From: Sipunculus nudus
Lineage: Eukaryota > Annelida > Sipuncula > Golfingiida > Sipunculidae
Assembly (NCBI GenBank): GCA_026874595.1
Contig: CM049311.1
Span: forward strand, 41,419,676-41,483,675
DNA length: 64,000 nt
Direction of reading: 5' to 3'
Shown: one piece after another, positions 1 through 64,000 of the stretch
Layout of the letters: the number at the start of each line of letters is the position of its first letter
How positions within the stretch are numbered: position 1 is the first letter of the stretch
Position numbers and translations under genes: made by a program
Notes under the pieces: model-generated
Told to the model about the DNA's origin: nothing
The model's database searches: none
The model's input: the letters and a program-made list of their open reading frames with translations, nothing else

Positions 1-797
1 CTATGTCAGTATGTTTAATTGGCCAAATTCTGTTCAAATTCGTGTAACACCACTAAACTTCATCAGATGCAAACCATTTGAACAAACTAGAGAGGGCTTA
101 CCTCTGGCATCATTTTTGTAAAATATTGAACAATTTGGCTTGACCGTTTACAAGAAGAAGACTTTTACAGGTTTTTCAGCTTTTTACCTATAAAATCTAA
201 GTAAATGCAGATAGAAAAAACATAAGCTGAATCCCACAACATTTGATATGTGACAGATTATTGCATAAAATCTAGGGATGGTAGCTCCTGCTATTCCTGA
301 GAAATTATGGGTTAATGTACAGATGACCAATGACCCCCGTACAAAAAAAGGTCAAAGCAGGTGGCGCCTCCAATACCTGAATTTCATATATGACTCATGT
401 GACCAACACTGGCATCAAATTTGGTGTTGATAGCTCCAGCCGTTTCTGAGATTGTCATTTTAGTATGCTTTTTTGGACAGTTAGCTAAGTTAAACTTCCT
501 GTAACTCGGCCAAAATTTACCGAACTTGAACCATTCGATCAAACTTGAGAGAGATGGTTTATAAGATTATATCTGTGAAATATTGAACAATTTGGCTTGA
601 CTATTTCGGAGGAGAAGATTTTTAAAGGTTTTTTTGCTTTTTTCTTATGAAATCTAAGAAAATGCAGAGTTTTTCAGATGGCTAATTTTTTGCATTAAAT
701 TTCATGATACTAAATCCAGTTGTTTTTTAAATTGTATGGGTTAATGACAACCACAGACAATGCCAAACTATTGCATTAGCTCACAGGTTCGCTAAAA
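1..797 (+). repeat. Dispersed repeat family A, copy 1
   Basis: This diverged copy ends in AGCTCACAGGTTCGCTAAAAA, the same end seen near 2162, 8113 and 29978. It contains the recurring phrases CAGGTGGCGCC (about 360), TTTCTGAGATTGTCATTTTAG, GGACAATTTGGCTTGAC-like text and AACAAACTTGAGAGA. No coding frame is supported. It could be a non-autonomous element whose left end lies outside the window. Confidence 0.7.
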
Positions 798-2162
798 ATT
801 ACTACATATGCATATTGAATGCAAATTATAACACAGATACATCTCACTGATGGCAAAATCTTGAATAAAGTTGAGTATGGATACCAATTATTTATAATCC
901 ATGTACAGCCGTCTTTATATACCCACAGAGAGCTGTATACCTGTGATTGTAAACATTGCCTGGCATGAGGAATATCTAAAATCATAAAAGCTTTTAAAAA
1001 ACATATGTCAATATTAACATAGATAACCTGAAATCTAAATGTCTAGAGGCATGATGTAACGCATGCTGATAAACTGGTGCCAGGCTAGATGTATCTGCTT
1101 TACACAGCTAACATATATGGTAAAATGACTCAATTCAATCTTTTTATTTCAGCCAAAATTCATTCTTTGGAACCATAAAATACAATTATTATAAGAATTA
1201 TTCAGGGGATTATTCCTGTAAAATATTAAACAAATTTGCCGCAATGGCGTCAGTCAAAAATGTTTTGCAGGTTTATAACTCATATACAGAAAAAATACAG
1301 CAAAATGGCTAAGTTAAGCTTCCCATAACTCAGCCAAAAAATACTGAACAAAAACCATTTGAACAAACTTGAAATATTAACATCTCAGAATAATTTATGT
1401 GTGAGATTTAAGAATTCGGCCCAGTGGTTTTTGTTGAGAAGTTCTTTGTAGCCACTGAGCTAAAATGGGCTGTTATGGCATATGACTAAATTCAGCTTCC
1501 CATAACTCAGCCAAAAGTCACTGAACTGAGACCATTTGAACAAACTTCAGAAAGCGCTACCCTAGGATCATTTCTGTGCAATATTAAACAATTGGCCATA
1601 TGGTTTCAGAGAAGAAGTTTTTTGTAGCCGTCAGTTTGATAAGGGCACTGATGACCCCCGTACAAAAAAGGCAGATGCAGGTGGCGCCACCAATACCTCA
1701 ATTTCAGATGTGACTCGTGTGACCAACTTTGGCATAAAATTTTGTGATGATAGCTCCAGCCATTTCTGAGATTGTAATTTTAGTATGCTTTTTTGGACAG
1801 ATGACGAAGTTCAACTTCCTGTCACTTGGCCAAAAATCACCGAACTTAAACCATTCGAACAAACTTGAGAGGGATTGTTCCAGGAATCATTATGTGAAAT
1901 ATTGGACAATTTGGCTGAACAGTTTTGGAGCAGAAGATTTTTAAAGCTTTTATAGCTTTTTCCCTATAAAATATAAGAAAATGCAATTAGCCATAAAATA
2001 AGCAAAATCCGATAGAATTTTTTAGATGACTAATTTTTTGCATACAATTTAGTGATGCTAACTATTGCCATTTTCAAGATAGTATAGGTTAATGTACAGA
2101 CGACGGACGCCAGACGCCGGACGACGCCACACCATCGCATAAGCTCACAGGTTCGCTAAAAA
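798..2162 (+). repeat. Dispersed repeat family A, copy 2 (long form)
   Basis: This longer copy closely matches 26755-27853 plus 29677-29978. Shared phrases include ATTGAATGCAAATTATAACA, GGTAAAATGACTCAATTCAA and TGACCCCCGTACAAAAAAGG. Three internal subunits repeat CTCAGCCAAAA...ACCATTTGAACAAACTT. It ends with a CGGACGACGCC-type stretch and AGCTCACAGGTTCGCTAAAAA. It is the unoccupied reference for the piggyBac-like insertion at 27858-29672. Confidence 0.8.
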
Positions 2163-2979
2163 GGCTACCCTTTTGATCAATTCCTTTGAGATTTCATATT
2201 TTCTTAGATTAAATCCTTATGTGTATATGCTCTGTAAATTTAGTCAGCAGATAACCAGAAAGAAATGTGCCATGGCCAAAGATGTAAAAAAATTTGAGGT
2301 ACTGAGTTAACATCTGCCAAAGTGCACTTTGTTCAGCCCATAACTTCAAGAAATTACAAAATACTGACCTAATTTCTGGCATGTACATAAGAAATATTAG
2401 TAGTAAATTTAAGACTTTTTTTTTTAAAAGCAATTTTAGCAAAATGGGATTTGAGTTAATTTCAGTAAATAAAAGATAAAATAAAATTAACTGTGTTCTG
2501 AATTTTGGATTCATAGGTCTAACAGTTTAGGTCTAACAGTTTTAAAACAAGACGGTCTCAAAGACGGACAAAAGGACTTCAGACATCAGAGCTAAAAACA
2601 TAGAAACTTCTCGAATTTCTTGGTCTTGAAATGTTATTTTCCAGAAATCCCATGACCACACCATGTCAACATGATTTTCCAAGATATTTCACCTAATCCT
2701 GTATTCAAGATATGTTAGATCTATCTAGATCTACATGTTAGAACTTTAATGAGGCCAAATTACACAGACAGGTAGCCCATCAGTTCAGCCTGGCCGGAAT
2801 TACTCATTAAAATTGAATAAGTACTGTAGAAAAAATTTGTATTCAACCATACCCTATCCAATGCGAGCATTACGTGTAAGCCACTTCAGCTGCCAGGTAT
2901 ACCAAGAGGCCACCTTCTGTCGATGGCAACTGCCTGAGGTACTGAAAATAAACAGAGCAGAATATGTATAACTTGTACA
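2163..2979. repeat. Fragment of family B followed by sequence without recognised features
   Basis: The first 400 bases resemble the family B interior seen near 32200, 34900 and 43500 (GATCAATTCCTTTGAGAT, GTGCCATGGCCAAAG, TTTCTGGCATGTACATA). The rest shows no gene or recognised repeat. Confidence 0.5.
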
Positions 2980-3479
2980 ACAAGTGACCCATAGGTCATG
3001 ACGCTCAGCTGACAAGCATGACCTGTATTTAAAGCCTGATGGTATACCATATGGTATCTGACCAGACTTGGAAGATGGAAGGTTTGGGATGAAAAGTCTG
3101 ACTTGAAATGCATCCACAACTTTTTTCAAGAAGCTGGTCCTGTGACATTTACCTTTGACCCTAAGACCTAAATATCGAAAGGTTTGTTCCTTTATAGACA
3201 TGTAAGGTTTGGGATGATTATTTTGGCTATAAGAATTAATTCTGGGAGGTCGAACACACCCCGTAACTCAGAGAATATAGGTCACAGTGACCTAATTTCA
3301 GATCTGCAAGGAGATCTTTTTAGAACCTCTAAGACTCCATAGGGTTCATGGCCCTAGCCCCCACGGTTACGATTTGTGCCCTGCTAACGGACGGACTGCC
3401 AGCCGGACGGACAGACGGACGGACGATGGACAAAGACCCATCGCTATAGCCCAGCATGACTGAAAGTCAGCTGAGCTAA
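2980..3479 (+). mobile_element. Short non-autonomous element, GCTCAGCTGA/TCAGCTGAGC ends
   Basis: The left end reads CAAGTGACCCATAGGTCATG then ACGCTCAGCTGA. The right end carries a (GGAC)n minisatellite followed by GAAAGTCAGCTGAGCTAA. GCTCAGCTGA and TCAGCTGAGC are reverse complements, so the element has short inverted ends. Inside is a family C segment (TTACCTTTGACCC, GGAAGGTTTGGGATGAAAAG). The same ends bound 30250-32890, 42239-44188 and 56571-56816. Confidence 0.6.
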
Positions 3480-4950
3480 TAAAAGGTATTAAATGGGTAT
3501 AACATGTACAAAGTGTATAATTGGTGACTTCCCAACCCAAACCCAACTGACCAGTCTAAACCCAAATGGCTCAATATGGTAGATTTGTCCAGCTAAAGCA
3601 GATGTATATCACTTATCAGGGGTTTCTGTCAGCAGATTGTATTATAACAATAAAATGACCCACTGATAATAGGAATCAAATGACCAGGTCTGATCTAAAA
3701 AATAAAATCAACATAAAAACAAGTGACCTATTCCAGTCAAATTTTTGAAGAATCTATTTGCCTAAAATGTTGAAATTTTCTACGACAACAGAAATATATA
3801 TCACCTATGTCTGATTAAAACACAGTGAATTGATGGTCTGAGGAAAAATGTATGATTGTTAAGCTATCAGGAACTAATCCAATAGCTTGCTTGATACCGG
3901 TCAGTCTCAAAAGGACCATTACAAAGGGCAAATATAGCAAAAATTTAGTAAAAATCAAGGAAATCCTTGCAAGAATTATTGAGAAAGGGTGCTTCTGTAT
4001 CAATTTTTATTCAATACAAGCCAACTGTACTGCACTTTTATAAATGATGGCAATATTTATTAAAAAATATTTGACCAAATCCTTTGCAAGATTACATTAA
4101 TTATAAGTCCGACTGCATTCACTTTAACAGTTTTTGAGATATGATCAAAAGGAATTTGTAGATGGTTGCCTGGTGGCCATATTGGACTTCTGACAGGTCT
4201 GAAATCAGACAACAAACATTCTCTAAATCAGACCAAACGTTGAAGAAAAATCACTGAAACTGCACTGACAAAAAGGTTTCTAAGGTGGCTAACTGGCAGA
4301 CATAATGGATTTCTGACAAGTCTGACATTTGATATCACACATCCTCCAATAAGAGACCAAACTTGGCAAATTCTCCAATGAATGACCAAAACAAGTCAAA
4401 AGGCATGTTCAGGCAATCATATCAGATTTATAGATATGCAAATATAGAAAGTGTTAGTCCAATATTTTTTATTATCACTCTGCTTTTCAATGGGGTCAGC
4501 AGGGTAGGTAAACTGCAAAATCTGAAAGAAAAGAAATGCAGAAAGCATGACTAAGAGTCTTGTAATAACTAAAAGCCATCCTAAATCCAGGTACACATCA
4601 ACATGCATAATATGAGAACAAACACTTGCTTTTATATCTGGTGATTAATATAAAAATATTCAGATATCAAGGAAACTAAGTTTATTGCTATGATTCCATA
4701 AAATAAACTGCAGAATCTCCCATCATCAAGATTCCCATCATCTTATAAATCAGTAGCTAAACCTTAATACTATACTCTAACAGTCTTAATGCCTGGCTGA
4801 AGCATTCCGTCAACAGTGTTTTTGTTATGCAGTAACGAGGTACTTATCACTCAGCCTTATTGATTACTTAATTAAGCTTATAAAAAAAGGGAGTCATATG
4901 TCACCAGTGTCACTCACAATTACAGCTACACAGTGAGATGTACCAGTTGG
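3480..4950. other. No gene or clear repeat recognised
   Basis: This is AT-rich DNA with stops in all frames and no convincing splice-bounded exon. A weak internal similarity (GGTGGCC/GGTGGCT followed by CTTCTGACAGGTCTGA-like text near 4160 and 4275) suggests an old degenerate repeat. Confidence 0.5.
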
Positions 4951-4959
4951 GAGTGCAAT

Positions 4960-6672
4960 GGTTTTATATACAAGAAAAATAGAGATGGTCACAAAATAAG
5001 TTATTGTGAACATCCCTGACCTATGACCTTGGCCTTCTGCCTACATATCAACTGGATTCTTTCTAAATGATTGGTAACTACTAACCACTTAATCTGGTGT
5101 AATTACTTGGCAACCAATGAGTGAATAACTTTGACCTGCAACCTTTAACCTCCTGACCAGCTGACCTCAAAATCAATTAGTTATTTCTTCAAACAAAAAT
5201 ACCTATAAATATGAAGTTTGAAACAAATTGAGTGATGCATAGATGTGGCATATGTGAAAGACTGAAGGTTTGGCTTGAACAGTTTCACTTGAAATATGTT
5301 CACAAGCATTTAGAAAAATTTAATATTGTGACCTTGACCTTTGACCTTTTGAACTCAACATCAATAGGCATCTTCTCCTATAGGTAGGTAAGCCATATAT
5401 GACAGATGGAAGGTATAGATTGAAAAGTTTGCCTGAAAATGACCCCACGCAAGAAGTGGGTGCTGTGAACTTCACCTCCAAATCAACAGGTCTTTTCCCG
5501 TTTGCAGAGAAGCAATATCAGTGATGGAAGGTGTGGAATGAAAAGTCTAGCTTGAAATGTGTCCACAACCTTTTCAAAGAAGTGGATCCTGTGACCCTGA
5601 CCTTTGACCCTGTGACCTCAAAATCTATAGGATTCTTCTCCCACTTAGTACATGAGCTAGCCGTGACAAACACTACTCAGTTAGAGCCCTCCTACTGAGT
5701 CGTGACAAAAGCCAAATTGAGAATCGCCCTGCAAGTCCAGGCCACGCTTTTTAACCCTATCTCCGGTTACGGTCAGTAGGCAGACCGCAGGCAGATATCT
5801 CCCATACATGCAGAACAATATACGAATATTTTGGGTTATTACGGAATATTTCACACACATGGTAGGTGTCATTGGAGATAAAAGAAACTTATTAAAAGGT
5901 CTAGTGGGTTTATTTGAAGTGAAACGATACTTGTAAGCAATGAGGCGTTGTAAAAAATGACGAAAAATATTTGCATCCTCATGGGGCCTTATAATGCGAT
6001 CCTCAGAGTTCGATGTCCAGGCACATTGGCAGGCCAGTGATCTGGCCATAATGTCAGAGGGCCGATCTGGTGCTATAGGTGACCTATATGTGAAAGATCA
6101 AAGATTTGGGATGAAAGGTTTGGCGTAAAATGCATCCACAGGCTTTTCAAAGAAGTGGATCCTTTGACCCTGACCTTTGACCGTATCCTCAAAATCTATA
6201 GGATTCTTCTCCCACTTAGTAGGGGAGTTATATGAGAAAGATCAAAGATTTGGGATGAAAGGTTTGGCTTAAAATGCATCCACAGGCTTTTCAAAGAAGT
6301 GGCTCCTGTGACCTTGACCTTTGACCTCAAAAATAATAATAGGTGAGCTGTATGTGAAAGATGGAAGGTTTGGGATGAAAATTTTGGATAAAAGAATTAT
6401 TTTTGGGGGTGCAAACACACCCTGTAACTTCAAGAACATAGTTCACAGTGACCAAATTTCAGGTTTGCAAGGAGATCTTTTTAGAACCTCTAAGAATGCA
6501 TAGGGTTCCTGACCCTAGCCCCTACAGTTACGATTTGTGCCCTGCTAACGGCCAGACAGCCAGCCGGATGGCCAGCCAGACTGCCTGACGGCCAGACAGA
6601 CAGACCGTAGGACAACGGACAAAGACCCATCGCTATAGCCTAGCATGACTGAAAGTCAGCAGAGCTAACAAC
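4960..6672 (+). repeat. Family C tandem repeat, TGACCT-rich units
   Basis: Degenerate units of roughly 150-190 bp repeat GGAAGGTTTGGGATGAAAAG, CATCCACAACCTTTTCAAAG and TGACC(C/T)TGACCTTTGACC. The block ends in a minisatellite of GGAC/CCAGAC-type steps and TGAAAGTCAGCAGAGCTAA, comparable with 3479. An unrelated segment interrupts it at about 5658-6062. The same family runs in the other orientation at 21400-22200. Confidence 0.75.
5658..6062. mobile_element. About 400-bp insertion inside family C
   Basis: The phrase ATTCTTCTCCCACTTAGTA is followed directly by the next unit at 6208. At 5634 it is separated from that unit by about 400 bp of different, CpG-containing sequence. The insert contains GCATCCTCATGGGGCCTTA (about 5973) and ends in GTCAGAGGGCC. 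Both motifs recur at 10494 and 10580, at the left edge of the satellite array. An open frame covers much of it on the minus strand, but it matches no family I recognise. Confidence 0.5.
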
Positions 6673-7209
6673 CTGTGTATCACTTAAATAAGTACTCTTA
6701 TTTTAATATTGAGGGAAGAATGACAATCTGGGAAGATCCGAAATCTTCCAGGGAAGACCTAGAATTCAAATTCTTCCTGGAGGAAATGAGAATTCCATTA
6801 ATTCAGGGAAAATGAACATGGCCTACAGGCCTAATGTGAACCTGTGCAAAGTTTGGGGGTATGAATGGAGGTTTATTTTTCAAATTTAATATTGATCCTT
6901 TTATGTCCTACGTATCTACCTTCGTAGACATCTAGACACATTGACTAGACACCAGACAGAGCCAGGTTAGCTCCAATGGTGATGTCTGGATCTCACCTGG
7001 TTGAACTGAGTAACCTCTTGACTTGGCATGTTGTCAAATCTCTTTTCAAACACTGAAAGCCTTTTTCAATTGACTACACTACTTTTTTAAAGCCGCATTT
7101 ACCAAATCTATTCTTATAAAACTGGCAGAACCCTACCACAGAATAATTCTTGTACAGTTTAAACCAATCAGCCTTACAGTTTGATCATAAAACAGTGTAT
7201 ACGCTAGAA
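6673..7209. other. No gene recognised; local inverted motifs
   Basis: No supported exon is visible. Near 6738-6775 the motifs GGAAGAT/ATCTTCC and AGAATT/AATTCT form small inverted repeats. Confidence 0.4.
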
Positions 7210-8113
7210 GAGTCTCAAATTACATTTTTGCTTGTAAAAAACAGATTAATGTAGATGACACCACCAATACCTCAATTTCAGATATGACTTATGTCACAAA
7301 CATTGACATAAAATTTGTTGATGACAGCTCCATCTGTTTCTGAGATTTTAAGTTTAGTATGCTTTTTTGCACAGATGACTAAGTTTAACCTCCCGTAACT
7401 TGGCCAAAAATCACCAAACTGGAGCCATTCAAACAAATATGCGAGAGATTGTTCTGAGGATCAATTCTGTGAAATATTGGACAATTTGGCTTGACAGTTT
7501 GGGAGGAGAAGATTTTTATACCTATTTTAACTTTTCCTGTTTAAAATCTGAAAAAAAATCACAGAATCAAAACCATTTGAACAAATTTGATTTATCAACA
7601 TCCAATGATCATTCATGTGTGAGATTAAAGAATTTGACCCTGTGGTTTTAGAGAAGAAGATCTTTGTAACCACTGAGCAGAAATGAGCTGCTATAACATT
7701 TGACTATATTAAGCTTCCCATAACTCAGCCAAAAGTCATTGAACAGAGACCATTTGAACAAACTAAAGCACTACCCTAGGAGCATTTCCTGTAACTAGGT
7801 CTGAAATCACCTAACTGGAACCATTCGAACAAACCTGAGAGAGATAGTTCCAGGGAACATTTCTCTGAAATACTGGACAATTTGGCTAGACAGTTTTAGA
7901 GAAGAAGATTTTTAAAGGTTTTTAAGCTTTTTCTCTATAAAATCTAGATGAATGCAGATACCCAATAATAAGCTCTAGGGCACCAAGTTTCACATGTGAC
8001 TAATTCTTACTTGTAATTTGAAGCTCCTTGCTCCGACAGTTTCTGACTTACAGCCATGGACAGCAGACGGTTGACACCATGCCATCGCACAAGCTCACAG
8101 GTTCACAAAAAAT
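7210..8113 (+). repeat. Dispersed repeat family A, copy 3
   Basis: It shares CACCAATACCTCAATTTCAG, TCCATCTGTTTCTGAGATTT, GGACAATTTGGCTTGACAGT and the end AAGCTCACAGGTTC with the other family A copies. It carries no coding capacity. Confidence 0.7.
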
Positions 8114-8345
8114 GTTTTTGAAATGAGGCACATGCTGGTTTTGTATGGTGATAAATAAAAGCTGTATTATGAGTTGTTGGTGTTTAGCTTATAACACTAC
8201 TTATGCACCATGTCAGTGGGTATATGCAGAGGAAGAGGACCTATTGAAAGAGGGTACAGTCAAGGTCACAGGCACAGGGTGGCAGCACACTGGCATCTCT
8301 AGTGACAGACAGTTTAAATTGCTAGGTTACAAGAGCCATTAAATA
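8114..8345 (+). repeat. Dispersed repeat D, copy 1
   Basis: It contains AATGAGGCACATGCTGGTTT, ATTATGAGTTGTTGGTGTTT and AGCTTA. The same text recurs at 29986-30170 and 30309-30490, each time just after a family A end or inside family B. Confidence 0.6.
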
Positions 8346-9760
8346 AAAGCATTTCATTTTTCATATACTGCTTAATTCATAAACTGCTGTTAATCTTGTT
8401 TTAGACTTGTGTTTAGTTTAGGTTATGTGTTGGATTCGTTGTCCAGCTGAAGTGTACTTCTGATCATCGCTGCCACTGGTTTATTTACAGATAACAGGGG
8501 TGCCTTTGTTCCTTTATTGGTTGGCTTGATAAGGATGGTGTGTTGATTCATTGTTGAACAGAAATATTCAGATATAGATAGGCCATTCAGGCAAGCCATG
8601 TGTTTTCTGATAAGCTTGTCCAGCACATACATAATATAAAAGGATGTTATCACTTTGTTTAAATTTTGCTGAATCAGTTCAATATACAGGGATAGAAATG
8701 TTTTCAAATACTGTCTTGCGGCTGCTGCAAGTGGTCTTGTAAATTAACTTGTCCTGGAGATTTGACTTGTGAAATAGTATAGATAAATATATCTTCATGG
8801 TCAACTGCAGATTCAAAAAGGATGACGATGGATAATATAACTTAATGTGTAAAAACAGAAGCAGATGAAATTATTTAAATTATGATAAATTTACAGAAAT
8901 ATATCAGTGTCATGTTATCTTGCATGAAAATAAATAAAACAATACAGATGTTCAGTTTTTCAGATCTCAATGTTGTATCATTGAAAGGGGTTTTGCTAGG
9001 CTAACATTTTGAAGAGTCCAGGACCCATAGGTATAAATTGTCAAGAATCCTGATGGTTCTAGCAAAAGAAATCTTTATATAGGGCATAATGTGTAGATTT
9101 TATATGTTGGAAACTATATATATTTAAAACAAATATTTTTAATGGTTGTTTTGTTCTTTAGAAAATTGTTTATTATCATTTGTGCTCCAAGCCATTCAAT
9201 TAACAGTAGGATCTTACACTGGGCTTTGGCAATTGTAACTCCCACCGTCCAGTGGGAAATAATTTGGCACAATATTTGTTAAATTTCAATAAATAGTTAA
9301 AACTCTTATATTATATGTGCTGCTTGTGCTACTCTTGGGTAGGAATTACCTGTAGTTATTAAATAACAGTTAATTCATTTGTAAAAAGCATAATTAACAT
9401 GACTGATAATGTACAGTTTTTCAAATACTTCTACTGCAATATAGATAAAGTTATATGGCCAAGTCAAAACTGTGAGACAATAGCACTCCATTTGTAAAAA
9501 ATATAAATGAAATCAATGCATTTCCCTGTCTCCAAAGATACTATCACAATCTTACATTAAAACTTGATCAAAATAAAATGTTATCCATAAAGAGGCTTTG
9601 CTCAAGCTTTAATATATATACATCTTTGTCCATTTGTTCTGAGTGGAATTGCTGGCTTAGTTTCCCCTGGGATTGAAAGAGAGGTTAAGTCTGCAAAAAT
9701 AAGGAAAGGATTTTAGGTGAAGCCTTCGGGTTTAATTCTGAACAAAACAAAGCAATAAAA
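8346..9760. other. AT-rich interval without recognised gene
   Basis: Frames are short and lack supporting splice sites or domain signatures. I see no RNA gene or sharp repeat boundary. Confidence 0.5.
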
Positions 9761-10130
9761 CAAGTGGCCCATGGGCCTTAATGCTCAGATGAATGTGATA
9801 TACAGGCATTCATTGATTTTATTAATGTATCTGCCAAACCAGTTTTCACCCGAGTTCCACCATGTTTGTGTCCGGAGAACCCCTTTCAGGACCCCTGGAC
9901 CAATCTTTCTGAAACCTGGCATAATTATCAGGTCACATGTGGACTATTGCCGGACAAAGACTGGTAGTGCCACCTTCAATCCTCTTCCTGCAGTGTCAAT
10001 CAATGTGTCTGATTTTAGTGAAAATAGCCCACACATGTCTTTATGGGATTACAGAGGCTGTCTTTATGGGATTACAGTAACCTTGACAACACGACTCAGC
10101 AGGCATTTATATTAGGCTGGTAAGCTTACT
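9761..10130 (+). repeat. Dispersed element left end with a stray satellite dimer
   Basis: It starts CAAGTGGCCCATGGGCCTTA then ATGCTCAGATGA, a variant of the common left end. Two copies of the 24-bp satellite unit (TCTTTATGGGATTACAGAGG and neighbour) sit at about 10036-10077, some 500 bp outside the main array. Confidence 0.6.
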
Positions 10131-10593
10131 TGAGTCATGATACAAGCCATATCAAGGAATGCATTACAGTAGTCTTCCATCATGTTGCATTCATATTGTG
10201 GTAAACAGCCCATTATCTTAACATTAGGCTATGAATACTGAATTTACACAAAAGAATCTCAACTAACAACCTAATCTCTATATACTATCTCATGCAAGTC
10301 TGCTCCATCCAGTAACCCCTCGGGAACCATGCTTGTATTCATGTAGTCAGAAATTCAGCAAACATTTGGAGGGATTTACCAATATGCTATTTTAAAATGG
10401 AATTTTTTTGTTCATGTTATGTGTTTATAGAAAATATACAAAAAGGCTTCCCTACAGGCCATGAGGCTTTGCAAGAAATGTAAAAAATATTTGCATCCTC
10501 ATGGGGCCTTAAAGTATGTTCCTCCCCAAAGGATGCAACGGCACTCTGGACAGCCAGTACGCTGGTCGTAGGAACTCTGTCAGAGGGCCAAAA
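10131..10593. other. Left flank of the satellite array
   Basis: No gene is recognised. About 10430-10590 resembles 5930-6062: both have GCATCCTCATGGGGCCTTA and GTCAGAGGGCC. The array begins inside or next to this dispersed segment. Confidence 0.5.
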
Positions 10594-13164
10594 AAGGCTG
10601 TCTATATGGGACTACAACAGGCTGTCTTTATGGGATTGCAGCAGGCTGTCTTTATGAGATTGCAGCAGGCTGTCTTAATGGGACTGCAGCAGGCTGTCTA
10701 TATGGGACTACAACAGGCTGTCTTTATGCGATTACAGCAGGCTGTCTTTATGAGATTGCAGCAGGCTGTCTTTATGGGATTGCAGCAGGCTGTTTTTATG
10801 GGACTGCAGCAGGCTGTCTTTATGAGATTACAGCAGGCTGTCTTTATGGGATTGCAGCAGGCTGTCTTTATGGGATTGCTGCAGGCTGTCTTTATGGGAT
10901 TGCAGCAGGCTGTCTATATGGGACTACAACAGGCTGTCTTTATGGGATTACAGCAGGCTGTCTTTATGAGATTACAGCAGGCCGTCTTTATGGGATTACA
11001 GCAGGCTGTCTTTATGAGATTACAGCAGGCTGTCTTTATGAGATTGCAGCAGGCTATCTTTATGGGATTGCAGCAGGCTGTCTTTATGGGATTACAGCTA
11101 GCTGTCTTTATGGGATTACAGCAGGCTGTCTATGAGATTACAGCAGGCTGTCTTTATGGGATTACAGCAGGCTGTCTTTATGAGATTGCAGCAGGCTGAC
11201 TTAATGGGACTACAACAGGCTGTCTTTATGGGACTACAGCAGGCTGTCTTTATATGAGTGCAGCAGGCTGTCCTTATGAGATTGCAGCAACTGTCTTTAT
11301 GGGATTGCAGCAGGCTGTCTTTATGGGATTACAGCAGGCTGTCTTTATGAGATTACAGCAGGCTGACTTAATGGGACTACAACAGGCTGTCTTTATGGGA
11401 CTACAGCAGGCTATCTTTATGGAATTATATCAGGCTGTCTTTATGGGATTGCAACAGGCTGTCTTTTTGGGACTGCAACAGGCTGTCTTTATGTTATTGC
11501 AGCAGGATTACAGCAGGCTGTCTTTATGAGATTACAGCAGGCTGACTTAATGGGACTACAACAGGCTGTCTTTATGGGACTACAGCAGGCTATCTTTATG
11601 GAATTATATCAGGCTGTCTTTATGGGATTGCAACAGGCTGTCTTTCTGGGACTGCAGCAGGCTGTCTTTATGATATTGCAGCAGGCTGTCATTATTGGAT
11701 TGCAGCAGGCTGTCTTTATGAGATTACAGCAGGCTGACTTAATGGGACTACAACAGGCTGTCTTTATGGGACTACAGCAGGCTGTCTTTATGGGATTACA
11801 GCAGCCTGACTTAATGGGACTGCAACAGGCTGTCTTTTTGGGACTGCAGCAGGATGGCTTTGTGATATTGCAGCAGGCTGTCATTATTAGATTGCAGCAG
11901 GCTGTCTTTATGGGATTGCAGCAGGCTGTCTTTATGGGATTGCAGCAGGCTGTCTTTATGGGATTGCAGCAGGCTGTCTTTTTGGGACTGCAACAGGCTG
12001 TTTTTATGTTATTGCAGCAGGATGTCAGCATGCTGTCTTTATGGGATTACAGTAGGCTGTCTTTATTGGATTGCAGCAGGCTGTCTTTATGGGATTGTAG
12101 CAGGCTGTCAGCAGGCTGTCTTTACGGGATTGCAGCAGGCTGTCTTTATGGGATTGCAGCAGGCTGTCTTTATGGGATTGTAGCACGCTGTCTTTATGGG
12201 ATTGCAGCAGGCTGTCTTTATGGGATTGCAGCAGGCTGTCTTTATGGGACTACAGCAGGCTGTCTTTATGGGATTGCAGCAGGCTGTCTTTATGGGATTG
12301 CAGAAGGCTGTCTTTATTGGATAACAGCAGGCTGTCTTTATGGGATTGCAGCAGGCTGTCTTTATGGGATTGTAGCAGGCTGACTTTATGGGATTACAGC
12401 AGGCTGTCTTTATGGGATTGCAACAGGCTGTCTTTATGGGACTGCAGCAGGCTGACTTTATGGGACTACAGCAGGCTGTCTTTATGGGATTGCAGCAGGC
12501 TGTCTTTATCAGACTACAGCATGCTGTCTTAATGGGACTACAGCAGAATGTCTTTATGGGATTGCAGCAGGCTTACTTTATGGGATTACAGCAGGCTGTC
12601 TTTATGGGATTGCAGCAGGCTGTCTTTATTGGACTGCAGCAGGCTGTCTTTATGGGATTACAGCAGGCTGTCTTTATGAGATTACAGCAGGCTGTCTTTA
12701 TGAGATTGCAGCAGGCTGTCTTTATGGGACTGCAGCAGGCTGTCAGCAGGCTTTCTTTATGGGATTTCAACAGGCTGTCTTTATGGTACTGCAGCAGGCT
12801 GTCAGCAGGCTTTCTTTATGGGATTGCAACAGGCTGTCTTTATGGGACTGCAGCAGGCTGTCAGCAGGCTGTCTTTATGGGATTGCAGCAGGCTGTCAGC
12901 AGGCTGTCTTTATGAGATTGCAGCAGGCTGTCTTTATGGGACTGCAGCAGGCTGTCTATATGGGACTACAACAGGCTGTCTTTATGGGATTACAGCATGC
13001 TGTCTTTATGAGATTACAGCACACTGTCTTTATGGGATTACAGCAGGCTGATTTTACAGGATTACAAAAAGATGTTTTTATGGAATTACAGCAGCCTGTT
13101 TATAGGATTTCAGTAGGGTTTCTTTATGGGATTACAACAGGCTGTCTTAAAGGGATAACAGCAG
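10594..13164 (+). repeat. Array block 1: simple 24-bp units
   Basis: This block is made of 24-bp units with single-base variants and no 72-bp higher order. From about 12000 to its end it is nearly identical to 14430-15587, including private changes such as CAGCACACTG and ACAGGATTACAAAAAGATG. This points to a whole-block copy at an offset of 2423 bp. Confidence 0.9.
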
Positions 13165-13353
13165 TCACATAACTGATAGGATTTAAATTCTGTTTATAAA
13201 CCACAGAAACACACAATAGACCTACCATCTTTATCCAATTTCCGATGGTCATATGCATTAAATATCTATGCTACACCATTAACTCATTACTTTATAGCTC
13301 CAGGACAACCCTAATTTACATGGGAATCTCTCATGAATATTAATGGAATTCTA
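13165..13353 (+). repeat. Array spacer S1 (189 bp, non-satellite)
   Basis: The sequence from CACATAACTGATAGGATTTA to AATGGAATTCTAATTACAGC is not built of 24-mers. It recurs as S2-S4 with only a few substitutions. S1 alone has CTACCATC where the others have CTACCGTC, and it carries TTAACTCATT. It marks block boundaries and can be used to order duplications. Confidence 0.9.
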
Positions 13354-13399
13354 ATTACAGCAGGCTGTTTTTATAGGAATACAACAGGATGTTTTTTAT

Positions 13400-14290
13400 G
13401 GGATTATAGCAGGGTGTTTCTATGGGATTACAACAAGATGTATTTATGGGATTACAGCAGGCCCTCTTTATGGGATTACAGCAGGGTGTTTCTATGGGAT
13501 TACAACAAGATATCTTTATGGGATTACAGCAGGCCCTCTTTATGGGATTACAGCAGGGTGTTTCTATGGGATTACAAAAAGATGTCTTTATGGGATTACA
13601 GCAGGCCCTTTTTATGGGATTACAGCAGGGTGTTTCTATGGGATTACAACAAGATGTCTTTATGGGATTACAGCAGGCCCTCTTTATGGGATTACAGCAG
13701 GGTGTTTCTATGGGATTACAACAAGATGTCTTTATGGGATTACAGCAGGCCCTCTTTATGGGATTACAGCAGGGTGTTTCTATGGGATTACAAGAAGATG
13801 TCTTTATGGGATTACAGCAGGCCCTCTTTATGGGATTACAGCAGGGTGTTTCTATGGGATTACAACAAGATGTCTTTATGGGATTACAGCAGGCCCTCTT
13901 TATGGGATTACAGCAGGGTGTTTCTATGGGATTACAACAAGATGTCTAAATGGGATTACAGCAGGCCCTCTTTATGGGATTACAGCAGGATGTTTCTATG
14001 GGATTACAACAAGATGTCTTTATGGGATAACAGCAGGCCCTCTTTATGGGATTACAGCAGGGTGTTTCTATGGGATTACAACAAGATGTCTTTATGGGAT
14101 TACAGCTGGCCCTCTTTATGGGATTACAGCAGGGTGTTTCTATGGGATTACAACAAGATGTCTTTATGGGATTACAGCAGGCCCTCTTTAAGGATTACAG
14201 CAGGGTGTTTCTATGGGATTACAACAAGATGTCTTTATGGGATTACAGCAGGCCCTCTTTATGGGATTACAGCAGGCAGTCTATATGGGA
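13400..14290 (+). repeat. 72-bp higher-order units in block 2
   Basis: Three 24-mers alternate in fixed order, ending GCAGGCCCTC, GCAGGGTGTT and ACAAGATGTC. This gives a 72-bp super-repeat (peptide order MGLQQALF, MGLQQGVS, MGLQQDVF in one frame). After about 14290 the block returns to simple GGCTGTC-type units. Confidence 0.9.
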
Positions 14291-15587
14291 TTACAGAAGT
14301 CTGTCTTTATGGGATTGCAGCAGGCCCTCTTTATGGGATTACAGCATGCTGTCTTTATTGGATTGCAGCAGGCTGTCTTTATGGGATTGCAGCAGGCTGT
14401 CTTTTTGGGACTGCAACAGGCTGTCTTTATGTTATTGCAGCAGGATGTCAGCATGCTGTCTTTATAGGATTACAGTAGGCTGTCTTTATTGGATTGCAGC
14501 AGGCTGTCTTTATGGGATTGTAGCAGGCTGTCAGCAGGCTGTCTTTACGGGATTGCAGCAGGCTGTCTTTATGGGATTGCAGCAGGCTGTCTTTATGGGA
14601 TTGTAGCATGCTGTCTTTATGGGATTGCAGCAGGCTGTCTTTATGGGATTGCAGCAGGCTGTCTTTATGGGACTACAGCAGGCTGTCTTTATGGGATTGC
14701 AGCAGGCTGTCTTTATGGGATTGCAGAAGGCTGTCTTTATTGGATAACAGCAGGCTGTCTTTATGGGATTGCAGCAGGCTGTCTTTATGGGATTGTAGCA
14801 GGCTGACTTTATGGGATTACAGCAGGCTGTCTTTATGGGATTGCAACAGGCTGTCTTTATGGGACTGCAGCAGGCTGACTTTATGGGACTACAGCAGGCT
14901 GTCTTTATGGGATTGCAGCAGGCTGTCTTTATCAGACTACAGCATGCTGTCCAAATGGGACTACAGCAGAATGTCTTTATGGGATTGCAGCAGGCTTACT
15001 TTATGGGATTACAGCAGGCTGTCTTTATGGGATTGCAGCAGGCTGTCTTTATTGGACTGCAGCAGGCTGTCTTTATGGGATTACAGCAGGCTGTCTTTAT
15101 GAGATTACAGCAGGCTGTCTTTATGAGATTGCAGCAGGCTGTCTTTATGGGACTGCAGCAGGCTGTCAGCAGGCTTTCTTTATGGGATTTCAACAGGCTG
15201 TCTTTATGGTACTGCAGCAGGCTGTCAGCAGGCTTTCTTTATGGGATTGCAACAGGCTGTCTTTATGGGACTGCAGCAGGCTGTCAGCAGGCTGTCTTTA
15301 TGGGATTGCAGCAGGCTGTTAGCAGGCTGTCTTTATGAGATTGCAGCAGGCTGTCTTTATGGAACTGCAGCAGGCTGTCTATATGGGACTACAACAGGCT
15401 GTCTTTATGGGATTACAGCATGCTGTCTTTATGAGATTACAGCACACTGTCTTTATGGGATTACAGCAGGCTGATTTTACAGGATTACAAAAAGATGTTT
15501 TTATGGAATTACAGCAGCCTGTTTATAGGATTTCAGTAGGGTGTCTTTATGGGATTACAACAGGCTGTCTTAAAGGGATAACAGCAG

Positions 15588-15776
15588 TCACATAACTGAT
15601 AGGATTTAAATTCTGTTTATAAACCACAGAAACACACAATAGACCTACCGTCTTTATCCAATTTCCGATGGTCATATGCATTAAATATCTATGCTACACC
15701 ATTAACTTATTACTTTATAGCTCCAGGACAACCCTAATTTACATGGGAATCTCTCATGAATATTAATGAAATTCTA
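15588..15776 (+). repeat. Array spacer S2
   Basis: It is a near-identical copy of S1 at +2423 bp, with TACCGTC and TTAACTTATT. It is followed by AATGAAATTCTAATTACAGC and the next 72-bp array. Confidence 0.9.
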
Positions 15777-15809
15777 ATTACAGCAGGCTGTTTTTATAGG
15801 AATACAACA

Positions 15810-17310
15810 GGATGTTTTTTATGGGATTACAGCAGGGTGTTTCTATGGGATTACAACAAGATGTCTTTATGGGATTACAGCAGGCCCTCTTTATGGGATT
15901 ACAGCAGGGTGTTTCTATGGGATTACAACAAGATGTCTTTATGGGATTACAGCAGGCCCTCTTTATGGGATTACAGCAGGGTGTTTCTATGGGATTACAA
16001 CAAGATGTCTTTATGGGATTACAGCAGGCCCTCTTTATGGGATTACAGCAGGGTGTTTCTATGGGACTACAACAAGATGTCTTTATGGGATTACAGCAGG
16101 CCCTCTTTCTGGGATTACAGCAGGGTGTTTCTATGGGATTACAACAAGATGTCTTTATGGGATTACAGCAGGCCCTCTTTATGGGATTACAGCGGGTGTT
16201 TCAATGGGATTACAACAAGATGTCTTTATGGGATTACAGCAGGCCCTCTTTATGGGATTACAGCAGGGTGTTTCTATGGGATTACAACAAGATGTCTTTA
16301 TGGGATTACAGCTGGCCCTCTTTATGGGATTACAGCAGGGTGTTTCTATGGGATTACAACAAGATGTCTTTATGGGATTACAGCAGGCCCTCTTTAAGGA
16401 TTACAGCAGGGTGTTTCTATGGGATTACAACAAGATGTCTTTATGGGATTACAGCAGGCCCTCTTTATGGGATTACAGCAGGCAGTCTATATGGGATTAC
16501 AGAAGGCTGTCTTTATGGGATTGCAGCAGGCCCTCTTTATGGGATTTAGCATGCTGTCTTTATTGGATTGCAGCAGGCCCTCTTTATGGGATTACAGAAG
16601 GGTGTTTCTATGGGATTACAACAAGATGTCTTTATGGGATTACAGCAGGCCCTCTTTATGGGATTACAGCAGGGTGTTTCTATGGGATTACAACAAGATG
16701 TCTTTATGGGATTACAGCAGGCCCTCTTTATGGGATTACAGCAGGGTGTTTCTATGGGATTACAACAAGATGTCTTTATGAGATTACAGCAGGCCCTCTT
16801 TATGGGATTACAGCAGAGTGTTTCTATGGGATTACAACAAGATGTCTTTATGGGATTACAGCAGGCCCTCTTTATGGGATTACAGCAGGGTGTTTCTATG
16901 GGATTACAACAAGATGTCTTTATGGGATTACAGCAGGCCCTCTTTATGGGATTACAGCAGGGTGTTTCTATGGGATTACAACAAGATGTCTTTATGGGAT
17001 TACAGCAGGCCCTCTTTATGGGATTACAGCAGGGTGTTTCTATGGGATTACAACAAGATGTCTTTATGGGATTACAGCAGGCCCTCTTTATGGGATTACA
17101 GCAGGGTGTTTCTATGGGATTACAACAAGATGTCTTTATGGGATTACAGCTGGCCCTCTTTATGGGATTACAGCAGGGTGTTTCTATGGGATTACAACAA
17201 GATGTCTTTATGGGATTACAGCAGGCCCTCTTTAAGGATTACAGCAGGGTGTTTCTATGGGATTACAACAAGATGTCTTTATGGGATTACAGCAGGCCCT
17301 CTTTATGGGA
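15810..17310 (+). repeat. 72-bp higher-order units in block 3
   Basis: Many 72-bp units run with short interruptions near 16490-16580 by GGCTGTC-type 24-mers. One unit has lost bases (CAGCGGGTGTT near 16190), which switches the open frame. Confidence 0.9.
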
Positions 17311-17557
17311 TTACAGCAGGCAGTCTATATGGGATTACAGAAGGCTGTCTTTATGGGATTGCAGCAGGCCCTCTTTATGGGATTACAGCATGCTGTCTTT
17401 ATGAGATTACAGCACACTGTCTTTATGGGATTACAGCAGGCTGATTTTACAGGATTACAAAAATATGTTTTTATGGAATTACAGCAGCCTGTTTATAGGA
17501 TTTCAGTAGGGTGTCTTTATGGGATTACAACAGGCTGTCTTAAAGGGATAACAGCAG

Positions 17558-17746
17558 TCACATAACTGATAGGATTTAAATTCTGTTTATAAACCACAGA
17601 AACACACAATAGACCTACCGTCTTTATCCAATTTCCGATGGTCATATGCATTAAATATCTATGCTACACCATTAACACATTACTTTATAGCTCCAGGACA
17701 ACCCTAATTTACATGGGAATCTCTCATGAATATTAATGAAATTCTA
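17558..17746 (+). repeat. Array spacer S3
   Basis: It is a copy of S1/S2 at +1970 bp from S2, with TTAACACATT. It shares this variant only with S4. Confidence 0.9.
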
Positions 17747-17789
17747 ATTACAGCAGGCTGTTTTTATAGGAATACAACAGGATGTTTTT

Positions 17790-18925
17790 TATAGGATTAC
17801 AGCAGGGTGTTTCTATGGGATTACAACAAGATGTCTTTATGGGATTACAAGCAGGCCCTCTTTATGGGATTACAGCAAGGTGTTTCTATGGGATTACAAC
17901 AAGATGTCTTTATGGGATTACAGCAGGCCCTCTTAATGGGATTACAGCAGGGTGTTTCTATGGGATTACAACAAGATGTCTTTATGGGATTACAGCAGGC
18001 CCTCTTTATGGGATTACAGCAGGGTGTTTCTATGGGATTACAACAAGATGTCTTTATGGGATTACAGCAGGCCCTCTTTATGGGATTACAGCAGGGTGTT
18101 TCTATGGGATTACAGAAGGCTGTCTTTATGGGATTGCAGCAGGCCCTCTTTATGGGATTACAGCATGCTGTCTTTATTGGATTGCAGCAGGCCCTCTTTA
18201 TGGGATTACAGCAGGGTGTTTCTATGGGATTACAACAAGATGTCTTTATGGGATTACAGCAGGCCCTCTTTATGGGATTACAGCAGGGTGTTTCTATGGG
18301 ATTACAACAAGATGTCTTTATGGGATTACAGCAGGCCCTCTTTATGGGATTACAGCAGGGTGTTTCTATGGGATTACAACAAGATGTCTTTATGGGATTA
18401 CAGCAGGCCCTCTTTATGGGATTACAGCAGGGTGTTTCTATGGGATTACAACAAGATGTCTTTATGGGATTACAGCAGGCCCTCTTTATGGGATTACAGC
18501 AGGGTGTTTCTATGGGATTACAACAAGATGTCTTTATGGGATTACAGCAGGCCCTCTTTATGGGATTACAGCAGGGTGTTTCTATGGGATTACAACAAGA
18601 TGTTTTTATGGGATTACAGCAGGCCCTCTTTATGGGATTACAGCAGGGTGTTTCTATGGGATTACAACAAGATGTCTTTATGGGATTACAGCAGGCCCTC
18701 TTTATGGGATTACAGCAGGGTGTTTCTATGGGATTACAACAAGATGTCTTTATGGGATTACAGCTGGCCCTCTTTATGGGATTACAGCAGGGTGTTTCTA
18801 TGGGATTACAACAAGATGTCTTTATGGGATTACAGCAGGCCCTCTTTAAGGATTACAGCAGGGTGTTTCTATGGGATTACAACAAGAGGTCTTTATGGGA
18901 TTACAGCAGGCCCTCTTTATGGGAT
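17790..18925 (+). repeat. 72-bp higher-order units in block 4
   Basis: These are 72-bp units. The first ones contain the unusual junction GGATTACAAGCAGGCCC (one extra base), which recurs at the same place in block 5. Blocks 4 and 5 are therefore recent copies. Confidence 0.9.
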
Positions 18926-19171
18926 TACAGCAGGCAGTCTATATGGGATTACAGAAGGCTGTCTTTATGGGATTGCAGCAGGCCCTCTTTATGGGATTAC
19001 AGCATGCTGTCTTTATGAGATTACAGTACACTGTCTTTATGGGATTACAGCAGGCTGATTTTACAGGATTACAAAAAGATGTTTTTATGGAATTACAGCA
19101 GCCTGTTTATAGGATTTCAGTAGGGTGTCTTTATGGGATTACAACAGGCTGTCTTAAGGGGATAACAGCAG

Positions 19172-19360
19172 TCACATAACTGATAGGATTTAAATTCTGT
19201 TTATAAACCACAGAAACACACAATAGACCTACCGTCTTTATCCAATTTCCGATGGTCATATGCATTAAATATCTATGCTACACCATTAACACATTACTTT
19301 ATAGCTCCAGGACAACCCTAATTTACATGGGAATCTCTCATGAATATTAATGAAATTCTA
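19172..19360 (+). repeat. Array spacer S4
   Basis: It is a copy of S3 at +1614 bp, again with TTAACACATT. S3 and S4 look like the youngest pair. Confidence 0.9.
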
Positions 19361-19404
19361 ATTACAGCAGGCTGTTTTTATAGGAATACAACAGGATGTT
19401 TTTT

Positions 19405-20640
19405 ATAGGATTACAGCAGGGTGTTTCTATGGGATTACAACAAGATGTCTTTATGGGATTACAAGCAGGCCCTCTTTATGGGATTACAGCAAGGTGTTTC
19501 TATGGGATTACAACAAGATGTCTTTATGGGATTACAGCAGGCCCTCTTAATGGGATTACAGCAGGGTGTTTCTATGGGATTACAACAAGATGTCTTTATG
19601 GGATTACAGCAAGCCCTCTTTATGGGATTACAGCAGGGTGTTTCTATGGGATTACAACAAGATGTCTTTATGGGATTACAGCAGGCCCTCTTTATGGGAT
19701 TACAGCAGGGTGTTTCTATGGGATAACAACAAGATGTCTTTATGGGATTACAGCAGGCCCTCTTTATGGGATTACAGCAGGGTGTTTCTATGGGATTACA
19801 ACAAGATGTCTTTATGGGATTACAACAGGCCCTCTTTATCGGATTACAGCAGGGTGTTTCTATGGGATTACAACAAGATGTCTTTATGGGATTACAGCAG
19901 GCCCTCTTTATGGGATTACAGCAGGGTGTTTCTATGGGATTACAACAAGATGTCTTTATGGGATTACAGCAGGCCCTCTTTAAGGATTACAGCAGGGTGT
20001 TTCTATGGGATTACAACAAGATGTCTTTATGGGATTACAGCAGGCCCTCTTTATGGGATTACAGCAGGGTGTTTCTATGGGATTACAACAAGATGTCTTT
20101 ATGGGATTACAGCTGGCCCTCTTTATGGGATTACAGCAGGGTGTTTCTATGGGATTACAACAAGATGTCTTTATGGGATTACAGTAGGCCCTCTTTAAGG
20201 ATTACAGCAGGGTGTTTCTATGGGATTACAACAAGAGGTCTTTATGGGATTACAGCAGGCCCTCTTTATGGGATTACAGCAGGGTGTTTCTATGGGATTA
20301 CAACACAATGTCTTTATGGGATTACAGCAGGCCCTCTTTATGGGATTACAGCAGGGTGTTTCTATGGGATTACAACAAGATGTCTTTATGGGATTACAGC
20401 AGGCCCTCTTTATGGGATTACAGCAGGGTGTTTCTATGGGATTACAACAAGATGTCTTTATGGGATTACAGCAGGCCCTCTTTATGGGATTACAGCAGGG
20501 TGTTTCTATGGGATTACAACAAGATGTCTTTATGGGATAACAGCAGGCCCTCTTTATGGGATTACAGCAGGGTGTTTCTATGGGATTACAACAAGATGTC
20601 TTAATGGGATTACAGCAGGCCCTCTTTATGGGATTACAGC
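19405..20640 (+). repeat. 72-bp higher-order units in block 5
   Basis: This is the last 72-bp array. It decays to simple units from about 20640 and stops at TTTGTGGGAATACATCAGG, where the inserted element begins. Confidence 0.9.
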
Positions 20641-20793
20641 AGGCAGTCTATATGGGATTACAGCAGGCTGTCTTTATGGGATTGCAGCAGGCCCTCTTTA
20701 TGGGATTACAGCAGGCCCTCTTTATGGGATTACAGCAGGCCGTCTATATAGGATTACAGCAGGCTGTCTTTGTGGGAATACATCAGGATTATT

Positions 20794-20820
20794 GTATCCC
20801 CAGACAAAGTCGGGGGATAC
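20794..20820 (+). other. Terminal hairpin of inserted element
   Basis: GTATCCCC pairs with GGGGGATAC around a short AGACAAAGTC loop. A related hairpin with a different but still paired stem (GTATCCGC/GCGGATAC) lies at 60487-60516. Confidence 0.6.
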
Positions 20821-21419
20821 TACGTTTTCATACCGGTCCTGCCGCCGCCACCACCACCGCCGCATATAAATCTTGTTAGCGCGATAACCCAAAAAATATT
20901 TCACGGAACTTTACCAAACTTGGTATATGTAGAGATATGGGTAAGAGGACGACGCCTATTTAAAATGAGGTCATGACCTTCACTAGGAGAGTGTCCTTGA
21001 CCTTGAATAGGTCCAATTTTGGGGAAAATCACACAAATTCTTTAATATCTCAAGAAATCTTGCATGGATTTATCCCAAAATCAAGTTGATGGAAGATCAT
21101 GGATAGGGTTGTCCAGAAACTTGTTTCCGTGCCTTTTAAACCCCTAAAAAATTGCCACCTTACAGTACTGTGAGCATTATAAGTCAAAAACTAATGGACA
21201 GATTTCTTTTATATAATGTAAATACATATGTATGGGTTATGGGATGATGTTTATTTAAATTGGGGTCATGACCTTTCCTATGAGAGTGGCCTTGACCTTG
21301 AATATTGCCATATATGGTGAAAATCACACACCTCTTATGATATCTCCAGTGTTGATAGCCAAATGGATTTCAAACATGACTTATGTATGGCCCACCACTA
21401 CAGTAAGAACCCTATAGGT

Positions 21420-22180
21420 TCTAGGGTCATGAGGTCAAAGGTCAAGGTCACTGGAGTGGCATTTTAAAAGATACTGTGGATGCATTTTAAGCCCAACTTT
21501 CATCCAAGGTCTTCCATCTTGAATATAAAGCTCACTTGCCAATACTGGATGATCCATATCAATTTTAGGGTCACAAGGCCAAAGGTCAAGGCCACTGGAG
21601 CTATCTTTCCAAAAATTAGTTTCTAGATGATAATTCCTGCTTTTATTGATGTATTGATTTCAAACTTGACTTATATATGTCCCATTGAAAAAGCAAGAAT
21701 CCAATTGATTTTTGGGTCATGAGGTCAGAGGTCAAGGTCACAGGACACATCTTTAAAAAGATGTGGATGCATTTTCAGCCAAACAATTCATCTAAGATCT
21801 TTCATCTTGCACATATAGTTCACCTGCCAAGAGTGGTAGAACCCTATCAATTTTGTGGTCACAAGGTCAAAGGTGAAGGTCACAGGAGCCATCTGTCCAA
21901 AAATTAGTTTCTTGATGATAATTGCTGCTTTTATTGATTTATGGATTTCAAACTTGACTTGTATATGTCCCATTGGAAAAGCAAGACCCAAATTGATTTT
22001 GGGGTCATGAGGTTAAAGGTCAAGGTCACAGGACACATCTTTAAAAAGATGTGGATGCATTTTCAGCAAAACATTTCATCTCAGATCTTTCATCTTGCAC
22101 ATATAGTTCACCTACCAAGAGAGGAAGAACCCTATCAAATTTGAGGTCACAAGGTCAAAGGTTAAGGTCACAGGACACAT
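21420..22180 (+). repeat. Tandem copies of AGGTCA direct repeats (DR1-like)
   Basis: At 21432-21450 AGGTCA, A, AGGTCA, AGGTCA run in a row. Variants follow near 21573, 21721, 21865, 22010 and 22150. AGGTCA half-sites spaced by one base are the classical DR1 site of RXR/HNF4-type nuclear receptors. Whether they act as sites here is unknown. Confidence 0.6.
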
Positions 22181-22370
22181 CTTTAAAAAGATTAAGGTCA
22201 CAGGACCAACATCTTCAACAAGATTGTGGATTGATAGATGGAAGAAACAATAAATATGCCAAGTGTCAGTATATGCTGCTAAAAATGGGAGCCAATTCTT
22301 AAAGGGGGGGGGGGGCTACTATATCTGGGGATACTCTGGCACCTGCGGTGCCAAGAAATGTCTAGTTTAT

Positions 22371-22408
22371 TATGGGATTACAGCAGGCAGTCTATATGGG
22401 GTCACAGC
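22371..22408 (+). repeat. Satellite remnant beyond the inserted element
   Basis: TTATGGGATTACAGCAGGCA then GTCTATATGGGGTCACAGC is a broken pair of the 24-bp units, matching the right-end variants near 20630. It shows the element went into the array. Confidence 0.8.
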
Positions 22409-23540
22409 GTGCTTGCCAACATCAACATTCAATGCAACAGCTTCAGAAAGACAATTGTAACTTGTTTCCCCATCACAGTACGGATGGACTAATTATTTAT
22501 TCTTTTAACAACATTTTTTTTATTGTTAATGTCAGGCACTGCATTCCCTGAACTCCTGAAGACATGGAACCAGAGCGCACAGTAAGGACACATGAATCTT
22601 GCACATGCTGCAGCTGTCACTAGGCAGCAGCAGGTACTGGCTGGGAATATGGTGATGCTGTAATGTGATGCTGGACCAGGCACTGCAGTCTAGCACACTA
22701 CAGCTCCAGTTACAGAGGGGTTTCATCAAGGGTACTGCTGCCCTGGACTGACTCACTTCTTGCACCAGACCTAGAACATTTACAGACCTGGCACACATAC
22801 AAACCCGGCTCTTTGTCTTTACTTGCCACTGAGAAGACAGCACGCAACAGATCATTAACCAGTTAGCAGCAACTATCTAGCTTGGACTATTTCAGAGTCA
22901 GACATAGCCAGTATGGACACCATAGATAAATAATAATATTTCTCCTAATCTCATTATAAATTTTTCCACTTGCACTATGTAACAGCCTACTGTATAATAG
23001 TATTCACTGGTTCTAGGTACCAGTATACAAGTGACCTAGTAATATCAGTCACATTTTGAAAACATTTCTCATTTTTACCTAGGTATAAAGTGAGAATGCA
23101 ACAATGCTGCAATAGAACATGAAGATAACACAAATATTTTTCCTGTTACACTTTTTTCATCCTTGGCTGACTGCTGAGAAGTATGTTAACAAAATCAGTT
23201 TTTAAAGGAAAAACGTCTAGGTGCAGTAGAGCGCCGATCATCAGAACATCTCGGGGGACAAGGTTTTGTTCGGATTTATAAACGAACGTTCGGATGGTGG
23301 TCATGTGTAAAATAGCATCATAGCATCGATGTTGACAGCTCAGTATTACTACTATAGTGGCATGGTGTCAGGGACTTGGGGTAGCTTTCAGGCCTAATGC
23401 GAACCTGTGCATTGGGAAATACACCAGGTATAATGCTTCAGTGCTGGACCATTACTTCTCATGTATATGAACAATGCAAGTACTAAACATTTTGAATAAG
23501 AAACAATTACACAAACATCACTGCTGAAATTCTGGCATGG
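22409..23540. other. No gene recognised
   Basis: A 107-codon minus-strand frame (22532-22855) exists. It has no domain, coding bias or splice context that I can support. I see no other structure apart from a GAACGTTC palindrome near 23285. Confidence 0.4.
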
Positions 23541-24660
23541 GTGCACACAACACAAAAATGATTGTAGCTGGCACCACCAGTCTTGTATATGACAAAGCTA
23601 TCAGAGATATATACATATGCCCAATTTCAGACTGATATATCAAACCCTACTGAAAATAAGCAGGGACACACACTGTGCAAAAATTATTGTAAGTGGCACC
23701 ACCAGTCTTGTATACAACAAAGCTATTCGATATGTATATATATGCCCAATTTCAGGCTGATATATCATATTCCTCTGCAGAAATAAGCAGGCACATACAC
23801 AGTGCAAAAGTCATTGTAGGTGGCGACACCTGTCTTGTGAATGAAAAAGCCATCAAAGACACATTGACAGGTCAAAATATCAGGCCAATACATCAAAATT
23901 ACCTTGAGTCTGATGCATGGGGCTGACCAGGCTTAGGTGAGAAAGGCAGTTGCCCCCGAGTGAACTGTGACAAATTTGCTGGCTCAGGCTACTGCACTGA
24001 GTGAACTCATGACCTGCACCTGGCTAGACTGAGTGAACTCTTGACCTGTTGCATAATCTGACACAGTTGGCAGTCTGCCAAAGCTATAAATAGATCAAGG
24101 CTGAACTCTGGTGCCAAATCTGATGCAGTGGGCAGTCAGCTAACACTATAAATAGAATGCAGCTGCTGTATTGAGTGAACTCCTGACCCATACCTGGCGG
24201 CATTGAGTGAACTCTTGACCTGTTGCCTAATCTGATACAGTTGGCAGTCTGCCAAAGCTATAAATAAATCGAGACTGACCTCTAGCCTTTTGCCAAGTCT
24301 GAAATAGTGGCCAAACCATTGCATAAGCTCATGCAGGGGCCCTGCCCTGAGGGCCATGACACCCATGAGGTGATCACATGGTGCCCATGAGGTGTTCACA
24401 TGTCACCCATGAGGTGATCACGTGTCACCCATGATGTGATCACATGCCTTGTGCTTGGCTGCACTGATTGAATACTTGACATAAATCTGGCTGCACTGAA
24501 TGAACTCTTGATCTGTTGCCAAATCTGAAACAGTTGGTAGTTTCTCAACCTATTTAAAGATACAAACACAATCTTGGGAGTGTTGGTGAATCTGTTTACA
24601 CATACTGAAAGACTTTGGCTAAAATGCTTTTTTTTCAAGCTGACATATTCATGAACTTTT
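23540..24660. repeat. Mixed repeat block E (GGTGGCACCACC and AGTGAACTC units)
   Basis: TGGCACCACCAGTCTTGTAT units sit at about 23570 and 23700. Repeats of CTGAGTGAACTCTTGACCTG with CAGTTGGCAGTCTGCCAAAG follow from 23990. The whole block is duplicated at 25985-26570. A tract of GTCACCCATGAGGTGATCAC repeats occurs at 24356-24450. Confidence 0.65.
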
Positions 24661-24670
24661 TATCAAACTA

Positions 24671-25965
24671 GAATATGGGTAGTTGACAAGCGACTACGTG
24701 TATCCGCCAAATTCAGAGTAGGATGGGTGAAGTGAGGCAAGGATTGAGTGGCAAGGGGAAATAGAGTTACATGTGCTACATATTAGAATGGATCTCTGCC
24801 ACGTAAACATGATTGTATGTGGCGCCACCTGTTATTTGAACGAGAAACTATCCAAGATGAATACACATGCGAAATTTCAGGAGGAAAAGTCAAACCACTG
24901 CAGAGATATGAGTGATTTAATCCCACAGCAGACAAACAGATATACGCTGTGCAAAAAAAGCTGCAGGTGGCACCACCATTTTTGTGTATGTTTTAAAGCT
25001 ATCCAAGGGCTACATTTGAGTAAAAAATTTTTCCTGATTGGTCAAACAAGTCCAGAGATATAAGCATTAATGTCTGCAGCGTGAACGTGAATGAAGCTGG
25101 CGCCACCTGTCATAAAATCAAGAAAGCTATCCAGCATGTATATGCATGCCGAATTACAGGTAATTTGGTCAAACCACTGCAGAGATATGAGTGATTTACC
25201 CCAAGGCAGACAAACAGATGGATGTTGTGCAAAAATGGCTGCAGGTGGCACCACCATTTTTGTGTAAGATATATAGCTATCCAAGGGCTACATTTGTGTA
25301 AAAATTTTTTCCTGATTGGTCGAACGAGTCCGGAGATATAAGCATGGATGTCTACAGCGTGAACGTCAATGTAGGTGGCGCCACCTGTCATATAATCAAG
25401 AAAGCTATGCGGGATGTATACACATGCCAAATTTCAGGTAATTTGGTCAAACCACTGCAGAGATATGAGTGATTTTAACCCAAGGCAGACAAACAGATGG
25501 ACGCTGTGCAAAAATGGCTGCAGGTGGCGCCACCATTTTTGTGTATGTTATAAAGCTATCCAAGGGCTACATTTGAGTAAAATTTTTTTTCCTAATTGGT
25601 CAAATGGTTCTCCAGATATGAGCTTGGATGTCTGCAGTGTTAATGTGAATGTAGGTGGCGCCACCTGTCATAAAATCAAGAAAGCTATCTAGGATGTATA
25701 CGCATGCCAAATTTTGGGTGAATTAGTCAAACCACTGCAGAGATATGAGTGATTTTAACCGAAGGCAGATGAACAGATGGACACTGTGCAAACATGGTTG
25801 CAGGTGGCGCCACCATTTTTAAGTGTATGTTATAAAGCTTTCCAAGGGCTACATTTGTGCAAAATTTTTAGCCTTATCAGTCAAACGGTTCCCGAGATAT
25901 GTGGGTTTATGTGTTGAATCAGACGCACAAATGGACGCTGGGCAGAGAGGAAAGGTCAGAGGTCA
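24671..25965 (+). mobile_element. Element with terminal hairpin and 280-bp tandem units (copy A)
   Basis: The left end folds (24671-24705: GGGTAGT...ACTACGTGTATCC) and matches the left end of the copy at 59641. The body is about four tandem units of 279-280 bp. Each holds two sites based on GGTGGCGCCACC (for example 25374, 25523, 25654, 25803) and the phrase CAAACCACTGCAGAGATATG. It has no transposase frame. The right end seems truncated where block E text resumes. Confidence 0.65.
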
Positions 25966-25984
25966 ACCATAAATGAGGGCACTG

Positions 25985-26570
25985 ATATGTCAAACCCCTC
26001 CTGTGAAATAAGAAGGGACATGCACTATGCAAAAATTATTGTAGGTGGTGCCACCAGTCTTGTACACTATACAGCTACCTGATATGTATAAACATACCCA
26101 ATTTTAGGCTGATGTATTGAATTCCTCTGTAGAAATAAGCAGGCGCATACACTGCAAAAGTAAATGTAGGTGGCACCACCTGTCTTGTAAATGAGAATAC
26201 CATCAAAGACACATAGACAGGTATCAGTCCAATACACAAACTTCCCCAGAGTTTGATGCACTGGGCTGACAAGGCTTAGGTGAGTAAGGCAGTTGCCCCC
26301 GAGTGACCTGTGACATAATTGCTGCCTCAAGCTACTGCACTGAGTGAACTCTTGACCTGCACCTGGCTAGACTGAGTGAACTTTTGACCTGTACCTGGCT
26401 GCACTGAGTGAACTCTTGACCTGTTGCATAATCTGACACAGTTGGCAGTCTGCAAAAGCTATAAATAAATTCAGGATGAACTTTGGTGCCAAATATGATG
26501 CAGTGAGCCGTCTGCCAAAGCTATAAATAGAATGCAGCTACTGCACTGAGTGAACTCTTGACCTATACCT
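25985..26570. repeat. Repeat block E, second copy
   Basis: It repeats 23640-24170: ATATGTCAAACCC, AAAATTATTGTAGGTGGTGC, ACTGGGCTGACAAGGCTTAG and CTGAGTGAACTCTTGACCTG. The 24671-25965 element lies between the two copies. Confidence 0.65.
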
Positions 26571-26754
26571 GGCTGTACAACTATTTATAAAGCTGACATC
26601 ATCTTGGCTAATGGCCAAAATCAAGGCACTGGCAATCTGCCAATGGTAAACCAAGTGCTGCCATCTGTACACAAAAGTGGTTCCTACTTGAAATAACTTT
26701 GAAATTTATTTTCCCAATACAAAATGCTTTTCAGCTGACTTTTTATAAAAAGAA

Positions 26755-27853
26755 ATCAGGAATATATGTTAAATTATTATGGATGCATACTGAATGCAAA
26801 ATTAAAATACAGATATATATCATTGATGGCAAATTATTGAATAAAGTTGAGTAGGGATACCAATAATTTATAATCCACGAACAGTTGTCTTTATATAGCC
26901 ACAGAGAGCTGAATATCAATGATTGTAACATTGCCTGGTTTGATGAATAACTTAAATCATAAATCTAAATTTTTTAAAAGCCTTAAAAAAAATTTGTCAA
27001 TATTAACCAAATATAACCTGCACTCTAAATGTCTAGTGGCATGATGTGATAGATGCTTATAAACTGGTGCCAGGCTGGATGTACCAGCATCACACAACTA
27101 ACATATATGGTAAAATGACTCGATTCAATCTCCATAATTCAGCCAAAAATCATTCATGTGGAAACATTAATGACAATTATTATAAGAATTTTTGTAGGGA
27201 TTATTCTTGTAAAATATTTAACAAACTGGCTTCAGTAGCATCAGTCGAAAAACGTTTCGCAAGTTTATAACTCATATAGGAAGATACAGCAAACTGGCTA
27301 TGTTCAGCTTCCCGTAACTCAGCCAAAAGGCACTGAATCAAAACCATTTGAACAAACTTGAATTATCAACATCTGAGGATAATTAATGTGTGAGATTTGA
27401 GAATTTGGCCCAGTGGTTTTTGAGGAGAAGATCTTTGTAGCCACTGAGCTAAAATGGGCTGTTATGGCATATAACTAAATTCAGCTTCCCATAACTTATC
27501 CAAAAGTCACTGAAAAGAGACCATTTGAAAAAACTTCAGAAAGCACTACCCTAGGATCATTTCTGTGCGATATTAAAGATTTTGGCCATATGGTTTCAGA
27601 GAAGAAGTTTTTTGTAGCCCTCAGTATGATACAGGCACTAATGACCCTGTACAAAAAAGGCCGATGCAGGTGGCGCCACCAATACCTCAATTTCAGATAT
27701 GACCTATGTGACCAACATTGGCATAAAATTTGGTGATGATAGCTCCAGCCGTTTCTGAGATTTAAATTTTAATATGCTTTTTTGCACAGTTAACAAAGTT
27801 CAACCTCCTGTAACTTGGCCAAAAATCTCCGGACTGGAACCAAATGAACAAAC
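26755..27853 (+). repeat. Family A copy 4, left part
   Basis: It is colinear with 798-1870: TTGAATAAAGTTGAGTAGGG, GGTGCCAGGCTGGATGTACC, GGTAAAATGACTCGATTCAA and CAGGTGGCGCCACCAATACC. It breaks at AACAAAC/TTAA, where a 1.8-kb element has inserted, and resumes at 29677. Confidence 0.85.
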
Positions 27854-28983
27854 TTAACACTTTCGCTGCCTATGACGAGTATACTCGTCATATTTTCTGA
27901 TTCCCCCAGTGCCTATGACGGGTATACTCGTCATGAATTTATCAGCAATTTTCAGTAAGAAATCTCTTAAATGTATCAATAAACTCTGCGCAGGTGAGTA
28001 GTAGTTCATTTATAAATTGGTTTCTTGTCATGAAATAGTAAAAATTGTAATTCATCGGTGCGCTTGATAACTCGAAAGCAAGAAAGGTTTTGGGAGTGTG
28101 TAAATATCCACGGCTCTCGTCCTTTACCGTGAAATAAGTTCATGACCCGCTGTAGTGTAAAATTGATACCGTGTAGGAGTATTCCTTAGAATCAAACGAA
28201 AGCTAGGACTGCATAAAAATCTGTCTAGTTTAATATTTGGGCGTATTTTGGCCACTTACTTTCTGTAAACCCACTGGTGAGACGGAGGTGTGACAGATCG
28301 CACCTTAGGTGTGAACTCGAGATAGGGAGGCGTGAAGTCGTTCAGGTTTCGTTCAGGTTTATTGCCCCGCGAGGACAGCCTATTGCGCAATCAACAACAA
28401 TAGGGCGCGTGCCACTTGCCTGACACACAGATCGGCAGGGTAATCAGAACGCGGCTGCATATTATTGGTTTGGCATATTTGGAGCTCTCACGTATCCTAT
28501 ACATTTAGAGATAGCAATATGCTTGTGTAAGTACCCTCGCCAACAAGTGCATGTAAATTGTAAAATTCTGAAAGCAAACTCGGACGATCATTGCGGAACA
28601 TGTTGGCTCTTTAGTATACCGACAATCCCAACTGCACTTTGGAATTCACCATATGCACCCCCGACGTATGACTTTCAGACAATTCATAATAAAGTATTAT
28701 ATCATAAGCCCTAGAGTTGGTCATATAAGGTTACACTTTGATCACACGCAATTTTCGTATAATTCCCGGCTTCGTTTGACGGTGTCAATGACGAGGTCCA
28801 CTGTATCAGGCTATCGCCTCAATATGTAAATAACTCTATGACTGTGTGTAATAAAATATAATACAATTTTTAGAATTATAATGATTGGTAGAATCAATTT
28901 GTTCGTAATGTAAAGCAAAACAGAATTTTTTTTCAGTAAAAACAAGTTTGTAAAATGAAGAAAAAGAGAAAAAAAGCAAAGAG

Positions 28984-29058
28984 GGGAATTGAACTTGCGC
29001 ATTTTTCCGCCGCGCGTTTCTTGACCTGCTACATAACCCCTTAGCCATCTTTCCACAC
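28984..29058 (-). ncRNA. Possible tRNA-derived (SINE-like) segment
   Basis: Read on the minus strand, GATGGCTAAGGGGTTA resembles a tRNA A box. Thirty-odd bases later AAGTTCAATTCCCC resembles a B box, followed by T-rich sequence. I cannot draw a complete cloverleaf, so it is at best a decayed tRNA relic or SINE head inside the piggyBac-like element. Confidence 0.3.
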
Positions 29059-29305
29059 ATGTAATTGAAAGTTTATAGCAATCATAAACCAGAATAAGAC
29101 ACAAACCCTCGCGAGTTCTACCAGATCGATGAAGTGACATTAGAACTTTGATGATTATACATGATAATAACTGTGACGTTTTATAAATCTTCATCTATTA
29201 TTTCACCTAATATATCGAAGGTCGTTCCCGGTGGTTACAGGAGCCGCTTTTGCTTGAACCGCTGGACTTTCCCGGTCCTGGTGTAAACATATGAATTCTT
29301 TCTCA

Positions 29306-29307
<2 letters not shown>

Positions 29308-29371
<64 letters not shown>

Positions 29372-29420
29372 CTTATACATATATTATATATATTATATAT
29401 ATATTATATATATATATATT
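29308..29420. repeat. (CT)n(TA)n microsatellite
   Basis: CTCTCTCTCTCTC is followed by a long TA run and imperfect ATATTATATAT, inside the piggyBac-like element. Confidence 0.9.
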
Positions 29421-29676
29421 TGTGCATGTGAGGGCGTATCTGTGTTTGTGTGCGCTTGTTTCCTTTGAAGTCCTTTCTGACTGTAGGCCTAATTAGCTAA
29501 TTAGGCCGAACAGGGTTATGACATCTTTCAGGCAAGTTTTATGGCCCTTAGACCAGGTGGACTTCACACCCTCGTTATAAGCTTTTCACACCTAGATCTT
29601 ACTCACCCGGACCTCCCCAAGACTGTTGCAGGCCCTGGCACTGGGGGAATATTTGGCTGGGCAGCGAATGTGTTAA

Positions 29677-29978
29677 GAAAGATTGTTCCAGGGATCATTT
29701 TTGTGAATTATTGGACAATTTAGCTGGACAGTTTCGGAGAAGAAGATTTTTAAAAGTTTTTTAGCTTTTTCCATATAAAATCTAAGAAAATGAAGTTAGA
29801 AAAAAAATAAACAAAATCCGATATAGTTTTTTGGATGACTGATTATTTGCAAAAAATTTGGTGATGCTAGCTCCTGCCGTTTTTGAGATAGCTATGGTTA
29901 ACGTACAGACGACGCACGACATACGACGCACGACGGTTGCGCCGCACCATCGCATAAGCTCACAGGTTCGCTAAAAAT
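29677..29978 (+). repeat. Family A copy 4, right part
   Basis: It resumes with GAAAGATTGTTCCAGGGATC, TTGGACAATTTAGCTGGACA and the end AAGCTCACAGGTTCGCTAAA, colinear with 1870-2162. Confidence 0.85.
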
Positions 29979-30249
29979 ATGATTTGGGAATGAGGCACAT
30001 GCTGGTTTTATGTGGTAATAAATATAAGCTTTATTATGAGTTGTTGGTGTTTAGCTTACGTATGATTTTTATAGTGTCTGTGGAGACATGGAAGAGGATT
30101 GATTTCATTTATTTTATTATCAAATGGAGCGCTATTGTCACACAGATTTTGACTTGGCCATATAACTTATAAGCAGCACATATAATAAAAGAGATAACTA
30201 TTTATTAAAATTTAATAACAAATATTGTGCCAATATAATTTTTATTAAA
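29979..30249 (+). repeat. Repeat D, copy 2
   Basis: AATGAGGCACATGCTGGTTT, TTATTATGAGTTGTTGGTGT and CACAGATTTTGACTTGGCCA are shared with 30309-30490, and the first two also with 8130. Confidence 0.7.
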
Positions 30250-32890
30250 ACAAGGGACCTATGGGTCACGGCGCTCAGCTGTTATATATGATTAAAAAAT
30301 ATGATTTAGGAATGAGGCTTATGCTGGTTTGGTGTGGTAATAAATATAAGCTTTATTATGAGTTGTTGGTGTTTAGCTTATGTATGATTATGATATTATC
30401 TTTGGAGACAGGTAAGAGGATTGATTTCATTTATTTTATTAACAAATGGAGTACTATTGTCACACAGATTTTGACTTGGCCATATAACTTATAAGCAGAA
30501 CATATGATATAAGAGTTTAACTATTTATTAAAAAAATTACAAATATTGTCCAAAATATAATTTTTTGTTAAAAATAACAAGAGAATCTTATGATTTTTTA
30601 AAATGAAATATAACTGAAATGATTATTAAAATAATATTAAAGAATATATTCATGAATGCATTCATGAATACATTTTGAAAGTATTTGCACTGGTATTCAT
30701 ATACTTTCATTTTTACCTGAATTCCAATTCTTTATGCAAGACATTTTATAATGGAGTACATATTAATATTCGTATTTAAATACAATTGCAAAGTTTTCCC
30801 ACCATTACTGGCATTTATTCAGTTTTCACTAAACAATTATGTTGAGAATCCAGAATATACAAAATTCACACATTTAAATTATGATCAAAAGTACCTGGTT
30901 TTATGGCTTTTATTTATATTAAAAAAAAAAAAGGTAATATATTCATTTTGGACTAATTTCACATCAATGTACACACTAGACACAGTAGGAATCTAGATTA
31001 ATAATATCAACTGCATCTTTGTCTATCATTAATTTCCTTCATATGATCCCTAATGATTAGTAATGAATAATATGATATACTTTTTTATCATTAAAATTGA
31101 ACTGAAAAATACCATAGGTGACTGCATGGTGTTATTTGGAGTACGTGACATTCTATCCATCGATACAAGATTCTTTTATCATCAGTAACTGCAAGTTGAT
31201 TTCCTGTTATTATAAACTAACAAATTCTTTTTTATTTTTCTTTAATTTGTTATTAAAAAAACATTAAAATTTATTAATTTATTGTTAATTGTTATGTTGT
31301 TGGTTAAAACTACTAGATGAGTTGGGTTGGACACCTGGATCAACTGTGGCTGGCCATAAGCTGCCTACCTGCAACAGTGTATGGCTCGCCTCAAGCATGC
31401 ATAATTTGCTGAAAGTTCAACAAGGTCAACATACAGGTGACTCAAGAGGGGCTGGAGAGAGTTAAGGTCTGACATGGTCTCATAAAAACATTAATAAAAG
31501 CTACAATTTTTGGCCAATTTCTTTCAGCTTTCTATACTAAAAAGCTGAAATCCTTGTGTGCATGATATGAAAATTATATCAACCGTGCTCACAGGAAACA
31601 AATGTGCCATGGTCAAAGTTGGGCAAAATTTTATGGTACTTATTTTATATTTATACTAATAACATATAATATTTGAAAAATTCAGGACTAATTTGGGGTA
31701 TTCAATTGAATCTTGATTAAATAATGTTACATCCCTGGCAAAAAAACTCTAGCTTCAGCAATCCCCTTGTTAAGGGAGTAAATATATTTCTTGATTTTTT
31801 ACATAATGCATTATGTTTGGGCCCATAACTTAAAACAATTACGCAATACTGACATCATTTCTGGCATATGCATAGAGAATGTATAGAAAAATATGTATAT
31901 TATATATGATTAAAGTCACATCAGTGGTTTTGATATTAGGCAGTCTTGAAGTGTAACAATGGGTTTTTAATGGAAAAATGAAGTTTTTCATTAATATCTC
32001 AAAGGTATTAAGTCCTAGTGACCAAATTCTTGGCATGGTAGGGAATTTTGGAGACATCTAATTGTATGCCAAATTTTAGGAACTGATAGCTGAAGCTGGG
32101 GAGCTGAGCTCTTGCAAACTGCATAACACTAGCTTGATGTAAACAATTTGTTACATGGTGCTTGAAAACTTGAATAAAATCTACAGTTTTTGATCAACTG
32201 GTTTCAAATTTTTGGTGTTAACAGACAAAATGCTAACAAAAACATGCTGAGAAAATTAAATCCACAGTACTTACAGTAAAAAAACGTGCCATGGTCAAAG
32301 TTGGGCAAAATTTAAGGTACCAATTTTTTATTTTTGTTAATATTTTAAAAAATTTAAAAGATTTTGATCTAATTTTGGGTATACAATTTAATTTTGATAA
32401 ACTGAAGTTATATTACTGGAAAAAAAGTCCATAGCTTTAACAAGTTTTGTGTTAAGTGATCAAATATCTTTCCTGATTTTTTACAAAATGCATTATGTTT
32501 GGGGCCATAACTTTTTTAAATTATATAATACAGACATAATTTCTGGCATGTACATAGGAACTATATAGAAGAATATTTATGGTAAATATGAGGGAAAACA
32601 GATGAGTGGTTTGGATATTAGGCAGTCCTGAAGTGTGAAAATAGGTTTTCAATAAAAAATTGAGGTTTTTCCTTAATTTCTCAAAGGAACGAAGTCGCAA
32701 AGACCCAGTTTTCGGCTTGGTAGGAGATCTTGGGGACATCTAACATTATGCTGAATTTTGGATTCGTAGGTCTTACGGTTTCAAAACGTGCCACATCTAC
32801 GGACGGACGGACGGACGGACGGACAGACGGACGGACGACGGACAATGGACCACGACTATAGCTCAGATGACTTATAGTCAGCTGAGCTAA
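30250..32890 (+). mobile_element. Family B element, copy 1
   Basis: The left end is CAAGGGACCTATGGGTCACG then GCGCTCAGCTG. The right end is a (GGAC)n run, then GCTCAGATGACTTATAGTCA and GCTGAGCTAAAAA. The right end can fold (AGCTCAG.TGACT/AGTCA.CTGAGCT). The interior holds repeat D and TTAATAAAAGCTACAATTTT-type text. It carries no convincing protein-coding frame. Confidence 0.65.
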
Positions 32891-35588
32891 AAATAAGAAA
32901 ATCATATGATTTTTTTAAATAAAATATAACTGAAATGATTATTAAAATGATATTATAGAATATATTCATGAATGCATTCATGAATACATTTTGAAAGTAT
33001 CTTCACTGGTATTCAAATACTTTCATTTTTACCTGAGTTCCCATTCTTATGCAATAAAAATTTTTAATGCAGTACATATTCATATTTGTATTCAAATACA
33101 TTTGCAAAGCATTCACACCATGTCTAGTATTTATTCAGTTTTAGCCAAACAATGATGTTGAGACTCCAGAATATACAAAATTCACATATTTAAATAATGA
33201 TCATAAGTATCTGGTTTTATGGCTTTTATTTATATAAAAAAAAATAAATGTAAAAAAAATTTTTATGTTCACTTTGGACACACTAGACACAGTAGGAATC
33301 TAGATTAACATTATCAACTATATCTTTGTCTATCATTATTGTCCTTCATATGATCCCTAATGATTAGTTATGAATAATATGATTTATTTTTTTAACATTA
33401 AAAATGAACTGAAAAATACCATAGGTGACTGCATGGTGTTATTTGGAATAACATTGACATTGACATTCTATCCATCCATACAAGTTTTTTACATCATCAG
33501 TAACTGCCAGTTAATTTCCTGTTACTCATCAACTAACAAATTCCTTTTTCTATTAATTTTTCTTTAATTTGTTATTAAAAACCAATAAAAATTTCTTAAT
33601 TTATTGTTTATTGTTATGTTGTTTTTCAAAACAACTACTAGATGAGTTGGGTTGGACATCTGGACATCAACTAGCCAAGCCAAAGAAAGTACACGCTTAT
33701 CGAGCAGCTACAGGTTGCTGTGACCTCAGCCCTGTGTGCTCCTTAAGCATGTTCTCTGAGCCAACAGTCGCAGTGCCACGCCAAGCCAAGCAGGGTGACG
33801 CAAAGGCCACCACCGTCCATCCCGAGCCGGTGACCCTTTTAGAAAGCTACAGCATCCACACCCACAAAGCTAGAAGCAACCCACATTCCCTCCAACAATC
33901 CCAGCAGCGGAGACCCAGCCATGCCATTTAATAGCCGATCTTGATCTTGTGAACGACACTGTTTCGAGACCCATTGCCATTGTACTTGCAGTTTCGGCCA
34001 TTTGGACCATATTAACCAGGTTTCCCGGTTATGCAAGTTTTAGCAAGTTTTCTTCGTCATCAGCACCTGGATCAACTGTGGCCGGGCATTTGCTGCCTGG
34101 CTGCCCCAGTGTATGCCTCGCCTCAAGCGTGCATAATTTGCTGAAAGGTCAACATACAGGTGACTGAAGAGGGGCTGGGTAGAGCCTGGGTCTGACATGG
34201 TCTCATAAAAAACATTAATAAATGCTACAATTTTTGGCCAATTTCTTTCAGCTTTCTAAACTACAAAGCTGAAATCCTTATGTGTGCATGATATTAAAAT
34301 TATATCAACAGTGCTCTCAGGAAACAAACGTGCCATGGTTAAATTGGGCAAAATTTAAGGTACTAATTTTATATTTATACTAATAACTTATAAAATTCGA
34401 AAAATTCAGAACTAATTTTGGGTATTCAATTAAATCTTGATTAAATAATGTTACATCCCTGACAAAAAATCTCAAGCTTCAGCAATCCTCTTGTTAAGGG
34501 AGTAAATATATTTCTTGATTTTTTAAAAAGTGCATTATGTTTGGGCCCATAAATTAAAACAATTACACAATTTTGACATCATTTCTGGCATGTGCATAGC
34601 GAATGTATAGAAAAATATGTATATTATATATGATCAAAGTCAGATCAGTGGTTTTGGTATTAGGCAGTCTTAAAGTGTAACAATGGGTTTTTAATGGGAA
34701 AAAAGAAGTTTTTCATTAATATTTCGAAGGAATTAAGTCCTATTGACCAAATTCTTGGCATGGTAGGGGATTTCAGTGACATCTACTGTATGCCAAATTT
34801 AAGGAACTTAGAGCTGAAGCTGGGGAGCTGAGCTCTAGCAAACTGCATAACACTAGCTTGATGTAAACAATGTGTGACATGGGGCTTTTAAACTTGAATA
34901 AAATTTAGTTTTTTATCAACTGGTTTCAAATTTTTGGTGTTAACAGTTAAATTGCTAACAAAAACATGCTTTGAAAATTAAACTCACAGCAGTTACAGGA
35001 AAAAAACGTGCCATGGTCAAAGTTGGGCAAAATTTAAGGTACCAATTTTTTATTTTTGCTAATATTTTAAAAAATGCAAAAGATTTTGATCTAATTTTGG
35101 GTATACAATTTAATTTTGATTAATAAAAGTTATATTACTGGAAAAAAGTGCTTAGCTTTAACAAGTTTTGTGTTAAGTGATCAAATTTCTCTCCTGATTA
35201 TTTACAAAGTGCATTATGTTTGGGCCCATAACTTTTTTAAATTGTATAATACAGTCCTATTTTCTGGCATGACTATAGGAACTATACAGAGGATTATTTA
35301 TGGTAAATATGAGGAAAAACAGATGAGTGGTTTTGATATTAGGCAGTCCTTTAGTGTGAAAATAGGTTTTTAATAAAAAATTTTCCTTAATTTCTCAAAG
35401 GAACGAAGTCGAAATGACCCAGCTTTCGGCTTGGTAGGAGCTCTTGGGGACATCTAACATTATGCCAAATTTTGGATTCCTAGGTTTTACGGTTTCAAAA
35501 TGTGCCACATCTACGGATGGACAGACGGACGACGGACAATGGACCACGACTATAGCTCAGATGACTTATAGTCAGTTGAGCTAAAAAG
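30571..35588 (+). repeat. Tandem duplication of a 2.3-2.7 kb family B block
   Basis: 30571-32887 and 32888-35588 are colinear: ATGAATGCATTCATGAATAC, ATGAGTTGGGTTGGACA, TTTCTTTCAGCTTTCTA, ATTTCTGGCAT and the (GGAC)n end recur in order. The second copy is longer mainly because of an extra GC-rich segment at about 33673-34065. More diverged partial copies lie at 37620-38220 and 43450-44188. Confidence 0.85.
33673..34065 (+). other. GC-rich segment present only in duplicate copy 2
   Basis: It is flanked by CTGGACATCAACT (33660) and CCTGGATCAACT (34066), which are contiguous as one site in copy 1 near 31342. The copy at 38018 also lacks it, so insertion is more likely than loss. The plus strand is open over most of it, but in different frames (…SIHTHKARSNPH… then …RPIAIVLAVSAIWTIL…). 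This looks like a damaged gene or retrosequence fragment. I do not recognise the source. Confidence 0.5.
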
Positions 35589-35624
35589 AAAAGTAATCAC
35601 AGCTATGAAATGAATACTGTGTGT

Positions 35625-37386
35625 AGAGCCAATGATTTTCCGTTTCAAAAACAATGCTTTTCCGTTTCATTCATCACCAAATTCTGTTTCAATTCCGTTT
35701 CGTATTCCTGGGAGCCGGATCCATTATTTCTGCAGACAAGATAGTTTATTTTACTGTTTTTAAATCATATAAAAAGATATAAATATATGTCAAGTCTTAA
35801 TATAACTTGTAATATACATTTTTACACTACTGTGTACAGATCTAATGGAATGGGAGTTGTGTATGTAAAATTTCATTCATTGTTAAAAATTCAGTTCAAG
35901 CCAAATGCAGATTTTATTACCAGTACCTTAGCTGAGACTGTAACAGGAACAATTATTGTATAGTCTGATCATTCATTATTCTTATTAAAAATAAAGAAGA
36001 AAAAAAAAACAGTTCATATATAATCTTTTAATGTGACATGTTACATTATGACAAGAATGTGATTTTCAAGTTAGGCCTACTGTTTAGTGTATTCAGAACT
36101 GCTCATGCTAATTTAGTTTTCCAATTCTGACCCTCTGAATTTACAGGTAACATATAAAAAATTAATTATTATAACAGTTCTTAATGAAATTTGTGGTGAC
36201 ACAGCTTGTAACAAGTTGTGTGTAAAGTAAAATAAAATTACCATAGAAAAATAAAACAACATAATTCTTTTTTTTATATTTACTCTCATAATATCAGGCT
36301 TCTGTTTATCTTTATTGGATATTTGCATTTACACTGTTCCAATCTGAATCATAAAACTTTGTGATCGACGATCTCATTGACTGTTTATAACTGTCAAAGT
36401 ATATTAACTTACATGGGCACGACATCGTTCTGTCGAATCAAGTTATATAAAAATTGTTGCAAAGTGAACAAAACCCAGGTTTCATTAAATTAAATACGAT
36501 TTCGCAAGAACTGGCGTTATTTCTGTGAAAAGAAAGTGCCGGTTCCTCCGTGACATGTCAAGCGCGGGCATATAAGAGATTCACTGCGCACGGCGATATG
36601 ATACACAAGCGAGCTTAATTTGTAAACGAGCACAAGTGAATGCGCTGTCAAGAAAACGGGGACAGCTTGTTCTTGGGCATATTAATTAAGGTCAACGCAT
36701 AAATTATGCAAAGTACATACTCCTATTTTTGACAAAAGTTCACGTGACTCCATCGCTTTCCAGCGGTGAAGGCTTTGAAGAATGGCCCCCGTGCAATTTC
36801 TTTTGACCAGTTATGACGTGAGCATATAGATGAGTTAAAATACCGCTTTAGTTTTGTTTAAACTGGACAAAGTTTGCATTCAGCGTGATTATTTTCCCAA
36901 AAAGGCAGACATTTGACATTTTGCATGCATTACAAAGTCGGGCGCACTGCGTTCTGGGCATTGCCGTTTGAAAGCAGGGGATTCCCCTGAATCGTAAGGG
37001 GTCGCGTGTCTGAATATGAATAGGCCTAAAGGTCAGGCACATTGCATCTTTTAAGGGTCGACTCGCGGGTCACACCTGACACCTGTTACGTTAAGCCATG
37101 GGTCACTACATACAGTCATGCGAGCTACGATGTTTGATAGCCAACGCAGGGGCCTCTATTTGACAGTAAATGTGGTGCAGGTTACCACTGCAAACTGATA
37201 TTAAACGATTCTGGATTTCTGAAAGCTCTGAGGAATTGGAAATGCCAATATCATGTGACTTAGTGAAGAAAGTTCTAAATTTTTTCCAGGTTACCCAGAC
37301 TTGGTGTCAAGTTGCAAATTCCGTTTCAAAAAGGGTTTTCCGCGAATTCCGTCCGTTTCCCACGATCACGGAAAATCATTGGCTCT
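35625..37386. mobile_element. Element with perfect 19-bp terminal inverted repeats
   Basis: AGAGCCAATGATTTTCCGT (35625-35643) is exactly inverted at 37368-37386. Both ends hold several TTCCGTTTC motifs in the same orientation. The interior has a CpG-richer stretch (36540-37100) with a TATA-like CATATAAGAG (36570). It has no transposase frame, so it is a non-autonomous DNA transposon of uncertain superfamily. Confidence 0.7.
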
Positions 37387-37619
37387 AAATACATGTGGTA
37401 AAAATAACCCAAGGATCAAAACACCCAATATATTATACGAGGAGCAAACTGGAGTTGGAATGTTTAGTTTTATTAACCGAAATAAAAGAATCAGAAATAT
37501 AAATCTTGATTATTTACCCAGTATCATGTAACAGCTGGTACAGCCATGGGTCTTAATGTCATTAGTCAAACATATTGACAGCTTTTATGAGCACTTGTCG
37601 GAGTAAGATTTTAAATTGT

Positions 37620-38235
37620 GACATGTTTCAATTTTATTAAATTTTGTAATAAATATAAACCAACAATTTAAACACCTGGAAAAGACTTGGAAATTTAGGT
37701 TAATTTAATATAATCAACTGCATCCTTGTCTCTCATTAACTTGATTTATATAATCCCTAATAGTAAACAACAATTTTATTTAATTATTTATTTTTCATTT
37801 TTATTACTGAAATTGTTGAATTTATGGTGTCATTTGAAATACATTTTTGGCCATCCATTGATGATCCACTAATCTTCAGTAATTGCCTGTTACTCATTAA
37901 CAATAAAATTCCTTTTCCATCAATATTTCTTAAATTTGTTATTATTATAAGCCATTAATTTTTTTTTATTTATGTTTATTGTTATGTTTTAGGCAAAAAC
38001 AACTACTAGAGGAGGGGGGCTGGACAGTTAGATCCACCAAAGAGCTGGCTGGCTGAAGAGTATGCCTCCCTTCATGCATGCATAATTGGCCTAAAAGGTC
38101 AATAAGGGGACATATGGAAGGGCTTCAGTATAGCCTAGGTGTGACATGGTCTCTTAAAAATATTAATAAAAGCAACAGTCCATGGTCAATTCCTTTCAAA
38201 TTTAAGAATTTAGAAGCTAATGGGGGGGGGGGGGG
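37620..38235 (+). repeat. Diverged partial copy of the family B block
   Basis: TCAACTGCATCCTTGTCTCT, AACAACTACTAGAGGAGG and GTGTGACATGGTCTCTTAAA parallel 31000-31500 and 33300-34210. It ends in a poly-G tract at 38222-38235. Confidence 0.6.
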
Positions 38236-38314
38236 TAACTGAATTTATCATTTTATTTCAACCCAAATCAGTGTTTTTTTTTCAATGAATCTCTTGACAC
38301 ACAAGCAAAATCAA

Positions 38315-38750
38315 CAAAAACTAAGTGAGTATGATGAATGATTTTATTTAATACTGACATGTCAAAAACTAAGTGAGTATGATGAATGATTTTATTTAAT
38401 ACTGATATGTCAAAAACTAAGTGAGTATGATGAATGATTTTATTTAATACTGACATGCCAAAAACTAAGTGAGTATGATGAATGATTTTATTTAAAAATG
38501 ACATGTCAAAAACTAAGTGAGTATGATGAATGATTTTATTTAATAATGACATGTCAAAAACTAAGTGAGTATGATGAATGATTTTATTTAATACTGACAT
38601 GTCAAAAATAAGTGAGTATGATGAATGATTTTATTTAATACTGACATGTCAAAAACTAAGTGAGTATGATGAATGATTTTATTTAAAACTGTTAGTCAAA
38701 AACTAAGTGAGTATGATGAATGATTTTATTTAATACTGACATGTCAATGA
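38315..38750. repeat. 48-bp tandem array, about nine copies
   Basis: The unit AAGTGAGTATGATGAATG, ATTTTATTTAATACTGACAT, GTCAAAAACT begins at 38323, 38371, 38419, 38467, 38515, 38563, 38610, 38658 and 38705. Two units lost one base. The minus-strand frame of repeated 16-residue units (MSVLNKIIHHTHLVFD) follows from the period being divisible by 3. Confidence 0.95.
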
Positions 38751-39518
38751 CTCAAGGTGAATGGACCACCACCTATTTAAGAGGTCAGGGAGGACAACAA
38801 ACAGAACCACAGTACATGTACATTCAATTCCAAAATTTCCTATACTAATTTTTTACTATACCAAAAACTTAAAAAAGATGGTTTAAACCTTTGGCAATTA
38901 TAGTCAAGGTATATCAAATAAGGGAATAAATGCTAAGTATTTTTTAATAATTTAACATAGTGACCCAGGGATGTGCCCACACCGGGCGGGTGCACCCAGC
39001 AGTCTTTCCTGCCACCTGGCACTTGACTGGAAAGTGTCAATGCCCACCCGGCAGTAATATTTTAGAATTGTTTAGGCCATGAACAAAAATACATGCGTGT
39101 TAGTTGAATTTGCGGTGTTTTTACCTGTATTACCATTAGTGACCCCTGTCGGATATATCCGAGTGTATGTCTGCCACACTAGATGACATCCAGTGGCGCC
39201 CAAAATGAATATTCAATAGAAGGAACTCTTTCACAATGTGGCGTATACAGTGAATGTAAATGAATAAAATTTGGTGGTAAAGTAGTGAAAGTAGCTGCTA
39301 TGGTAGGGCCACCTTGTATCTGTATAAAAGACTAATACTGATATCAGCTTCTATGAATTCACTGGATGCGCCAAACGATGTTTGATTGACAATAATTCAT
39401 GATCGACATGACTACTGTGGTTGGCTTTGAATTTATTGGGCTCATTTTTTGTGCTCAGGAAATTTTTCATAAAAATTTCCAGGGGTTTAATTTTCGCGAT
39501 TGGGCATATAGTAATAAT

Positions 39519-41580
39519 TTGATATAGACTAGATGTGTCGGTACGACACGAATGCCCCCTCCTGGGGCAAATTAGAAACATTTGTTAAATTTTGTAAAAA
39601 TTTTTTAAGTTCAGGAGGTGTTGTATTGTCAAAAGTAGGTCAAGAAGGGCAAAATGCAAACTCGATCTGTAACGGGTCATTATCAAGGAACACACCAAAA
39701 ATCAGGCCAGTATGCAGGCATTGTGAAAAAAAGTCCATACATGTGCATTTTTCATAAAAATTTCTGTCTTTCATGAAATTTTCTATGTTCAGGATCTGTC
39801 ATATGGTCAAAAATAGGTTAACTGGGATGAAACGCGAACTCGACCTTAAGTGGTCATAATGCGCCCACAGACCAAACATTGGGCCAGTATCTGTAAGCAT
39901 TGCATTGCGAAACTAGAATATTAGCAAAAGCTGGTAATCAGTTATAAATTTAAATTGGAGAGGTATGTACCATGTTTTATAACAATCCACCAAATGCTTC
40001 CTGAGAAATACCCCCCTAAGTTTTTTTTCTATACTAAGCTCTGTGACCTTGAAAAGTAGGTCAAGACCACCCATCTTTGAACCTGACCAAGATTTTGTAA
40101 ATATGATGCAAAAGCACTGAAGTAATGAAGTTCCTTAGTTGAACACCTTTGGAGATATCCTGCACAAAGGCCAAAATTGAAAAATCCGATAAAATTTCAT
40201 TAAAAAATCAGAAATTGCAGGTGACGCCACCAAAATTGTGCAGCACGTACAGACCATCAGTCCCAATGATCAAAGTAAGTTTTGTGAAAATCCACACAAT
40301 GGTTCCTGAGATATAAGCTTCTGAGTGTTTTTCTATAATCAGCTCTAAAATGTAGAAAAATGGGTCAAGGTCACCCATCTTGGAACTTGACCGAGATTTT
40401 ATCGATATACATCTTCACTGATGAAATAAAATTCCAACGGTGAATCCTTTTTGAGATATTCCGCTCACAAGGTAAAAGTTAACAGACGCGGAACAGACGG
40501 ACGGACAGACACCCAACAGACAGATGGACGGATAGACGAACAGCTTGGGTGACGACAATGGCCCATCAGCCTATGAGCTGAGGCCTAAAAACGGCTGTAC
40601 ATGTACATTTGTCATGAAAATTTATATTTTTCATGAAATTTTCTATGTTTAGGAGCCGTAAAACAATCATAAGTAGGTCAACCGGGACAAAACGCGAAGT
40701 CGATCTGTAACTGGTCATTATCTGCATACACACCAAAAATCAGGCCAATATCTGCAGGCATTGCGAAAAAAAGTCTGTACATGTGTATTTGTCATGAAAA
40801 TTTCTATTTTTCATGAAATTTTCCAAGTTAAGGAGCCGTAAATGGTCAAAAGTAGGTCAACCTGGAGGAAACGCGAACTCCATCTGTAACTGGTCAATAT
40901 CTGCATACACACCAAAAATCAGGCCAATATCTGCAGGCATTGCAAAAAAAAAGCCCGTTCATGTGTATTTGTCATGAAAATTTCTATTTTTCATGAAATT
41001 TTCTAAGTTAAAGAGCCATAAAACAGTCAAAAGTAGGTCAACCGGGAGGAAACGCTAACTCGATCTGTAACTGGTCAATATCTCCAGACACACCAAAAAT
41101 CAGGCCAATATCTGCAAGCATTGCAAAAAAAAAGTCCATACATGTGTATTTGTCATGAAAATTTCTATATTTCATGAAATTTTCTAAGTTAAGGAGCCGT
41201 AAAACGGTCAAAATATGTCAACCGGGACAAAACGCTAACTCGATCTGTAACTGGTCATTATCTGCCCACACACCAAAAATCAGGCCAATATCTGCAAGCA
41301 TTGAGAAAAAAAGTCCGTACATGTGTATTTGTCATGAAAATTTCTATTTTTCATGAAATTTTCTAAGTTAAGGAGCCATAAAACGGTCAAAAGTAGGTCA
41401 ACCGGGAGGAAACGCGAACTCAATCTGTAACTGGTCATTATCTGCCCACACAACAAAAATCAGGCCAATATCTGCAGGCATGGCGAAAAAAAGTCCGTAC
41501 AACTGTTTGATTTCGGAAGGACGGAATGAAGGACATGGGTAAAACTATATGCCCCGGCCACTTTGTGGCGGGGGCATAAC
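39519..41580 (+). repeat. Element with about five 181-bp tandem units
   Basis: It starts CTAGATGTGTCGGTACGACA with CGAATGCCCCCTCCTGGGGC. It ends ATGCCCCGGCCACTTTGTGG CGGGGGCATAAC. From 40600 units of about 181 bp repeat TTTCATGAAATTTTCTAAGT, AAAAGTAGGTCAACCGGGA, ACTCGATCTGTAACTGGTCA and CACCAAAAATCAGGCCAATA. A (GGAC)n-like run lies at 40498-40530. Confidence 0.8.
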
Positions 41581-42036
41581 AAAATAATAGTTATAAATTC
41601 TCTATTACACAAAGTTATTAGTATCTGCTTATCGCCTCATTTACCACGCTCACGGCCCATGACTGTTTTTGGTAAGCTAATTAACAGGGGATTCCTGGCC
41701 CGGGTCAGAGTTAATTACCAGAAGGCCCTCCCCACAGTTCACCTGTCAGTGCAGGTGTGATAAATAATAATGCTTTGGTCAAGAAACCGTGTTAGTAATC
41801 ACAGGAAAACTGGCCCTGTCCTGTTTAAACAAGCTCCCTATGTTGAGGGTATTTTTACTTGGAATGAGTACAAATTGACGCTCATGTTTTTGCTCAAATT
41901 ACAACGACCGTCACTGCCGGGACCTGGCAATGCTGCTTCAAAGGGGCACTGGTTTCATAGCTTGGCCATTACATAACATTATAAATAGGGCCCTACTCAT
42001 TACCTTGATCATGTCAAATTGGGATTACATTAATGA

Positions 42037-42228
42037 AACATTGTTCCGTGGAAGGGGCCATCCCTGAAGCGACCCCGCACGGAAGGTCTGCCTGATCCCT
42101 GCGAGTGTGAATGTGAAGAAAGAGCAGAGTTGTTCCAAGTGGCGAATGACCAGATCGACCAACAGCCGACAAAAGGTTCCAAGCGGAGAGAATACAAGCA
42201 GCTCGACAACGACAAACAGCATCAATGA
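42037..42228 (+). CDS. Probable terminal coding exon, protein not identified
   Basis: The plus frame is open from 42037 to a TGA at 42226-42228 (63 codons). Its composition differs sharply from its AT-rich surroundings, with GC-rich third positions. The deduced end reads ...DPCECECEERAELFQVAN... and ...SKRREYKQLDNDKQHQ, a charged, soluble-looking tail. Natural amino-acid use and GC content support real coding descent. A splice acceptor could be GTGGAAG/GGG (exon start 42055, phase 0), but the pyrimidine tract is weak. No upstream exon was found, and a family B left end begins 11 bases after the stop. It may be the last exon of a gene, or a fragment captured by the enclosing candidate element. 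I do not recognise the family. Confidence 0.5.
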   Translation, partial: NIVPWKGPSLKRPRTEGLPDPCECECEERAELFQVANDQIDQQPTKGSKRREYKQLDNDKQHQ

Positions 42229-42238
42229 CCAATACAAA

Positions 42239-44188
42239 AAAGGGACCCATGGGTCACGGCGCTCAGCTGAAGTTTGAAATTTTTGCAAATGCAAAATATT
42301 CTATTGTAATGTTTTCATTTATATAAGAATATGAGAAGCTAAGAGGAAAGGGGCCCTCCTACTTGGTTATAGTAAAGAACTAAATATATGATTGCAAACT
42401 AATACTCTGACAAGACTGTCATGAAGAAAAACAGTAAAAGTTTTGAGATACTGTGATGCATATGAAAATTAACAGATGGACAGGCAAGTGGACAGAATGG
42501 ACTAATACCTTTATTTCACTTTCAAGGGAATAATGCATTTAAGTTTATATATATAAGCCTATTTTTTTAGCATATCCACTTTTTCCATTAAAAGTTTTTA
42601 TCTGAATAATTTTTTTTATTTACAAGTTTTATAAATTTTTAATAAAAAAACTTAAAATACATGTTAAAATATTAAAATTGTTGCAAAAGTTGCAATCATT
42701 ATATATCAAGAGTAAAAAAACTGAAATATAAGTTAAAATATTAGAATTGTTGCAATCATTATATATCCAGGGTGTAGCTTATATTGGGTCATATTATGCA
42801 TACACATACATTTTATTATTTTTAAATCACAAATGTTTAAACAGAATTTAAAAAAAAAATGCCACAACATGGCATCTACAAGGTTATTCCTTGAATCACT
42901 ATTAAAAAGTTTTGCACATTGGAGTTTTCAGTACATGCTTAATTTTATTCACTGAAATAAAAATAAAAGATTCAGTAAATTTGATAAAATTCTTTTCAAT
43001 AAAGAATACACACTGTTGGTTGAATGAGGGACAAACAATATCATTGTGATAATTACTATCTCAGCTTTAATTTATTACTGAAATTAATAGTAAATTTCAC
43101 ACGTGGTGAAGCTTTTACTCTTCTGAAGTAAGGAATTACTTACCTGATGAACATCCACACTTTCATAGCAATACACCACTTTGTGGACACAATTAAATGT
43201 TCACTTTAATCATTGTAACCCTGGTGGTACAATACAAAATTTAAAATGTAGCATAGCCTGGAATAAGAATGAATCAAATACAGAAAATAATAACATATTA
43301 AAAATAATTATCTTGTTTATGCACCATCTGGTGGGGGGGGGGGAGTGCAGGGCAGAGGGGAAGCCTGCTGGTAGTGGCCAAGCTGAGCCAAGGCAAGCTG
43401 CCTGGGGTGGGTTACATAATGCAAGTGAAGGCTGTACTACTAGGTGGGCTAGATGTAAACAACACTTGACATGGTGTATGAAAACTTGAATAAAAGCTAC
43501 CCTTTTCAATCAATTCCTTTGAAATATCAGGTTTTAAAAGATTAAATCCTTTAAATAAATAAATGTATATATGCTGTGCAAATTAAATCAACAGTGCTTA
43601 CAGGGAAAAATCGTGCCATTGCCAAAGTTGGACAAAATTTAAGGTATTGATTTTTATTTATGCTAATAACTTTAAAAAAAATTGCAAAATTCAGATCTAA
43701 TTTTGGGTAAACAATTTTAAATAAAAGTTATATTCCTGAAAAAAGTTTCTAGCTTCAGCAATTCTCATGTTAGGTGAGTAAATATAATTCCTGATTTTTT
43801 AAAAATTGCATTATATTTTGGCCCATAACTTCAAAATAAGACCCAACACTGACCTAATTTTTGGTATGTTTTTAGAAAATGTATGGAAGAATATGAATAC
43901 TTAATATGATCAAAAACAGATCAGTGGTTTTGATATTAGGCAGCCTTGAAGTGTAACAATAGCTTTTTTTATGGAAAACGCAAGTTTTCCATAATTTCTC
44001 GAAGGAACAAAGTCCTAATGACCCAATTTTCAGTATGGTAGAAGACTTTGGGGACATTTAATGGTATGCAAAATTTTGGAATCATAGGTCCAACGGTTTT
44101 AAAACTTGCCTAAACGGACGGACAGCCGGACAAAGGACCACAACTATAGCTCAGATGACTTATACGTTATAGTCAGCTGAGCTAAAAA
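42239..44188 (+). mobile_element. Family B element, copy 3
   Basis: The left end is AGGGACCCATGGGTCACGGC then GCTCAGCTGA. The right end is ACGGACGGACAGCCGG, then GCTCAGATGACTTATA...GTCAGCTGAGCTAAAAA. The right half (43450-44188) is colinear with 32100-32890. A poly-G tract lies at 43332. Confidence 0.6.
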
Positions 44189-44862
44189 TGTTCCTATACA
44201 TGTTAGTTGCATGATAATAAATAATAAATAAATACATTTCATTTAAAGATAGAATGTGGTCACGTCGCATACTGCGATCAACATGATCTTCATTTGGATT
44301 ATATTTATTTTCCACTAATGCCCATGATTGCCATCTGGTGACAACTAAAGAAACTATTTTCCCATGACAGCAAGGGTTTAAATCTGCGTGGTTTTTTTCA
44401 CGGTATTGCCCCGACCGCGAATATAGCGAATTTTAAACCACCGCAAATATTAAGCCAACCACAGTATTCGAATATGTATACTTGAAAGGTCAGAGTTCCT
44501 GATTAGGCCAAACTTCCGTAGAAAGGTGGAATATGATGTTTGGTATTTGGTGAAAAACTGAAGATGGTCCCTTCTTATACTCATATATGATATGGAAGTA
44601 ATCTGCAACAATTCCTGACTGACAGAATCTGTACTGACAAAGGGGTTCACCACGGTGTTTTAAAATCAAATTTGCTTTCAGTGGCAGCACTGCTGTCGGA
44701 ATATTGGAAATTAATAATACTTTTTATTATTACTAATGATTTGTTCATGCAGCTGAAAAATCATGAATCAGGTCTATAAAAATATGAAAGTTTTAATATT
44801 CGATGCACCCCCCACCGTTCAAGCCCTGCACTCAAATTATTCTGAGCACATCCCTGGTGACC

Positions 44863-46630
44863 ATGCTGTAATCACCAGGCCCTCAGCCAACTATCACAGC
44901 ATGATGCATGCTGGTCATCTCTGTTAACAAATTTAAAAGCAAGAAATCCTTTTTAAAATTAAAAAGTTTAATGTTATGCTGAACATATAAGTGTTTCTAA
45001 GTCTCTCTCACCCTGAACCTTGCATTTATATTTTGATTTTTTTTTCTTTTATTTCTAAAATGTTATGTACAACTTATTCAAACAAAAGTCTAATTCATTT
45101 TTTTCACTCAAACAGATAACTGTTGCTTGGTGAATCGTCTCAGTTCATTAATTATATCATATAGTTGTAGTTTTAAGTTTAACCAATTTATTTACAGAGG
45201 CTTTAAACCTGTAGGCTTAAAATTTAGAAATTTAATTTCAATGTATTTACAAATTTTTACTAATGAAGGAGCTCCAGCCGGGGATGTTCAATTAATATCA
45301 CAAGTTTGTCTCAGCCAGTTCCCAATCTATGTATATTTACCCCTGCCGAGTCAAAGGATTTGCAGAAATTAAATGCTTGATATACTGCAGGATTAACATT
45401 TCCAACCGTAGTTTTTACATAAAATATATGGCTACTGAACCAGTAATAACAAGGGTTTACCAGTGTTTAGACGTTGTTAAAACTACCAAGTTGCCAATCC
45501 TAGAAATGAGAAACACAAATTGTTATACAAAGTATTTAGTAAAATCTTAGATGGTGAGAAGTCTCACCCATGAGACCAAGCAAAAGAAAAGAGTCACAAA
45601 CTCTGAGACTGTGAAGCAATCACTATACAAGTTACAGATGATCGTGTTTGAAGGCACATGTATCCACAAAATGACAATACAGGCAGTGGACCGTATCACT
45701 CCTTAACTGCACGCAACAGGCATAAAATGTTTATCCTGAAACAGAAAGGCCACTGTTTTACATGATAAAACACACCTCAGTGGACTCATGCATATATCCT
45801 GCTTTGAAAGACTTGGGTGACACAGCTGTCAAATGAGACTGATATATTGTGATGTCAGACTACGTTGTAGATTACTATTCACTTTTCAGTGTACTTTTCC
45901 TAATACCGGTACCACTGTGCACATCAAGTAAGCGCCGAACTCTCTTTAGCAACAGAACCTCACAAAATCACCAGTATGGATTTTACAGACTGACAACTCT
46001 GGCAGAGCCGGTCCTGGTTTGAGAATTGTGTCACTGTCTGCAGGTCTCACCAGTTGCCCCTAAGTTTGGTGCGTGTGTGACTCACGCCTTATCAAATCCA
46101 ACTTGGCTCGGTCCGACCAACCATTTTGGCACGTAGGGATTCCCGTGCCTGGTGCAGTACCTCAAGTTTGCCAAGCACCGCAGCACTGCTCAAACTGGTG
46201 TTTAACACTGTCTAAGCTAGTTTGGCCGCCGTTTACTTCAGTACATGGTCGCAGCGATATTCACATGTTGCTCTCTACTTAAAAAGCAACCTGCCAGCAG
46301 TCCAAAACTATGTCAACTATTTCAGAGATTCGAAAATTGCCGGGGCATTACTGTCATTCCAAAGGGAATAGTGTCAACTTAATAAAGTTAATCTTCACCA
46401 ACTCATTTATATTTAGACTATGACTTACCTGAGGTGAGTTGTCTTGGCGTGTCAAGGCACTATGGTGTTGAAAAAGTAATTTTTAATCCAACTTGAAGCT
46501 GGCTAGAGGTATGTGTGGAATGACACAAAGAATCTGGGTAACGTACTGAACCATCGCGCAGCCTGTTTGCGCAGGGGCGGAACTTGACTGTAGGGAGAAT
46601 TGATCGGAGTACCGCTGGGTTTCAGAAGAT
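44863..46630. other. No gene recognised
   Basis: Frames of 66-81 codons occur but lack coding bias. From 45900 the GC content rises somewhat with no supported exon. Possible repeats are not obvious. Confidence 0.4.
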
Positions 46631-46756
46631 ACGAAGTGTTTGACCATTACTGGCTTCGGACTTCAGTTTACACTCATTTATACCACGGATATTAAAGGCT
46701 TTGCGTATATTGTAACGAAATCATTTATTCATGCAGAGTTTCAAAGTTGGTTTCAG

Positions 46757-46885
46757 GTCACCATCTGGCCTTGTTTGGGCATGGCGCAGGAGACGGAAGT
46801 GGGGCTGGTCTATCTGCGGCAGGTGCCCGCCGCTCAGGAGTGCACGCACGAGCTGACCCTGCATGCTGATTTAATGACATACTGA
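46757..46885 (+). CDS. Possible GC-rich coding exon, unidentified
   Basis: After a good acceptor-like GGTTTCAG (ending 46756) a frame runs to TGA at 46883-46885. It contains ...PCLGMAQETEVGLVYLRQ... and ends ...CTHELTLHADLMTY. Third codon positions are strongly GC-rich (GTG, CTG, GTC, CAG, GCC, CTG), unlike the flanks. The ATG-initiated frame extends upstream to 46640 but is AT-rich there. I find no partner exon and do not recognise the product, so this is a weak call. Confidence 0.3.
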   Translation, partial: VTIWPCLGMAQETEVGLVYLRQVPAAQECTHELTLHADLMTY

Positions 46886-47280
46886 AAAGGCTTTAAACAA
46901 AATCAGTATCCATAGTTTTACATCTAAGTATCCAATAATCTTATGTTAAGCGGGGACCGTTATTCTTAATGTAACAGACTGCAATATTAAATCATGCTGC
47001 CGTACATGTTGAAATACAAATGAACGAAAAAAGTCCGCGCAGCCACCTGTAAACGGCAGAAACTGCAAGTAGGCCTATCAGGGTTTGGGCCAATTTCATT
47101 GAAAAGTAATGCTTACAATAACTCCCAAAAAGAACAATTACAAATAACTTTTAATAATAAAAGTAATGATTAAATTACAATTACTTCTGGAATATTATTA
47201 ATTTCTTTCAATTAGGCCTACTTTATAAAAGAATTAACACCTATAGGCCTACAAAGGCATGGTTCATGTAGAGACTTTAC

Positions 47281-47345
47281 TTTAATCAGCTGGCCTTTCT
47301 ACCATGTATGATACTTATACATGGTAGAAAGGCCAGCTGATTAAA
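47281..47345. repeat. Perfect 29-bp inverted repeat with 7-nt loop
   Basis: The arm 47281-47309 (starts TTTAATCAGCTGGCCTTTCT) is exactly inverted at 47317-47345 around GATACTT. No larger element is visible around it. It would make a strong RNA or DNA hairpin. Confidence 0.9.
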
Positions 47346-47615
47346 TGTATAAGAGGAAAAACTGCAAACAAAACCTATCCAGTCTGTTGTCATTTAGGCC
47401 TATTAAAGTGCACAATTGCTATACTAATGATAATAGGCCTATATCATTGCATAATGTTCGGATTTACACTTTTCTCTTATGGAAAGGTAAAACCGGCTGT
47501 CATCATTATATATTAACATAACATGTATTGTTTATAGTAACAGGCATTGAAACATTTGCTGAATTAGTGTTTTGACACAAAATAGAAATATCTGAAAACA
47601 CGTGTAGGCCTACAT

Positions 47616-49695
47616 GCAGACATGGGGTAATAGTAATAAGTAATAGTAATAGTAATAGACTATTACAGCTTTTTCCATGTAATAGTAATAGTAATAGTAA
47701 TAGACTCAAAAATTTGAGCTGTAATAGTAATAGTAATAGAAACAGAAGGCAAAGTAATAGAGTAATACATATTACTTTCTATTACTTCCTGTGAGCCCCT
47801 TGATCATGAAGCATATCAGCAAATAATGCTGAACAGACTCAGTTCTTGTCCAGTAATTGCCCAGGATGTGCCTATTGTTGAGACAAGCATTGGCCAGCTG
47901 CCACATTGCTGGTGACCACCGGTGCTAATTACATAAGAGTACTGGACAGAGCAGGTCACAGCCAAATAAGTTACCTGGCACAATCTGAACTGATTGGTAA
48001 ACCATGGATAAACAGAGGCATGTTTAATGTTAAGAGACAGATAAATAGTGTATTATTATTGTGTATTATTATCTCACATCCATCAATCCATGTGCATATT
48101 CTGAAATGTACCTTGATTTATTTTCACAAACCACTTTGCATTTTAATCATACAGATTACAATAACACACATTCAAGAAAAATATAATATGGAACCAGACC
48201 CAGTGTAGACCCAAAATGTTTATGATAAGCTTATGGTGTTTTCACTACCCATAAAGTATTGAAGCCTACAATGCTATATAAACCCATACCAGTACTAAAT
48301 TCACTTAGATAAAGTCATACTGCAAGCACATGTATGATCTAGTTAATTTATATACATATTCTTTTAAAACTATTCGTTTAATACTTGTCTGTTATTTCAT
48401 AGTACCAATTTTGAAGACCTTCATTCAATATCTTAAATTATGTTAATTTATATTTTGAAAATTAAATGAACCATTTTTTTCACGATATTCATCTGATTAT
48501 ATAATATGAGAATATAAGTAACTGTTAATATTTTATTATTTAATATGTGAAATTTTGATATCAAATAATTAGATCCTGTTATGTACAAAATTTAAAGTAC
48601 ATGATTGTTTAATACCAAATTTATTGTGAAAGTGATATATATAATATTTTATATATGTTTTGTAAAATTGATGTAAGTTTAATTCACTCTCTATATTCCT
48701 AAATTATCCTATGCTGGTTTTGCTGCAATGAAGAAGGGCATGCCTGAAGAATAAAAGCCATGCATGCTAGCATTATTGTAAAGTTTACCAGCTCTCTGTT
48801 CACTCTCAAGATGTGATAAAATAATAAACCCGAGAAGATGGGTACTTTTGTCTCCAGTTTAGAATCTGTCCAGAATCTTGACGTAAACAGTATTTTTATT
48901 GGATATATTTAGAAGGATTGGGAAACAGGACACAGCCCTACATAAATTCCTCTCCTGATACATACATAAAGGACTGAATTGTCAGTTTTGATACTAAATA
49001 ATGATATGCAATAATCATGAATACTATGATTACTTTGGAGATAATTTTTAGTTACACTGAAAATCTTAATTTATTAACTAGGAGAAAGAAGATCAAATCT
49101 AAATGGTAGTATGTACTATAAAATAAATTTATGTGAAATATATATAAAAATAATATAAAATGTACAAGTATGCATATTATTATAAATCAATATTTTACGT
49201 ATGCCAGGTCCTATACAATGGGTTGCTTTTAAATTACATGTATTCAAGAGTTCATACAATTATCTTATTATTTCGACTTAAAGCGTCCTTATAATCATTG
49301 AGTTTTCAAAATATAAAAAAAACATAATTAAAGAAGCTGAAATAAATAAGATCTCCAGTATCATTAGGCTTCTTGTAAATGACAGACACAGTATAAGAAA
49401 ATTGTGTAGGTTATAACTGGATGATATAGGTGCTTTTTATATTATTTAAAAATGATTGTAGTGCTAGTTTATAGCACTCATGGCTGCACAAGGTCTAGAA
49501 TCCACTCATCAGTTTAAGTAATAGTAATAGTAATAGTAATAGTAATAGTAATAGATACCCAAGTAATAGTAATAGTAATAGTAATAGAAGATAAACTGTG
49601 GTAATAGTAATAGTAATAGTAATAGTAATATCAGAAATTGAAAGTAATAGTAATAGTAATAGTAATAGAACATCTGTAATAGACCCCATGTCTGC
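47616..49695. mobile_element. Element with inverted ends next to (TAATAG)n arrays
   Basis: GCAGACATGGGGT (47616-47628) is inverted as ACCCCATGTCTGC (49683-49695), and CTACAT-like text extends the match outward. Just inside each end lie interrupted (TAATAG)n arrays (47629-47770, 49515-49682), both in the same orientation. The AT-rich interior has no protein frame I can support. Frames of Tyr or Leu runs there come from the hexamer. Confidence 0.6.
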
Positions 49696-49759
49696 CTACA
49701 TGGGTAAACTATATTTAAACATATTATCTTGAAGTCATTTGTGCAAAAATATTTCATCT

Positions 49760-50215
49760 AATATTCTTTTATTACATAGTATCCTTCAATTCAGAAAAAA
49801 ATGTCTTGCTTCTTGATAACACTGGCATGTGCCGATTAAAGCACATGTGGAAATAATTGTTGGTTCAAACCTATGATGATGGGAAAACCTTTCTAGCGAC
49901 TTCCATAATCCTATACAGGAATCCTACACATTAGGCTAATCCTAATTTCTTTACTATAAATACTGGAATTTTAAATAGGCCTACAATGTGATTTCACTAA
50001 ACTCACTGATGCAAACATTGCATGTGAATAATTCATATAGGCCCTAAATATATCCACGCTGAATATATAGTATATTACAATTTGGAATTTATGCAATGAA
50101 ATTATTTATAGGAAAAGGTAATGAAAATCCAGTGCATTCACCATGGTTGGCTTCTTATGTATGACAGGTGGCAAAACCAGTATACTGTGGCGATATCATC
50201 CTCACTTGAGCTTGC
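49760..50215. other. No gene recognised
   Basis: AT-rich sequence with scattered TAGGCCTA motifs and no supported exon. Confidence 0.4.
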
Positions 50216-50269
50216 TCTGTGTGATTCCGGAGTTGTCCGATAGTGGCATGCCGGGTTGAGTCGGGGCCG

Positions 50270-50360
50270 CCCGAGTAGAATACAGGACACTTCGCCGGAA
50301 CTCCATTTCGCCGAGCTTAACAGGACGTTTCGCCGGAAGTATGGTTTGCCGGCGATTCGT
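50270..50360. repeat. TTCGCCGGAA-type palindromic motif cluster
   Basis: CACTTCGCCGGAACTC, CATTTCGCCGAGC and CGTTTCGCCGGAAGT occur within 80 bases. TTCCGGCGAA/TTCGCCGGAA is self-complementary. This is probably a fragment of a dispersed repeat. Confidence 0.55.
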
Positions 50361-50390
50361 TCAGTCGACGCAATGGGATGTTATAGACCC

Positions 50391-51130
50391 TGATTATCAT
50401 TTATCAAGTACCTTTTAAATACCAAGTGTTTTTTTAAAGAAGCTTGCCTAAAATGTTTATATTTATGCAACACAGTCGCTGATTTTATTGAAATGAGTTA
50501 TTTTCATTCATTAATTATCGACCGTCGGTCACCTTACCTCCTTTCAATCATCGAATATGATTTTATACCCGTACCCACCACTAATAAATATATAGAAAAG
50601 CGTTAGGAATAGGTTTAGTGTCAATCTTTTGGGTCATTCTTAAAAAAAGTACAAACCCGAGTTATTAGAAAAAATATGAAAATTATTGAATATTTTAATT
50701 CAAAGCTCAATATTATACTACATTCTGAAATTATGGGTAATGCATACAAGAGATATGCAATTCAGTTGTACAACTAATATATTCAGTGACACCAGTTTAG
50801 GTGTTCTGTCTAAGAGCTTTGATTTTTTAACTTTAAAGTTAAGTTTGTAATTACGTCATTATTTAGGTCTGTAACCCCACTGACATGAATATTGAGTCTT
50901 GGTGAACTTTCAGGTTAAATAGATTTTTTTTTACATAGATCATGCTCGGCCGAATTCAAAATATAGGTTCAACATTTAGGCCTAAAATTTAAAAAAAATA
51001 AACCTTTTTGGAAAAAGGAAACATTCATTTATTCTTTTGTAGCCACTCAGGAATTGTACATTTTCTAGAGAATGACCCTTATATCATATTTTACGCTCTT
51101 TACACAGCGCTTTACCTATAGGGCTACTTC
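50391..51130. other. No gene recognised
   Basis: AT-rich, with stops in all frames and no sharp repeat. Confidence 0.4.
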
Positions 51131-51139
51131 CTATATCGT

Positions 51140-51840
51140 AAGGCGCTGTTTGTTATGACCTTATATCCTGCTTTGCAACACCAGAGGGGAGCACTGTATT
51201 TTTGTCCAATCAGATGAAACTATGTGCTGGAAGACAAAGCCAAGCGAGGAATACACGGAGCCAATCATATTCATTTTTTTTTTGAGTGACAGCTCATCCC
51301 GCAGCGTAACCGTCTAAACAGGCCACAGGCTCAGAGAGTATTGCCCCTGACGTGGTTTGCTTAGGGCCTTGGGCACATTGGATGCTCGGCCGGTGAGCTG
51401 TAATTCAAACGAAACGTAACAACAAAGGCTGCGTGCACACCTCGCTGGCTGGTTTCAGTTCTGCAGACAACAGATACATGGCTACGCTAACACAGTCATA
51501 ATGTCATAATCGAATCGGTCGATGATGCGAGAATGCAGAGGGAGCAATTTAAATTCGACCGGAAACTCATCAAAAGGCGCTTGAAGCGCGGCAATGGGCG
51601 GAGCCAGGATGCCTGTCGAGTGTTTGTTTATGGGCATCTGATTGGCTGCTTGTCACATTCAACGCACGTTTATTTCAGTGGACAACAAACCGCCATCTGG
51701 TGTCTAAATATATCATAAACGGTCAAAGCTGGCAGCGTGAAAATCAGTTGCTTCTTTAGAAGCGCAAGATTTCCGCTGCCTCGGGAGCGTAATCATATTT
51801 ATGTAAAGTAAACCTACGTTTGCTCACTGCATTTCCGCCG
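51140..51840. promoter_or_regulatory. CpG-richer, promoter-like interval
   Basis: Compared with its flanks it is CpG-rich and contains GGGCGGAGC (about 51597), CCAATCAT/CCAATCAG motifs (about 51208, 51262) and GATTGGCTGC. No initiator or downstream gene can be tied to it. A 61-codon frame (51533) is not convincing. Confidence 0.25.
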
Positions 51841-52233
51841 TCTCTTCCTGACATCCATTGTATAAATCCAAGAGGTGGTCACTGCTGAAATGCACGTTGG
51901 TTGTCTTTGTCTTGAGTGAATGATTTCCATTCCAACATTGTGGTATATATATACTCTATTAGATCTTAGAATAATCTTTAATGCAAACAGTTATATGGTT
52001 GTGATCAAAAGAATATTGCACGCTCTTTGATGAATAAACAATCAGTCAACTGTTTTGATTTGAACAAACAGCATTGGTGTTGATTAGGTATATGACCATT
52101 CACCATATAATCTTCAAAGCTGTCAAAATGATCAACAACTCGTAGTGCTACTCGCAGCATAGTGTTAAAGGTACATTTGAAACAAACTTTATCTTAAGCG
52201 AAGGGAATAAGAAAAAATCCTAAACGTTAAACG

Positions 52234-52236
<3 letters not shown>

Positions 52237-52306
<70 letters not shown>
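52237..52306. repeat. (AT)n microsatellite
   Basis: About 70 bases of uninterrupted AT dinucleotide. Confidence 0.95.
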
Positions 52307-52310
<4 letters not shown>

Positions 52311-52374
52311 CAGTCTTACCTGAGGAGCGCAACAACATGTTGCACGAAGGTACGTACGTACCTAGATAACACAC

Positions 52375-52800
52375 ATCTGTTGGCCCAACGGAGGCCCACT
52401 AGCTGAACCTCTAGTGGGCCAACATTGGCAGCCACTAGTGGACCGTCGTTGGCGTGTCCAGCCACCCAACGTTTGGCCACTAATGGCTGCCAACCAAATT
52501 GCCACCGTTGGCCCCTTGTTGGCCCACTGTCATCATAAAGACCATAGCCTTGCAGCCACCGGTGCCAGATTGCACATATCGGTTGGCCCAACGGAGGCCC
52601 ACCAGCTTCATATCTAGTGGGCCAACGTTGGCAGCCACTAGTGGACAGCCGATGGCGTGTTCTGCCACCCAACGTTGGGCCACAAGTGGCTGCCAACCAA
52701 AGAGCCACCTTTCGACCCTTGCGGGCCTGCTGTCATATAACGACCTTTCGCTTGCAGCTAACAGTGGGCCACTTGTGGACTGTGCAAACATTAGCTAAAT
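52375..52800. repeat. GTTGGCCC tandem repeat, 203-bp period
   Basis: GTTGGCCCAACGGAGGCCCA occurs at 52380 and 52583. Palindromic pieces (CCAACGTTGG, GTTGGCCCAAC, CACTAGTGG) are spread between them. Long overlapping frames on both strands follow from the composition and are not genes. Confidence 0.8.
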
Positions 52801-52809
52801 CTGCAGAAC

Positions 52810-53068
52810 TGGCATGAATCTACCCTCCCCCTGATGAAATTAATGCAGCAATTAATTCCTTTATCCAGTTTCCTTTGCTAAAAACACAATTAGCTTCTCT
52901 TTACATAAACCAAAAAGGTATCTTTTTATTCCACTTCTGAAAAGAATAGGATTCCAGTGATTAACAGGAATGTCAAAGAAATGAACTGCTACTCTATATA
53001 CTGGTCAGCCAAAATAACCCATGGAACTTTGTGAACATAAAACACAACTACCATGACTGCACTTAAGA
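52810..53068. other. Downstream flank of the DUF4806 gene
   Basis: No feature is recognised. Any minus-strand transcript should end within or near this interval. Confidence 0.4.
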
Positions 53069-53071
53069 ACT

Positions 53072-53081
53072 TTTATTTATT
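53072..53081 (-). terminator. Polyadenylation signals of the DUF4806 gene
   Basis: Two overlapping AATAAA hexamers lie on the minus strand (53072-53077 and 53076-53081), about 30 bases past the stop codon at 53110-53112. This is a short but plausible 3' UTR. Confidence 0.6.
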
Positions 53082-53109
53082 TCTCCAAACTATGTTTCAG
53101 TCCTCATCA

Positions 53110-53189
53110 CTAGTCCTCATCAGCCGATGTCTCTGAGGAGTCTGAGCTTGAGTCATCTCTTTGGGTCACTGTTTTGGTCTTCTTTTCAG
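53110..53189 (-). CDS. DUF4806 gene last exon
   Basis: After TTTTTAG/ the frame reads EKKTKTVTQRDDSSSDSSET, SADED and TAG (53112-53110). A Ser/Asp/Glu-rich C-terminus like this often carries casein-kinase-2-type sites; that is inference. Confidence 0.7.
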
Positions 53190-56100
53190 CTAAAAATTTA
53201 AATTACAATTAATAACGACAACTGCACATAAACCAAAAGTGTTAATTGTTGGTTTAAACTGCTATTGTATTTAAAATGTTAAATGAGCACTAAGATAAAG
53301 AGTTATCTGTGACATAATTTTATTTAAATGGAAAATTATATAATGATGTTTGCTACTGAATATCATAACCATAGTTTTATTATTAATTGTTAAAGAGCAA
53401 CATAGTTTAAAATGCATTGTTGTACCTGGTTTGTAGTAGAAAAGATCAAAGCCAATATTATTGACTTGGTTCTAAGTTGTGCTCAAGCATGCACCTCCCA
53501 TTAAATATGCATGCCTATTTTTCGAATCACTAACAGCAGCACAGAGTAATATTTGTGAGTTTGATACAGATCTGAAAGAAAAGTAGCCAAGAAATATAGT
53601 AAATTTCAGCCCGCTTGTGCTGATTTAAGCGATACTGATGTAAAATTGCTCATGTCATTCAATAATGATTAAATACTTGATAAAGTTTACTTGCTTTTGA
53701 TCATTCATTGATGCAAATGATTTGCATATATTAAAAACAACTAATTACATTGAATTTACATTCAATCCTGTTGATTCATATCTAAATCCGTTCCTGCTTA
53801 TTTGTTTTGATGTGGTTGGTATATATACTTCATAATATAATGCTGATTCAGTGAGAAAACAGCTGTACCAATTAACTGAAGGTAGATGAAAACGTGTGGC
53901 ACATTTTAAAGAAATTAACAGCAAGAGTCAAGATGAATGTTTAAGTTCCTATTAGTGTTTGGAATTGTGGAAAAGTAAATGGCATCTTAATTTTAAAATG
54001 TAAGAGGCATTTAAGTATTAGAACGGAGTTACCGACTAGTTTTAGCTGATATAATTTTAAGAAACCTACCTTTCTTCTTTAGCAGCGGCCGTTTCCTCCC
54101 TCCATCCCTGTCACTTGCATATTTAAGTCATTTTTTGATGGCTTCCTCTGCCTGGCTTTCGGTCATGTTGCTGCCCTTTGCTGCATCTGTTTCATAAGAT
54201 AAATTTAAAAATAAATCAATATTTTGTTCTGTTATTGTTTCACAATATAATTGGCGTAATAACTGACAAGTTAAATGAAATAATTCTGAAACAAAATGGT
54301 TTCCAATGTGGAATTACATGTGTATTGGAGTAAGACGTTTTAAATTTTCATTTCAGATTCTGTATTTTTTTTAGCTTAATAGGTTGGCTTTTTGTCCCAC
54401 CTGGGTCCCATGCTATACCACTGATATCAATTTATACAGACCGCCAAATTATGGTTAGTCGTATTTAACAAGTTTTGAAGTTAGATATTAAACCATTTAT
54501 GTAACTGATACTTTTTGTCTCATACCTTTAATTACACCGGCCAGAAGCAGACTCCTGAGACCTATCTTACTACCTTTCCCCAGCCAGTTGAACTGGCTGG
54601 CAAGTGGGTTTGTCATCAGCTCTGTCATGATTCTGTTGATGACCTCTTTTGCATTGAACCCTCCGAGACTGCACAGGTAGCAAACCTATGGAACGATAAT
54701 TTATTACAAATTAATACAAACAAACTGGTTTGAGATTGGATGCTTTTCAACTTCAGTCATGCTGAAATATATAAATGAGTCATTTTTCCCCATCAGCCTT
54801 CTGTCGGGAAGTTTATTGAAAGGCACAAATCATAACTGTTAGACCTTCTCATTTCTTGCTTAACATGCCCTATTAAAATCATTTTGGATTCCCCAGATAA
54901 GATCCCTGGGACCCATTCTGGGAGTTACATAGTAAAAACATGGTTTTTTCACCATGAGGGTGGGCTCTCCTGTTTATATGAACAAACATTTCGAACAATT
55001 AACATTTAATAATGTACCAGATTACAAAAATTTGTCCGACACATATATCCTAGTCAGCAAGCCAAATAGGAACAAAACTAGTTAGGGTGCCTTACCATAC
55101 ATGCGGATTTTCACCCGCGCGGGTCCCCACATGCGGAGAGTCCCTTTCCATATGTGCGGATCCCCTCATGCGGGTGACTAATGACCACAATTTCTCAAAT
55201 TTTAGTGTAATGTGTTAAGAAAATATTAAGTGTAAACAGTTATACTAACTTATGAGGCAGATTGAAGCGGATTAATATCTTATCTCACCAGCCAGGCTTG
55301 AATGGTGGCTATTTCCGGTTACACTCTAACTAAAGCTGGCCCCGGGCCGTATCGCAATGAAGACTGGTCCTATATTTTTTATGCAGTCTAATGAGCTCTA
55401 TCAGCTCCTTTTTCTTTTCAAAGACAAGGAAACATTACTTACAAGGGATCTCCGTTTCTCCTTGTCTTCGAGAAGTGTATTCATAGAAGCCACATCATCT
55501 TTTGTCCTCAGTGGAAGATTGAAATCCTCAATGGCAACTTCAATGTCCACTTCTGGTGCCTGTTGCTTCTCTAGATCTTCTTGATGTTTGGAAGTATGGT
55601 GTTTAAACGTATCATGCCCTTGATTTTTTTCAAGTTCAATTAGGACCTTTTTGTCCCTGCAATTATAACAGAGCTCAAAGACCAAAAACTCACATGTGAA
55701 TGTTTCCAATATGATAAAACTGTAAAAGCATAATCTGTATATTTCATAAGGGAAAGTTCTTGAAATTTAATAATTCCAACTGAACATCTGCAGAGAATTC
55801 TATCAGGATACAGGAACTTAAGGCATAAACTACTATTATGCTGAACAGTTTGCATCTTTGACATGGCTGCTATGTTGAGATTTCACAAATATATTCATGC
55901 CAGTTAAGAAGAAATAGCTGAACGGACTCTCCTTAAAACTTTTATATGATTACAGAAATAGTATAGGGAATAATGAGCTCTCTGTTACTTCTTTACTGGT
56001 ATTCATGATGCCTGTATAAAAGCTGAACACTTACTAAGAGCTTCGAATACACAACATTCCTCATAAAATCATAAAAAAAATCTAGCTACAAAAGCTTGTA

Positions 56101-58535
56101 TTAATACTAACAGCAGTGGCGTCAATATATCTTCCAGGGTGGGGGGGGGGGGGGGAGACTCTCTCACACACACACACGTATACCTATTTCACAGTAAACA
56201 AACATGTCAAATCACAACCACAGATAAGCTCTCCCTAACTGAATATAACTTTAAACATGAAAATAAAGGTCACATGCAGTATGTGAATCAGATGAAGAAA
56301 CTGCATATCTATCTATGCTGCTAAAAATATGTTAACTTTTGAATAATGTTATTCAGAAAACAATCTGACCTGAGAGATGGAAAATTTGGCGCTGCTGGAA
56401 AGGGGGGCTTTTGAAGTTGAATTTGTTCCCTTTGATGGCCTTTGGGAAATTCCTTGGCTTCTGAAAAAAGTCAATAAAATGTACTGAGGTGAAATTTTTT
56501 TAGCAAAGTATTTTTTTCAGGGCCATTGGTTAATGAAATGCAGCAAATATCAATTACACTTATTTAATGTAACAAGGGACCCTTGGGCCACGGCGCTCAG
56601 CTGAACTTTTAACTGAAATAAAATACTGTAAACAAAATTAGAATTGTACATCTTCAAATGAGCATTAGCTTAATCTAATAAGTATATACAAAAGTTTATA
56701 AATAAAAATGTGTAAATGTAATTAATTATTCTACAAACAGATTAAATATTTGGCCAGATGACAGACAAAAGACCAAGACTCATAGTCAGATGACTTGTAG
56801 TCAGCTGAGCTAAAAATGAGTATGTAACAGCATGATCAGTCAATTCAGACAACAATATGTTCATACTGAGTAAAATGAAAATGCATTAATGGTTATATAT
56901 GCATATCTATTTGAACTGACAATTTCAGATAAAAGAAATATCTGTGGCAAAGAAAAATACAAGCACTTAATGTAATATATTGTATGTTATACCTTTCAAT
57001 ATGTGGACTATTCTGTTTACTCATGATGGGACTAGTTGAACCAGCATCATCATCATCATTATGATCATCATCATCATTAGCAGTACTATCGTCCAATCTC
57101 AGGTGTTTTGGTGGGCGTGATCTGTTTAAAAATACCAACCACATAAATTTTATTTGACGGAGTACATTAATTTTCAGATGCAAGATAGTAATTGGACATA
57201 AAAACATGAGCCAGATTTAAAATATTAAAATTGCGTGATCTTCAAAAAGACAAATACTTTGCAACCCTATTTGGGGGGGGGGGGGGGCAGATATTAATTC
57301 TATATTAACCTGTCAAGAATTCATTTATGAGTATACAAACTGCAAAAAGAACCAAAAATTAAATCTGACAGATAGAATCTGGTTAAGGTGTTCCAAATCT
57401 TCACAGCAAAACATCCGATTTGATGTACAAAGATATCTTACTCACTTCCTCTTAGAATTTTCATCAGTTGTTGCCAGATCAGAACCATGCTCCACAATCT
57501 TTCTACACTTGTTCCTTGCTTTGGCATAGCTGTCTACAATTGACAGTATGTTTCATGATAAGCTCCATTGTATTATTTCATTTAGGCTTTGTTATAGTGA
57601 CCACTAAGGCATATTTGCTTTCATTTTTTATATCTACCTGAACAATCGGTTATATTTATAATAAAATTGTACCTATAGATGGAAAACTAGTCTTCAAATA
57701 TTTACAAAACTTATATTTAAGTAACATGTGTATGCATGTGTATAAATTTTCAACCAGCCAGTACACATTGCCTACCAGCTAGATTCTTCATTCTTCATAG
57801 TATTCTGTTTGAGAGTTATATCTTGTAAATCATTCTTCTGAGATGATACTACGATGAACATAATAATTTACCGGAATATTTATGTAGACCAGGTAATAAT
57901 TAAATATATTCATGCATTACTGCATCAGGGTTCAAAATTTTTATCTTTGCCACAAGCTAAGTTTTAAACTAGCAATTTCAAATAGCAATTTTCTTTAAAA
58001 TATTATAATAAAAACAGTGCAAGTGTAATTTCCAATATTCAATAGCTAAGCTTAGTTAGGACCTTGACCTTATAATGTATTTTAATACATCTGTGGTTTT
58101 CATTGCCAGTACCAGAATTATCTACAAGCCGAATGTGAAAAATAACTAAAAAAATGATACTCTTCTAGTGGTAAATTCAAATCCTGCTGCACAGATATAT
58201 TTAATGGATGACATAGTGTGATTTAATTTTGTTAAACTATAGTGCTCATTACATAATATCCATAGTCATTACTTGTATATGAGTTAGAGACCCAAAAGAC
58301 ATGAAAATGACCATAAATGTAATAATTATACATAACTATTCCAGTATATACCTCTTTCCTTCAAATTAGTGACGGGAGTGTAGATGTCCCAATCAGGCTC
58401 AGGAGGGGTACGTTTTTCAATGGCAGCCTTGAGAGATGGCCCTTTCAAACTGCTGGGCCACCAACAGACATCATCCTTGACCCAGGACTGAGGGACTGTT
58501 TCATACTCATTGGTTACCTTAACAACTGCATACAT
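53110..58535 (-). CDS. DUF4806 domain-containing protein, spliced, with one in-frame TGA
   Basis: Exons in order are 58535-58352, 57533-57446, 57121-56993, 56460-56370, 55673-55443, 54685-54526, 54186-54070 and 53189-53110. All use GT/AG and join in phase, giving 360 codons including the stop. The N-terminal part starts MYAVVKVTNEYETVPQSWV, followed by DSYAKARNKCRKI. A linker is Asp-rich (NDDDDHNDDDDAG). The DUF4806 core runs from DFNLPLRTKDDVASMNTLLE through SLGGFNAKEVINRIMTELM and NPLASQFNWLGKG. Then come basic RKRPLLKKK and an acidic tail ending SSETSADED. The core's Pro-Leu-(R/K)-T-K start, LGG and ASQFNWLGKG fit the family as I know it; its function is unknown. A TGA at 54130-54128 (about codon 314) interrupts an otherwise open frame. 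It could be a polymorphism, sequencing error or recent pseudogenisation. Alternatively, a 26-nt exon (55719-55694) with E5 starting at 55656 also keeps phase. Confidence 0.8.
54070..54186 (-). CDS. DUF4806 gene exon 7 with in-frame TGA
   Basis: After TGAAACAG/ the frame reads AAKGSNMTESQAEEAIKK, then TGA (54130-54128), then LKYASDRDGGRKRPLLKKK, ending phase 1 before GTAGGT. The residues after the stop stay in phase with the acidic last exon. I infer that the lost codon was TGG (Trp). Confidence 0.75.
54526..54685 (-). CDS. DUF4806 gene exon 6 (core)
   Basis: The acceptor CGTTCCATAG/GTT gives VCYLCSLGGFNAKEVINRIM, TELMTNPLASQFNWLGKGSK, IGLRSLLLAGVIK, ending phase 1 before GTATGAG. This is the best-conserved part of the domain. 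A plus-strand frame over the same bases is a shadow. Confidence 0.85.
55443..55673 (-). CDS. DUF4806 gene exon 5 (core start)
   Basis: It encodes LCYNCRDKKVLIELEKN (if the TTTGAG acceptor at 55674 is used), then EVAIEDFNLPLRTKDDVAS and LLEDKEKRRSL, ending phase 0 before GTAAGTAA. The stronger-looking acceptor ATTGCAG (exon start 55656) needs two extra bases upstream, which the candidate microexon 55719-55694 supplies. Confidence 0.7.
55694..55719 (-). CDS. Candidate 26-nt microexon of the DUF4806 gene
   Basis: GCTTTTACAG/TTTTATCATATTGGAAACAT.../GTGAGT has good sites on both sides, no stop, and exactly the length needed to join exon 4 (phase 0) to the ATTGCAG acceptor of exon 5. It would add FYHIGNIHM. 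The alternative is the upstream acceptor in exon 5. Confidence 0.35.
56141..56156. repeat. Poly-G tract
   Basis: A run of about 16 G is followed by a (CA)n stretch, in an intron of the DUF4806 gene. Similar runs lie at 22303, 38222, 43332 and 57271. Confidence 0.9.
56370..56460 (-). CDS. DUF4806 gene exon 4 (Ser-rich)
   Basis: It is bounded by CTTTTTTCAG/ and /GTCAGA, with 91 nt open in all frames. Phase with exon 3 selects SQGISQRPSKGTNSTSKAPL, SSSAKFSISQ. The exon ends in phase 0. Confidence 0.65.
56571..56816 (+). mobile_element. 246-bp MITE-like element in intron 3
   Basis: AACAAGGGACCCTTGGGCCA CGGCGCTCAGCTGA on the left and GACTTGTAGTCAGCTGAGCT AAAAA on the right give inverted GCTCAGCTGA ends. 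It is the shortest member of the family B end group and lies wholly inside an intron of the DUF4806 gene. Confidence 0.7.
56993..57121 (-). CDS. DUF4806 gene exon 3 (acidic linker)
   Basis: It is bounded by TTAAACAG/ and /GTATAAC. The only open frame gives SRPPKHLRLDDSTANDDDDH, then NDDDDAGSTSPIMSKQNSPH. The Asp run comes from GAT repeats (ATCATCATCATTATGATC on the plus strand), a place where length variation is likely. Confidence 0.75.
57446..57533 (-). CDS. DUF4806 gene exon 2
   Basis: The acceptor TTGTAG/AC restores GAC (Asp) with exon 1. It encodes SYAKARNKCRKIVEHGSDL and ends KR-AA before GTGAGT. The nearby acceptor GACAG/C would break the phase. Confidence 0.75.
58352..58535 (-). CDS. 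DUF4806 gene exon 1 (start)
   Basis: ATG at 58535 opens MYAVVKVTNEYETVPQSWVK. DDVCWWPSSL, a PPEPDWDIY segment and LKER follow, ending phase 1 before GTATATA. MYAVV/MWAVV-type starts with Trp-rich text are usual in these proteins. ATTACCAG lies three bases before the ATG, so a 5' UTR exon may splice here. Confidence 0.75.
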
Positions 58536-58539
58536 GATC

Positions 58540-58596
58540 TGGTAATATTATATAAACATGTATTTGATAATTAGTCAGCTGAAAGGATTTATTTAA

Positions 58597-58650
<54 letters not shown>

Positions 58651-59500
58651 CAGGGCTTTCAATCGGAGGAAAACCTCAAGCGTCCGGGACGCTCAGGCAT
58701 AAATTTTAGGGAGTCCCCTCTGAATTAAAAGCTTCCAAAGGGGAGATGATATATGTGTCCAATTTAAAGGGGATATGTAAAATTTTAATCTTTTTCGTAT
58801 TATATGTAGTTATCATGTAATATATGTAGTTATAATGTCAATATATGATTAAAAATCTTGTCATTATATGAATATATGATAATAGTGAAATGTAAGCATC
58901 AGTTATTAGTATTTACACCACTGACAGGATTGTTTTAGGCAGCCGGTAATGGTCATTGACTGCTTCAAGGTCCTAAAGCCAGAAATTTGCGTGTCCCATG
59001 GGACACTTGGACCCTAAGAACCAAGTGTCCGTAAGAGATTTCGAGCGTCAGAGACACACGCCCCCTTGTACAATTGAAGGTTATATTTCAAATCAATGTA
59101 AACTGGATCCTAGATCCAGCTCACCTTATGTACAGTGCCGTGATGTCACAGGGGAGAATATGTTCAAATACGGTGGCTGGACTATTAATGATCCAAATTA
59201 GCAGCTTGATTTAGCCGGGTTTTCGTCTGGTAAAGGACACGGCAAGGCAAGAGGGATGACCTGTAGTCTATAGATGTGGCAGATTTATCCATTGCATGAT
59301 GGCGTATCCAGTTTATCAAATTGATAATTATATATATGTAGAACAGATTTTCACTGCATGGTCCAGAATTCACATGTAACAAATGAATAAAAGTAGGGCA
59401 TGTATCCACCGCTTGGTCTTGAATCCAGGTGTGCCAAATGAACATAAGTAGAAACACATATCCACTGTGTGGTGTAGGATCCAGATGTGGCAAATTTATA
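58540..59500. repeat. Upstream flank of the gene: microsatellite and degenerate repeats
   Basis: (CT)n(AT)n lies at 58603-58651. GCGTCCGGGACGC (58678) and GTGTCCCATGGGACAC (58991) are palindromes. From 59265 to 59495 roughly 70-bp degenerate units repeat ATCCA...GTGGCAAATTTAT-type text. I see no TATA box or exon that can be tied to the gene. Confidence 0.5.
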
Positions 59501-59640
59501 TATGTTGGGATTACTATTTTGTCAATATTATTTGTGTCTCATTAATGAAACATTTTTCCAAAGTGTGGTCTACATTCGAGGAACAAACAGTATATACATC
59601 CACTTGTTTCAACTAAAGTGCTAATTTCTGAATACAACTA

Positions 59641-60525
59641 GGATACGGGTAGTGGACAAGAGACTACGTGTATCCGCCGAAATCAGAGTGGGACGGTTGA
59701 AGTAGGACATGGATTATGTGCCAAGGGGAAATAGAGTGAGGTGTGTTGCATATCAGCATTAATGTCTGCAGCCGAAATCTCTATGTAGGTGGCGCTACCT
59801 GCCACAAAATTCAGAAAGCTAGATAAGTCAAACCACTGCCGAGATATGAGTGATTTTATACCATGGCAGATTACCAGATGCACGCTGTGCAAAAATTGAT
59901 GCAGGTGGCGCCACCAGTTTTGCATATGATAAAGAGCTATGTGAGATCTATACACATGCAAAATTTCAGGAGGATACGTCAAACTAGTCCTGAGATACAA
60001 GCCTGGATGTATGCAGCGTAAACCTAAACGTAGGTGGCGCCATGCACCTGCCACAAAATCCAGAAAGCTACCCAAGTTGTATACATATGTAAAATTTTAG
60101 GCAGATAAGTCGAACCACTGCCGAGATATGAGTGAATTTATCCCAAGGTAGATGAACAGATGGACGCTGTGCAAAAATGGTTGCAGGTGGCGCCATCATT
60201 TTGTGTATTTTATAAAGCTATCGAAGGGTTACTTTTGTGCATACTTTTGAGACTGATTGGTCAAACGAGTCCGAAGATATGAGGGTTATTGTGTCAAAAC
60301 AGACACACAGATGGACGCACTGGAGAGAGGAAAGTTCAGAGGTCAACGCAAAATATTTTGGCACCAGCTCACATGTGACCCGATAATGGTGTAAAGTTTA
60401 AAAAAACTTTGTCCAGTGGTCTCAGAGTTTTATTCCGGAAACGAATGCGGCGGCGACGGCGGCGGGGGAACCCGGTCAAAAACATAGTATCCGCAAAACT
60501 TTGTTTTGGCGGATACAATAATTTC
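59641..60525 (+). mobile_element. Element with hairpins at both ends (copy B)
   Basis: The left end folds (59641-59675, GGATACGGGTAGT against ACTACGTGTATCC). The right end folds (60487-60516, GTATCCGC...GCGGATAC) and is preceded by CGGCGGCGACGGCGGCGGGG. The interior has GGTGGCGCCACC-type sites at 59787, 59904, 60033 and 60187, as in the copy at 24671. The right end, read in reverse complement, matches the left end of the element at 20788. Confidence 0.65.
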
Positions 60526-60722
60526 ATACCTGAAGTCATTATACCTCATGGTCAGAACACTATAACAAACGAATAGGCACCAATTTGCCCTCCTTAGAAG
60601 GCAACATTACAACTTTAGCAGATACATCTGACAGAGATAAAGAAACCAATTTTTTTCCATATGACTGACAAACACAAACACACAGTTATATATATAACTA
60701 TATAAAGAGAGAAAGTATGAAA

Positions 60723-60723
<1 letters not shown>

Positions 60724-60789
<66 letters not shown>

Positions 60790-60806
60790 CACACAGAGAG
60801 AGAGAT
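60724..60806. repeat. (TA)n(GA)n microsatellite
   Basis: A TATATA run passes into GAGAGAGAGAG. The minus-strand Ile/Tyr-rich frame here is a product of the repeat. Confidence 0.95.
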
Positions 60807-60830
60807 TAATCATTATTTTTATAGTGCCTA

Positions 60831-63750
60831 CCCAGACAACATGTACAAATCGGCCCCATATGGGTAAAAGGTGGGCATATGTCGGCATATGTGGGCATGG
60901 GTACGCCCACATCGGGCCCACGCAGGCCCCTTTTTCATCTGCCCATCCTGCCACCAATGCTTGTCCTTTAAAGTACACATGATTGTCCCCCAGGCAATGA
61001 CATATCTCAAGAGTGACTTTTATGAAGGAAAAAATCAATTGAGTGCCTTATATAAAGTCAATTGGGCATGAGAAGGGGCAGCCCATGCCGGGCCGGTATG
61101 GGCAAAGGCACGCAGGGCCCACCGTTTCAGCCCACATCGGCCCTACGCTTGTCCCATGAGTGTAATGTACACTTTTAATATATGGGCGTGTGTTCCATCT
61201 TTTTGTCCTGTTATACATGTGAAAGTGGTCAAACTGTCTTTTCTTTATAGAATGAGTTCATAATGTATCAAATGACACCCAGGTAAACATTGTTAAAATA
61301 GAGTTTTAGATTCCAAGCATGCATATTTCTGGACAGTCCATATTTTTGTTCTACTTTTTCATCCTATACAAATATGATTCAATTGTGTATGAAATGAGCA
61401 TTTTCGAACAAACGTTATTTGGCTTTAAAGGATTTAATTATCTAACAACACACACACACATTTATTTATGAGACAACAGGTCACACTTAAAGATAACTAA
61501 TGCAATTTCATTAAGACAGTTTCTCAGATCCCCACTTCGCGCAAACAACAAAAAAAAAAGCTTTCAGCTTATAAGATATAATTCTGGTCGTGAATGTGAT
61601 CACTCTATGCACCTGGTGACCTAACTACATCAGTTGGTCAACTGAAGTCCTTTTACATGATGGGCATTATAAAGTGCATACCAGGCAAATCAAATACATC
61701 AAATAAAAATAATTGTCTCACTTAAAACCCCAGTCCTACCCATATTATGAAACTGATATATATTCTTTTGTTAGGTGCCACATGTACAAAACATGTCATG
61801 TATGAAAATTGTGTTTTTTTTTTATTTTACTTATGTAAATTTTTGTACATTATAATATGTATATTCACCCAAAGATGCATTATTTCTAAAATATAAGCCT
61901 CCTAGGGCATTTTATGGACTTACAAAATAAAACAAAGGATTTCCCCAAATTTATCTTTACCCAAGGTATAAAATCATTACAATTTGGTACCCAGAATTTA
62001 CTTAGAGTGATATATCATTACCAAACATTTAAACTCCCTAACTTAAATACGAGTCTATGAGACCGCAAAACGGAGGAAAAGGGATTTTTGTTGTTGTGCA
62101 GTATGTTACACTTGTGAAAAAAATCTGTTTTGACCAGTCATCATAAAATATTTTATTTACATACACCAAACCAGATAATATGTTTCTATACTATATGGTA
62201 ATAAATAGCTAACTAAAAGAAAATGGCGCTTTCAGTAAGAGCAGAATGTATTTCTATACAAAATACAGGTTTTCTTTCAACTGTTCTGTTTTTGCCATAT
62301 TTCATATTTTGGCAACAACTGTGTTTGAAATGTTACAGTTTCTCAATATGTCACATTTAAAAAATATATTATTGAACCATCCCATTAAAAAAAATAAATA
62401 TTTTTATTTGCAGCTGCTGTGCGTCAATAATCAAACAAAAGCAAAATTTGGATAATTTGACAGACCACTGCCAAACAAAACACGTGTAGTCTGTACCAGT
62501 ATCCATGTCGGCATGTTTTCCGGGATATTTTTTTATACAAAGAAGTCAGTTTTAAAAAGTTCCAGGTAACAGGTTGCAGGAGTCGTTCCTCCGACTACCA
62601 AGCGAAAAATAATATCTTACCTGGCACTTAATTTCTATGAGACAAATAATCCAAAATATGGCAAGAAAGTTCACAATGACTGTAATAGGTCAATATTAAT
62701 CAATAGAGAATCACTATTGTGAGTCAATGTGACATGCGTCCTTTGTGCCATCATTATTGTCTTGTTAAAAATCCAATGGGCATGAAAGTCAATCTGTGTA
62801 CGAGCGTGTTGGGAACTCATTATAATTAATAGTATTCAAAGGGCGGAGCATATGGGCTGTGGTGAATAGGTATTATTTATCCATGTGTGTTTTTTTTAAT
62901 AATTTTTTTTAATTGTGGATTTGTTGTGTGGATTTGCCAATGCCAAGAAACGTCATTCATGATTGATTTTATTACCTCTATATTTAAAACCATACAGAGA
63001 AAGACAAAAAATGGTAGAGTAAACAGTTGATCGATATAATATTGATTATTTATAAATAATATAGATAATAATAATAATAAGGAGAAACATCACATCGGAA
63101 CAACCCTTTTACCCATATGAGCCCCCCCCCATGGGGCCCGTGGACCAAACCCTTAATAATATTGGCCCCACATTCTACCAATTATCGATAAAATATTGAT
63201 TATTCAAATGATATAGATAATAATAATAATAATAATGAGAAACATCACATTGGAACAACCCTTTTACCCATATGAGTCCCCCCCCATGGGGCCCGTGGAC
63301 CAAACCCTTAATAATTTTGGCCCCAAATTCCACCAATTATCGATAAAATATTGATCATTCAAATAATGTAGATAATAATAATAATAAGGAGAAACATCAC
63401 ATTGGAACAACCCTTTTACCCATATGAGTCCCCCCCCCCCATGGGACCCGTGGACCAAACCCTTAAAAATATTATTGGCCCCACATTCTACCAATTATGG
63501 GCTAGTGTGTTTGCCCATATGGGACCCACGTGCAACCCAAAAGTCAACTTTCCAGTCTGAAATAAAATTGGCCCCACATCTTACCCACAGAGAACCCACA
63601 TGTTTGCCTACACGGGACCCACATCGCGCCCACATGGGGGCCCAGGTGCAAAAACTGAGGGGCCCCATGTGGGCTGGCACATGGGGCCGATGAAACTGTA
63701 CACATTGCGCCCCTGTCGGGCCGATGTATGCATGCCGTCTGGGTATTTAT
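60831..63750. mobile_element. About 2.9-kb element with imperfect inverted ends
   Basis: TACCCAGACAACATGTACAA ATCGGCCCC on the left corresponds to the reverse complement of the right end, ATACCCAGACGGCATGCATA CATCGGCCC. Subterminal regions are rich in GGGCCCAC/CCCATATGGG text (60850-61150, 63480-63720). Three tandem units of about 152 bp lie at 63030-63480 (ATCACATTGGAACAACCCTT). No transposase frame was found. Confidence 0.55.
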
Positions 63751-64000
63751 AAAACTTTGGACGATTTGCTTCAAATACGTCGTGACAATTGAAACCTGGT
63801 TTGCTGTCCTTTCATATACATTTGTGAACGAAGTTACAGGACAAAGTTATGTTCTAGGCCTATATTATTCAATGCAAGTACGTGTATTGTAATTTCGGGA
63901 TTTTTACTAACGCATGTTTCTTATCAATATTACTAATCGTATTTTGAATAAATATTTATTTTTATTAATTCCATCATATTTCTGGTTGAATAAGCTATTT
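63751..64000. other. AT-rich end of window
   Basis: Nothing recognised. Confidence 0.4.

Follow-up and report, generated by a model that had tools for sequence, protein, structure and literature searches.

How tandem DNA comes to be ordered at several levels at once is the question raised by the locus described here. The window, a stretch of 64 kb from Sipunculus nudus, contains a 10.19-kb array with a unit of 24 bp, in which 72-bp triplets and kilobase blocks can be recognised. The array is a real and unusually legible three-level minisatellite, for which known processes provide an explanation. In our reading it is very probably a non-coding minisatellite whose growth took three steps, each driven by homology-dependent exchange at the locus between copies out of alignment.

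Extent of the array and its 24-bp units

According to Tandem Repeats Finder, a single array spans 10595-20787, its periods being 24, 48 and 72 bp. A wraparound decomposition, applied separately to each of the five segments between the spacers (Table 1), yielded 405 monomers of 24 bp, 395 of which are complete; the other 10 lie at the segment ends, two in each of the five segments. The complete monomers represent 115 distinct sequences, and 363 of them show neither gap nor insertion. The main unit types are A (GGCCCTCTTTATGGGATTACAGCA, 56 copies), B (GGGTGTTTCTATGGGATTACAACA, 53 copies) and C (AGATGTCTTTATGGGATTACAGCA, 44 copies). Steps of 35, 47 and 59 bp also occur among the repeats of the array.

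When up to six mismatches were allowed, 372 unit-like 24-mers were found inside the array, all on the + strand, and three in the rest of the 64-kb window, at two relic sites. Base shuffles of the flanks (n = 3) gave none in each case. The nested periods of 24 bp, 72 bp and kilobases proposed in the first-pass annotation are borne out by Tandem Repeats Finder, the decomposition, the spacing of the spacers and the block copies. Its limits for the array likewise hold at 10595-20787, except that short relics lie beyond them, at 10032-10078 and around 22372-22408.

Table 1. Features of the array and its flanks (positions within the window)
Feature	Position	Strand	Remarks
Two-unit relic, left of the array	10032..10078	+	24-mers at 10032 (3 mismatches from the closest unit variant) and 10055 (1 mismatch)
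Segment 1	10595..13165	+	111 monomers of Z type (GGCTGTC...), irregular, without 72-bp order; cluster of 35-bp steps
Spacer copy 1 (non-satellite)	13166..13352	+	End positions are the analyst's cuts
Segment 2	13353..15588	+	96 monomers: ABC triplets, then a Z-type stretch copied from the second half of segment 1
Spacer copy 2 (non-satellite)	15589..15775	+	Recurrent spacer sequence
Segment 3	15776..17558	+	76 monomers, mostly ABC triplets
Spacer copy 3 (non-satellite)	17559..17745	+	Recurrent spacer sequence
Segment 4	17746..19172	+	61 monomers, mostly ABC triplets
Spacer copy 4 (non-satellite)	19173..19359	+	186 bases identical to copy 3
Segment 5	19360..20787	+	61 monomers, mostly ABC triplets; runs into flanking DNA, no spacer at its end
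Block duplication, lag 2423	11937..13770 to 14360-16193	+	18 mismatches in 1834 bp
Block duplication, lag 1614	16548..18110 to 18162-19724	+	9 mismatches in 1563 bp
Possible insertion splitting the right end of the array	20794..22334	.	11-base inverted pair GTATCCCCAGA / TCTGGGGATAC, read from the sequence
Array relic beyond the putative insertion	22372..22408	+	Block-end marker GGCAGTCTATATGGG at 22386

The 72-bp triplet order

In segments 2-5 the units occur in 50 ABC triplets; 1000 shuffles averaged 2.75 such triplets and never exceeded 8. All but one of the 167 steps between units of the types A, B and C obey the cycle (166/167), the single exception being an A-A step. The mean p-distances at lag 3 and lag 1 are 0.138 and 0.201 in segment 2, 0.073 and 0.223 in segment 3, 0.082 and 0.220 in segment 4, and 0.047 and 0.211 in segment 5; multi-unit copies are thus more alike than adjacent units in these segments, which characterises a higher-order repeat, and not in segment 1. 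There, the distance between neighbours (0.154) is much the same as that between third neighbours (0.166), and segment 1 therefore has no triplet order. In 6 of 20 successive windows of 20 monomers the lag-3 distance is just 0.022-0.042.

The second half of segment 2 also lacks the ABC order. It follows from the duplication at lag 2423 that this stretch duplicates the second half of segment 1. The 72-bp order that had been noted for parts of the array is thereby confirmed, and can be assigned to parts of four of the five segments, with segment 1 and the second half of segment 2 standing outside it.

Spacers and kilobase blocks

The four spacer copies follow each other at distances of 2423, 1970 and 1614 bp and show 0-3 differences in 186 bases. 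It had been claimed that each block is closed by the same spacer of 189 bp. The four spacers are indeed present; the fifth segment, however, has no closing spacer, and the length is about 187 bp, a value that depends on the cuts chosen. Elsewhere in the window, twelve-mers of the spacer are confined to the - strand, where they form two short runs close to 6790 and 42838. As the whole 478-bp cassettes in which the four spacers lie differ at 3-9 bases, the 0-3 differences in 186 bases represent no excess conservation, and the idea that the spacer is a specially conserved piece was dropped. Two sites in the cassettes separate copies 1 and 2 from copies 3 and 4, and five changes are peculiar to copy 1. 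In this comparison without an outgroup, the differences fit a growth of the array that would have proceeded to the right.

A scan for block copies at lags of 300 to 9499, from which the best 60 runs were considered, is headed by two long duplications of 1834 and 1563 bp (Table 1). Among the same best 60 runs, the 832 bp at 13527-14358 recur at 18185-19016 and at 16571-17402, with 10 and 11 mismatches, respectively, and lower down an exact copy of 343 bp was found (16204-16546 at 17042-17384). The markers AGCTGGCCC, CTCTTTAAGG and GGCAGTCTATATGGG occur in constant order at five block ends. The spacing between AGCTGGCCC and CTCTTTAAGG is 84 bp at all five of them, and that between CTCTTTAAGG and GGCAGTCTATATGGG is 91 bp at four; at the remaining end it is 451 bp, longer by exactly five triplets. 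An extra CTCTTTAAGG, unaccompanied by AGCTGGCCC, is located at 19976.

Around four seam points, the monomers inspected proved to be whole, except for a one-base deletion near 16547. Since the incomplete monomers are segment ends and those at the seams are whole, the seams keep the 24-bp register, in agreement with what homology-dependent exchange predicts.

Repeats of this kind assemble poorly, and the longest exact internal repeat measures 453 bp, so the hierarchy could in part be an artefact of the assembly, with wrong copy numbers of triplets or blocks. The block copies, however, differ by scattered substitutions (18/1834 and 9/1563) as well as in the number of triplets, and such differences would not be expected from a simple duplication in the assembler. 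We regard an artefact as improbable.

A coding or protein-binding array?

The unit length of 24 bp is divisible by three, and there are long open frames, which suggests that the array might be or have been protein-coding, with an eight-residue repeat that would read AVFMGLQQ if the + strand is translated and CCNPIKTA if the - strand is. Among 389 monomers, the third positions common to both frames indeed vary most (class means 0.737, versus 0.419 and 0.456), with a permutation p of 0.030 for the site class and of 0.089 for the best of three classes. When changes are weighted by copies, synonymous changes are in excess for AVFMGLQQ (117 versus 68.6 expected in segment 1, 93 versus 64.7 in the later segments) and for CCNPIKTA (111 versus 74.3 and 129 versus 77.3). 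This excess largely disappears when distinct changes are counted: for AVFMGLQQ and CCNPIKTA, respectively, 9 versus 9.2 and 12 versus 11.2 expected are synonymous in segment 1, and 22 versus 20.4 and 30 versus 24.5 in the later segments. In our view, a small number of variants that were copied widely produce the copy-weighted excess. In three of the four copy-weighted counts, stops are about as frequent as expected or more so (18 versus 16.8 and 15 versus 10.1 in segment 1; 27 versus 31.8 and 21 versus 13.7 later). Four of the six unit frames are open, in line with the 6 x 0.68 = 4.1 expected by chance for a 24-bp unit; the frame is shifted by the steps of 35, 47 and 59 bp, and no ORF of at least 80 aa spans a spacer. 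With little or no excess in distinct changes, stops that are not clearly depleted and steps that shift the frame, a coding repeat was rejected as highly improbable.

The unit also contains GGATTA. K50-type homeodomain proteins (Otx/Pitx/Bicoid type) have TAATCC as their target, and the array might be imagined as a sink for them, given 230 copies of GGATTA in the array versus 22 on both strands of the rest of the window. This count, however, follows from the repeat itself. Among the 105 monomers of segment 1 that were compared, no hexamer of the array consensus is retained less often than GGATTA, which is intact in 14.3%, compared with 79% for CAGGCT. The conservation of the hexamers thus speaks against such a sink, which was rejected as extremely improbable. 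The non-coding reading is preferred, and the array is presumably without function.

The right end and the surroundings of the array

To the right of the array, at 20794-20804 and 22324-22334, lie the members of an 11-base inverted pair. The segment that they delimit, for which no target-site duplication was established, may be an insertion that later cut the right end of the array. The marker GGCAGTCTATATGGG at 22386 is located past the reported end, and the array probably once extended that far. Some 31-37 bases separate the inverted pair from the right relic, and the insertion reading leaves these unexplained.

The window is rich in dispersed and tandem repeats, including stretches of GGTCAAAGGTCAAGGTCA and the motif GGCCCATGGGCC. 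These stretches and this motif have counterparts in bivalve genomes, a resemblance that serves as a lead only. Together with the relics outside the array and the insertion-like segment at its right end, this abundance of repeats would be in line with the array belonging to a satellite family with many loci, which a mobile element may have carried and spread, as described for oysters. Oyster arrays of satellite-like type are frequently linked with elements of the Helitron type (PMC8268682, PMC11136912, PMC5139131). Reading the flanks and comparing them with themselves, however, revealed no element ends around the array; all that was seen was the 11-base inverted pair, which surrounds the segment right of the array. 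Moreover, the unit is absent elsewhere in the 64-kb window, apart from the three matches at the two relic sites. Membership of such a family is a possibility that we consider rather doubtful, and it would be compatible with local growth at this locus.

The array had been described as lying near a gene, which finds no support in the ORFs tested. Outside the array, 73 ORFs measure 75 aa or more; 29 of these were scanned against Pfam, as was the array ORF 10513-11199, a selection from which short exons escape. None of the 29 outside ORFs reached the gathering score. One of these, at 9759-10112, includes the left relic. The ORF 10513-11199 falls for the most part within the array and matched LINES_C with 30 bits against a cut-off of 27 (E 3.5e-07) and other Pfam families below their cut-offs. 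No single stretch of it passes, and the LINES_C match was judged to be a repeat artefact, the sum of weak repeats.

No RNA families at threshold and no tRNAs were found in the window, and DNA folding of five stretches gave z-scores of -1.20 to 2.07, without a signal of structure. A 23-mer of the unit has no match in viral contigs, a set from which records of the genome itself may be omitted. The prokaryote contigs (257 billion bases), which may likewise omit records of the window's own genome, contain one exact match to a pattern with 20 fixed bases, where about 0.5 are expected by chance. Five 16-base strings from the Z and A units had no match in the papers searched.

A model for the growth of the array

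In the model that we favour, a 24-bp unit would first have multiplied in tandem and then diverged, as in segment 1. To the right of a spacer-interrupted unit, three diverged units (A, B and C) would then have been amplified as a whole of 72 bp, after which kilobase blocks including the spacer would have been duplicated in tandem, at least two times. A later insertion may have severed the right end. The order from 24-bp unit to triplets to block duplication had already been suggested in the first-pass annotation; the typing of the monomers, the order of the markers and the identities of the blocks support it, in a comparison that is unrooted. Candidate routes of the exchange are unequal crossing-over, gene conversion and in-register slippage; the present analysis does not discriminate among slippage, gene conversion and a rolling-circle reinsertion.

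A toy simulation of whole-unit duplication and deletion plus mutation was run from a random starting unit, with a fixed exchange rule and a few settings. When exchange did not depend on identity, a higher-order repeat arose in 1 of 90 runs, at a looser threshold, and in 1 of 120 runs of a further set. With a strong dependence on identity and the lower mutation rate, order appeared in 40 of 60 runs, at a neighbour divergence of 0.24, which is near the 0.21-0.22 observed in segments 3-5. At the higher mutation rate this fell to 2 of 60, and a weak dependence gave 7/60 and 31/60. The 40 ordered runs had lags of 2 to 10, and only three of them were triplets. The triplet is thus not favoured over other lags and would be one outcome among several. 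Within this model, triplet-like order is rare without identity dependence and common under some settings with it, the outcome depending on the settings.

Triplet order is seen only to the right of the first spacer. It is conceivable, although we think it unlikely, that the locus is a frozen record of the birth of a higher-order repeat outside centromeres, in which segment 1, as the disordered ancestor, adjoins the stages of triplets and of blocks; the first spacer, by breaking the homology between units, may have insulated the right side, so that triplet order could emerge. As a single locus, the array is ordinary repeat DNA. It nevertheless offers a compact natural test of how triplet and block order originate. 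Because old and young stages adjoin, the lengths and rates of exchange should be measurable in individuals with long reads.

Comparison with known systems

By the usual convention, minisatellite units measure 10-100 bp. The 'satellite' of the first-pass annotation is, by the size of both its unit and its array, better called a minisatellite, for which one source gives units that are 'larger (~15 bp)' and arrays of 0.5-30 kb (PMC8122249). The array resembles minisatellite/VNTR loci in that a 24-bp unit and 10.2 kb fall within this size range and in that variant units alternate. Its triplets and spacer-bearing blocks, however, show greater regularity than the variants of such loci that have been described as 'randomly interspersed' (PMC2363947).

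The organisation is also reminiscent of centromeric higher-order repeats, such as those of primate alpha satellite: the units within a higher-order repeat differ by 0.21-0.22 and its copies in the array by 0.05-0.08 (segments 3-5). Unlike in those, the unit of 24 bp is not nucleosome-sized, the array measures 10 kb, and the blocks hold a non-satellite spacer. The comparison is an analogy of organisation only, and there is no evidence for a centromere at the array.

Parallels in organisation are also offered by bivalves. For Ac4p1 of the scallop Adamussium, unequal crossing-over or slippage among subrepeats is discussed as the origin of higher-order units (PMC5874043), and mollusc satellite monomers, Cg170 among others, can be split or partly replaced by unrelated sequence (PMC5139131). 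Oyster satellites have monomers from 21 and 28 bp upwards, many of them tied to Helitrons (PMC8268682, PMC11136912). Ac4p1 and Cg170 are thus like the present array in being built from subrepeats or interrupted, whereas their monomers are longer than 24 bp; the likeness noted here is one of organisation. With such precedents among minisatellites and molluscs, the array belongs to a kind that is already known.

Repeats within and beside the 24-bp array

Steps of 35 bp cluster at two places inside the main array of 24-bp units (12709-12932 and 15132-15355). Each of these steps is composed of 24 + 11 bp, the source being the partial unit CAGCAGGCTGT, and the cluster at 15132-15355 is the block-duplicated copy of that at 12709-12932, offset by 2423 bp.

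Other repeats of the window are listed in the table. The 288-bp repeat has inverted relatives at 3.1 to 6.3 kb of the window, and the palindrome GGTGGCGCCACC is present both at the site of the 278-bp repeat and at that of its relatives ~34 kb off. More diverged copies of the 1.5-kb direct repeat (73-75%) are found around 43.5-44.2 kb, and one diverged copy of the 180-bp repeat around 39.6 kb. At the 48-bp array, an open frame is present on the - strand (38271-38630).

Repeats outside the 24-bp array (window positions)
Feature	Position	Copies	Similarity	Remark
288-bp tandem repeat	21363-22192			within the segment splitting the main array's right end
278-bp tandem repeat	24780-25900	4		relatives ~34 kb off, at 59636-60347
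1.5-kb direct repeat	31332-32896 and 34064-35590		89% identity	
48-bp tandem array	38315-38747	9.1	95% matches	
180-bp tandem repeat	40587-41501	5	91% matches
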